Assembly: GCA_921293015.1 (NCBI GenBank)
Contig: OV121081.1
Coordinates: forward strand, 78,633,022 to 78,697,021
Reading direction: 5' to 3'
DNA from: Phorcus lineatus
Lineage: Eukaryota; Mollusca; Gastropoda; Trochida; Trochidae
DNA: 64,000 nt
Shown here: one piece after another, positions 1 through 64,000 of the stretch
Layout: every line of letters begins with the position of its first letter
Position numbering within the stretch: the first letter of the stretch is position 1
Made by a program: the position numbers and the translations under genes
The notes under the pieces: generated by a model
The model's database searches: none
What the model was told of the DNA's origin: nothing
The model's input: the letters and a program-made list of their open reading frames with translations, nothing else

Positions 1-496
1 AGTATAACAGGATGCTGAGAAATAACATTTGTTTTTATTTATTTTATTCAGCGCTTCAGGGCAGTTTTCTGGTTTTAGCGCTATATAAGTGTTTATATGT
101 ATGTATGTATTTAAGACACAGTTATTTCAAGTAATCATTGCAGGCGATTAATAACATTGTATTTCTAAGAGTAGCAATATTTTCTGTGTTTATTTTACCC
201 TAAAGTTTCATATTTGACCAATGAGTGACATTGGCATCCCAGAACATTTGATCAATTTCATTTTCAATCACTTGCAGCAAATTATTTCCAACTGACACAA
301 TTGCTGTCAAGTAAAGTCGTTGCTGCAATGAAGTTGACTATTTAATGTTTGTTTCCTATAGTTTTGTGTTTTACCATTGACTTTAACATGACACATAAAA
401 CTTGGCCACTTGAAGCAATTTATTTCTATCTCGCATGTCAATGCATCATAGGGGCTGTAAAGAAGAGTGTAACTCAGTGTTTGTTTCCCGCTACAG

Positions 497-3400
497 TTTG
501 ATGTTTGATCATCGTAACCGGTCGTGGAGAGAATTGCCCTTGAGAATGGCCGACTTTGGGGTATTGCATCGTAACGAGTTGTCAGGAGCTCTGTCCGGGC
601 TGACCAGAGTGAGACGGTTCCAGCAGGACGATGCCCACATCTTCTGTAGAACTGACCAGGTAGGATGCTATTGGTTGTATTTGTCGATGGATATAGTGGA
701 TAATGAGGATAAATGGATTAGAATAGCAGGCTGATCCACAAACAATGTATTACAAAGGTGGTAGTATGTGCTGTTACTTTACTGGCTGTACCAATTGACA
801 AAGCTGGGTATAACATCAACCTACATTTTTGAAATTGTAAAATTGTAGTTGTGAAATATCAAAATGTGGTCTTATGCATTTTCTTGTGGAATAGTGTGCT
901 ATTAGAACATAACTAGCCTCATTATGTAACAACCATTTAAAATGTTGCTAAAATTGAAGGTTATGATGAAATCTATAGAAAAACCTACATTTATTTTGTC
1001 AAGGGTCATGCAAACCAGACATCGTATGAACAAAAGCTATGTATAATAATTTTACACGTAAGATACCATGATTTGTTCTCTTTTTCCCTGACTGTAGTGA
1101 CCTAACCATGGTTATTTCTCTCCCTGTGACCTATAGTTGAAGGAGGAGATCCAGGGGTGTCTGAACTTTCTGAAGCATGTGTATGGGGTGTTTGGCTTCA
1201 CCTTCCAGCTTAAGCTGTCCACCAGACCAGAGAAGTTCCTCGGGGAGATCGAGGTCTGGGACAACGCTGAGAAGGTGAGCTTTTTACATAGCTTTTGCCA
1301 AAAGGACATTTTTCATTTCATCGCATCACCATATGTCTCTGCATCTGATAGTGTAGGGCGAGAAATTACCAGACTTTGTTATTTTGTAAATCATTCTTTG
1401 CCTTTCTGCAGAACTTATCTTGTTTGTCTTGAAGAAAGAAGCTTTTCCCAAATTGATCAAATGCCTGGCCACTATCTGTAGATATTCGTCTATTTTCATG
1501 TGTGCGGGTATAGCCATAACTCATCAAAACAGAAATCTAATACAGACAAGCAATGGATGCTAAAATAAGAAATAATCTTTTATTGTTTGGTTTTTAAATA
1601 AAACAACTGATTCAAAGCACTATTCATTTCTTAATTTGAAGAAGGGACTTAAAAGAATCTGTAAACATAAGGAATTGGAACTGCATTGTTTTATTACACA
1701 AGTCTTTGTTTCTTGTTTGCCGGTTCATCAACATAATCAACTCTGTTAATGTGTGTGAGGAAGATTGTCGATTTTAACTAGATTGATGACAGCTGTTAAT
1801 ATATGTTTCACATTTTCAGCAATTACAAGACAGTCTTGACAACTTTGGAACAAAGTGGGAACTGAACCCTGGTGATGGAGCTTTCTATGGACCCAAGGTA
1901 AGGACAACTTTTTACAGTTTCCATAAATTTGGTGGATTTGTTGACCACATTACACTTTTAAAGCTCCTTTAATGAAGAATTTGGCTATATGTCACCCTAT
2001 TCATCTAACCTAACTCAGGGCTTAACATCCCTACTCCTATCCTCCCAAAAACTTTTCAACTGGTAGACTCATACTCATATTTTCTGCTTTATTTGATGGA
2101 AAAGCACAATATAGTCGTGGCTACTTTGTTTCCTAGATAGAGGCTCTCATTAAGCAGTATTGACAATTTCGCAATGATGTTTTTTCTACTTGTTATAAAG
2201 TGTTTTGTAATGTATGAACTGTACTAATTTACAGATTGACATCACTATTCTGGACGCACTGAAGCGAGCTCACCAGTGTGCTACCATACAGCTAGACTTT
2301 CAGCTGCCCAATAGGTTTAACCTGGCCTACATCGAGTAAGAAAATATGATATAATTAAATGTTAGGACAACACTAATTTTCTGGATTACCACTTCTTTAT
2401 TGTGAAATTCATGACATTTCAGCTTACTCCTTTATCAGGAGGGAAAATGGAAATATCTTGAATTTCCCAATAAAGTAGTTGTTATTTTTTACATTACAGT
2501 TGTGGAAGTTTGACAAATCTATCATCATAATCATGTCTTTTCATTTTGACTGATACTCTGTACAAGTAATTGCATCCTGTCTCAGGGTAAAACGTATACG
2601 CTCTCGCTCCACTCGTATACCCTTTGGATATAACACCACTAAAACTTGTGTGCTGAGACCTGTAATCCAGCCAACAAACAGTTTTATCGTAAAAGTATAT
2701 TATAATCTGTAATAGTATTCTTTATCGAAGTAAAGTATTGAATGCTAATTCGTGGGCACCTTTTGGTTTACTCTGTAAGTTTACATATTTCTACAGATAA
2801 TGCCAATCTGTTGATAAATTTCTTTTCAGTGCATTATGGCCACAAGATGTCAAATGAATGCTCCGAAACTCTCAAAACTTTTGCAAAAACAAGAATGTTC
2901 TTTTAATCAACTTTTTTACATACTTGTAATATCTCAGCTATATTGGACTAACTTAACAGATTTAAGACATAGAAATGATTGTTGCAGTGAGCATGGTGAT
3001 AAGGTAAAGCCAGTGATCATCCATCGCGCCATCCTCGGGTCTGTGGAGCGCATGATTGCCATTCTCTGTGAGAGTTATGGAGGCAAATGGTGAGTCCTTC
3101 ACTAGGTAGTGAATTTTTAACTGAAAGTTTTATAAAACTGTTGAAATATCAATCTATAACAGGAAACTCATATTGTAGGTGATGGATTTCAGAATACATT
3201 ACAGATGCAATGGTAGTAACCTTGTCCTTCTACGGTCGTAGAATGTAAATGATGATGTAATTCAACAAATTTTTGCATTTCGATTTGTTTTCTTTTGTGT
3301 ACTGTAGATTCAGTGAAGTTGACTTCTGTCAGAGTAAAATCAGTCGTGTTCTGAGGTATAACAATTTTAAAATATTGACTATTGATACAAACCTGAGGGT

Positions 3401-5098
3401 TTTCCTGTCTTCATGGTCGGAACGCAGCCTTTGCGCCAGGAGTTATTTGCCCCTAGCTTCTGACATCAAAGGTGTTTGCCAGACGCCTTGTTATTAGCTA
3501 ACTGAGTCTATGTTATTTCATGCAACTAATGGGGCTACTGTCAGTTGAAATGATACATTAAAATTGAACACAAAGAAATTTTTCTTAAGATAAAATGTTC
3601 GGGTTAAGGAAAAAACAATACAACAAGATATGTGTAAAAAATGTTAGCGTTTAAAAGTGATTCCCTGTGTGAAAACTATCCAACATCTCTTACAGGCCCT
3701 TCTGGTTGTCCCCGAGACAGTCTTGTGTCATCCCAGTTGCTCCTGCCTTCGATGGATATGCAAATGAGGTAATATCAGTTCTATCAGCATACCTCTAAAA
3801 AAGGTTTATTTTAAAGAACTGATGAAAAGAAGGTGTGACATAGAGTAACCATTAGAATTACTATAGGTTCACTAGTTTCAGTCCTTATTGGCAGGTTTAA
3901 ACATTTTACTGAAACGCAAAGCATTGTTACTGTGTTATGGGCATGATAGCTTCTTCCCATATAATAATGCGAGACGTACATGTACATTAAAATGGAGAAT
4001 TATGAATGTGGGTTGAAACCCTACTTGGCAGATGGAGTGTTTGTCATTGTTTTGTGTTCAGATGGTATCTTTACTAATATACAAATTCTATTGCGATGTG
4101 TCATTTATTAAAATGTTCATGCAATTTAATGATGTATCAATATACTCATGCAGCCTTACCTTTGACACTGTGGGCGACACCATGCCAAAACCTGGAACTA
4201 GAGTACTCAGGGATTATTGCTTAACTTTACCTGTAGAATACCCTTAGAATTTGCCAGGGAAGGATATTCCCCAGCTATGCAAAATTTCTGACTATCCTAT
4301 GTGAAGCCGAAAATAGATGGATAAACACAATAGATGTTAGGGGCATTGAAGCCTTATTCTACAATGTTGATAATTGATATGATGCAAGTAAAATAAGATT
4401 TTCATGTGTTCCTATTTATCTGTGACAGGTGAAGGAGAAGATCCATGCGGCAGGTTTTGTGTGCGAGACTGATCTTGACACAGGGGCCACTCTCAATAAG
4501 AAGATTAGGAATTCTCAACTCGCTCAATACAACTTCATCTTTGGTAAGAATACACTGCCAGTTGGGAGCCTACATAATCATTGATATGCACAAAGATGTA
4601 GTGAAATTCCTCATAAAACTTGTTTTCAAATCAGATTTGCAATAAATCATCAACTCCTGACCCCATTTTATGTTTCTGAATATGTTACAAGGATAGAGTG
4701 ATTAGCTTATCAATCAGTCAAACAGTTAATCGTATGTTGTTGGACTTCATAATTGATTATAAGCTGTTTGAGTGGCATTATAGAAGTTGTCGGTATAAGG
4801 ACAACAAGGAATTTTATGGATAATCAACTTCTTTATTGTACTGGTAGCGACATTTCGGTATAGATTCTTATATATGATTGATTATTTTGGAAATATCTAT
4901 GAAATAAGATCAAAGCTTTTATGATATCCAATGTTGTGTCTTGTCTCAGTGGTGGGCGAGAAGGAGGTGGAGCACAAGACTGCTAATGTACGTACCAGGG
5001 ACAACAAGGTGCACAACGAGCACAGCATCGAGCACATTATCACCAGGTTCCAGCACTTCAGAGACTCCAAGTGCCCCGATGCTGAGGAGACCTTCTAG
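497..5098 (+). CDS. TARS1: Cytosolic threonyl-tRNA synthetase, 3' part (eight exons)
   Basis: Charges tRNA-Thr with threonine in the cytosol. Exons: 497-659, 1137-1274, 1820-1897, 2235-2335, 2988-3089, 3696-3768, 4429-4543, 4950-5098 (stop TAG 5096-5098). Base 497 completes a codon from an exon outside the window; the remaining 918 nt encode 305 residues and a stop, with every junction in phase. The first exon holds class II motif 2 ([20 protein letters not shown], then DAHIFC with the family's zinc-binding His). Exon 5 holds the second zinc His ([13 protein letters not shown]) and motif 3. The last three exons encode the anticodon-binding domain, ending [14 protein letters not shown] and then DAEETF. 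The catalytic N-terminal half, TGS and editing domains must lie to the left; bases 1-496 are intron. The C-terminal end fits cytosolic TARS1 better than mitochondrial TARS2, from memory of the family. Confidence 0.95.
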
Positions 5099-5312
5099 AC
5101 TAATGTTCTTAGATGTGCAACCATTTCCCTAGGAGAGAAAACATGCCAACAGCTTTGAAACTTTGAGACTTTTGAATAGATGTATACTCTTCTGATTAGG
5201 ACTAGACACATACTTTTGAGACCTCGCTTTAACAGCTATGAAAAGTAAAAGTGCTGATAATTTTTTCTCCAGCTTTTGTTTCTCAAGGCACGGAGTAGAG
5301 AGAATCTGGGCT

Positions 5313-5415
5313 CAATGTCAGGCCCATAAGCATCTGGGGGGTTTCAGGGGGTCCCCCCTTGTTGACAATTTCTGAATCCAAACCCCCCTCTTTCACAAAT
5401 CCTGGATCGGCCACT
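5313..5415. repeat. Possible dispersed repeat remnant (G-run and C-run rich)
   Basis: Short stretch with ggggggttt/ggggg and cccccc runs and the text 'tcctggatcggccactg', clearly different in base composition from its AT-rich surroundings. It resembles a dispersed invertebrate repeat seen elsewhere, but no second copy exists in this window. Confidence 0.25.
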
Positions 5416-6638
5416 GAATGAGGTGAAAGTGGTTACGAATATGAGTTACCAAGACAACCTGTAGAGTTGTTCTTACAGCTTGAACTTTGATGATAGTTCA
5501 TATCAACATCAGATGATTATTTGAAATATGTTCTACAGTTCAAAACTTACGTTTCAATACATGCAGACAAATTCTCAACATGTTTCTTTACAGTTCACAT
5601 CATCTCTATCTTATCACACAGTTCTTGTCACATGTAGAAAATATTTTGCGTACTTAAATGTTGAAGCAGATTTCAGTTAAATGACCATCACATACCTGAT
5701 TTCAATTTTGGATATTTTCATAGCATGCTCTGTGGTCCTTCTATACAGACATTGTGGATGATGATTTGTCGTTTCCTTCTCTTAGATATGCGTAATATAC
5801 AAAATGTATTAATGTAATTGTAATTTATTTGCTTTCCAGCTTGTCTTTGATCATATCAACAAAGCAAGTTGTATGTAGCAATCCTGTCAACCAAACTAAC
5901 AACAGTTTCATGATCTCCTTTATCATTACAGTTAATTTACCTTGCAAAAATAGGTAACATTCACATAATTATTTGCGTTATGGACATTGTTTGTGATATG
6001 AGCAGTGTTTTGGACAAAGGCATTGTCTCTTTGTTGCAACTGAACTAGCAGTCTCCAGCATTACTGAACTCTCTGATTATCATGTGTACCACATTTGACT
6101 TGTTAAGTTAAGAATTAAATAATCTCAACACATACCATTATTCCTAGTTGTACCATTCATATTAAGTTACAATGTTTTAAAAATTCTAACTTAAGCAATT
6201 TAAATTATCACTTGTTACATCAATAATTTAACTTGATTAAACTGTAAATGTAAATCCTTGTGACACTGTTTGCACTTCTCCAGATATGATAAAGTACAAG
6301 AAATTATACTAGAAAGTCTAATAGATTTTAGTTGAAGATCCTTAGATTTAATTGGGTTCAGATGTAAGATAATGGTTTTAAGTGTGTCATTGTCATACTC
6401 AAAATGTGCTTATGGGGATCAATTAAAGGTATGTAATGTTTGTTATGCGCAGAGATCTTTTCCATTGAGGGTTTGCCACAACATTGTGATATTTTGAATA
6501 ATATAATTGTGTACTTTAAAGATCCTGTTCATTGTAAATATGGTGTGTTGATATGATAATGACAGCTTTTCATTGTAGTTCTGTCCTTTGCTGAAGTGTC
6601 TATCCATGATTTGCATGTATGTGCAGAAAAACTCACTG

Positions 6639-6644
6639 AATAAA
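6639..6644 (+). promoter_or_regulatory. Candidate poly(A) signal for TARS1
   Basis: AATAAA with a GT-rich stretch (gaggtgtttgtagtg) about 20 bases downstream, 1.5 kb after the TARS1 stop codon and before the next gene. Supported only by motif and position. Confidence 0.3.
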
Positions 6645-6871
6645 ATTCTGTATAATGAGCAAGAGGTGTTTGTAGTGTATAATTTATTGTTCAATAATTC
6701 AGAATAACATAACAGAAAGAAGTGCTCTATGATTTTATAGACAGCATAATTTGCAATTTACATTTGCAAACTTCAGTCTTTAAAACGAAGCACAAGGGAA
6801 AGACTTCAATATTACAGCTTCATTGGTAATTACGCTGGGAATATATCCAATTCTTTAAGAGCACATCCAAT

Positions 6872-9800
6872 ATGGCGGGTATATCAAGCGACGAGTCCGA
6901 GGAAGTAGTCGCCAAATATAAATCCAATTCTACCAAGAAACAACGTCTTGCATCGTCATCTTCATCAGATGGAGAACATACACTGGTTCCTGAAAATGAA
7001 CATACAACCAAATGTTTTACAGAGACTGTGAGTCCAAGCACGCATTTAGGCGGTTTGTGTTTATGAAAAAAAATATAACTTAAAATCCGGAGATTGCCGG
7101 GGTATACATGTACGGTAGATTTGAGTATGCTATGGCCTAACTGATCTAGTTTTAGTGTTAAAACGAATGTAACACCTAAACTTGACACTAATGATGTTTT
7201 GCTTCAGTCAAAGTGAATGACTTCAACAATTGCATGTGACATATTGAATAATAAATGTAATTGAAATCCTATCATTTCTTACTTCCAAGTTCGGTTTCGG
7301 CACATAAATATAACTCCTGTAATAAAAGGCGCGATTTTGAGCGAAAACTGAGCAAACTCATGAAACTTTATTTTGGAAATTAAACTCTTGCTTAGAGGAA
7401 TATTGATCAGAGATGGTATATGTTAGGATAATATACGAGAGAAGCTAGGGTTATATGCTTGAGATTGTAAAACCGGATAAATAGAAGCTGAGCGGAAAGT
7501 AAGACAAAGCAAAATCGAACCTTTGAGTCTGTCGCGATACCGTAAGAAAAACTACGAAATAGTTTATGAATAGATTCAAAGATTTGAAATGAACTTTTAA
7601 AAAATATTTTCGCAAACGGGATACTTGGTGGTGATATCGACATACGCGGGAAAATAGTACAAATCAGAACACCGTGATTTTCATGACATACCATTTGCCT
7701 TTGATACGAACCTAAATGTCATATGAGGTGATATAAAATAAAAACATCTTAACTTTTCATGTCCAAAAGAGATATATAATATGACAAATACTGGTTTTCC
7801 ATGAAAATCTAAAAACAGCCTTATGAATGCACAGAGATGTAGATATCACGTCCAAATTACATAGATACTAGTTATATAACCTAACAAACACTATCAACTC
7901 CTAACTGCCCTACTGGCTGTTTTAGATAAGTCTCCAAAATTACGTTTGACTATTTGACGCGCGCCACTGTCAGGTTTTCGATCATAATTGCGACTTTCTA
8001 CCTTCATATTGTCACTGTAAAAAAACCAATAAGCTTTAAATTGTGTCTTTTTGGTAACAGTCGATATTTCGCGATCAAATGGCACCATTGATTAAGTTTG
8101 CCATATATGACTCCAACAACTCAAGGAGTGGCTCTTTAATCTATTTTGAAACTGCAAACCATGTGCTTTGACTGTCATCAAAGGACAGTTAAGGGCTTAA
8201 GGCCATTACTCAAAATGAACTATAGGAGTTGATAATTATTGAATGATGGTAGGCCTAATCTTATTGGCAAATCTATCTAGACATACGGTACATCTTAAGG
8301 CTTGATAATAAATATGTTCATGATTCGTTTTACTTCATTGCTTTTATCAGGTTGTCTATTTGATCTTATTACGATTAAGATTTAAATTTTAATTAAGAAC
8401 CCTTTTCTGTGTTGTTAGCCTATTATTTCTGATGGTATACTCTAGGTCGCCACATCTCGGAGCTCAGAGCGGATCAGACAAAGGAGGAGCAAGTCGTTCA
8501 CGATGCCTTCTAAACAGGAAGTGTGGGATGCCATTCCGTCAACAAAAACTCCAGAGAAAACATACGATGCACTGAAACCTCGCAAACTCGTCAACAACTT
8601 CACGCGAGTGTAGGTTGCTAGCCTTATGCAAATTCTGTGACATAAAAGTTACCTTATTACCTCGAATATTCAGTTTCATTTTTTCTTGGTAACGGGAGAA
8701 TCGCTTATGTATCTTAGAATAATGAAAGATCAATTAGTCGTCTTGTTTACCATCATCTAATTATTTCAAACATTCTTAATCCCGGTATCTGTTCGAGGAA
8801 ATACGCTATCCTTATTTCGTAAGATAAAATGGCCAATACAATATTTCATACTGTCCTGTAACAGTGTTTTAAAATATGAGTATTGCACGTGTCAGCAGCA
8901 CATGTTTTAAAACATTTTTAATACATCTGTCAAAGTCAGGAACAGAATAGTATGGGCACGTTCATTATCAAAATCATATAATGCATGCGACCAATCCACT
9001 GGAAACTAGTTGTAACGTCACACGGCTGAAGCTCCGTCATTGACTCCTGAAAGGTATAAGCAGAAAATAATCGCTAGTTATAAGTACATTTTACAAGAAA
9101 AGATCGTGTGATTGAGAAAAACATTGCTAAGGTAATGAGTTGTTGGACTCAAGAACATTATCAGTAGACTTTTAAACGACAACTACCAAAATGGAATGTT
9201 CAGGAGCTACTGGGACATTATTTGAATCCTACACGTTCAAATGGGTACGAGGGGTAAGACATCTTCATGGACAAGAAATCAAGATTAGTGAATGACAGTT
9301 TGATTATCTTATGATATATCTTTGTGTTTACTATTGTTGCCTTAGAGCTGTGATTTGATTTATATGATCTGATAATGGAAAATCCAAACATATGTTCATT
9401 GTTCTATTCTACATGTGTTTCTGTACACGCAGCACTCATCGCTACAACCACGACCCTGCATACACGAGTGACGAGGACAGCTCTCTTGGCGGGTTCTTGA
9501 CCGAGGACGGGACTGAGTCCAGCTCTGACAGTAGCGACTCGGACTTCCTGGAGGAGAATGTGCTGGAGGTGCGGAAACCTTGTTGCTTTGCGTCGAAATT
9601 CGTACTTTGAGTGCAGCGGCCTCGTTATCAATAAGTAGTTACCTCCAAATATCTTATTGGATTTCAATTAACGAGAGGGTAACGAAATGCAACAAGACTT
9701 AAAAAAGTCATTCATTGAGTCTGACGATAGTTGCACAGGGACGTGTATCGCTTAGAAATAGCTTTTGAAAGACATATGCGTTTAGACCCTACCCTACTAC

Positions 9801-11118
9801 CATATAAGAGGATAGGTAGGGTAGGGTCTATATATATAGGAAGACATATTTCTAAGCGATACACGTCCTTGTTGACAGTTATGCATCTTGCTACATCAGC
9901 GTATTTGTCTCCGCCTAGCCTCATCATATACGTTATGTTATGCGTCTGGCGATAGTTATGCCGGGCGCAGAAAGTGGTGTGGTAAATAAATCGATTAGAA
10001 CATTACAGTCCTTACTTCTCTGCTACTCTGGTGCTCTTTGGTGAAATGCAAATATTGATTTTGCTTACCAAATGAAGCTATCTTTATGAAAGACAAAGAC
10101 TATGGAATATTTACATGGCTGAAGTACTAAATTAATGCTCCGTCATTTTTAGAGATCATTGATTGATAATGTATAAATCTTTCACACATGGTGTATTGTT
10201 GACTGCAAGAAATTGAAATCTGTTTAGTCTGTTATTTGATAACATACCGATCTAGAACATTTAAATTGATAGCAGTTACTTCATTGACCATTGACTGCAT
10301 TACGGAACTACCACGCTTAATTTTAAAGAATATAAACCAGCTTTGTTTTTTTCCAGAACCAAATCCGCCAAAGGAGAAAGAAACATCGGATAAAAAACCG
10401 ACGGATCGTTCAGGTTTCCTCTGACTCGGACAGTGTCCCTAAACAATCGGACAGTCAGGGGGACAAGGTGAGATCACGTCTTCGGGAGAAAATACTCAGC
10501 AGATGCAACAGTGTGGACGAAACTGTGTCGGGAAAAAACTTAGACAACGAGGTTTCTTCTGTTAAAGATGGTCTGATATTGGGTCTGAAGAAAGCCAAAG
10601 AACTTCTAGCTAGTAGTTCCGACGATGAAAAATCTAAAGACAATCAACCCGACGATCAACCCGTCATTGTCAGACGACCGATGAGAGATAAACGGGGCCG
10701 GAAACGGAAGGCAAATGCGGATATAACTTCCGGTGTCATGGGTAAATCAAGTGATGCAGATGACGAGGAATGTACCTCATTGTCGGATAGAAGTGTTTCT
10801 AAGCAAGTATGTGAAGATGTGAGTGTTGTGAATGGCTGTGGGGAATCCAGTGCATCTGTATCACTGGTATGTGACGATAATGTCGAGAGAGACAGTGAAG
10901 GGGTAGCGGCGTCTAAGAGGAGACGGAGGTCCGCTCTTGATTCGGCGAGCGAGAGTAGTAGTCATACCAGTGAGGATGACGATGAAGATGAGGACAATAA
11001 AAACTGTCTGAGCAGAAGTGTTCTTCAAACTCAGGAGCGGAAACAAAAAAGAGAAAATTTGTTCAAAGACTTTAAACAAGCGCGATCCAAATTAAAGTCC
11101 AAGCAAACTATGAAATGA
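6872..11118 (+). CDS. Uncharacterised acidic serine-rich, probably nuclear protein (four exons, 405 aa)
   Basis: I do not recognise this gene. Exons: 6872-7027, 8446-8609, 9433-9568, 10357-11118; 1218 nt, all junctions in phase, stop TGA at 11116-11118. The ATG (tATGgcg) is the first in frame and begins MAGISSDESEEVV. The protein alternates acidic/serine tracts (ASSSSSDGE; TSDEDSSLGGFLTEDG; SSDSSDSDFLEEN; SEDDDEDEDN) with basic patches. A basic pattern recurs, ERIRQRRSKS in exon 2 and NQIRQRRKKHR in exon 4, the latter followed by RRIVQVSSDSDS. Exon 2 has the least biased sequence (KTYDALKPRKLVNNF). The C-terminus is a charged helix (QERKQKRENLFKDFKQARSK). No Cys/His cluster, signal peptide or membrane span is visible. 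Composition suggests a disordered nuclear or chromatin-associated protein with CK2-type sites; this is inference. Intron 1 contains a MITE (7668-8139). Confidence 0.8.
7668..8139. mobile_element. MITE copy 1 (family with GAGCCACTCC ends), 5' end degraded
   Basis: About 470 bp, closely matching 17747-18226 along its length, and matching 46260-46665 with gaps. The right end is intact (ggagtggctctttaa, 8126-8139). The left terminal repeat is degraded; similarity starts at 'caccgtgattttcat'. No coding capacity. Lies in intron 1 of the 6872-11118 gene. Confidence 0.75.
9737..9870. repeat. Long hairpin (134-bp nested inverted repeat)
   Basis: The 24-base left arm 9737-9760 (agggacgtgtatcgcttaga...) is the reverse complement of 9847-9870 with one mismatch. 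A second, inner arm pair (tagaccctaccctac near 9783 and gtagggtagggtcta near 9816-9830) continues the fold. Lies in intron 3 of the acidic-protein gene. Probably a small foldback element; no second copy is seen here. Confidence 0.75.
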
Positions 11119-12467
11119 TTCATGATAATATATTTACGATCTCCAAAATTGTATGAATGTGTTATTTTTATACTTAAGTTACTATTAAATGTTGACATAA
11201 ATCTGATCAATTTGTTGAGCTTTTCATGATGCAACCGTCCGCCACAAGAACGGACATGGACATGGACATGGACACACGGGTTTTTATGGCGTTACAGTCC
11301 AAAGACAGAACCTGTGAGCTAACGAACCAATAGTCTGTTGCAGGTTTGTTGCAAGTGCATTTATCAGGATGATTACTTTTTTCATCAGATCAACATGAGG
11401 AATGTTTCAGACAGGTTACGAAAAACATCCGATTTACTCAGTCACAGTTTAAGCAGGTCAATGAAGGAACCATATCAGTAATATCAGATCCTCTGGAACA
11501 CTCGTACTTCTTTAAGGTCCGAACACACTTCACGATCTTGAGCCTCTTCTGTTGCTTTTGCTTTATTTTCAATCAACCCACCTAGTTGATTTAAGGATAG
11601 ATAGTGTTATCCATGCCTCGTTTTGATTGGATGTAGTGAAAGGTTACGAGACGACCTCTACAGAGTTCCCCCCAATAAATGTATGTTAATGCCAAATGTA
11701 TAATCTCCAGGGGTCAATTACTTCATTACTCAACCCGATTATACGTAGTCTTTAAGCGAAAACCTCTGGCGACCTTTTTAGTGTGTATATCTTGCAATCA
11801 TTTAAGGTAGGGAAATGGATTTTGCGTAGCCTTACGTTCATCTGAGAACGGCTTCCTTTTGATTGAAAAAGTTTTCCTTGCAATCGGTAAGATTTTTTCG
11901 AGATCAATTTGTTTACCTAAAAAGATGTTTTTGCCCTTGTTCATTAAGATGATAGATCTGGCTTGAAGCAGGTTGTGTCAGCCGAGCATGACATCTAACA
12001 GGAACCAATTTTGGACATTCTAAGCAATACAAATATTGTGACATTGTATCACCATTTAATACTCGGATTAGATGAGAAATTGAAACAGATTTATAAACTC
12101 CTGTCTTTACCCATTAGAGTGGTAGCAAAACAAATCTTACCCAAGGCTGTATTGTATTATATAGTTAGTTTATGTAAAAGCTTTCGTCGATGAGTTGCAC
12201 GATGTTGAGTTGCAACATCTGGTGTTGTTTACCGTCGAATGTGACCATGATAAAGACGTTTTCATTTATTCAAAGAAAAAGGTGTGTTCTTCAAAAACAC
12301 AACTTGATGGGTAACGGTTGATACATCACTTGATTTTTAGGGCTTTATTATATGAGAATAGACAAGTGAGATTATGTTCCCAAAAATTCATGTTTTCACA
12401 AAATCAAATTCTACTTATTACAAATTCTTTCTTTAGAAGTGTTCACAAATTTAGAAGCCAAGAAACC
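11119..12467. other. Intergenic spacer, nothing recognised
   Basis: AT-rich, without supported coding exons. It probably contains the 3' UTR of the 6872-11118 gene, but I see no convincing AATAAA close to its stop codon. Confidence 0.4.
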
Positions 12468-13782
12468 TTAAAGGGACACTACCACGTTTTTTTTAGAAAC
12501 AAATGATTACGAATATAATGTATCCAACCAAAGACAATCTCTTTTCAGCCAAAGAAGCAGTTTTTAAACGAAGGTGCCATGAACAGTTATAGGCACTAGT
12601 GCACGCTTCTACGGTTTAAATTGGCTATTATAAGGTTTAAGAGGACTTATGCATTCACTTTAGCTTTCTATCGATGCAATGAAATACTTAAAATTCTTCA
12701 CAATTGACCTGCAATCAACAATGAAAAAATTTAGACAGCCGCTGTCGGCTTGGACATATAACAAATCTAAGGTTAGCTGTGCACAAAACGTATAAATTAT
12801 AGACAGTTGAAAGCGTCTGAACTATTATTGTGTGCAGCTGTTGAATTTACCTAACTCTGAACTGAGAACAAATAATGAATTATGTTTTATGAAAGCGATG
12901 TTGTAAATATATCGATTTAATAACAGTATTAGCATTGGTATTATATTGACCAAAGCGGCTGCCGTTTCCGCTGTTTTGGTTATAAGCAAAATCTTAATAT
13001 TTCCGATATCGTAGTTCATGCGGATTTATTGTAACGTAGCATTAAATACTTCCGGTCTTTAAAAATCAACTTTACTGCCTGAATACGTAAATATGTGTTA
13101 AATAATTTACGAGGTAGTTTACTTGAGTGAGGATCTTGAATAATATCGAGATATATATATGCAGTATCTGTGCATTCGTTGTGTTAAAGAAATATTGGCG
13201 TGCACTAGTGCGTTTAAGCTATGCAATCCATTCCGTAATGATGAAAGGTGTTCCCACAAAAATGTGCACCAGTGGTTCTTGCTTGATACTGTATCATATA
13301 GGCTACTCTACGACTACTGTATCATATAGGCTACTCTACGACTACTGTATCATATAGGCTACTCTACGACTACTGTACCATATAGGCTACTCTACGACTA
13401 CTGTATCATATAGCCTACTCTACGACTACTGTATCATATAGGCTACTCTACGACTACTGTATCATATAGGCTACTCTACGACTACTGTATCATATAGGCT
13501 ACTCTACGACTACTGTATCATATAGGCTACTCTACGACTACTGTATCATATAGCCTACTCTACGACTACTGTATCATATAGGCTACTCTACGACTACTGT
13601 ATCATATAGGCTACTCTACGACTACTGTATCATATAGGGCTACTCTACGACTACGAATAATCGGTTTGATTAAAAAGATGTTTTGACCCCATGAATTTAA
13701 TACATTTGGCATAAACTAATGTTTGGTAGAGAATTTTTTTGGAATTAAATCTTTAAAAAAAACACGCTACTGTCCCTCTTAG
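12468..13782. mobile_element. Putative non-autonomous inverted-repeat element carrying a minisatellite
   Basis: The left end, ttaaagggacactaccacg followed by a T-run, is matched imperfectly by the reverse complement of the right end (A-run, then cacgctactgtccctctta, 13752-13782). No transposase is encoded. The interior includes the 28-bp tandem array at 13288-13653. The terminal match is degenerate, so the boundaries are approximate. Confidence 0.45.
13288..13653. repeat. Minisatellite, 28-bp unit, about 13 copies
   Basis: Tandem head-to-tail copies of a 28-bp unit containing 'tgtatcatataggctactc' and 'tacgact'. Copies differ by single bases (gcctac for ggctac, gtacca for gtatca, one extra g in the last copy). 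There are no spacers, so this is not a CRISPR array. Confidence 0.95.
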
Positions 13783-14527
13783 TGTGCAAAATATGTTTGA
13801 CTTTTTGTTTTATTCACAAAGCAAACATTTTGATTGATATATTTGACGGTTGCGAAAACAAAACTTGTCCAACGATGAAATGATACTTCTGGACCGGATA
13901 ACCCAACCGGACCTGTTTACCTGTACAATTACTAAGTGTCTAATAATAGATACCTTGTCGACATGTAGGAGTGTACGTACATAGCTTAAAATCAAGGATT
14001 GTCAACAATTAACACAATGAATTGTTATTAACGTTGAAACTACCTAATTTGGTGTCCGTACTAGCTTTGTAATCTACAGTTCGATAGCAACCGTCCGGTA
14101 GGCCTACATCTAAAAGCCTTTAATGCAGTGTGATTCGTCACGAACACTCAAGCTAGTCAACGCAGGACAAGCCTTCGAGTGTACATATATCCGGACAGCG
14201 TCTGTGTTTAGTGTAAGTTGATTGTAGCAATCGTTGGAGATATCGATAATGATATAAGACAACTCATTTAAAAGTCCAGTTTGTTTTAATTTATTGCTGT
14301 CATTATTAATACATATATCTGTATTAATCATTTTCGTAAATTACATTTTTTACATCATATCAGGTCTGTATTATGATGATTATCAACTTGAATTAGAATG
14401 AATTGTTTGAATATTATTCTCAACCATTTTTAAAAAGTATACATTAAATAGGCTAACAACTTTCAAATTGTCAGCATCCATTACAAGATTACATGTACGG
14501 ATCATTCATTTTGTTTCAGCCTCCATT

Positions 14528-15403
14528 ATGGAACAAACAACTACGTTTCTTCAAAGCTTCTCGGCAAAAATACTGAAAAGTGAAGGTAATGTCAGAAGAG
14601 ATCACAAAAAGGTTGTTAAGATTCAAAGCATCATCGTTCTAAATCAAGATCTTATCATCATCTCCGACTTCATGAACGGTATTAAGAGTTTCGACTCTAA
14701 CGGCAAACCGCTGGGCAAGCTGATAAGGCCCTCTCCGTGCACATGTATGACGAAGGTGTCCTCTTCTCGTATAGCTTACTTGATACCTTGGGACTGTCAA
14801 CCAGAAACCGTCTTCGTCGATGTAGATGTAGAAACGGGGGAGCTCAAGCTATTCAAACGGATTGGTACCCATTTCAACTACCGCGCCATTGCTGCCATAG
14901 ACGAGCACACATGGGTTAGTGGAGCTTCCTGGTGGAATGGCGCCGGAACCATTGATATGTTTAACATGGACGGAAAAATACTGAAATCGTACAACAAGAA
15001 TGATGACAAAACATTACTTCAATGTCCACAAGATATGATCATTTCCAAAAATAGACAGTTTATTGTTGCAGACGAAAATGCTGCAACCGTCATTGGTGTG
15101 GATCCGAAAGCAGACGACAATTTGATAGCGTTTGAGTTTAAGGATGAGGAGAAACTGGGATGTCCTTATGCTCTCGCTTGTGATAGTTCTGGGCGGATTT
15201 ATGTGACTGACCTAAGACTGAGCCACGTGATCGTATTGTCGTCTGAAGGGGTGTACCTGCAGACGATCCTGAACTCGGAGAATAGCGAGTTGGACAAACC
15301 AACGGGAATAGCAGTGTTCGAGGACCGACTGTACGTGGCGGAGCAGGAGGGGAGCGTAAAGATCTTCCAGCTCCGTGAGCAACAACAGGCAAACCAAGAG
15401 TAG
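14528..15403 (+). CDS. NHL-like beta-propeller protein (single coding exon, 291 aa)
   Basis: Uninterrupted reading frame from ATG 14528 to TAG 15401-15403. A splice acceptor (tttgtttcag|c) ends at 14519, eight bases before the ATG, suggesting a 5' UTR intron or an upstream exon I cannot find. The protein shows the six-bladed NHL/TRIM-type propeller rhythm: IIVLNQDLIIISDFMNGIKS near the start, then blades with FNMDGKILKSY, CPQDMIISKNRQFIVADEN, CPYALACDSSGRIYVTD and KPTGIAVFEDRLYVAEQEG. No RING, B-box or coiled coil is present in this exon. In molluscs many such propellers are the C-terminal part of TRIM2/3/71-like proteins; this may be a stand-alone propeller. Function unknown; such domains bind protein or RNA. 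A double poly(A) signal lies 256 bases past the stop. Confidence 0.8.
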   Translation: MEQTTTFLQSFSAKILKSEGNVRRDHKKVVKIQSIIVLNQDLIIISDFMNGIKSFDSNGKPLGKLIRPSPCTCMTKVSSSRIAYLIPWDCQPETVFVDVDVETGELKLFKRIGTHFNYRAIAAIDEHTWVSGASWWNGAGTIDMFNMDGKILKSYNKNDDKTLLQCPQDMIISKNRQFIVADENAATVIGVDPKADDNLIAFEFKDEEKLGCPYALACDSSGRIYVTDLRLSHVIVLSSEGVYLQTILNSENSELDKPTGIAVFEDRLYVAEQEGSVKIFQLREQQQANQE

Positions 15404-15658
15404 TAACACACGTATAGTTGTGATAGATCAAGCTGGTTTGTGGATTTCAACAATTTGCAGTTTAAAGGAGTTTCTGCTCTCTCATAAACTTGAGAGTCCA
15501 ATCAGAAATCTCTTTGATGTACTCTACTTATTGTAGATCAGCAAACTACGAATTTTGGGGCAATACGTAACCTGGTTTGCAGATGAAATTGAATGCATCA
15601 ACTTCGTGATAACGATCTGTTGAAACGGTTATGGATTATTAAGTAACTACCAATAAGC

Positions 15659-15668
15659 AATAAATAAA
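15659..15668 (+). promoter_or_regulatory. Overlapping AATAAA poly(A) signals
   Basis: aataaataaa, 256 bases after the stop of the propeller gene, in the correct orientation and in A/T-rich 3' UTR context. Confidence 0.6.
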
Positions 15669-17086
15669 ACGATTTCATTTAAAAGACAAATTTATCTTAC
15701 CTACTCTCTATACGTATATATGTATTTTCTACACTACATGTAAACCCTTTAAGAATAATGACTCATACTAGTACTCTTCCTCATGCACAAGACACGTTTA
15801 AATTCGTCATGTTACAGACGATTTGAAAGAAGTCTACGAGCTCCCTATCTAATAAAGTATGAGAAACAAGTTTATTTGTCCAGTGTTTACAATCGCTTGC
15901 CATGTCAGAAACTTCCAACTGCGACCCTCACATGCCTACTCAGTGACTTTTCTACCATTAAATGTAGTAAAGGGATTGGACATGTTCATTTTCTCGATAA
16001 ATCATTCAATCAATAACCTTTCTCACTTTTTTCACGCTTTAGAGTTTAAAACGGTTACGTTGTTAGAATTTGTGTTTCGTAATCATCTCCAAAGCTCAAA
16101 AAGGTCAAAGAAAGTTGAAATTGTAAATAAAGAATCCTTGGTTTCTGATCGAGTACAATGAATTGTAGATTTTGGTACACCCTGTTCTCAAATTAGGTAA
16201 AACTGTTTAAAAGGCCAATAAACTAAATTTAGCTTTTGTTTAATTCGTGTCTCGTACGCCATATGGCTGGATTCTATGTTTTCCGGTTTTTTTAAGTGGC
16301 AATTTTATATGTATAGCATGTGACTCGTGAACAAAACATTTTTCTTCTTTCTTCTTCTTCTCCAATGAATTGAACTAAACGACTCTTACTCAGTTCTATT
16401 CTCTATTCTCATTAACCAAATTGGTGTAACGAGCACAATTACATAATACAATATATACAAATAATTTTAAAATACTTTTTCGAGGCAGAAGATAGACCAA
16501 GAACGTCTCTACATCATCTCTCTCTCAGAAGGAATGAAAGATTATGGGGTTTTTTTGTTGGTTTTTATTATCTTTTTATTGTAAAGATGTATAGTTAATC
16601 TTGATAGATTTATTAAGTCTTGCGATTTCCTTGAAAATAAAACTCTTCTGGAATTTGCTATATTAGGTGAAAAGTAAAAGAAAAATTCTGACGATGTGTT
16701 CTTATTTGCAAAGAAAAATATAATGATATTCATACGTGATACCTTTTGAAGTGCATAATATACACGTTCAGTAATCATACAAGTAAACCGGACATTTTAG
16801 GTAGTACATCCAGTGGAAACCAAATTGAGTCAAGGTGATGGTCCTGCCAAGAAGTTAATTAATTAGTAATTTAAGATTAAGATACAATGAGGATTATAAA
16901 TAATACTTACTTTCTGACAGATATTCCTGGTTTTTTTTATACCGATTTAAGAAACTCTATAGAGTACACTTATTGAAATACGAAAACGAATGAGCAGTGA
17001 AGTTACTCATCGGTGCTGTGAAGCCAGAGCGTAAAATGCATCGGTTGTCATTCCAATGATTAATTAGTTGATACCTAATAATAATG

Positions 17087-17420
17087 ATAATGTGCGTATA
17101 AGGCGCACGTTTCCATCCACTCGAGCATGTTCAAGGCGCTATTACATTATTAATATTATCGGGGTGTAACCCAAGCTGGACTTACCAGGTACCCATTTCC
17201 TGCTGGGTGAACAGAGGCACATTTTGAACTAAGTAATTCAACTAACACCACATGTCTTTTAACTCGTGTCTCAATGTGGGGCAGGGAATCGACCCTTCAA
17301 ACTCTCAAATTATCAAACACTGACAAGTAAACACACCCATCCAATGAGGCGCGGCCGATGTTGCTGAACTTCTTTCATAGCGGTCAACTAAGCAATGCTC
17401 CGCACCACGTGCCGTCTCTA
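17087..17420 (-). repeat. SINE-like dispersed repeat
   Basis: Contains 'ataatgtgcgtataaggcg', 'taccaggtacccatttcctg' and 'aatgtggggcagggaatcga'. I associate this combination with a widespread invertebrate short interspersed repeat. The complement of the last motif (tcgattccctgcccc) resembles an RNA polymerase III B box, suggesting a tRNA-related head read on the - strand. Boundaries approximate; no second copy in the window. Confidence 0.4.
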
Positions 17421-17746
17421 TGATACTTTGAAGATACTTATTCAAATAAATATTTATATATATTAAAAGTTGGTTAATATTTTTTCTCACACTGCCTCCC
17501 AGGTTTTTACATTTAGAAAATTAATTTTAAGCACTTTAATTGAGATGAAGACATATTTTTAATTCTCTCAGGTAAAATAAAAAAAATAACGTGTTTAATT
17601 CGGTTAATGATAGAATCCATATTTTAAGAATGATGTACATGACAGCCATTGCTTTATTTGTCAAGGGAGCCCTCGTGAAAACCATACGACTGTAACGTAC
17701 CACCATAAGAGGTAACAGGTGAGAAACGATGACGTACTAACGTTGA

Positions 17747-18226
17747 TTAAAGAGCCACTCCGTGATTTTCATAACATATTATTTACCTTTGATACGAACC
17801 TAAATGTCATATGTGGTGATACAAATTCAAAACATCTTAACTTTTCATGTGCAAAAGACATATATATGATAAATACTGGTTTTCCATGAAAATCTAAAAA
17901 CAGCCTTATAAATGCACAAAGGTGTAGATATCACGTCCAATATACATGGATACTAGTTATATAATCTAACAAACGCTATCAACTCCTAACTGCCCTCCTG
18001 GCTGTTTTAGATAAGATTCCAAAACTACATTTGACTATTTGACGCGCGCCACTGCTCGGTTTTCGATCATAATTGCGACGTTCTACCTTCATATTGTCAC
18101 TGTAAAAAAAACCCAATAAGCTTTAAAATGTGTCTTTTTGGCAACAGTCGATACTTTGCGATCAAATGACAACATTGTTTAAGTTTAGCATATATGACTC
18201 CAACAACTCACGGAGTGGCTCTTTAA
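17747..18226. mobile_element. MITE copy 2, complete, TTAA-bounded
   Basis: 480 bp with perfect short terminal inverted repeats: ttaaagagccactccgtga at the left and its complement tcacggagtggctctttaa at the right. No coding capacity. It lies just upstream of the GKAP1 start and could overlap that gene's promoter or 5' UTR intron. The outermost TTAA on both sides may be a target duplication. Confidence 0.85.
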
Positions 18227-18582
18227 CAAATGAAAAATCTTTACGTTGGTTCCGTTCACTGATATTCAGTATGAACGTATTTAGGATATATGAAAGGGTT
18301 CAAGTTGTTTCAATAAAACATTTACTTAAAACTTTTAGATGTGAATTTACTTTCTTACACGGGTAAGATATCATACAAAATAAATCATTAAACATAACTA
18401 TATTATGGATACTAAGTATTTCCTTTTCACATTTAGAATATATCACCTGATTCCCAAACGCAAGAGAAAACGGAATGGAAGAAGATTTTATTGCGGTAAA
18501 CCTGGTCAGATCGGAAGATTATCTCCCTTTGAATAACAAAAGTTATCTGCTCTTGGATGCATGGGTAGCAGAAGTTTGCACA

Positions 18583-21500
18583 ATGGCTAAGTCAATATCT
18601 GTCGCTCAATCAAGGTTTGCAGTTTTGACAATTGATGATGATGGTAGCAGTGACAGAAAGTCGGCGAAAAAACAACAGGCAAAAGCTCCTGAACAGCCAA
18701 CTCAACAGAAGAAGAAGAAAAATAAATCCAAACAGAAACAAGAAAATAATGAGGTGAGACTCTTTGCTATCACTGCTGAACAACAACGAATGTTTTGTCA
18801 CTTTGAAGTTAGCCTGTACTTACAGAGGGACATTTGATTTGGTCGGTTTGATCAGAATGATCAGATTGACTTTGTTTGAAAAATGGAGTCATAAGGGAAA
18901 TCAATTTATGAGAAGCACTAAATGATAAAAAGTATGAAATTGAAATCAGCCAATACTTCCCAATTAAAAAATATCTTTACAGTTACTTGCAGAAGTAAAT
19001 CAGGATTCATTATTAAGCATGTATGGTTTTTGATGAAGGACACACCAAGTGTTTAATCTCTTAACAATTGAAATGCTAAATGATTTAAAATATCATGAAA
19101 CAAATTGAAGAAAATATCTTTGTCAGTCAAGACGTACAAACTTAATGCACATTTTGCAGCAGTTTTAAAATGCTTGTGTGCCATGGCTTTTTATCTATAT
19201 CTATGAATTTTAATGTTAAGGAAATGGTTCATGCTGTTTTCCTTTTTAGCTGAAACAGATGGCATTTGGAACAGGACGTCCAAATCGTCCTCACAAGGAT
19301 TCAGGCACCGAGCAGAACAAGAAACAAAAAGCAGAAAATCAGCCTGGGAAACTGGAGCAATGGGATCAGTGGAGAGAAAAGGATGAAGAGGTTCAATGTT
19401 TGATTTGGAATATTCTGACTTATCTTAATTGCCACTCCTAAATGACAGATCTTACTTTTTTCACTTTTATGTGGAAATGAATTGGTAAAATATAATCTTA
19501 TGCTAAAGTGAAACAGCAACTAATGGTTTGAAAATAAACTGATGGAAGTATCAAATATTGAAGAACCAAACATATTGTATTGAATGTTATGTTGATGCAA
19601 AGTTCTAGAAATATCCTAACAGGTATATAAAGTTTTCTAATAATGAACCTGGTTGTTAAGAAAAACACAGATTGAATTACTAAGCAATATGGCATTGTTT
19701 ATTAATACTGTATACCTTAAGATCTTGTTATGCTATCATGGCAAAGTGTCCGTTATAAAGTATTGTATTAATTGTATGATCATCATTTTAGTTTGCAAAG
19801 GACGTCTATGAGAAAGACCTTGAGCAAGCTTTGTTGCAGAGCAAAATTGACTTCGAGCATGCTAAACAGGTAAGAATGAGTAAATGGTTTTATCTTAGTT
19901 TGATTAATCTGATAGAGTCTCAGACATTGAAACTTAATTGATAATAAAATCGTTACTAGACTGACATCTGTTCTTTGGTTTTGGCTAATATTCAATATTT
20001 TGAATTTGTGTTGACAGAGTCAGTGTTACGGATTGGCGCAGAGTAATGGAGTATCTGTAGATGGTAAGGATGGGAAGCGGAACAAGAAGAAGAAAGCTCA
20101 GACAATGAGTCTTGAAGAGTTCAATCAACAGTCTGCTTCTCAGGAGGACAACAGTGGTAAGCAGCACATTGTTATGTACCCTTTCAATCGGTTTTACACT
20201 TGAAAGTTCAAAATGGTAGTAAAATGTGTAATATATATTCACGTTAATTCAATTTTCATAATGTCATAATGTAGCTTTATTCATTTTACAGATTGGAATT
20301 TATCATCTTGTTTTTGATCAAAATGATTGTTAAGCCACTTTCATTGTTACTGGTTTTTTTCAATAATGATACAGTTAGTAACCCTTACGTTGCTGAATAT
20401 TATTTTGACCAGTTTTGCCCCCGTGGCTGAATTTTCCAGCACTCGCCTCGCTACCATTATAGCACAATTAGCCCCTGTGGCCGAATTTTCCAGCGCCGCC
20501 AGATGCGACCATTTTAACAACATGGCGAAATACGGACGTTATCGTCGTTTTATACAAAGCTAGTCGGCGAATCCCGTGTTACAAATGGATGATACTTACC
20601 TGACACTTTGAATGAAATTTCTATCACCCCAAAAACGGTTTCTACAACCAAAGTAAACTTGTTTTCAATTCGGGCGCCATAACTCAATAAATTCTAAGAG
20701 CGCATGCGCGAAATGAAAACGAAACTACAGATGAATAGTTCCTCTTGACATCGATATAAAAATTATTACAAAAATGTGTCTAGCACGAATTTTACAATTA
20801 TTCAAAAATTGTCTATATTTCAAACTCTATAAAATCATTTAATCACTGAGTGCACATAGACAAATTATATACGGAAATGAAGCTAATTCGTTGCTCCATA
20901 TTTAACGATAAATTTCATTACGATACGCCATCCTAAACGAAAGATATAAATAACGAAAGCAGGGCAGTGATAAACCCCTATAACGTTCTGACCCCCACAG
21001 TAATATTACTAAGCTAGTAGCCCCGGGCAAACGCACGCGCTCAGCGCGTGCAGGCGGGAATCCCCGCTGAAAAATACACTCACACTTAACAGAAATTGTC
21101 TTTATTTCCAATTTTATAATTCAAGTTATTCGCTTTGTATACATGAAAATTATATATGGAATTGAAGGCAATTTATTCTTCTTTACGAAAAAATAAATCA
21201 TAACAATCTTTTGCACTGTAGTTAGAAGTTATTACCAACATAAAGTGGGTATAGCTAGTGAATAAAGTCTTTGATAATCGCCTTACCGCGACATTTGTCG
21301 CATAATTTCCACACGTTTTATTTTGATGCAAATATGGGCAAATTACACATGAAAATGAAGGTATTTATTTCCTCTTTACGTTGATATGAAAATGATAAAT
21401 ATGTACCGCTTGGTTTGGAATATATATAGTTTGCAAAGATTGTACCCTCAGGTATTTGAGAACAGATTTTGATAATTGCGACATCACTTACCGTTCCTTT

Positions 21501-24500
21501 ATTGTTTCATTGTAATTTGCAAATTTTATATAGAATTGAAGACGATCCTTTTCTCTTTATTGTGATATAAAAATGTTGATAATGCGCTCTGCCGTTAAAT
21601 GGATAGGAAGTGTAAAAAGCAGTTGAAAAAATCGCTTCTCGGTTAACAAGGGGGCGGGATAGCGCAGTGGTTAGCGCGTTCGGCTTCGGATCAGGAGGTC
21701 CGTGGTTCGAATCCCGCCAGGGGCTCGGCAACTTTGTCTGCAGTAGAGACCTGTTCTACACGCAGTCAGGTTTGGGTGCAATGCTCCACTGAAAATCAGC
21801 GCAGTACCACCCATGGTTCGCTAGTTCCAGCCGATGCTCGCAGGTTTCACCGCAATGCATAGCCACAATGGTGTTGCGGGCTTTCTCCCTGCAATAATAC
21901 TAGCAGCCGCGATATAAGTGAAATAATCTTGAAAGCGGCGTTAAACACCAACTCACCTCACCTCACCTCGGTTAACAAGATATGAATAGAGAAATTGCCT
22001 GTTTGCGCAATGCTCCTCTGGTCTTTATTGATGTTCATTTACATACAAATTTCATGTGGAAATAAAGATCATCCTTTTCTCTATATTTTGATATATGAAA
22101 TTTCAAAATGTCCCGAGAAGTTTATCTGATATAAATAGCGAGAAAATGGTAAGAACACAAAGAATAAAGAAAAGTCGCAATTTTGCGGCACGTGCTGTAT
22201 CTTTATTTTATATACTGCATATAACTTTTTTACATCAAATCGAAGACAATTATTTCTTCTTTATCACAAGGTAATCAATTTCAAAATACGCCTAGCTGTT
22301 GAGAAAATATGAACGAAATAAAGGCACATGTCAAAATCGCCGTTCAGTTTACATGATTTGAATAGAGAAATTAGCTTTTTGTGCGGCGCTTGCTGAGTCT
22401 TTATTTTTGCGCATGTACAAATTTTACATGGAATGAAAGACAATCTTTCTCTCTATCTTATAATATAAAAATTGTCAAAATAAGTTGAGCATATCATGTG
22501 ATAATTAGTGTGACAAAATGGTGTAAAACTAAAAATATGTCAAAATCACCTTTTTTGCGGCACATGCTGTATCTTCATTTCAGGTGGCGTAGTTATGTAT
22601 TTTATATTGAATTGAAGACAATTTTCTGCTCTTTCAAATGATCCAACCGGTATTGAAATACGCCCATGGGTTCAGAGCATAGGGCGTGCGATAGAAGGTT
22701 GTACGTTTGGTGTGAGTGCACGCTTGTAAACAAACGATAGCACGCGCGGGTCGGTAAGCTCGTGCGAGAGAGGAGAAAGTGCCCACAGGCTATTAGCACG
22801 TGCGGCGGGGAGTGGGGGAAAATTGAGTGATTTTAACGCTTATTTTCAGTACCATAAATGTTATCAATGTTTGCATAATTTTCGGAACATGTACGCGCAT
22901 TATTTAGAACACCAACGAAACAAAACACGGTAGCTTAGCGACAGCCGGACGGAAAGTACAAGCATTGAACTGAGACTACTGCTAGGCAATAAATTTCCGT
23001 CCTTCGCTACTGAGACCCGCGGCGATAATTAGTTAGCGTGAGAAAAACAGAGTGTGCTACTCGCATCTCGCTAAGGGGACTTGCGGACAAAGCTAATTTC
23101 ATCCCGGAATATTCTGGGACCCGCATTTTAAGGGTTAAAATAACAGTAAAGATTTGTTTTACATTGCATTTACTTGAACATTAAACATTTTTAAAAGGAA
23201 AATGTATCCAAAGCTTACTTGGATGTAAAAAATGTCCTTAACTTTCCACTATGTTTAATTTTCTATATTTTTCAATTACTTGAATTTTTTTTGGAAAGAC
23301 ACAAAAGCATATATCAAGTTTTATGTTTATGAGAATATTTTGTTGCAGCAGTTGAGGAAACGCCATCACAAAGAGTGCCCAACCTGGCAGCTGGGGAAGG
23401 GGACTCAAAGTTTTTTGACAGTGTTGAAAATGATGTTCACAAGATTATACGCAAAGAGAAAATACAGGAAGAGTATAAGAAAGTTAGTATTGATATATGA
23501 CTCGGCCATTTCATAACTGAGTGATTAGGTCTGATTGTTTAGTGTTTTTCTTTAGAATGAAAAAACTCTGTCACAAGAACATAAGATAATATGATTTAAT
23601 TAAAAAAATGTGTTCAGCATTCATCAGTATTTTCTTTGCTTTTGGAATAACTCAGTATTGTATGCATCACTTGATTAACATCATTGTTGAACCTCTCTTT
23701 CAGCAATTTGTCCGTGAAAGTGCCATGACATCTCGATATCAGGAAGAAATATCAAGTAAAGATGCAGAAATACTTAGCTTGAAAGAGGAAATGGAAACTC
23801 TACAGGTAAAAGATAAATTTGTTGGGAGTTCAAAAACTATAAATCAAATATTAATGACTTTTATGATATAATTGCTAAATACAAAGTGTCAGACCATTCT
23901 TCTGTCGGTTAATTAAAGGAATACTCACTTGTTATGCAATTAGATCAACTTGATTAAGCTGACTTTTAATGCGATATCTGATATCAATTTTGATGATCAG
24001 ACATCAGTTTATTTTGGTGACCTTGACCTTATTTCCAAGATCACCTAGTCCCTTTAAACCCTTTAAAACTCTTGATAACGCAATACCTATTGAACAGTTG
24101 TACCTAATCTCTCAAAATTTGGTGATGGCCTACATAATGGGACTTAGCAGCCACCGGTCCATCATGGTGACCTTGACCTTATTTTCAACGTCAGGTCAAC
24201 ACTTAGATCACATTTTAATAAAGTAGTACATGTATCTCATTGTAGCTGTAGGGGGGCATTAAAATGTTTGTGGCAAACACCTAATGTGATTTTATTTTGT
24301 TTTGTTCTTGATTCTGTAGCAAACCAAGGCTTTTGTAACGCTCAACCTTTTCACCCCATTTTATTAAGGGTTTGTTTCGTTAACACAAAGATTGTTATAT
24401 ACTGTAATTGTTTTGTCTTTCAGTGTAATGCTTCATAATTGATCATCATTTATTGTTTCATTTTCAGACTGAACTGAAGCAAGTGAAAAAAAGAAATAAA

Positions 24501-27500
24501 CAACTATGTGTGATATTAGCGCAAGGAGAAAGTGAGTTTCAAATATGAATTTTGAAATAATTATTGCAATCCAATACTGAGGTCTTTGAGTTCAGCGGTT
24601 TCCATCTATCTGCCTGTCCTTTTTCTTGTTAATGCAATATGTCATGAATATTGCATCAGACGTTTAAATATTTGTATTTGCTAGCCTTTATTTTTAAACA
24701 GACACTAGTCTTGTCCTCATTTTGAAGGTCACCACGAATCACTGACCACTCTCAAACTCTAATAAACAACCAATGACCTTGTAGCATTTTTTATACCCTG
24801 ACATCAGCAAGCCTACATGCTGTTTCTGTATCACATCATTGCATTCATGTTTTATGATAGGGCTTGTAGGTATATTGTTTGTTTCCATGAAGTTATACAC
24901 AAAATTGCACATGTTTTGTTAAGAATGTGATATTTTTGTAAATACCCATTTAAAATCTTTTTAATAACATGAAATAAAGTAAAGTGTCTGCATCTTCACT
25001 GACATTTGCACTAGTGATACCACAACAATTTGTTGTATGATGTCACATTATGGTAATTCATGCAAAGACAATTATGTTATTTGCCAAGAAAAAGTGATGC
25101 ACATGTGCCCATATGGTAAGTGTGACAATGTTTATGTTTTACCTCATGCATGATAAAAGTTATATGTATGTTTTCAGTGAAAGACAAGGCGCAGGTGTTG
25201 ATGCAAGTAGAAGACCTTACCCAGGTGCGGGACGAACTCACCGAACAGGTGCGTGTTGTTTTCCCTGTTGATCCTGATTTTGCTTATAGGAACTATGTTA
25301 CATGCAGTACGGTTGAGGTGCAGTGTTGCTTTGAACACAGAGTTTAGTCCTTTTTTACCCCTGTTTTACTGGTTCAAAACGTTGCCGCTTGGATTGAGGC
25401 TTTTGCCTGTGTTTTCCTTAGCCACCGTCATGAAATTCAATCACATTAGTTAAAATCAGATAATAGATTTTACAAGGCCCCAAGGCCGTCAGATTTACCT
25501 GAAAAAAACAACAAAATTGGTAATAACATCTCAATCTTTGACAAAAACAAGGGTCAATCTCATTAGCATTTATACATTGAATATGACTAATAATTAACAA
25601 GAAACTTCTTTTTGGTATTTGTGTTTGTTTTGGTGTTCTTCTTTTATCAACCTGTTTATGATTAAGTCTTTTCACAAATTTAAAGAGCATTCAAGGTATA
25701 TTACAAACTAAAAGAAGAAACCTTTATTCAAAGTATCTGTTTCCAGAAATAGCATTTAAGACATTCATTCGGATATGTAGGCATCTTGACATTCGGAAAA
25801 CAGTCAGAAAGTTTAGTTTTTCAAGTGCTGAAAAGTATTGACTTACAAGCAAAATAGAATTCAATAATAAGGGGTGAACTCGCAAATTGGGTGAATTGAA
25901 TTATGTCAGTGTCAAACCTGACAGCTCGCGTGGCCTAGTAAGATCTTAATGTGTAACATGATGGAGCATTTAAATTAGATTGCATGAAAGTGAAATAAAT
26001 TTTATAGAGTTAAATGTGACATCTCATCTTATTTCGAGGGCTTTAGAAGGACAAGGCAGCTAAACTTGTCATATTTATTTTATGACAGCAAAAATTTATG
26101 TTGCAATGATTACGATGATGATTAAGAACCGTCTTGCTGAATGTTCAATATACATTTCAGTTAGGCAGATGAGAGCAATGTTAACATTCAACATTTCATG
26201 ATGTTCAAAAAGCAAAAGTGTTACATGAATATTATGATGAATATTATGTGTAATTACTAAAAGGCTCGATTTTTTATATCAATACTGCAAATTACTTCAG
26301 TTAAGTTCATATTAAGATGGAATGTTGGTATCTGACCTATTTATTGGAGGAATGGGAAGAGAAATCCTACATGGCTCTTTTTCTCATAGGTTTTGTTGCT
26401 GACATTGAAATTTATGGAATGATTCGAACATTTCAGGTTCTACTTCATACGTTATGCCAGTTCTAGACATCCATGTGTTGCTTGCTTTCATGAGGATGTC
26501 GATGATGCTAAAGTTTACATGTTCCTCTACATATTTGAGGCCCTTTGCAGAAAAGTTTTTAAAAAAGACAGATATCTTTGAATTCAAGTTACATGTTATG
26601 GATTATCTATTCTAGTACTAAAATTCCTGTCAATGAATTGATAAATGCAACATATGTTAAAACCATTGAATCAACTGTTCTATCATAATTAGTATATGTC
26701 TGTTTTAGGTTTCACAACTGACAGCGGATTTAGAAAAAGAAAAATCAAAGGTTCATGCATTAAAGTCTGAAGTGGATAAACTAAAGGTATGTTTTTTCAC
26801 CATCCTTACAAATTAATAAGAAATGACAGACTCCGGAAGAAATATTTCTTGCATTTGTTTAATCTTATAAGAATTTAGGAAATAATAAATGACCCTGTGT
26901 AACAATAGGTTTATATCTTGCTTTTAATAGTTTCATTTTATGGACTGAATGAAAGAGGACATTGTGTTTGTGTTGATTATTCAATACCACTAGTGCTGTT
27001 ACTAGAATTTTCTAGGATTCTGCTATCAGTTGGGCTTATGGCTCTTAGCTCTTCTTCAACTTTGTAAGTCCTTGCAATATGTAGACAAAAGGTTTATCCA
27101 AAATCCTTGACACATGGCTTACTGGTTACTTTTGCGACTTAAAGTGACACTGAGTATCTTTCAAAATTTTGTAAGTTGCTTAATAATATACCAATAGACC
27201 ATTTGTGCTTTATTCACATCACTTCAATGCCCAAATTATGATATTTAGAAGTTTTCAATAATAATCGACAACCGCAATATAGATGTGAAGAGATTGACAT
27301 TCTACATCCCATTTGCTTGTATGTTTATGTATACTTGGGCTTTCGTCTTTGTCCGACATCAGTTTTAACGTCTGCTCGCGGGAATGTACTGAGCATGACT
27401 AACTAACTAGTGACATCTGTCGCTAGGAGACACATGACTGGTCACGTGATTATAGTTAACACTACCAAACCATAATTGTCGTTGTGTCCTTTGTAGATAA

Positions 27501-27827
27501 GTTTCCGAGGTTACGTTTGAGTCATTGATGCATGCCACTGTCCAGTTTTTGCTCACAAATAATAATTTTAAGGTTTTTTCTCTCACTATACGTAATTGAT
27601 AAGCATTATCATGAGAATGTTCAGATACAACCATTAGTTCTCGACATAATAACACCATATTAAAAGTTTGATATATATGACCCGAACAACTTACTCAGTG
27701 TCCCTTTGACATGCCTAAAATAACCCAGCCATTAGCTGCCAGGCAGGCATATTTGCCTCTTTGTGATGACTTGAATAATTTATTTCTGTTTCATTTTTTT
27801 CAGGGAGGAAAGCATCATTCAAAATAG
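18583..27827 (+). CDS. GKAP1: G-kinase anchoring protein 1 (ten exons, 333 aa)
   Basis: Orthologue of GKAP1, a Golgi-associated coiled-coil protein that anchors cGMP-dependent protein kinase I in vertebrates. Exons: 18583-18753, 19250-19390, 19792-19869, 20018-20156, 23349-23482, 23704-23805, 24468-24531, 25178-25248, 26709-26786, 27804-27827; 1002 nt, all phases close, stop TAG 27825-27827. The ATG at 18583 was chosen because MAKSISVAQSRFAVLTIDDD aligns with the vertebrate start (...ASRFALLQVD), although the frame is open upstream. Other family landmarks: Lys-rich tract in exon 1; LEQWDQWREKDEE; YEKDLEQALLQSKI; FFDSVENDVHKIIRKEK; C-terminal coiled coil ending in GGKHHSK. The human protein is 366 aa. 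The donor of exon 2 (gag|gttcaa) is weak, but the join matches the family length exactly. Intron 4 contains a piggyBac relative with a nested SINE. Confidence 0.92.
20378..23138 (-). mobile_element. Transposase-less piggyBac relative (inverted copy of the 37389-43684 family)
   Basis: Bounded by gtaa|CCCTTACGTTGCTGAATA at the left (the expected TTAA carries T to G) and GACCCGCATTTTAAGGG|ttaa at the right. The left end matches the complement of the right end of the 6.3-kb element, and the right end (about 22600-23138) matches the complement of that element's left end (37393-37930), so this copy is inverted relative to it. It lacks the transposase and consists of degenerate repeats shared with the autonomous copy, each with a '-ttaattccatgtata-' like core and its complement. 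A SINE is nested at 21651-21966. Sits in GKAP1 intron 4. Confidence 0.85.
21651..21966 (+). mobile_element. tRNA-derived SINE, full length, with 13-bp target duplication
   Basis: The head has an A-box-like tagcgcagtgg and a B-box ggttcgaatcc at tRNA-like spacing, then a body of about 240 bp, ending in 'gcggcgttaaacacc' and CTCAC repeats. The flanks are an exact 13-base repeat, ctcggttaacaag, at 21638-21650 and 21967-21979, showing target-primed insertion into the older piggyBac relative. Degraded relatives lie at 36376-36625 and 53318-53407. The head does not form a plausible functional tRNA. Confidence 0.9.
23995..24215. repeat. Dispersed-repeat-like stretch with GACCTTGACCTT motifs
   Basis: Two copies of 'ggtgaccttgaccttatttt/c' about 150 bp apart in GKAP1 intron 6, within sequence unlike the flanking AT-rich intron. 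I associate this motif with common molluscan interspersed repeats; class unknown. Confidence 0.35.
27138..27709. mobile_element. MITE, diverged relative of the GAGCCACTCC family
   Basis: The terminal inverted repeats are cttaaagtgacactgagta (27138 on) and the near-complement tactcagtgtccctttga (to 27709). The ends share the pattern aaag-g--cact with the 17747 family. Interior motifs are also shared: gataagtttccgaggttacg and gccactgtccagtttttgct correspond to gataagtctccaaaattacg and gccactgtcaggttttcgat in copy 1. Lies in GKAP1 intron 9. Confidence 0.7.
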
Positions 27828-29508
27828 AATGAAGATATTTCTGATTGAAGCCTCTGAAGAAGTAACAACAAAGAACTCAATCAATCAAAAGTGCCAATCA
27901 AAGAGATTTTTTACATTAATTAGAACTTTTGAAAAAGTCCTTAAACAATGAGAATTACCTGGCAAAATGTCACAATTTATCAAGGACTTTTGTTGCTAAA
28001 CTCTTCGGTATAATTATGGTTTGTTATTTAATTCATGTAAGTATGTATGCAGTACTGAACATTTAATCTAATCATAAATAGAACGCTTGCTGTTCTTGAA
28101 ATATGATCTAGCACAGTTTGCTGATACCAAGCATTGACCATTGTCAGTAAAGTCAATATCATTGTTGATAATAGTTGTTATGGTATTCAGTAATTATACT
28201 GGTTATTTAAACAAGAATGTAAGCTCAAGAGCACTACAGAAATAGGGAACTTTTCATAATGGATCTTCAATGAAGCATCATCATCTTCCTAACAAGAAAC
28301 ATGCTCTGCTCAACATATGTATTTTAACTCATTCTGTAGATCATATTATCAAGAGGGGTGAGTGTTACCTTTTGACATACCACCTTTGTTCGTTGTGAAC
28401 TTGAAACATTAATTTTTACTGCTGACCATGAATAATAACAAATCTTTTCCTTATCTCTACTTATCGTTTATAAAAATTCTTGCCATGATTTACTATTTCT
28501 GCAGGTTTTTCAGTCTCGTAATTGCCTTGCGCAGATTTAAAGCTCATTATTTATAGAAATTAACCTTTGGTTAATTATTATTAAAGTCCCAAGAGATATG
28601 AATGAGGAAAGAACAGGCCTGCTATTTGAGAGAAGAGAGATCTAAAGGATGAATGGGGGAAGGAATATTACAGGGCTTTAAACCAAAGGAGAGGGATATA
28701 AGTCATAAAAGGGGGGATGGAATCGAGGGCTGAGTCCTACGAGGGTTTAAAAATTAGGTTCCCAGTTTGTTTACTCTTATTTCTTTGCTTTACATCTATT
28801 GAACTTATTGTACAGCCTTGATTGCAGACCAAAATGATCTTGTATGTCATTATTTGGAAGGGGCATTATTGACTGAGAAGTGGTGGCAGATGTTACGTGA
28901 AGCTGAAGATATATACAGTCTTATCAATGGTAATCCAGAAGGAAAGTAAACTGCAAGATGGTAATCATTGTATTCTGGTAACCCCTTTTCTGTAGATGCT
29001 TTTCATTCGGGAATCTTTTGTTTTGTTATTTGTAGCATGGAATATATGAGCAAAAGAACACAGTTTTAGCATTGTTTCAGTTCAAGAGGAACCTGTTTTG
29101 TTTGTCTTTTTGTTAATGCTCTAGAAATACTGGTATGACTTTCCAATAGCCACATATTGATCACACACTGTTGTTTAAAGCAAAACTGTTAGGTAATGGG
29201 AGTCAAGAACCAAAAAACAATGCTATTGAATGATTCTTTATGTAATTGCAATGATGAAAAAATTTTGGGGAACTTTGTGCAAGTTGCATTGCTTAATTAA
29301 CATGATTTAAGGAAAACAGCTTTATGCAATAAAATTACATTCATTGTATGCAACAGAGTGGATGTTTAATATGTCAAATGATAGAATTTCTGGCAAGATG
29401 TGTTTCAGATCAATTATTTTCATCTTAACGTCTTGTTGCACTTTACTGAATTAAATTCAGTATTCATTTTCTCTTTGTCAATTTGTCAAGTATTCCATAA
29501 GAAAATGA

Positions 29509-29514
29509 AATAAA
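29509..29514 (+). promoter_or_regulatory. Poly(A) signal, probable GKAP1 3' end
   Basis: AATAAA in 'gaaaatgaaataaagttt', 1.68 kb after the GKAP1 stop, followed by TG-rich sequence (gtgttttgttctg). Confidence 0.5.
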
Positions 29515-30140
29515 GTTTCAAACTCTTGCAAAGTGTTTTGTTCTGATAATAAGGCAGTTCAAGTTAACCATATAGATCCCTTATCTTTGGTCACCTGTGA
29601 CAAACTATTCCGTTGTCCACACTTTATCACCCGAGTGACTGTCTTTAGAAAAATGTGTTCTGAAATTAACTGCCCTCAGATCTTTTGAAACTAATAGCCA
29701 ATGAGAAATCTTGGCATGAAATAATGCATTGACCTATCTTGGTATCTTGGTTTTAACTTTCATCTTATTCAGTGTATGCTAATGGACTTGAGTTTGAAAT
29801 TTTGAAGCATAATTTGAAACAAGATTTACTGAAAACAAAAATGTGGGCTAATATTCAGAACTGATAGGCAGTTTCCTCAATGACGACTTATGCATGTTTC
29901 AACTCGTCTTCTGAGAAGTTGTACCGTTGTCACTGTATCAGTTTTGGCGCTCAAAATTTACCTGATAAGAAGTCAAAGGTTTAAAAAGTAAAGAGGAACA
30001 AAACACTCAACCTTGGATGACTTGGATGGTTCCTTGGACATAACGTGATGTATACAGTGAAAAGAATTATTTTCAACAGCTACACAGTTTTAATGGATAA
30101 ACAATATGAACAACATCAGTATTGTCAACATACATGTTTT

Positions 30141-30352
30141 CTAAGAGAAAGGGAGAACCGTTCACAACACATGGAGCTATCAGCGAAGAGTACCAGAATG
30201 TAAGGGAGAACCGTTCACAACACATGGAGCTACCAGCGAAGAGTACCAGAATGTAAGGGAGAACCGTTCACAACACATGGAGCTATCAGCGAAGAGTACC
30301 AGAATGATATCATAATATCATGATATTATGAACGGTTCTCCCTTTCTCTTAG
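30141..30352. repeat. Foldback element with perfect 24-bp ends and three 53-bp tandem repeats
   Basis: Bases 30141-30164 (ctaagagaaagggagaaccg...) are the exact reverse complement of 30329-30352. From 30151 to 30306 a 53-bp unit (gggagaaccgttcacaacac..., period 53) is repeated three times with single-base differences. Between the array and the right arm lies the small palindromic stretch gatatcataatatcatgata. No coding capacity. Confidence 0.9.
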
Positions 30353-31218
30353 GTTTTTCAAACTCCGGTTGGCCCCGTTCAGGCATCCTTAAGTGGATCT
30401 ACATGCTGTTATCTTGATCATAATTGCCTCTAGACAGGTTTTCCTTTAGTTTATGTATGTTTTCTGAGTGTCAACTTTCAGCTTTATCAAACGGATTCTT
30501 GCAATACCAAATAAGGGCACATAAATGTACAAAACATTAAAAAAGAGGATTTTGAGAAAACTAAAATAATATATGATTAAAAGGGTAAGTACTAAAAATA
30601 GTCCATATTCCAAAAAGGAGTTGTTTAAAAAGTGATTGGTATAACATAACACTTTTAAGTTATCGTTTCTGGCATCTTGGTGAATCCAATTTTATGTTCA
30701 TGATTTTATAGAGAGAGATTTAAAAAAAAGAAAAAATCTATGTCTCTTATACAATCAATCAATCAATGAACATACTCATTAGATGCAGTTCTGCAACAAC
30801 TCGATCTTTGTAAAATTACTCTACCCAGACTTAATCCACGTTCATATCTTTTGTTGCAATGTTAGGGTATTTGAAATGAAACATAAAATGATATTCTGGG
30901 GAGAGAAATTTTGAAAACTACTTAATCTGTTCAGTAACAAGTTAAGCAGAGTTTATCACAAAAAGAAACTATCAGATTCGGTAATCCATCATTCTCTCCT
31001 AATCATTTCCTGCCCGTTATAAATTACATATCAAGAGAACGCCGTTATGATTTTATTGCGCTTCTAACTATATATTGTACAAATGACAGTCAAAGGGATG
31101 TAACTCTGTCTTGATTATCTCCCCTTGTAAACAAGTTCTATAATTAGAGCAAGATTCACTTAGAGGTGTTGATATAAATAGAAAGTGAGATGTTTTAAGA
31201 CGTGAACGCACCTTCAAA

Positions 31219-34200
31219 ATGAATGACACGACGGGAGACTTGCCTCTTGTAATTCCGGTAAGTGATTTCAACCCATTCCTCGACATTCATCCATAAACTC
31301 AGTTTTGAAAAGGGATAAAAATAATTCTGAGCAGAACAGGAAGCTGTTATATATGTAAACAAACTGAATAAAACCGTCACCATTTCTTGATACATGAAGT
31401 AATGATTTCGCAAGACTCTTTCATAGAATCATTATTACTTATGTACATACTTTAAAGGTAACGTTACCTAGGGTATCAAAGTGCCTAATTTGGCGAAGCA
31501 ACTGTACTAGCTGTTACATTTGATGGTGCTACCATCAGACAATGTCAGATCTATAGACTTTTAAAGGCTTTAAATTAAGATTCGTCACCCATGAGAGAGA
31601 AAAAAAATATTTTCTTGTTAAAGACGTGTTTCTTGTGGGCAACTCCCTAGTGCACACTGCACCCTGAGTATGTCGAACTGAGGTATTTGATAACTCCAAA
31701 TGGCTGGACTCGAGGACGAGTCACTTTGTGGAGGGGGTGTATGTGGCAGGGTGAAGTAAAAGTATTCCTACTGGTTTTGGCCAGAGGGATATCTCTTTGG
31801 CTGAATCGGTAGAGTGTAGGACTCTCACCCGGAGGTCGCGGGTTCGAATCCCGCGGGAGGTGATCTCACAATCGCTTCTGTTACACATACACATGCATTA
31901 GAGAGTTTATGTTTGTATTTGCTTATCCTTCATCTCAGTTCCTTTCTCAAAGTGTTTTTTTGGTCAAATTTCAAAATCTTTAGCTAACAAAACGTTACCA
32001 TCAGTAACAATGATGAATAGTAAAATAATAATTTTTGAATGACATATATGGGTTTAAACATGAATATGTTCCCTCAAACTTTGTTTCCACAATAACAGAC
32101 CTTGATCGAATTGACTCTCCTTTTTTATTGTTAACTCAATAAAAGATCATCTTCCCATCCCATAACCACCCATGATCATTTCATTGCTAGGTCCAGCTTG
32201 CAAATTCCTCATACAAAAATATCATAATGATGTTGTAGAAATTCCTTTATTTTTCAAGTTTGTCTGCGAGTAGCATATAACTACATGTTCGTGTACCCTT
32301 AGATCGATTGGCTCAATATATATATATATATAAATGAGATATATATTGTATACAGATATCAGTATTGGAGGAGTTCTTCCAGTGTTCAATATGTCTGAAC
32401 AACATGAGAGAGACAATGACCACCCCCTGCGGACATCGATTCTGTGGGAAATGTATCCGGGAATGGGTTGATAGAAACCATCATTGTCCCTGCTGTAACA
32501 GCACGGTCCTCCCTGCAAGTCTTATGAAGGATCATCAGTTTGACAGCTTGATCAGTGAGTGCTGCAGCTCAAACAGAAAATCTGAACTGATGCGTTACAT
32601 CACATATTTAACCTTAGTTTACGAGAGTAAGAAGTTAACCATTTACAAAAGTGTTTATCCAGAAATACTGCTTTCTCTTAAAGTCTAGTTTTTACGACAA
32701 AGATAATTTCAACTGATAAAAAAAAAGAATTTTACCCAAGTGTTTATATTTATTTCACGATAGTGTGCAAATTGTGAATGGGATTAGCCAAGAAGCTTTC
32801 AAAGCTAATGTTGAGGCCTCTCCCTTGAACCTAATAAAAGTACATGTTTCGTACATACAAAAATAATGTGTATCATTATCCAACCTTGTTAATCATTTGT
32901 ACAATTTTACCTAAGTGTTTTCTGATATCAAGTTGTCAAAAGTTCAAAAGGTCATGAGGAAATTTGAGATATTCAATGTTAAACTGTTTTCATTTGAAGA
33001 AGTCATTTATTGGGTTGCACACAAAAAAAAGTTTGATATGATGTCAACCAGAGTTGAGCACAGCACGAGAGACATGGTATACGGCGTGTCCAGAGGTATG
33101 AAACCCAGTTGATTTACTTTATCATTTAGGATTTATATGTTATTAAGTCTAATTGGTATTGCAGGTTCAGTGAACTCGGAGAAGATGAAGGCTGAAGACA
33201 AATATTTCGAAACACTCATCAGCGCGGGTAAGGTCACTGTCATGTTAAACTGATTTTAGAAAACATTCATACATTGTTGAAGATGAATCATTGCACACTC
33301 CTTGTGTTCATTTAAAAATTTTTTTATTTCATTTATTTTTTTTATTACACAATTTTGATAATTTTTACATGTTACAGAGTTTACAGAGTTACAAGTTCTC
33401 ACACTATTTTTGTAATATTTCAGCAACCTTACCTGAACGTGAACTAACAGGGAGAAAATTTTCACCAGTGGAAGAGATACTGAAAAGTAAGATGACGTTG
33501 TGTTCGTGCTAAAGATGCAGAAGTAGAAGTCAGCAAAAGCTTCCAAAATAGTTTCTCAGTAAATACTGATGGAGGATTTTTTATTTCTTTGTAAAAACTA
33601 ATATCAATCTCAATACACTCATCAAATTCTTTATTTCTGATTCATTTTTAAACATGAATTTAGATTCAGTTGCGTCAAATTAGTTTCAGATATATTGCTC
33701 ATGAAATATGATTTTTATAAGATAATTTTTCTCTCTGCAGAACATTTAAAGCAGAGCCTTGCATCACATGAACGATATTTTCAGGTAAGACACTCAATAT
33801 CAGTCAGCCTTAACTCATTAACGCCGAGAGCCGCGTATAGGCGTCCGTTAATTAGCAGTTTCTCACAGCGAGAGCCGCGTATAGGCGTCCGTTAATTAGC
33901 AGTTTCTCACAGCGAGAGCCGCGTATAGGCGTCCGTTAATTAGCAGTTTCTCACAGCGAGAGCCGCGTATAGGCGTCCGTTAATTAGCAGTTTCTCACAG
34001 CGAGAGCCGCGTATAGGCGTCCGTTAATTAGCAGTTTCTCACAGCGAGAGCCGCGTATAGGCGTCCGTTAATTAGCAGTTTCTCACAGCGAGAGCCGCGT
34101 ATAGGCGTCCGTTAATTAGCAGTTTCTCACAGCGAGAGCCGCGTATAGGCGTCCGTTAATTAGCAGTTTCTCACAGCGAGAGCCGCGTATAGGCGTCCGT

Positions 34201-37200
34201 TAATTAGCAGTTTCTCACAGCCAGAGCCGCGTATAGGCGTCCGTTAATTAGCAGTTTCTCACAGCGAGAGCCGCGTATAGGCGTCCGTTAATTAGCAGTT
34301 TCTCACAGCGAGAGCCGCGTATAGGCGTCCGTTAATTAGCAGTTTCTCACAGCCAGAGCCGCGTATAGGCGTCCGTTAATTAGCAGTTTCTCACAGCGAG
34401 AGCCGCGTATAGGCGTCCGTTAATTAGCAGTTTCTCACAGCGAGAGCCGCGTATAGGCGTCCGTTAATTAGCAGTTTCTCACAGCGAGAGCCGCGTATAG
34501 GCGTCCGTTAATTAGCAGTTTCTCACAGCGAGAGCCGCGTATAGGCGTCCGTTAATTAGCAGTTTCTCACAGCGAGAGCCGCGTATAGGCGTCCGTTAAT
34601 TAGCAGTTTCTCACAGCGAGAGCCGCGTATAGGCGTCCGTTAATTAGCAGTTTCTCACAGCGAGAGCCGCGTATAGGCGTCCGTTAATTAGCAGTTTCTC
34701 ACAGCGAGAGCCGCGTATAGGCGTCCGTTAATTAGCAGTTTCTCACAGCGAGAGCCGCGTATAGGCGTCCGTTAATTAGCAGTTTCTCACAGCCAGAGCC
34801 GCGTATAGGCGTCCGTTAATTAGCAGTTTCTCACAGCGAGAGCCGCGTATAGGCGTCCGTTAATTAGCAATTTCTCACAGCGAGAGCCGCGTATAGGCGT
34901 CCGTTAATTAGCAGTTTCTCACAGCGAGAGCCGCGTATAGGCGTCCGTTAATTAGCAGTTTCTCACAGCCAGAGCCGCGTATAGGCGTCAATTAATTAGC
35001 AGTTTCTCACAGCGAGAGACGCTTATGTGCGTTAATGCTTCATTGAGCTACGCCCATGTCTGTTATGAAATAATTACATACACACCTGTAATTCGTACAT
35101 TTCTTTTGCATTTATTACTTACCATGTCATTCAAGTCCCTAAACTGCAAGATCTTGCGTATTAGATTCAATAAATAAGTCTAAATAATGTGAGTATCTTT
35201 TGATAAATACACAGTACAAGAAGAAGTACCTACGATGTTGATGATCCTTTGAATATTCGTTCAATCCGTTCATACTATATACTTTTCAGTTAACGCTATA
35301 TTTGGGCAACTTTGATACCTTGAAATAACAATCCTGTAGAATAAAACCTGTATATACGCCGCAATTCTTTGTGCATGCAATCAGAGTTCTATATAAAGAT
35401 TATTAAGTTTGCTAATATGCTACATCCATTCGTTTGAGCTCAAACAAAGACGTTAACTTTTGTTTTATTTACAATATGTAACATCAAAGTTCGTTGTGAT
35501 ATCATATTTAGAGTTGATACCGCATCAACAAATTCTATGGATTTTTCAAAAATGATAATCTGGCCTCGTCAAACATAGGGCACTTCTTCATGTGAAAGAC
35601 TTTTCGATTATATAAATGTGTTCATTACTTTTACTTGCGTTCAATCTCTGAAATCATGGTACCGTTTACATGGCTAATTTATCATTTACATAGCTGGAAT
35701 ATGAAACGTCAGATAGTATTTAGACATGTCGTAATTTTATTTTCAAATGGAAATTCGTGTCAAATCATAATGAAAGAAAATATAGTTGGTACTTGCAAAA
35801 GAGTAAACGATATGCCTTCATCAAATCACTTGAATGCTAAATTGAAAAAGACATTTTCTAACATGAAGATTGATGCAAGGTGATACATTATTTTGTTACT
35901 TATAAAGATCCACGCACATACTCTTAATTGGAGACGGGCAAACCCCTTAATTAACAGCATAAAGAAAAAAATCATTGAAGAATAACGGCATGTGATGAAT
36001 CTGTTAGTTATCTGTATTCAATCCCTTTATCTCTGTTAGATCTTCATGAAACAATAAAACAATCTAAACTTTATGATTCATGGCTAGACAGTTTCTGTTC
36101 ATACCGTCCTCATAAACCTCTCGCTTAAAGAGTGGTGCTTTGACTTAATCAGTCTCGCTAGAGCAAACAGCTTCAGCGGTGACAGGCACAGGTGTTAAGC
36201 CGTAAACCGTGTCCAGGTGTTAATGAGTTAAAAAAACACTTTTATAGAGAAGTTGACCAAATATTTTGACATAGGAAGAATTAAGAGTAAATTTTGAAAA
36301 TGCATTGGCAAAAAATTTTCAGGTAGCAGGAAATTATGAATTTAACTGACAACCTCAAAGTTACCCTGTGTCATGAGTGGGTGTGTTTAGCTCAGTATCA
36401 AGAGGTCTTAGGTTTGAATCCCATCAGGGCCTCAGTAACTTTGTCTCCAGTAGAGATCTGTTCTACCTGCAGTAAGGTTTGGGTACAATGCTACACTGAA
36501 TTTCAGCGCAGTGCCACCCAAGGTTTGCTAGCCGATGCTGGCAGATGTCACCACAATGCATAGCTACATTGGGGTTGCAGGCTTTCTCATGCGGTGATAT
36601 AAGTGATTTCCTTGCCTCAACTCATCCTGTGTCATGTTTTGCTATGTTGAAGTTATCAACAAAAATATTTTCAGAACTATTGAATAAATACACTTTGATA
36701 TTTTTGGTTAGGTTTTTAGAAATTTTCTTGTAACCAGGAGTGATTTTTTCCCATTGTCACATGACATTTTTGATAGTTGATTGTAAATGGTTGATAAAAA
36801 TAATTATTACATTGCTTTATTGAATTTTATTCTAACTACTGGAGTCTCTTTCACCATCGAGAATTAATATTCTGACCTCTGAACTATCAGACACCTAACT
36901 TTAAAACTGATAGTCTGTGTAAATGTGAGATTTATCTGTGTCTTGACGTTATGAATATGATCTTTTTTGGACTTATTTTGTTTGACGCCATCTTATCGAG
37001 TTTCATTTAAAAATTTCTTTTTTTATCAATCCATCATTTATTGCTTCTTGTGTTCAAACACACTTGGTTCTCCCAGTTATCTGACTCCCTGTTGCAGAGT
37101 CTACGCCAGGAGTTCACCCAGCACCAGCAGAAACTGGAGAGAGAGATGGAGAGAGCACTTCAGACTCTCATGTTGGACGGTGTCTCGCCCACAGGTCTGT

Positions 37201-40200
37201 CAGTCAGTCCTCATGCAAACATGATCTCATTTCGGTTCATTTCCAATTGAAGTGACCTTGAGACATGCCAGAAAATCAAGTTTTTAAAGGTCGTTTAGAA
37301 GTGACATACAAAAACATAAAGGTCTCCCGTATAACAATTTCTATAATTTGAAAATCACAAGAAATTAAAAGAAATTGTTTTTCCCTATTTAACCCTTAAG
37401 ATGCGGGTCCCGGAATATTCCGGGATGAAATTAGCTTTGCCCGCAAGTCCCCTTAGCGGGATGCGAGTAGCACACTCTATTTTTCTCACGCTAACTAATT
37501 ATGACCGCGGGTCTCGGTAGCGGGGCCCGGAAATTTATTGCCTAGCAGTAGTCTCAGTTCAACGCTTGTATTTTCGTTCCGGCTGTCGCTAAGCAACCGT
37601 GTTTTGTTTCGTTGGTGTTCTAAATAATGCGCGAACATGCTCCGAAAGTTATGAGAGTATTGATAATGTTTATCGTACCGAAAATAAACGTTAAAATCAC
37701 TCAATTTTTCCCCACTCCCCGCCGCACGTGCTAATAGCCTGTGGGCACTTTCTACCCTCTCGCACGAGCTTACCGACCCGCGCATGCTATCGTTTACTGA
37801 GACGCGTGCATTTTGCCCCTATGCACGCCTTCCTATCGCACGCCCTATGTTCTGAACCCTTGGGCGGATTTCAATATAGGTGGGATCATTTGAAAAAGAA
37901 AAAAAATGTCTTTAATTCGATGTAAAAAACATATGTGCGCCTCGTGAAATAAACATACCGCATGTGCCGCAAAAAAGGTGATTTTTATATATTTTTGACA
38001 TTTTTTATATCACAAGATAGAGAAAAAGATTGTCTTTAATTCCATGTAAAATGTGTACATGCGCAACAATTCATAAAGATACAGCAAGCGCCGCACAAAA
38101 AGGTAATTTTGCCGACTTTCTTATCATGTGATCTGAAGCGCGATTTTCATGTGCCTTTCTTTCACAATGAATTTCTTTTACACCGTGAAAAAGATTTTGT
38201 TGAATTTTACATCACTATAAAGACAAATGAATTGTCTTTAATTCCCTATATCAATTATTATGCGCGCAAATAAATAAAGACTCAACAAGTGCCGTAAAAA
38301 GAACAACTTTCGCACTTCGCAATTCCGTTAGTGACGCAAATAGGGAAACTTTGGCACTTCATATCCCCGTGTACAAATGACACATTTCAAAACCATTTAT
38401 ATCGTTATCAAGAGGAATAAATTGTCTACAAAGTGATATATAAAATGTACATGCGCTAAAACAAACGACGATGCAGCAAGCGCCGCACAAAGGGTTCTTT
38501 TCATGTGATCTGAAGTTCGATTTTCATGTACCTTTCTATGGCACTCGATATTTTCTATACCACTTGGCGGATTTTGATAAATATTACGTCTAAATAAAGA
38601 CGGAACGTTGTTCTTCATTTCAATATATTGATCATACATGCGCACACAAAAATAAAGGCACAAGAAGTGCTGCAAATTTGGCAAGTTTCGCATTTCGTAT
38701 TTCTGTAACCAAGTGGCGCGCTCAACAACGTTTGGTATCAGCGTAAAGAGCAGAAAATTCTCTTCAATTTGCTATACAATTTGTTTATGCGCTCATAGAA
38801 ATAAAGACTCAACAAGCGCCGCTAAAATGTTATAAATAAATGTAATAATTAAAAAAAATTATGAAGGAAACCCTGTTTCTTTAGTGTTCAATTATAGAGT
38901 TTTATAAAATGTGAAAGTTGAAGGAAAAAAAACTTTTGGATTTACATTCATAGCGTTATTGATGTCTTTTTTGAGTTAGGGGATTTTTGCGTCGGGCACC
39001 GCCATCAGTTCATGGGAAAATTGTCAAACGAAAATGTTGTGGTTGAGACACAGTATGTCGGGGATGCCGTCGGGAACCGCCATCAGGTCAAGGCAAAGTT
39101 GTCCAACGAAAATGTTTGTGGTTGAGACACAATATGTCGGGGATATTTCGCCGGGCACCGCCATCAGGTCATGAGAAAATGTGTCCAACGAAAATGTTCG
39201 TGTTCGAGAAAAAAAATTCCAGCGGACTTTCGTCGGGCACCGCCAGCAGGTATGTGTTTTTTTCTGCCAAATTTTTTTTGGTCGAGGAAACTCATTTTTG
39301 AAAAAAAAGTTTGGTAGCATTCCGATGTTTTAAATAGTTTGCTATATATGTCGGGATGGCATGAGTTCCTTCCAGTGAACTAAAGACAAGGGGCCGGGTG
39401 CTCCTTGACTACGGCCGTCCCGACAGATAGGCCCGTGGAACCTATCATTCTCGGAAGAGAAGTCAAGAGTTGAAAAACTTTTGTAATCCACAACTGACAA
39501 ACAGAACTTTCCTGACGTAGAAGGCAGTTGTTCGCGACTCGCCGGCTCGTTGCATAGGAGTCAGAAGGCGGCATCAGGGTTGATAATGTTGATACAACGT
39601 CGGCGGCTGTCGGTGCCATCGGCACCTTCGGCGGGATTGTGAAAAGTTGTCCGAAAGTTAGAAATTGTCCAGCAATGTTAGAATTTGTCCTAATTTGTTA
39701 TTTTTGCAAATCGTGAAACAAAATGTCCGGCTTTCGCCAGGACAATTAGAAAATGTCCGGATTATTGATGACCGCTGGCGCCAAAGGCGCGCAACGGCAA
39801 ATTTGTTTCAAACACTTACAAAATGTGGCAATTGAATGTCCATGAAGCTCACATTGAATTTCTCTGTACAACAGGTCATGTGTTGATGTTATTATATCTT
39901 GCGTGTGCCTAAATTATTTTCAATCATTTACAGATTGATGTGAAAGATGCCTAAGGCCAGGAGGCTGCGAACCAGGAGTTGGGAAGGTCCGTCAACGTCT
40001 AGCGACGACGACTTCATCAACAAGGTCCATGCCGATGAAGCTTCTGATATGGAATCAACTGATGAGAGTGATAGTGACAGTGACAGTGATAGTGAAAGTG
40101 ACATTGATAGTGATCAAGAAATAAGAAACATTGCAAGAGACATATTAGCTGGTACGGGTGAAACTGCTACGGCTGGTACTTCCACAGAGGAAGAGTTCAG

Positions 40201-43200
40201 TGGCTTTGACGAGCAATATAATGAAATGGACACACATTTTGATGACCAAGATAATTTTATGGATCGCTGGGAAGAGGGGCCGAGGCAACGTGGACGTGTC
40301 GAATTGCATTTTACTGGCGCAACGGGATTAGGACGGTTCATAGAATTGCCTGATAACCCGCAACCTGTAGACTTTTTCGGACTGTTTTTTCATGAAGATG
40401 ATTATGGATCATTGGCAGCAGAAACCAACAGATACTTCCACCAACAGGTCGATGATAAGGTTCTGAAACCCTGTTCACGGTTGAGGCACTGGTATGATAC
40501 GAATGCCGAAGAAATGAAAGTATTCATTGCAATGACAATAGCAATGTCTCTGGTTGTACAGAGAAACTTTTCTGAGTATTGGTCAACAAGTGATGTTACG
40601 TCGACGCCCTTCTTTTCCAAGTGCATGCCCCGCGACAGGTTCTGGCTACTGCTAACGTATCTACATTTGAATGATAACAACCTAATGCCGGGACGAAACA
40701 CTCCGCATTTTTCACCAATGAATAAACTTGGCTATCTGTACCAACGCATCGTGCATCGTTTTTCCAGAGTTTATAAGCCGCATCAAAACATTTGTGTTGA
40801 CGAAGGGTTGGTGCCTTGGAAAGGCAATCTGAGTTTCAAAGTATATAATCCCGACAAGCCGAAGAAGTATGGGATAAAGGCCTACATGTTGTGCGACTCA
40901 ACAAATGGTTATGTTTGCAAGTTCAAACTCTACACTGGAAAAACAAATGAAGCTGTTTCTGTTGGTGGGAAAACGTATGATCTCGTCATGGACTTGGTGA
41001 AGGAATATGCTGGGAAAGGGTATCATGTGTTCATGGACAATTTCTATTCCTCGGTGGCATTGTATATAAACTTGTGGGAAATGGGAACTGGTGCGACGGG
41101 AACTTTGAGAGGAAATCGCAAAGGCATTCCTGAAAAGCTAAAGAAGGCACAGAAGAATCAGAAGAAAGGGGATAAGACAGTCTATCACAATCAAGACCTA
41201 CTCGTTTTGCGGTATGAGGACAGGAAGTCAGTGTTGCTCATGTCAACCGTAGAAGACGCCGAAATTGTAGAGACAGGAAAGAAGAACCGAGTGACTGGGG
41301 AAGCAAATACGAGACCACGTATTGTGCACGAATACAACAAATATATGGGAGGTGTGGATCGGGCCGACCAGATGCTGTTGTACACCCCGTTCAAAATGAA
41401 AACTCTTAAATGGTGGAAGCGCGTGTGGTTTCATGTGTTGAACGTTGCCATGTTGAATTCTTACATTATCTATAAAGAATTCTCAGAAGACAAACCTTTG
41501 AAAACAAGCAGTCAATTTAGAAAAGATTTGGTGCAGCATATGATCACCTTCGCCGAAACAGAAAAAGTGCCCTCCCTGCACAGACGTCCTCGCGGCCGGC
41601 CGAGCACGAGCGACGATAGTGTCTTGCGACTCCATGGTCGTCACTTTCCATCAAAGATTCAGCCTGTTGGAAAGAAGAAAAACCTCACACGCATGTGTGT
41701 TGTTTGCTCCAAAGCGAATAGAGAACTTCGTCGAAGGGAATTCGAAGAAACAAATCAGCCAGTTCGAAAGAAGAAAAGGGTAGGCAAAGAATCTTCTTTC
41801 GAATGTATCGAGTGTAATGTGGCTCTATGTGCAGCACCATGTTTCAGAATTTATCACACGTCACAAGATTGCACTAAAGCTTATATCAGTTTGATGTCAG
41901 AGAAGGAAAATGAGGGGGATAATCAAGAAGATTGAAGAAAGAAGAAAGAAGCAGAAGTGTGGATGAGCGTTACTCTCCTTATAAAGTTTTTTCTTCACAT
42001 CAATAAGGTGAATAAGTGTAATATAAAATACTGATTGTCAATAAAATAATCTTTTTTTTAAGTCGTAAAAGAGACAGAGAAAGTCAATGTGAGCTGTCAC
42101 TGGACGTTCGATATGAGCCGCATCACGAACCTACCCCCGATCTTTCGCAATTTGTTTTCTTAGAATCGGGTGGCGAAACTTCATACTTTTTACGTCATCG
42201 TAAAGGGAAAAGAACTGGCTTTGATTCATTATGAAATGTGTATGTGCGCAACACATAATAAAGAAGCGGCAAATAATGCGAGAAATGTCGCAATTACCAA
42301 TTTTTTCCCCCAAATGTCTTAGGGTACCCCTCTTTAACGGTTCATATCTCCCGAACTATTTGGCACTTTTAAAATTTTTTTCCACCCTTCTCAAGTGGAA
42401 AGAATGATCTTTAATTCCATGTATAATATGCATGTGCGCAATTAATAAAAATGGTGCGGCGAGTGCTGCGACAAATGTCGCAAATAAAACGATTGTCAAA
42501 ATCTATTTTCAAGTAGTTGAGGGTGTCGCTCTTTCGCGGTTCATATCTCCCGAACTATTTTATACTTTTTTATATTTTTTTCACCTATTTCAAGGGAATA
42601 TAATTGTTTTTAATTCCATGTATAATATGCATATGCGCAGTCAATAATAACGATGCGGTGGATGATGCGACTGGTGTCGCAAATAGAACGCTTATCAAAA
42701 TTTGTTTTCAAGTAGTTGAGGGTATCACTCTTTCGTTTTTCATATCTTTTTAACCAGTTGGCACCTTTTCATTATTTTTTCACAGTCGTAAGGACGAAAG
42801 ATTTATCTTTATTTCCATGTATAATTTGTACATGCGCAGCAAGAAATAACGATGCGGCGTGCGTATAGAATGATTGATTTTATTATCTCGGAATGTTTGC
42901 CCGCGTGTGACTGCACGCGCCGAGAGGATCGGTACAGCAGGAAGCAACGCTGGTGCTTAGAACACTGGCACTGGGGGTGCCCCGGGGGTATAACGGTACT
43001 AATTAGCGTACCGATGCCAGACTGCCCAAGGGAGAATTAGTTCTGGCTAAAAATCCCGTTATGTCGGAGCATCCTCGGGGTACCCCCAACCATCTTTCGC
43101 GGCGTATATCTTTTGAACAGGGTGACATATTCTAACAATCTTTTATCATCATAAAGAAGAATAAATTGTCTACAATTCCATATATAATACATGTATGCGC

Positions 43201-46200
43201 GCTAAGTATTAGGGATTTTATTCAGCCGGAAATAAAGACAATCTTTAGATAATTGTAGAAATCTAACTAGAGGTCGCATTGTAAAAAGATATATATCATC
43301 GTAAAGAGGAATAATGTATCTTCAATTCCATATAAAAAAATTAATTGTGCGATTATATTTAAGGATTTTCCGTAACTCTAAATAAAGACAATCTTCATAT
43401 TGCAATAGAAACCATTCTAGGTAAGATAAAAATTTCATTCAAAGTGTCGGATAAAGATCGTTCATTTGTGTACGGGATTGGCGGGCTACTTTTGTATCGA
43501 ACGGTCAGTTTCACCCGTAATCCGCCATGTGAATACACCATTTATCGAAAAAACAGCCGCGACTCGCGGTGCGAAATAATTCAGCCACAGGGGCTAATTG
43601 CGTTACCGTAGCGAGGCGAGTGCTGGAAAATTCAGCCACGGGGGCAAAACTGGTCAAAATAATATTCAGCAACGGAAGGGTTAAGCATAGTAAATAAACT
43701 TGCAAGGGCAGATCAAGGAGAAATAATCAACAATCTCAACTCAAACTAAACAAATCTGCCTCAAGCAATGCAGGGACAAATGATACTTATATGATTTTAA
43801 AGTAATGGCAGGTCAATGGTGTGCTCTTTCCTTGTTGATATAGAAGTACAATTTTGTGAGTTTTAGATTTTGAAGTTTAGACTCTTTGAGTCATTGGGGC
43901 TATGCCCAAAAATGTAACTTCAATCTGCTCTAGAATTTTAAGACCTTGAAAGCAAATATCTTGTGTTTAGAAGGCTTGGCATATCTATACTATGAATTGT
44001 AATTAAGTTAACCCTCTCAACTTTTGGAAACCGTAAGATTTCAGTCACAGATCCTGTATTATTAAATGTCTTTATTCATGAGCTGAAGAGCAAATTGCTT
44101 AATTTTCATTGAACATTATTACATCATCAGTTTGGTGAGAATCAGAATTTGAAGTCTTTTAACTTCATCTTCTTGGTCAGTGTTATTTAGCACACAGTGT
44201 GTTGTTGCTTTCAAAACTGAAGCTTAACTACAAAATTAGAAACCTTAAATTCAACAAAAATTGGTTAAAAGAAGATAAATTGCTGATGATAAATTGCCAT
44301 ATTGTCTCAAAAGGCTCAATGGCCACGCTTTCAAGGTCTGTTATTGTACTGAAAATCAAAATCAAGCGAGATTTTGCCCTTATGCACTATGTGAGGTTTT
44401 CTTCCACATTGCGCTCGCCTTGTAACAACTGCGTTATCATTTAGCAGATGTTCCGCCCCAGTCAAACTTTCCACAGTTACTGTCTTCAGAGTAGTTCTGT
44501 AAGTGAAGAAAAGCTTGTAGCAGGTACTTGTTGTGTGTTACAGAGGTACAGCTGCAGAGTGCGGAGCTCGAGTCGAGACTCAGTGCACAGAAGGAGAATC
44601 TCAACTCACAGCTCAACAAGTGCATGCAGCTTGTAGCTGACGCTTACGACAGGTGAACTGACTACTTTCTCTTCTGGCTACCAAGGGTTGACTTCAAAAG
44701 CCCAGAATCTGGATTTAAGAGAAGTATCATTTTCTTCTGACTGTCTGTCAAAAACATCAACTGATATGGTCATTTATGGGATTGGATTCATTCTTCTTCT
44801 TTGAAATTTATAAACAATTCATTTAAATGGAAGGTTTTACCCCCAACACTGAGCCCCCTTAAATGTGTCTTTCAGTGAATGTAGTCGTTATATTCTTGTC
44901 ACCTACAGGTACCTGACAAACCACATCCCCACAATGGAGATACTTCCCGTCAAGGTGTCTGTTTATCTGCCTGACAAAAAGCTGAGGATACCAGATGTCA
45001 CCATCAAGGCTTCTGAAGAGTATGTTAGACTTCTTTTATCTACTGACGTTATATCTTTACAGTTTTTATTTGGACACTCATAGTTCTTCTTTTGTTTTGT
45101 GAACCCCATACTACTTATCCCAGGCAAGGGGAGTGCTTCAGGGTATTTCCTCTTTAACAAATGCTCAAAGAACAATTGAAATCAGTGTTTTGAAGTAGGT
45201 TTTTTGCATATCCAGAGTTATGTGAAAATTCATGATGTACAAGATTCTTAAAATATTTATTATTGTCAACAAGTTGCTTAATCTCAAGGCACTTTCAACC
45301 TAAAATGCAGTCAGTTGTGATTAAAATTTCCTGACATGTATGTTACTCAATGATTGCTTTGGGGAGTGTCTAGAACAGGCAAGTTTAAAAGAATCTTTGT
45401 AACTGAAATCATCTCTATTTAAACTTTGGTTTGGAAATCTTAACTGTGTAATCCATGTGCGACAGCATCAGCGGCCTGCAGACAGTGATAGAGCAAGAGC
45501 TGGCACAGAGAGGAGACCCACTACTGCGCTGGGGCTGCCAGGGACAAATGGTTCTTGTTGGGTCAGTACTCAACTTGGTTAAGTGACTTATATATATATA
45601 TATATCAATCATATCAAGAGTTTCCTAGATTTTACTTGATTAACATCAATGAAAATATTTTGGTTCCAATTGGAGTCTATCAAGATATATTAATCTACTC
45701 GTTTATTGATGGCTCTAAAAGCATCAGCATACAGTGAATGTCAGTCATTTTAAATTCAATGCAGTTATTTGTTTTATTTCAAGACAATTTTTCAATTTTC
45801 TTATTGATTCCAAAACATACTGGCAAGATCAAGGGTATGTGTGGTTTATAGGTAAAAGAAATCAAGTAAGATAACTTTGGGTGTATGGGTTCTTGCAGAC
45901 CACTAACAAAAGAGAATGTTGATGACCTTGACCTACTGCTGGAAGATCGAAGCCGGATGGAGTTGTATCCAGACGTTTACCCACTGACCTGGCACTGTCG
46001 TCCAGTCCTGCAGTATGGAATGGTGAGATACACTCAGTAGAAAAGGGTACTTGTCGATCCCTCATCATTAATTAGTAATGTTGACTTTAGTGTTGTCTCT
46101 TAACATTGAATATCAAGGTATTTGCCAAGAGAATAAAAGTTATTGTACAAGGATCATATTGATGACATTGCCTAGTTAAAATGAACATTGATGCTTGAGG

Positions 46201-49200
46201 ACTGAGAGTTGGTTGTTATCCTATAAAACATAAATATGTTGGAACAATGAATTTATTCTTTAATGAGCCACTCCGTGATTTTCATATCATTTTATTTACC
46301 TTTGATACAAACCTAAATGTCATATGTGGTGATATAAAAATCAAAACAAAAAAATGCACAGAGGTGTAGATATCACATCCAATATAAATGGATACTAGTC
46401 AAATAACCTAACATACACTATCAACTCCTAACTGCCCTCCTGGCTGTTATAGATAAGTCTCAAAAATTACTTTTGACTATTTGACGCGCACCACTGCCCG
46501 GTTTTCGATCATAATTGCGACGTTCTACCTTCATATTGTCACTGTAAAAATCCAACAAGCTTTAAAATATGTCTTTTTGGTAACAGTCGATACTTCGCGA
46601 TCAAATAACACCATTGATTAAGTTTGGCATATATGACTCCAACAACTCACGGAGTGGCTCTTTAAGAAACTATTCAACAACCTATTTACTCAGACTAGGT
46701 GACTCTCTAAGAACTCTTGAAATAAGTAATCAACTCATATAGTAAACCATTGCTTGTATTACAGAAACCAGGAAGTGAGATCATTGTGAAGGGATGCTTC
46801 AAGTGTGAGAGTGACATGCCCAAAGTTTGCTTCGTCCAGAAGTACAAGGAGCAAGGGCCGTCTCCCGTAGACTACTTTTCCTGCAAACAGTGCGGGTTTA
46901 ACTGTAGGTACAATCTACTGCTACAGGCTTACCATCACTGATGTAATGGGAAGTCTTGAACCTTATGCATCAGTAACAGAGACAAATAGCAAATAAGTTG
47001 GATCTACAAACTCATTTTGCTTCTATGGTTTTACCATCATTAGTGTTGTAGGAAGTGTTGTAACCTTGTGTTGTAAAGGACATGTAAAGAACTGGGCTAT
47101 AATCTCTTTCTTCTTTTAAAGGTTTACTATTGTTGATGTTATAGAGAGTCTTGTGTGTCAATAACAGAGTGAACTCTAAATTAGACGATCCCCTGAAGAA
47201 TCTGATATCATGTGCTGGAAGCTTTGTTAAACTGTAAACTGAGGAATCTGTGATAGTCTTTTAAGGCCTATTCTTCTCCAGTGACCGATCCCAATTATTT
47301 CCTATGTTAAAATTTCAAAATACCTTTGAAATATGAAAAACATTTTTAACTTCTCAATTGCATTTGTTGGGTATGACCACTTGCTTGATAACTGTAATAG
47401 TATCTCTACAGATCAGACACAGCTTTTACAAAGATGAAGAGGTTGTTAATCCATGATGCATGTTCTTGTATTTCTTCATCTTACAAACTTTTAAAATGCA
47501 TCTTATTTAAGTTCCCTTCTTTAAGCCACTCAGAATATTTTGGCAGTATTGTCATGCAACAGCTACAGTGTTTAGCTGCAGTGATATTTAAGTTGTGTCG
47601 TGTTTTTTTCTTTGCAGGGATCTGCAAGTCATGTGTGCAAATCTGTCATCAAGGTGAGTTGCCTGAGTGACAGTCACCAGTTATCACTGCCATTGCCTTT
47701 GGCTCTGTCGCTCATCAGTCTTTGATGATTTATTGCCTTAGCTTGAAGACATATATAATTCAGTTTCATCATTGTATTTGTATTCGAAAAGCTCCTACAA
47801 AATCCTGATATTTGTCATGGTAACGTTTGGTGACTCATGGCTACAAAGGCATGTAATTTTTTCAGCCAATGATATAATGTTACTTGAAGATCCTGAAATA
47901 CCTTGAGCCCCATCTTCCTTTTCATCCTGATACAGCCTTGATTGCTGAAGGGAAGTCATTCTTTTACCGAGTGTCTATGAATAGAATGAATATGCAACTC
48001 AAAGATTTTTCTTAACATATCTCAGGGTGGTGTAGGAGCTTTGGGGATATACATTTGCCGATGTAGGAGGATGGACATACATATTAAATCAGAGGTTTAT
48101 TATATACAGTGTGTCATTACTAAGCTAATAATCTGTTAGTGAGGAATGGTGAACACAAGGTGACAGTATGTAAGTGTGTTATGTTTTATCAGAAAATGCC
48201 AGATTATAGCTTTTAGGGAGTTCTAGGACTAGCACATTGTGATGCAGTGTCACACACTCCTATAATTTGCTCTGAAAATGATTTTATGAAGCACCTAAAA
48301 TATGAAAAATCAAGTTAATACAAATAGCCTGTATAAAAAGCTAACTGTACCAGGCGTGAACCTAAGAAAACTTGTATTCATAAATAATTTTTTTTTTTCA
48401 GGTCATAATGTTGCAACACATGTTCTGAATCACAAACCAACATGGTAAGTCAAAGGTTACCAAGGCAACATAAAAACATTTCATGTATTGTTCACTAATT
48501 TTGTCTTATGCTTTTCACCTTTATTTACTAATTAATCCATTAAAGTCATATGTAGCTACTTAACTCATCCTGCTCATACAGTCATGTTATTTTTGAGACT
48601 CCTACAATCACCGTCACTAGATTTCCCTTTATTATTCAATCAATAATGTTTATTCAATAGAAAGGCCATTGGCCCTTCCCATCTTCCTGTGTTAATTCTT
48701 AATGGTAATTCTGATGAATTATTATCTGCCTCAACGGAGGAGGTCATACAATACCCCGATACCAGGCTGAGGGCTGGTTAGTCATTGCTATGTTTAGTGT
48801 GTAATTTGCGAGGTAATTTGCAAGTGCTTGATAACGGTGTTGGTATCTACACCGAAACATCACAATCCTGCAATAAAGAAGTTGTAAATTCCATAGAACT
48901 TGTTCTCTATTCAAGACTCTAACTATTCTCCAATTGCCTTCACTGAAATTGCCCAACTGGTAACTCATAGCTTATTATGCCCTGAAGAGACTTATAGCAA
49001 TACAATCATCAGGCTATGAACGAAAAAAACCTCAGACGGTAATCCATGAAAAAAGAAAAAAAGCTAACAGTAGGTTCAGACATCAGAAGTTCATGCCTTA
49101 ATGGTTTCTACATTTTTGTTGTTGTTCATTCCTTAACAGTGTAAATGTATATTTACTTTCTGCGTCAAATGCACACAACTACCTCTATGCAGCAACAGTT

Positions 49201-49359
49201 AACATCTCCCATCGTCTGAACATCATATAGCATGGTTTCTTAGTTTGGAATAAAATTGATGCTTTCCTCCTTACCTTAATTTAAATCTTTTCATGAATTT
49301 AATGTTGCAGGGCTTGCTGTTACTGCCCTAAGAAGAAGACGTGTAAACTTCAAACTTGA
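31219..49359 (+). CDS. RING-type E3 ubiquitin ligase candidate with C-terminal UBR-like zinc module (14 exons, 403 aa)
   Basis: Exons: 31219-31257, 32356-32554, 33165-33227, 33424-33486, 33741-33784, 37098-37194, 44544-44652, 44909-45019, 45466-45561, 45899-46022, 46765-46903, 47618-47653, 48402-48444, 49311-49359; 1212 nt, every phase closes, stop TGA. Start MNDTTGDLPLVIP, then a C3HC4 RING (C23-x2-C26-x11-C38-x-H40-x2-C43-x2-C46-x10-C57-x2-C60). Residues 61-136 are charged; 137-204 form a coiled coil (HQQKLEREMERALQTLML); 205-315 are beta-rich (VKVSVYLPDKKLRIPDVTI), possibly ubiquitin-like. Residues 326-401 are Cys/His-rich (CFKC; YFSCKQCGFNWICKSCVQIC; HQGHNV; WACCYCPKKKTCKL), resembling the UBR box of UBR4/FBXO11-type proteins. 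Role inferred: ubiquitin transfer, with the C-terminal module binding a substrate degron. Introns 5 and 6 hold a TTAA satellite element and a 6.3-kb piggyBac. I cannot assign a named orthologue. Confidence 0.88.
31791..31861 (+). repeat. tRNA-like sequence (SINE head or tRNA pseudogene)
   Basis: 71 bases with a pairable acceptor stem (atctctt / gggaggt, with G-T pairs), a D-arm-like tggctgaatcggtagagt and a perfect T arm (gcggg-ttcgaat-cccgc). The putative anticodon stem around ctctcac does not pair, so a functional tRNA (it would read Glu) is unlikely. In intron 1 of the RING gene, + strand. Confidence 0.5.
32315..32334. repeat. (AT)n microsatellite
   Basis: About nine AT dinucleotides just upstream of RING-gene exon 2. 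Confidence 0.8.
33810..36231. mobile_element. TTAA-bounded non-autonomous element containing a 44-bp satellite
   Basis: 2422 bp. The left end ttaactcattaacgcc (33810-33825) and right end ggtgttaatgagttaa (36216-36231) are inverted repeats matching at 15 of 16 positions, with TTAA outermost at both sides as in piggyBac-type insertions. The left half is a 1.2-kb tandem array; the right half is AT-rich with no supported coding region. It starts 26 bases after the donor of RING-gene exon 5 (33784). Confidence 0.75.
33822..35034. repeat. Satellite array, 44-bp unit, about 27 copies
   Basis: Highly homogeneous head-to-tail repeats of a 44-bp unit including 'gagccgcgtataggcgtccg' and 'ttaattagcagtttctcaca'. 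Variation is mainly g/c at one position (agcgag/agccag), one a-for-g (tagcaa) and degraded last copies. CpG-rich compared with its surroundings. Unspaced, so not a CRISPR array. Confidence 0.97.
36376..36625 (+). mobile_element. Degraded copy of the tRNA-derived SINE
   Basis: Follows 21651-21966 along most of its length: tagctcag, ggtttgaatcccatcaggg, ctcagtaactttgtctccag, aaggtttgggtacaatgcta, gccgatgctggcag, and a truncated tail at gcggtgatataagtga. Many substitutions show it is old. Intron 5 of the RING gene. Confidence 0.75.
38991..39250 (+). repeat. Tandem repeats of about 80 bp inside the piggyBac 5' region
   Basis: Four degenerate units, each starting with gtcgggcaccgccatcag (38991, 39069, 39150, 39232) and including ttgtccaacgaaaatgtt and gttgagacacaatatgtcgg. 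Located 0.7-1 kb upstream of the transposase ATG. Confidence 0.8.
39947..41935 (+). CDS. piggyBac transposase (DDE_Tnp_1_7 type), intact, 662 aa
   Basis: Cuts and reinserts its own element at TTAA sites. A single uninterrupted frame from ATG 39947 to TGA. The N-terminus is acidic and serine-rich (MPKARRLRTRSWEGPSTSSD, then SDSDSDSE). The catalytic core shows three aspartates in family context: D285 (VDEGLVPWKG), D364 (VFMDNFYSS) and D471 (GGVDRADQM), with spacings close to those of the Trichoplusia ni enzyme (268/346/447). The C-terminus has a basic stretch (RRPRGRPS) and a cysteine-rich DNA-binding domain (MCVVCSKAN, then FECIECNVALCAAPCFRIYH). A splice-acceptor-like tttacag lies 15 bases before the ATG, so a 5' UTR intron is possible. 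AATAAA at 42040 follows. No frameshift or stop: possibly still active. Confidence 0.95.
   Translation: MPKARRLRTRSWEGPSTSSDDDFINKVHADEASDMESTDESDSDSDSDSESDIDSDQEIRNIARDILAGTGETATAGTSTEEEFSGFDEQYNEMDTHFDDQDNFMDRWEEGPRQRGRVELHFTGATGLGRFIELPDNPQPVDFFGLFFHEDDYGSLAAETNRYFHQQVDDKVLKPCSRLRHWYDTNAEEMKVFIAMTIAMSLVVQRNFSEYWSTSDVTSTPFFSKCMPRDRFWLLLTYLHLNDNNLMPGRNTPHFSPMNKLGYLYQRIVHRFSRVYKPHQNICVDEGLVPWKGNLSFKVYNPDKPKKYGIKAYMLCDSTNGYVCKFKLYTGKTNEAVSVGGKTYDLVMDLVKEYAGKGYHVFMDNFYSSVALYINLWEMGTGATGTLRGNRKGIPEKLKKAQKNQKKGDKTVYHNQDLLVLRYEDRKSVLLMSTVEDAEIVETGKKNRVTGEANTRPRIVHEYNKYMGGVDRADQMLLYTPFKMKTLKWWKRVWFHVLNVAMLNSYIIYKEFSEDKPLKTSSQFRKDLVQHMITFAETEKVPSLHRRPRGRPSTSDDSVLRLHGRHFPSKIQPVGKKKNLTRMCVVCSKANRELRRREFEETNQPVRKKKRVGKESSFECIECNVALCAAPCFRIYHTSQDCTKAYISLMSEKENEGDNQED
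42040..42045 (+). promoter_or_regulatory. Poly(A) signal of the piggyBac transposase
   Basis: AATAAA in 'gtcaataaaataatc', 105 bases after the transposase stop codon. Confidence 0.6.
42343..42930. repeat. Degenerate repeats of about 198 bp in the piggyBac 3' region
   Basis: The phrase 'ttcatatctcccgaactatt' occurs at about 42343 and 42540, with a weaker copy (ttcatatctttttaaccag) at about 42738. Each is followed by an A/T-rich block, 'taattccatgtataat', 'tgcgca' and 'gatgcggcg'. Related single units occur upstream of the transposase and in the 20378-23138 copy. Confidence 0.7.
45589..45605. repeat. (TA)n microsatellite
   Basis: About eight TA dinucleotides in intron 9 of the RING gene. Confidence 0.8.
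46260..46665. mobile_element. MITE copy 3 (family of 17747-18226), internally deleted
   Basis: 406 bp. The ends are ttaatgagccactccgtga and tcacggagtggctctttaa. The interior follows copies 1 and 2 but lacks about 70 bp, including the 'catcttaacttttcatg' segment. No coding capacity. Lies in intron 10 of the RING gene, again with TTAA outermost at both ends. Confidence 0.85.
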
Positions 49360-52300
49360 TTTCTGCTGTCGGATGATTTCATTCTGTCATACCTTTTCTC
49401 GTCATAGTTTTTTCTGTATGTTGTTCTGTATGCAACTCTAAGTAGGTCATTGTTATTTTTCTTAAAAAAGATATCAAATGATTTTATAAAAAATTGTCTG
49501 TTATACAGTGTGAGAGACTCATATTGAGTGGAATAATGCTAAAAGAAATTATGTAGTCTTTCCATAAGTGAATGAAGAACAATATTTATTTTACACTAGA
49601 TGTCAATAGCAGAAAACTAAATTTAAGTGGCTATTATTTCTTGATATTCTGAACATATCTTATTTCCTACTGTTGTTTTTTGTTTTGCAGATAAGTATGT
49701 CAAAACTGATTCAAATGTAACATAAAAATATGTAAGCAAGGCCCAATTAGGTTTAAGCTAGTCGTCTAGAAAAACAATTTGCATACACCCTTTTATATTT
49801 ATTTTAGTCATTACTATCTCTTTCCAATCCTTTGATTGGATTAATTCATGTATTTTTATAGGTGTTCTTATTCATCATGAATGTATTTCATTTCCTCTCT
49901 AAGCGTTTCACTAGTTGCATAATCATAATACAACTTCTAAATATTTTTATCTTTTTTATCTTTCTTTTTATTGTTTCAAAGTTTGTTAAAGATATATAAT
50001 GTTATTTGTTAATTGAAATGTTTTGTCTATTGATATTGATATTGACAATGTACATATTCTAATATATTAAATGAACAAAGTGAATGTTTTTTAGTTTGTT
50101 GTTTGTGAGCATCAGAGTTTTAGCATTAAATATGAACTTTAACATTTTAATATCTCCTCCATAACTGCTCTTGATAAGTATCTGAATCTTCAATGGATAC
50201 TTAAGATTTCTAAATTTCATTGGCTTTTTCAAAAAAGGTTCAAATAAAATTGATTCGGTATGAAGATGATGAGGGAGAGAGGTAAAAGATAGGAGTTGTT
50301 GTTAGAAGTGATATTTAGAAAATTTTAAACATTTCCATTTTTAAACTCCATCTAGTGCTTTACAACAGAGATTATATGCCATATAGCCACAATGGACAAG
50401 TCAAAGAAATAGCGACTCAGACGTTATTTTTTACTTCTTCTCGAATAGCATGCTGAGATTTTGTGGAGACATGCCCTTACAGTATATTGTAACTGACTGT
50501 TTGTTGTTCAATAGGTCTTTAATGATGAATTATTGATTCATACTTTAATTCGTACGTTTTATTATGCGTTTGTCCTTTTGAAAAGAACCTTCAATTTATT
50601 TCCTGCTATATGATATACTCGATCATTACGTTGCTTAGAAAATGCCCCTGCCATTGGCATAAGCATGGCACAATCATCCAGTGAAAATATGTAATATTGA
50701 TTCAGCTAACTGTAGGCTTCTAAAGCAAATCTAAAACAGCCTAAAAAGAGCACATTTATGCACAATGTTCCACTGACACTTCAATGGGCAACACAACCCT
50801 TAAGACCGAAACTGCTAATAAGGCACTGATTTTCTGTGACAAACTGCTGGAAACATAGTATAACCTAGTTCAACAAGATAAACTAATTTTCTGGCATATC
50901 CAATCTCACACCTTGAAATAAAACTAGTGTTCAGACGTCTACTTTTATGCTGGATACGTGTTATAGCAGTAACTCGTTTTTTTAACAGTTCACCATTTAC
51001 TCCTACGAAGTATGGCGGAATGGCACGCTCATTCAAATACCGGACTATTCAGATTGCTAAAATGTTATCAAGGTTACACCAAAGAACACTTTTTTCTTAA
51101 AACTATTGATAATATCAGTATCAGTATATTGCTGACCAGTATCACAATGTTACCGTAATTAGGAAAACATTGGTGGAAATAATTGCATTAGTGACGTGTT
51201 GGGGAAAAAACTAACGTTATTTGAAATCAAATACACAAAAATGTTAAGCATCCTTAAGTATATTTAAGCAGAAAATCTTCATTGCATAAGAGAACCAAAA
51301 ACCATTGAATGTGTGTAGGTAACAGCGTTATCTGTTTGAATCAATATCTATAGTATTAGGTAAAGGCCAAACATTCATAAGTAATTATTATACGTTTCAA
51401 TAACGCCTCATTACTCTGCATTTAAAACAATCTTGCTAGTATGGTCTTATTAAGAAGGTTAGTTATATTGAGCAATGAAATCATTATTTGTTGTTAATTT
51501 GCTTTGTAACAAAAGTATGTACCTTCAGTATCACAGACTTCTGAAAAGGCAAATCAGTTAAAATTCCGAATAAAGACATCTGGTAAGCATTGACTGTAAT
51601 GACGCTCCTTGTGCAAAGAACAACGTTTAGTTAACCGACTGAATTCAACTGAATACCATTGGTGTTCCAGAAGTGTGTGTCAGGTCATACCTAAAATGTA
51701 TCTAGAAGTAACATACCGTAAGTTGATAGCATAACTCATGGCTTTTCAGCGAAGTTCTTCTAATTAGGAAGCCACTTTTAATCTAGGACGAGTTACTGAA
51801 TAGTAAAAATCTATAGAAAAACAAAATCATTCAAGTAATTATTTTAAGGAAAAATGGAAGGCAAATTAAATAGTCATTTGTGTATGTTTGGATGAGAAAT
51901 TTGATGTCCGGAAGCAATGCTGTTGATGCCGCGAGCGAAGGAGGCATTTGTTTGACTACTTGCCGGAATGTTCACTGAAAAGTGCAAATTACATCGATCG
52001 TTGTACAGTGTTAAAATTACCCTTTTTCGAGTGTATTCAATTACCGTTGAATTTCAGAGGTGCGATTGTCGAAGTAACATGAACACGTGGATGCAATACA
52101 CGACGTGTATTTAACATTCAGAAAACTGTTTAGAAATGACAACCGATATCAAGCAAATGACAATTGTTAACATCGGAAGGACGTATTCTTGCGAGCAAAA
52201 ATATCATATTCCCACAGAACTGGTTGCTCTCTCATCGTTACATCTTCTAAAGTGTCTGTCACATTAGCTTCATGTACACGAAAAGCTTACAATTCAGTCC

Positions 52301-53799
52301 ATCATAAAATCGTTCATTTAACCATCTTACATTCAAATAGTAATCATGTTATCTATCAAATGTTTTGAATGGCTTAATCTCATATGTATACGTGTCTTAT
52401 ATTGCTTACTATAGTGATTTGTTCTTTTGTGTTGAAATTACAAGTTATTAATTAAGATAAATGTACATTAAGGCACCATGAAAATATGAAACAAACGATC
52501 ACAAATCAATATCCATAACAATGTATTCCGAAATGAGTATGCAATGACCACATGTCACTTGCAAGTTGAAATTTACACGCACTCGATAATGCACGTGAAA
52601 AGCATGATCTGGATCACGTGACCGAATCATACATTGAAGCTTTTCATACCTGCACACCCCAGCAGGGTAGACGGACGTATATCATCATTTTAGAGGAAGG
52701 TAAAGACTAATTAGTTTAACCTTATAAAGGATTGCCACCAATAAAGAATTGACGATGGCAATGGAATGTAAAATGAAACACGATCTCTGTTGAACTAAAG
52801 AAATTTATGTTTTGAGTGATGACCACACCTGACTTGACGGGTCGACATGTTGCAATCTACGTGTTACGCATGATCGGAAACAAGTTTGTTGTTATAAATA
52901 TGTTTTTTCAGATAATATTCAAATTCTTTTTGGAGAACGGGCACGCATGTTAAACTGTTTTAAGTGTCACATGTAATATAACTTTGATGGTTGATAATCT
53001 TGATTATCATCATTTCCTGAGTTGTATGATTCGACCTGCCAATCGAATTTGAACGATAATTAAAAGGTTTGCAGACCAGTCGATGGATTGCGATGTGAAA
53101 ATGACTTTTCAAGTTAATTGCGCTCATTAAGGCAAAAAGAAAGTTTTGAATTCTGGCATAACACTTGCCATCAAAGTACTTTGGTCTAATATGTATGTGG
53201 AATACGATTTCTAGAGTATTTGAAGGCCATTGACAACAAGGAGTTACTACTCGACTGATGTTTCCTTAATGATCACAACATTCTCGAAGATCGTTAAGTA
53301 TTCTAAATAAACACAATTGTGTTGCGGGCTTTCTCCCTGCAATAATACTAGCCGCCGCGATATAAGTGAAATACTCTTGAAAGCGGCGTTACACCCAAAG
53401 TCAACTCACCTCGAAAGAAAAGTTTTGGAAAATTCACTGAAAACTTAGTTATACGTGGATCTCTAAGGCCCGATGGCCACTTTAACCTTCTGTGGAAATC
53501 GTTGTATAGGTTTAAGTAAATATATATGAATTCCAAAGAAGCACCATAATGGTAAAATCTGAGCTCTAAGGAATCAAGTCAAACATTTAAAGGCACACTG
53601 CCACCACAATGGGAATCCTTGTGGATGTATGCTCGCAATGTTAATCTAAATGAAATCTTAAGATTTGTAAGCAATACAATTCAATCTGCACTAAAGAACA
53701 AAATCCTACTCGAGTATCTTGAAATTCAGTTTTAGTAAAATTTTCATCCCATGTTTTGAAGCTTTTTCGTTTGTGTAGTTGTTGAGACTTCCCCCGGAG
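49360..53799. other. 3' UTR of the RING gene and intergenic spacer
   Basis: AT-rich and without supported exons. AATAAA occurs at 50243-50248, which could end the RING transcript about 0.9 kb after its stop. A SINE tail fragment lies at 53318-53407. Just after it, 'aaaggcacactgccaccac' (about 53590) resembles one end of the inverted-repeat elements, but no partner end was found. The collagen promoter is expected near 53700. Confidence 0.45.
53318..53407 (+). repeat. SINE 3'-tail fragment
   Basis: Matches the last 90 bases of the 21651-21966 SINE: gtgttgcgggctttctccct, gcaataatactagc, gccgcgatataagtgaaat, gaaagcggcgtta, then tcaactcacctcg. The tRNA head and body are absent (5' truncation). 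Confidence 0.85.
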
Positions 53800-56700
53800 A
53801 TGACGTTGACTCATGTATGTGTGCTGGCAGTCACTGTGCTCGTGTTGGGCGGGCCAGGCGAGGGTGAGTTCTGTCAATATTTCTTCCACCAGGCGTTCTT
53901 CTCAACGAAGAGGTCAATCCATTCATTTGTACAAGAAGTTGAGAAACCTGATCATTTCAAAGTAATTGTGCAACACGGATAATCAGTGACGTTATTTCTA
54001 ACTGAGCACACTCGATGTTGCCTTTAACTTTGAGAAGATCGGAGTTATTGCGGCTGAAAATGGAAACTACACCCATACCTCCTTATCACACGTCGGAATG
54101 AATTACAGGGGAGAAAATATCCTAAAAGCAGTATCTCCCACTTACACCAGTGTCAAAGTTTAAGTAAGCAAAATCCTATTAGAAGTAAATTGGTGAATAA
54201 TCCTGTTGCACGTCAGATCTTCCTCGATTAATCTACAGCTACTTATGAAACCCGATTCATTGTCTCAAAGAAATGACGTCACTAAAGGTATTACTGATAT
54301 TACGTTACAAACATTACATACACAATCTTATTCATTTGTGACAGAAGACAGAGTTGGTATTGTAAGGGACAAAATGTTACTTTAGTTCATCGAAAGTGAT
54401 TCACAATAAATATCGTTAAATGAAGACGGGATACAAATAAGTTTATAATGATTCACGCTATTTCATACCAACTATTAGCAGTGTCATAATCATCATAGCT
54501 GCATTGATGCAATTATCACTTACATCTACGAACCAATTTTCCCCGAGTTATTTTTAGTCTACAACAGGTCATTTTGTGTATTGTATCATGGAAGAAGACA
54601 GTCGCTCAAACTAGAAAACCCTATGTACGTGTTTCAACTCGAGTGGACTGTTTTATTAAAGGCATTATTAAACCTGTAAACGTATGAAACGATCTTCTGG
54701 AAACAAAACAACCATGTAAGTGAATGATCAACGTTATTTTCAATGCTGAGATATGAAATGATGCTAATATATTGAACCTTGGGATGGACCGTTACTCGTC
54801 TCGTTAGAGAAGTCTCAAAGCACAGTATACATGTATGTGTCTCAATCCCTGCAGCCTCGACATACACGTCTATCGGTTTCCCGGCCTCCAGCCGGGGCGA
54901 GGACTACTACAACGAGGGTACAGGTCTTCTCTTCGTCAACACGGACTTCCCTCTGGAGGTTGGCAGACTGTACCAGATCTGCTACTACATACACAGGGAC
55001 TTCGACAGCGACTACACGGGGAGCTTCTACGTGCTGACCCACACTGGCTCTAACTACCGGGTGCTGTACGCGCAGAACGTCACCTTCCAGAAGCTGGAGG
55101 GCAGATACTGTGTAGGTGTACATGTCAGGAAGGTCCAGAGGGTGGAGAGGGTTCCCTAGATAAACGAATGGGGGAGATTGATTCTATTTACTCATACTAT
55201 TTTGCTCTTTGTTAACATTATTTGTAATGTGGCAGGAAGCATCTCTCGTTCCTCCGGTTTTTTTATTGGATGTAACGTTATACTTATAAAAGAGCACATC
55301 ACTCATCACAGACGATTTTCTCTTTGAAATCAAAGAATTTTAAATCAAATTTTCTTTAATTGACATTAATAAATATTGAGGTTGATATGGTCAGTTCTTT
55401 TATAATTAAAATGTCCATCATCGGCCAACAAGTAGTCTGGATACCATACTTATGAAAAAAAGGGCAGTAATTTTTTTCTACCATATTCCACCTACACGGG
55501 AACCTGTATTCCTATATACGTAAGTTGCTCCCCATTCACAGAGAAACACGACCCGGCCAGTGGGGGTGAGGGAGGGACAACTGCTGGGGTGGCGGTTCGG
55601 CTCCAGCTCGGGCCCCATCTCCTACAATGTCACAGATAACGAATCCCGGGGGACCCTGGCGCTCATCAGCCCCAGTGCTAACCTAAGGGTCGGGGATACA
55701 GTCGGGGGTCTAAGGTTCACCAAGACATACTACTTCAAGATCGAGGCTATCGAGGAAACCGGCCTTCTCGGAGCGACTGGGGCTTCAGGGGCGACTGGTC
55801 CCCCTGGAGCTAGCGGACCCCCGGGGGAAGAGGGGGAGTCGGGTCCTCCTGGGGACAGAGGTGATACGGGACCGAGGGGCAGTACTGGCGTAAAGGTGAG
55901 TGCTACATGGAGGGTTGCAATTATCTGGTCAAGTATTGTCGGTTTTGTTACAAGGAAGTTCTATCATTGATTGTATATACGTTAAGGGTTTGAAATTGCA
56001 ATCCCTTTAAACAATGTTTATCTAGGAATACAGATCTTGGAAATATCATGTTTGTTTTCCTTGCTAATCTTTCCTAATAGGCATTTACATATTATCGTGC
56101 TTTTTTATTTAGGATCATGAAAGTTATGAAAATATTAAGATTATTGAAAGTTTAGTTATATTCATCTATCTATCTTTTTGATTTTTGCTATTTCCGAATT
56201 ACCGTGCCACTTTCGTTGTGAAAGGGTGACCCAGGCCTGTCAGGAGATAAGGGCGACACAGGTACCCCAGGAATGACAGGGCCTCATGGTTTAACAGGGC
56301 CAAGTGGGATAACTGGACCAGGAGGCAGGTAGGGATTGTTGGTCATATTTCACGTACTTTCATTTCCCTTTCTCTAAGGTATTTAAGTACAATCTAATGG
56401 TCAATCATAACTATGCATTGAACAAATGATAAACAGTATTGATATACTTAAAAATCGGGCATATATTGATAAAGCAACGCATTAACTTACACTCATTCAT
56501 GAACAAAATGGGAACGGCATCAAGTACATTTATGATGAACTGTTTTTATTGGTGTGCGTGCGAAATTGGCAGGTTAAACCTTTTAAAACGAAAATAGAGA
56601 ATATCATTTATAAACTTCAGTCAGTTGCAATCTGAAAACAAAGGGACAAACAAGTGGACTTGAGCAGCAACTCTAATGCACTAAGTGATGTATATTTTAG

Positions 56701-59700
56701 TTAAAAAGGCCAAAGGGGTAATATCTAAATTATTTATAGGTGTAAAGCGAGTGTAGACAAAGAAGTTACTATTTCAGTCAGGGACTGACAGGCGATAAAG
56801 GTTCCCCAGGGAACACGGGAACTCAAGGACCCGCGGGAGAGACGGGACCAGCAGGTTCGAGAGGAGACACGGGACCGAAGGGAGACACGGGGTCAGCAGG
56901 TACAGCTTATAGCCAGATATTTGGTGTCTGAGAATACATAGAGAACGATTGGTTAAATTACACTTACGACGTCATACTTATACTCACTGGCTCTATTATT
57001 TCAGTAATATTTTCTTGTACCTAGACATCTAGTTTTACAATTAAAATTCTAAAAATATTCAATTTTTTCACGATAGGTTGTTAAAAGCGCAATAGGTTGA
57101 GTTTAATATAAGTAGGTTGATATCCTCGTTACTCTCCATTCCTTAAAATGCTGTACTATCATTTTTAATGATAACCAAACAACAAATCGTTTTGGACAGT
57201 CTATTCATGTCACTTCCATTTCCCGAAGGTCCTCAAGGAACCGATGGTGTACCAGGAGTAGCGGGTGCGAGTGGACAAACCGGACCTGGAGGGAGACAAG
57301 GTGAACCGGGAGAAACAGGGGCTCCTGGGCGCCACGGCGAGCAGGGATTAACGGGACTCACCGGGACTCGGGGCAGTCAAGGCAAGATACTTATGATAAT
57401 ATCTAAAACGACGTCGCTGATTGCACAACTAGCTTTGATTGCATCCAATGAGGCTTATACATTTCTAGACCGAAAACATTTGCATTTATGTCGTAGCTAC
57501 CTCTGTTCGAAGGGGATGCCATCATTTATGCCTTGAAGTAATAGAAATTTGTCAAATCTACCCCTACATAGATACAAATTCTTGAGGAACAGAAAATAAA
57601 AAGCTTGTTGGATGATTAGTGATATTCATTTTAACAATGTTTATTTAACATACATTTACCAGAGCAAAGTTGCGACCCTTGACCCTAAAGTGAGACTATA
57701 AACTATGTATTTTAAACTCAACAACATTCTTATTGTTATCCTACGAAGATTCCTGTTAAATTTTCAATATGATTTTACTTGTTACAGGACTGCAGGGAGA
57801 GACGGGTGTTGCCGGATCAACGGGAAGGGCAGGGGTGTCCGGACCATCAGGCCCACCCGGAGTAAGCGGGGTTTCCGGAACACCGGGTAGAGACGGTGCT
57901 AAAGGGGAACAGGGTGAAGCAGGATCCACCGGTATTGCCGGGTCTACTGGTTTGTATATTTCAAAAATATTTACTTTTGCTAAATATTTAACAAAATTGC
58001 ACCTGCAACGATAAGTATTGTCTACACGCATTGTTAGTAAATATCAATTCATCTGTTGTCAGGGCCAATAGGTTCTCATGGTGCTCTTGGACAAACCGGT
58101 CCTCAAGGTAAACGTGGTTTTGATGGTCTAACAGGAAGTACTGGGAAAGAAGGTGTTGAAGGAATGACGGGTAAATTATAGATAAATTTATATGCCATGT
58201 TAAGAGACACTTAGTCATAATCTAATATAGAATATTTGATGATATCTTTTTTTGTTTAACTTCCATGACAACACTAAATCAACCCTTACACAAAGCTAAA
58301 AGAATTACTTGGTTTTCTAGACGTCTTTAGTTATAAACGAATAAACAATATCATGAATAAAGTATGTCCATTTCTAGTTGTTGTTTTTTTATCTAGGTGC
58401 TCGAGGTCTACCGGGTGTGTCTGGACTCCCAGGCCCATTACCAAACGTAAAGGGGCTCAGGGGACAGGCTGGTGCTGCAGGTGAAAGCGGAGTACCAGGG
58501 GAAGACGGAATCACTGGCGCAACAGGTATGGACAACTGTGCACTTTTCACAAGTGTTTATTTCCTGGAAGCTACTGTAGCTTCAGCTGTAACCCTCGATT
58601 TTGTGGCGTTCTGTTATATTTTCTTAATTAGAAGAAGAATTGTATTTGGTATTGAAGGCATCAAAGCCAATAGTACAAACATTTGAAATAATTGTAAATT
58701 GTATTTTAATAATAATAGGTTAAAATGCAAATATGTAAACGTGTTCACACAAGCAGGTTGCGTTTTACAAATATCGAAACCGATTTCAATAGATTTTCAT
58801 TCGATGTTGCTAAAATTTGTTTGTAATAATTCTATTCTGATGGAAAAGTATGATAATAAATTCTTCAAAAAAAGAAACTTGACACTGACTTTCAAAAGTA
58901 AAATATAAAGATCACAGATGCAAGTTAAACATTGAAATGAAAACTAAAACGCTGTTTGAAGATCTCTGTTCAGTAAATTTTATTCAGAATAAGCATGATC
59001 TTGAAATTCACAGGTGCACAAGTGTTTCAACATCACAGGGGTGCACAAATTTCAGTATCGGGTATGGCCACCATTGGCATTGAGTATTGCTTGGCACCGA
59101 CGACCCATGGATGCAATCAAGTTGTCAATCACAGCCTGTGGAATGTTCTGCCATTTGTGCTGAAGTGCTGCAAGAAGTCCTGGAAGTGTTTGGGGTGGTG
59201 GATTCCTACTGCGCACGCGTCAATCCAGTTCGTCCCAGAGATGCTCAATTGGTGACAAATTTGGTGACCTGGCTGGCCATGGCAATGTCTGGACATTATT
59301 ACGCTGTAAAAAGTCTTGACAAACACGTGCAACATGTGGTCGAGCATTGTCCTGCTGAAAGAGACCACCATGGACGTTGACGTGAGGAATAACGTAAGGC
59401 TGTAAGATCAAGTCCCTATACCGTACTCCTGTGAGGTTACCCACAACATGCACAAGGGGTGTCCTAACACCGTGACGAATCCCGGCCCACACCATGACAC
59501 TCCCACCTCCAAATGGGACAACCTCCTGAACACAGTTGGCAGCATAACGGTCTCCACGTCGGTATACACGTGCTCGTCCATCACTTCGTCGAAGCAGAAA
59601 ACGGGACTCATCAGTGAAGAGAACGGTTCTCCACCTTGCACGTGCCCATCTCATCCTCTGTTGACACCACTGGAGACGTTCCGCCAGATGACGTTGCGTT

Positions 59701-62700
59701 AAAACGAGATGTCGAACCGGTCGTCGTGGAAAAAGTCCAGCCTCTCTCAGCCTGTTGCGTACCGTTTGGTCAGAAATTCGACGCAGGCCTGGTATCTGCG
59801 TTGTTGTTGACGTTGCTCTCCTGGTGCGTTCCCGAAGGTGGAGCAGTCGGATGTACCGATCTTGGGCCCTAGTAGTCACCCTTGGTCTGCCTGACCTTGG
59901 CTTATCATCAACGGGTCCACAATGAAGAGATGGTCTGTCTGGACACGCCAAAGTGTGTTGCAACATCTCGCTGCGTCGCTCCTGCTTGCAGTCTGCCAAT
60001 AGCGTTGTTGCGTTGCGCTCTGTTCAGTCTTGGCATTCTTCAGGTCGCTGAATGAACAGCGGCTGATATGGCTTTTTATACCCCTAAAGCAGACGTGTCT
60101 GCATGTAAACCTTCATGATCCCATGCTGCACGTGCTTTGGCAGAAAATGCATTTGGACGAATCGCTCGTTTTTGTCCCTGAACACAACGTAAACTTTTTG
60201 GGCCATTGTTTTTTAGCAAGCCTTTCTTTAAATTACAGGTATGTATCATGAAAAAAAATGGCCCGTTTCGAAAAAATCAATTTCGCATGAATGTCAAGTT
60301 TCTTTTTTGAAGGTGCAAACAAGACCTTTTTTTTTTCAAATTATAAATTAGAATTTGTATTCTATGAATATTTAAAACATGAAATGGTTTATTCAGTATG
60401 TGCAATGACTGTTCTTTCATATCATACAAAGTCTTTTTTCTTATTGACGTGTATGTTGATATAACAGACAACATTTCCGTGTGTGAATATCTATATAAAC
60501 AGGTGAACAAGGTCTGCAGGGACCCCGAGGAGATCAGGGCGAGGATGGAGTGACAGGTGCTAGGGGACCTGAAGGTTTGTTTGGACCACCAGGATCCACA
60601 GGTCCTCAAGGATCTACAGGAGCTACAGGTTCTACAGGCACAGTCGGACCAAAAGGTGAACATGGTGTAGCGGGGATAACGGGCCGAACTGGAGCTGATG
60701 GTGCTACTGGCGTGATTGGGCCATCAGGATTACAAGGTAATTGGAGAGTGATGAATTATAAATTATGTTTTATCTCTACGAAAACTTACACCAATGTTTT
60801 ACCTGTTCTGAGTTGACAACTGTAACCTGCAATTATCTGATAAGATTTTGTCTTTTAAATGTGTATAATCTGATCCATTGCTAAACTTAAATATTGGACT
60901 GATACTTGCATTTGTGTAAAGGAGTACACAACACACATTTGTTGAAATTGACTTTCAACATCAATGAAAAATTAAAAAGGTATCTTTTTAAGGAGAAAAT
61001 GGGCTAACTGGTGCATCAGGCAAACAAGGATTGCCTGGTATGACTGGACTGATAGGCCGGAGCGGCACGACAGGAGTCGCAGGTCCACACGGCGAAGATG
61101 GAAGCGCAGGGCAAACAGGATATCCCGGACTCACTGGAGCATCTGGTCCTCCTGGACTCCAAGGTCCCATTGGAATGACTGGCATCGAAGGAAGAACTGG
61201 AGAGGATGGGAGGACAGGTTTGCCTGGACTCACAGGGTTAATGGGAGCTGAAGGGATGACTGGTAAGGTTGGTGAGATGGGACAAACAGGAGTTCCAGGA
61301 CTGACTGGCGACATAGGTTTGGACGGCAGTACTGGAGCAGTAGGTCCTGTAGGATTGTCTGGGGTCACTGGGGTTTCTGGTTTGGATGGTCATCCTGGTC
61401 AGACAGGTTTGTTGAGTTGTATAATTCATTTGATACATTAGAATGGTGTTTTTAAAATAAATTCATTTTGCCTTTTGCGTTGTATGGTTGAACTACTCAC
61501 AATTTATTTCTTAAATTAGCATCTGAAGAAACTTTAAAGAAACGATAAAATATTTGCAGTGAAAACATGTAATGTTCAAACAGTTTATTGTAACTTCAGG
61601 TACAAGTGGAGTCCCTGGACAGACAGGACCACATGGACTGGAGGGGGTAACAGGTCGGCCCGGAGAACAAGGTTCAGATGGTTCTCCTGGATTAACAGGT
61701 TACATCGGTACATCAGGTACAAATGGAATGACAGGCATGCCTGGATTATCAGGATCAACAGGCCCAGTTGGAGGACAGGGTGCAACAGGAACACAGGGAT
61801 TGGTTGGTGCCACTGGCGAACAAGGCATTGTTGGTTCAACTGGTGTATCAGGATCACCTGGGAAGCAAGGTTAGCTATTTTTGAATAGCTTCTTTATAAT
61901 TCATGTTTTGGTTTTATCTATTTGTTCTTATAGTTCAACTTCGGTTTAACAGGTTCAACAGGCACAAGCGGATTAACTGGATCGCCTGGTCTACCTGGTG
62001 TCACAGGTTTACAGGGACCAGAAGGTATTACAGGAGGACTTGGAAATGAAGGTATGACTGGGTCAACCGGTAAAGCCGGGCTCCCAGGAGTAACTGGCTC
62101 CATTGGTCCAATAGGCGAAACAGGTCCTTCTGGTGCAGCTGGTGTAACAGGTTATCCAGGCCAAACAGGATTGCAAGGTCTAGGAGGTGAAACAGGAGCT
62201 TCAGGAATCATAGGACCGCAAGGAATGAAGGGTGATACTGGGGAGGCAGGAACTCCAGGTGAAGATGGAACTCCAGGTTTGCCTGGACTCACTGGTCTAG
62301 CAGGTCCACAGGGAGTAACTGGTTTGGTTGGTGCTACAGGACCAACAGGGGGCGCCGACGGAGTAGCGGGAATGACTGGAGTAGCTGGTGCAACTGGATT
62401 AGCAGGTCCTCCTGGTGAGATGGGTTTTACTGGTGTGACTGGCCTGCCTGGAAATGATGGGTTACAGGGACTCACTGGAGAAACAGGACACGGGGGTCCT
62501 CCGGGTAGCACTGGGTCAACTGGTAAGTACATTTTGCGTTTACATGAATAGAAATATGGTCCCTACAATACTGCGTCTATTGCACAAATTCATTTTCTGA
62601 ACATCAGGATTAGGTGGGGCTACTGGACCAATGGGTTTACCAGGAGATGTTGGACCAGGAGGACATACTGGACAACAAGGAAACACAGGTTATACTGGAC

Positions 62701-63662
62701 AGCCTGGGATACAAGGTCCACCTGGAGAAACTGGTACTGTTGGTGAAGTAGGGCCTATGGGTAGTACTGGACCTGATGGTGTTTCTGGAATGACCGGGCT
62801 ACAAGGTGAAAGAGGTAACATTACTTACTTACATTTTATGGTGTAAGTTTATTATAACTATTGTTTGGTTATTGAGGAACTACCACAAAAGTTGAGATTA
62901 TGTAGTTTGACTCAAATATATTAACCATTGAACTGTAAATTCAATGTCACTATGGAAAAGTCCTTATGATCACCATTGACTTTACAGTAAACGAGTTACG
63001 ATATGTCATTCAAAGGTGCCATTGGAGCAGAAGGAGTGACTGGTAATGATGGCATGACAGGAGTTGCTGGCACATCAGGAGACGAGGGTAACACAGGAGC
63101 CACAGGACCAGCCGGAATAGCTGGAGCTATAGGTCACACAGGAGCAAGGGGATCAACCGGGCAGCAAGGTATAATATTTAAATAAACTTGCAATGTCTTA
63201 TTTCGTATGTCAGAAATGATACTAAAATACAAATGACTTCACCAAAAGGTCCAATTGGAGAGACTGGTGCACAGGGCCCGATGGGTGTAGCAGGCTTTGC
63301 TGGTATAACAGGAGCAACAGGATCACAAGGTGAATCTGGACTTCCAGGACTTACAGGTTGGACACTTGTTTGTTTTTGTTTTGTTTTTTCCAAATCCTTT
63401 ACTTATCAAACATCCTTTTTTATACCTGTATCACATATGGTAAGACATAGAATTTGTTATTCAGGTTTGCATGGTCCCTCTGGTGCATCTGGATCGGATG
63501 GTGTACCTGGTATGGATGGACTGACTGGAAAAACAGGAGTTAACGGAGCAACAGGACCGAACGGACTTACAGGATCTTCTGGTTCTCAGGGTCCACAGGG
63601 CCCTAAAGGAGAGATTGGTGAAACAGGAATCATTGGGCCTCCTGGACTTTCTGGTTCTGAAG
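53800..63662 (+). CDS. Secreted collagen-like protein, Thr-rich Gly-X-Y (17 exons, continues past the window)
   Basis: Exons: 53800-53863, 54855-55111, 55542-55895, 56225-56328, 56779-56899, 57229-57381, 57788-57949, 58063-58170, 58397-58525, 60503-60736, 60993-61406, 61600-61869, 61953-62522, 62608-62814, 63016-63168, 63249-63356, 63465-63662. A signal peptide ([18 protein letters not shown]) is followed by about 190 residues of beta-rich N-terminal domain with N-glycosylation sequons (QNVTF, RNTTR, YNVTD), then Gly-X-Y repeats to the edge. From exon 6 on, every intron splits the Gly codon after its first base, and most exons are multiples of 9 bp (153, 162, 108, 234, 414, 270, 207, 153, 108, 198). 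Thr is very common at Y ([13 protein letters not shown]). One-residue breaks occur in exon 9 (GPLPNVKG) and exon 13 ([11 protein letters not shown]). Exon 5 as given is out of frame by one base; intron 6 has a GC donor. A role in extracellular matrix, mucus or cuticle is inferred. Confidence 0.88.
59052..60036 (-). pseudogene. Broken Tc1/mariner-type transposase (DD34E)
   Basis: Lies on the strand opposite the collagen gene, in its intron 9. The N-terminal helix-turn-helix region is recognisable ([20 protein letters not shown]), followed by GRPRVTT and the catalytic core: D in [10 protein letters not shown] in QQDNARPH, and E in [13 protein letters not shown] 34 residues later. Two defects are visible: a frameshift between the first and second DNA-binding parts (about 59905-59925), and an in-frame stop (TCA on the + strand at 59220-59222) before the last 56 or so residues. 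The C-terminal end (GGHTRY) is otherwise preserved. Terminal inverted repeats could not be identified with confidence. Confidence 0.88.
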
Positions 63663-63818
63663 GTGATCGTTTTTTAATATTCTAATAAACAGTCTGTAAA
63701 ATTTCCTTTCTTCATTCCATGTATTACTATATTGAATTAAAATAAAGTGTTGACTTTATCTAGTGAATAGAGAGAACAAAGAAAGGTTTCTCTTTCACCG
63801 GAAATAATACCTCATTTT
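63663..63818 (+). other. Collagen intron sequence
   Basis: Begins with the donor of the last visible collagen exon (gaag|gtgatc). The next Gly-X-Y exon must lie beyond base 64000. Confidence 0.6.
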
Positions 63819-64000
63819 TATACCCCCGCCTTACGCTGTAAGGCGGGGGTATATAGCGTTCATTCTGTCCGTCCGTCACGAATCTTTGTCCGGAGCATAT
63901 CTCCCAAACTATACATGCCAGCTTCACCAAACTTCATACACTTATAAACCATGATCCCTAGATGTGCCTTTTGAGGGCTAGACCAACAAATGATTATTAT
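63819..64000. repeat. Start of a dispersed repeat with a GC-rich foldback
   Basis: tatacccccgccttac at 63819 and its complement gtaaggcgggggtata ending at 63853 form a near-perfect hairpin with a three-base loop. It is followed by 'tctgtccgtccgtcacg', 'tctcccaaactatacatgcc' and 'acttcatacacttataaacc'. I associate this pattern with an abundant molluscan interspersed repeat. Only its left end is in the window; class unknown. Confidence 0.55.

Follow-up and report, generated by a model that had tools for sequence, protein, structure and literature searches.

A putative compact RING ubiquitin ligase with a C-terminal UBR-like zinc module encoded by a 14-exon gene in Phorcus lineatus

The window analysed here is a stretch of 64,000 nucleotides from Phorcus lineatus (contig OV121081.1). 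On its + strand, between positions 31219 and 49359, lies a gene of 14 exons that after splicing encodes a protein of 403 amino acids with a RING finger and a UBR-like module (Table 1). All 13 junctions have GT-AG sites and are in phase, and the frame runs open from the ATG at 31219 to the stop codon ending at 49359. The G+C content is 0.48 for the coding sequence versus 0.38 for the introns, and each of the other five frames of the coding sequence contains 14 to 23 stops. The 14 exons are presumably transcribed as one unit.

Table 1. Positions of the exons, domains and repeat elements at the locus, in coordinates of the window.
Feature	Position	Strand	Evidence
Exon 1, aa 1-13	31219..31257	+	start codon; first Met downstream of in-frame stop
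Exon 2, aa 14-79, entire RING finger	32356..32554	+	splicing, Pfam
C3HC4 RING, aa 23-60	32383..32496	+	Pfam PF00097 E 8.2e-10
Exon 3, aa 80-100	33165..33227	+	splicing
Exon 4, aa 101-121	33424..33486	+	exon scan, splicing
Exon 5, aa 122-136	33741..33784	+	splicing
Exon 6, aa 137-168, charged, probably helical	37098..37194	+	
Exon 7, aa 169-204, charged, probably helical	44544..44652	+	
Exon 8, aa 205-241, middle domain (about aa 213-325) begins	44909..45019	+	
Exon 9, aa 242-273, middle domain	45466..45561	+	
Exon 10, aa 274-315, middle domain	45899..46022	+	
Exon 11, aa 316-361, middle domain ends, UBR-like module starts (C326, C329, C337, C355, C358)	46765..46903	+	
Exon 12, about aa 362-373, WICKSCVQICHQ	47618..47653	+	
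Exon 13, about aa 374-387, GHNVATHVLNHKPT	48402..48444	+	
Exon 14, about aa 388-403 and stop, WACCYCPKKKTCKLQT	49311..49359	+	
Dispersed repeat copy mimicking an exon, intron 10; not an exon on present evidence	46587..46698	+	
Open frame of a piggyBac-type transposase, 663 aa between stops, intron 6, outside the gene product	39944..41935	+	PF13843 E 5.5e-91

Splicing yields the figures of the original prediction (14 exons, 13 in-phase junctions, 403 amino acids), in what is a partly independent repeat. The predicted protein length played no part in locating 13 of the exons, but exon 4 was sought with its help, because the 403 residues together with the position of the predicted coil implied 21 extra residues ahead of the coil. 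The scan for this missing exon left the length free and gave two candidates above threshold, one of 63 nt at 33424-33486, which was the sole one in its intron and was adopted, and one of 96 nt in the preceding intron (33000-33095), which was not.

An alternative model with 417 amino acids, which used 46587-46698 as an exon and lacked exon 4, also closed 13 junctions in phase. Its additional exon, which lies within intron 10, was rejected as dispersed repeat sequence, exposed as such because 91 of the 100 genome rows scored (taken from 10,213 first-look candidates) landed on the repeat, 82 of them with internal stops. PDB matches to cytochrome b-c1 were dropped as well; they begin inside this false exon. 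Phase closure had been put forward as ruling out a gene-prediction fusion, and this argument is wrong in principle, since a faulty model passed it too; closure is thus weak proof of a correct model. For the same reason it is not decisive by itself against two wrongly joined genes, a RING and helix gene (exons 1-6) and a zinc-finger gene (exons 7-14), with the 7.3-kb, piggyBac-bearing intron 6 between them. No second locus for the C-terminal half was found in the 958-Mb genome that could confirm the architecture. Against such a join, however, the 37194/44544 junction connects GT and AG sites in phase and the charged, helical-looking sequence runs across the boundary of exons 6 and 7, and we consider two separate genes very improbable.

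The RING has its full set of ligands (C23, C26, C38, H40, C43, C46, C57 and C60), and a Pfam scan of the 403 residues places PF00097 on residues 23-60 with 38.8 bits against a cut-off of 21. Judged from its sequence the domain is certainly a RING, and of the C3HC4 type originally proposed. Ile25, Trp50 and Pro58 are present at what we take to be the E2-facing positions of the RING, and the presumed linchpin position is occupied by Asn61 and thus by neither Arg nor Lys, which may make the protein a weak ligase. The 403-residue protein is a candidate ubiquitin ligase.

Residues 137-204, previously described as a coiled coil, are charged and poor in Pro and Gly; the heptad periodicity, however, does not beat shuffling, since in a crude test 815 of 2000 shuffles of residues 137-206 matched or exceeded the real sequence, as did 195 of 2000 for residues 115-206. 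A coiled coil is plausible, and two chains would probably pair through this region.

The following region of about 110 residues (213-325) shows by eye a strand-strand-helix-strand order with LQYGMKPGSEIIVKG towards its end and resembles a ubiquitin-like domain. A search of this region against Pfam gave no family above the cut-off, ubiquitin-like families included, and a search against the PDB sequences gave 0 matches up to E 10, to ubiquitin-like or other proteins. The one Pfam report for a trimmed version was AvrPto with 13.4 bits (cut-off 27, E 0.08), which was dropped as chance. The earlier statement that no named family fits the protein agrees with these searches, in that Pfam gave nothing above its cut-off beyond the RING, and the PDB nothing for the middle region.

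All four C-terminal motifs of the original prediction were found in the spliced protein: CKQC (355-358), WICKSC (362-367), CHQGHNV (371-377) and WACCYC (388-393). In residues 337-399, nine Cys and two His follow one another as in a UBR box of the UBR4/FBXO11 type ("subfamily-2"), for which replacement of His166 by Cys has been described (PMC10687169). The ligand pattern, C-x17-C-x2-C-x5-C-x2-C-x3-CH-x2-H-x15-CYC-x5-C, is complete. Among 1,000,000 shuffles of the tail one fitted the strict pattern and nine a looser one, with ranges that were chosen after the sequence had been seen. A phmmer search of the PDB, for which the query carried Leu instead of Pro as its first residue, gave three matches in all up to E 10, two of them UBR boxes of FBXO11 (E 0.0053 and 0.041) and a third with E 1.7. 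A home-made profile of seven UBR pieces scored the tail with 6.4 bits, a value reached by 19 of 20,000 shuffles, and the whole protein with -5.6 bits. In a MAFFT alignment of the tail with four UBR boxes from the same genome, called UBR3, FBXO11, UBR4 and UBR7 by resemblance, six ligand columns were invariant. The tail deviates from these boxes in its spacing, in that its two CxxC are five residues apart where the boxes have eight and its loop past the His pair is longer, and a further CxxC (326/329) lies ahead of the module. The UBR-like character claimed for the tail is thus upheld by the FBXO11 matches and the complete ligand order but not by Pfam, which reported zf-UBR (PF02207) neither for the tail nor for the 403 residues at E up to 10, in a search in which the HMMER filters drop most weak matches. 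The zinc-ligand scaffold of a UBR-like module looks to be kept, and the tail probably adopts a UBR fold.

The tail might instead be another RING-like treble clef of the B-box or ZZ type, which would make the protein a rearranged TRIM-like protein with a B-box-like finger at its C-terminus. The sole Pfam report for the partial tail was indeed zf-B_box (10.4 bits, E 0.78; two of the three queries contained some residues read from introns), CKSC...CHQGH is compatible with the end of a B-box, and it has been argued that UBR boxes are related by permutation to B-box and ZZ (PMC4506424). With a finger of either type, however, C390, C391, C393 and C399 would be unaccounted for, whereas the UBR pattern uses the full set in order, and two of the tail's three PDB matches are FBXO11 UBR boxes, with no B-box among the three. 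This assignment is in our view unlikely.

The Asp that binds the N-terminal amine is given as Asp150 for UBR2 and Asp1715 for UBR4, and in UBR4 the amine is held by Asp1715 together with Phe1713 (PMC10687169). The Asp of the CDC motif is missing in the tail: Tyr392 takes its place when CDC is aligned with CYC, and the MAFFT alignment has a gap there. The loop past CYC is rich in Lys (PKKKT), and residues 352-403 contain 0 Asp or Glu. Reading of canonical N-degrons, which the original prediction had considered, is therefore unsupported, and judged by these residues the UBR-like module probably does not read N-degrons. UBR boxes that do not bind N-degrons have been described (Kaur and Subramanian, PMC4506424). 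A genuine N-recognin would need a rearranged pocket, for example one in which an aromatic N-terminus stacks against Tyr392 and Trp388; with its RING ubiquitylating the bound protein it would be a tiny one-chain analogue of UBR1/2/4. A precedent is UBR4, for which aromatic N-termini are described as being read via two Phe instead of the classical Asp153 (PMC10687169), and Trp388 and Tyr392 lie near the positions corresponding to this Phe pair. UBR4 nevertheless still uses Asp1715 for the amine (PMC10687169), and the tail has the Lys-rich loop and no acidic residue at all in the region, which makes an N-recognin of this kind distinctly unlikely.

We favour, as the probable reading, a single-chain RING E3 that is TRIM-like without a B-box and has a UBR-like tail probably binding a partner other than an N-degron. 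The N-terminal RING would recruit the E2 and the helical region probably pairs two chains, and the C-terminal half, with its domain of about 110 residues and its subfamily-2-type zinc module, would recognise a substrate or partner. UBR boxes that are not N-recognins are thought to bind other things than canonical N-degrons. In the module described here the acidic grips for the N-terminal amine and arginine are lost and the zinc ligands kept, and a non-canonical ligand is thus most likely. RING is among the common partners of UBR boxes (PMC4506424).

The protein could also belong to a distinct family of small animal E3s that has yet to be described. Its members would combine a RING and a helical dimeriser with a beta-rich domain, either ubiquitin-like or otherwise new, and with a UBR box redirected from N-degrons to another ligand, having lost the CDC aspartate and changed from acidic to basic in the neighbouring loop; this we regard as possible but doubtful. 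The eukaryotic protein databases may well contain orthologues that have not been characterised. Searches of viral contigs (with the 417-residue model and the RING exon) and of bacterial and archaeal contigs (with the tail) revealed no relatives, in collections not expected to hold animal genes. No description of a RING, helix and UBR-like architecture was found in titles and abstract starts among the literature matches listed, and six peptide words of the protein occurred in 0 papers.

If the tail has the UBR fold, the protein would be a one-chain RING ligase with an estimated mass, from its length, of about 45 kDa. Unlike the very large UBR1-4, it would allow RING and UBR module to be expressed and tested together. 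As a natural UBR scaffold without the N-degron residues it could also show what such boxes bind when they do not bind N-termini. With a different fold, it would be an ordinary RING protein plus an unassigned zinc finger.

The N-terminal RING, the following helical-looking region and the separate C-terminal region recall the TRIM/RBCC proteins. TRIMs typically carry a B-box after the RING (PMC3503706), whereas here zf-B_box is absent from the 21 Pfam families reported for the 403 residues at E up to 10, and the C-terminal half is without a Pfam family above the cut-off. Arabidopsis PRT1 is another smaller ligase, with RING-type fingers and a treble-clef finger that reads N-termini. Its finger is a ZZ domain (PMC4506424), in contrast to the UBR-like tail, and PRT1 is absent from the three PDB matches of the latter. 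Here the RING comes first and the module last, in only 403 residues and with a Cys-type box; UBR1, UBR2 and UBR3 are very large and their UBR box precedes the RING. The combination of RING and UBR-type module on one chain is common to both (for the RING class of UBR1/2/3 see PMC8346999). Compared with FBXO11 (UBR6) and UBR4, the protein is far smaller, Pfam detects no F-box or UBR4 parts in it, and the tail has CCYC for CDC followed by the PKKKT loop, the shorter CxxC spacing, the longer loop after the His pair and the extra CxxC. Their subfamily-2 boxes nevertheless share with the tail the succession of nine Cys and two His, and FBXO11, the best PDB match, has DFYRC for the DYFSC of the tail and CHQGHDV for its CHQGHNV.

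Re-splicing of the gene returned the 14 exons and 403 amino acids of the original prediction. In the final model, the 13 introns range from 196 to 7349 nt, all are GT...AG and in phase, and the 403 codons are followed by a stop at 49359. The coding sequence has a G+C content of 0.48 (0.54 at third positions) versus 0.38 in 16,929 nt of introns, and each of the remaining five frames holds 14 to 23 stops. The earlier argument that phase closure proves that the architecture is not a fusion was overrated: our first model likewise comprised 14 exons joined in phase at all 13 junctions, with an open frame of 417 aa, yet contained a false exon, thus phase closure is limited proof. With the false exon taken out, exon 10 joins exon 11 in phase 0 and the model was 21 residues shorter than predicted, all of them missing before the coil; therefore, two introns were scanned for in-phase exons, which yielded a 63-nt exon with good splice sites. 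This exon was sought with the predicted length already known, so that the agreement on it is not independent. A second candidate exon exceeded the same threshold and was left out of the model.

The false exon was rejected as coding: it is one copy of a repeat dispersed through the genome, retains a residual open frame and mimics an exon. Searching the genome with the 417-aa query, for which 100 of 10,213 candidates were scored, placed 91 rows on the false exon, 82 of them with internal stop codons. Eight further rows were the gene's own stretch, one of these being the repeat copy in the window, which splicing may occasionally include. The last row, G000:C2:24248423-24248833, belongs to a 312-aa open frame with 30% identity to the RING and the following helix (E 2.4e-8; residues 13-147 of the 417-aa query, not of the final protein).

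Gene model, repeats and other features of the window
Feature	Position	Strand	Details
Class II tRNA synthetase exon, probable	414-734	+	PF00587, E 1.2e-14
330-aa open frame, NHL	14411-15403	+	PF01436, E 1.2e-7 (whole protein); no individual repeat passes; no RING reported by Pfam
Gene under study	31219-49359	+	
Candidate exon, left out	33000-33095	+	
Added exon	33424-33486	+	
Tandem repeat, intron 5	33825-35026		44-bp unit, 27.3 copies, 98% matches
Inverted repeat, 22 nt, flanking piggyBac frame	39846-39867 / 42074-42095		95% complementary
piggyBac-type transposase, intron 6	39944-41935	+	663-aa open frame, PF13843, E 5.5e-91
False exon, intron 10	46587-46698		
Gly-X-Y open frames	55524-63685	+	Probably exons of a single collagen gene; 61934-62551 is PF01391, E 1.6e-29
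Tc1/mariner-like transposase piece	59220-60023	-	HTH_Tnp_Tc3_2, E 1.4e-9; DDE_3, E 6.5e-9; amid the collagen-type frames

The predicted C3HC4 RING was confirmed, with residues 22-61 fitting several Pfam RING models (best PF00097, E 8.2e-10) and C23, C26, C38, H40, C43, C46, C57 and C60 as ligands. Ile25, Trp50 and Pro58 occupy positions commonly contacting the E2, and Asn61 directly follows the last RING cysteine, where active RINGs often have Arg. The composition of residues 81-206 is that expected of helices, since they are rich in charge and poor in Pro and Gly (D/E/K/R/Q 40%, Pro 2%, Gly 2%). The predicted coiled coil is plausible from sequence; a crude test of the heptad signal was not significant, being matched by 195 of 2000 shuffles for residues 115-206 and by 815 of 2000 for 137-206. 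No B-box was reported by the Pfam scan over the entire 403 aa. For the middle region (residues 212-325), PDB sequences gave no match at E <=10 and Pfam no report; trimming it produced a single Pfam report, AvrPto (E 0.08, half of the cut-off), which we regard as chance. By eye, and by this visual likeness only, its order of strands and helices resembles a ubiquitin-like domain.

The C-terminal tail received no Pfam report at E <=10, and a partial piece of it gave zf-B_box at E 0.78. Against all PDB chains three matches were found at E <=10, the best being the UBR boxes of FBXO11 (7yrb, E 0.0053; 5vmd, E 0.041) and the third an unrelated zinc finger (E 1.7). In a MAFFT alignment of the tail with four UBR boxes of the same genome (L001-L004, found by PF02207 and named UBR3, FBXO11, UBR4 and UBR7 by resemblance), six zinc-ligand columns were invariant. 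The order is C337-x17-C355-x2-C358-x5-C364-x2-C367-x3-C371-H372-x2-H375-x15-C391-x-C393-x5-C399, and these nine Cys and two His equal in number the reported ligands of UBR4, in which, according to PMC10687169, two Cys and two His hold one zinc and seven Cys the other two; including C371 and its UBR4 counterpart is our own count rather than taken from that paper. Shuffles of the tail fitted the ligand pattern in 1 of 1,000,000 cases (strict) or 9 of 1,000,000 (looser), figures that are optimistic because the ranges were picked with the sequence already seen. With a home-made profile assembled from seven short UBR pieces, the tail reached 6.4 bits and the whole 403-aa protein -5.6 bits; 19 of 20,000 shuffles equalled the score of the tail. 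The UBR-like module therefore stood in part: ligand order and the FBXO11 matches speak for it, the silence of Pfam and the shuffles equalling its profile score against it. The resemblance is probably real, though modest by sequence.

The proposed recognition of N-degrons was not supported. The N-terminal amine is held by Asp150 in UBR2 and Asp1715 in UBR4 together with the backbone of Phe148 and Phe1713, respectively (PMC10687169). Laying the CDC motif on CYC of the tail puts Tyr392 in place of the Asp and Cys390 in place of Phe1713, and the MAFFT alignment has a gap at the Asp position instead. Residues 352-403 contain neither Asp nor Glu, and PKKKTC is the counterpart of GAKEDGSC in the UBR4-like box of the same genome. 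Since the acidic residue is missing under either alignment, N-degron reading is unsupported; it may occur through an unusual pocket. Not every UBR box binds N-degrons, as Kaur and Subramanian (PMC4506424) state.

Searched exon by exon against the whole 958-Mb genome, residues 206-403 gave six matches at E <=10, all six on the gene's own exons, in a search where exon 14 is too short to show and divergent paralogues could escape. The original observation is upheld; on balance, we lean towards a TRIM-like RING ligase that lacks a B-box, carries a UBR-like module of the subfamily-2 (UBR4/FBXO11) type and probably does not act as an N-recognin. This protein may well be on record already as uncharacterised in other animals. 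A compact protein that starts with the RING and ends with the UBR-like module was not found described in the titles and abstract openings searched. The combination is not unprecedented, since RING is among the domains commonly co-occurring with UBR boxes according to Kaur and Subramanian (PMC4506424).
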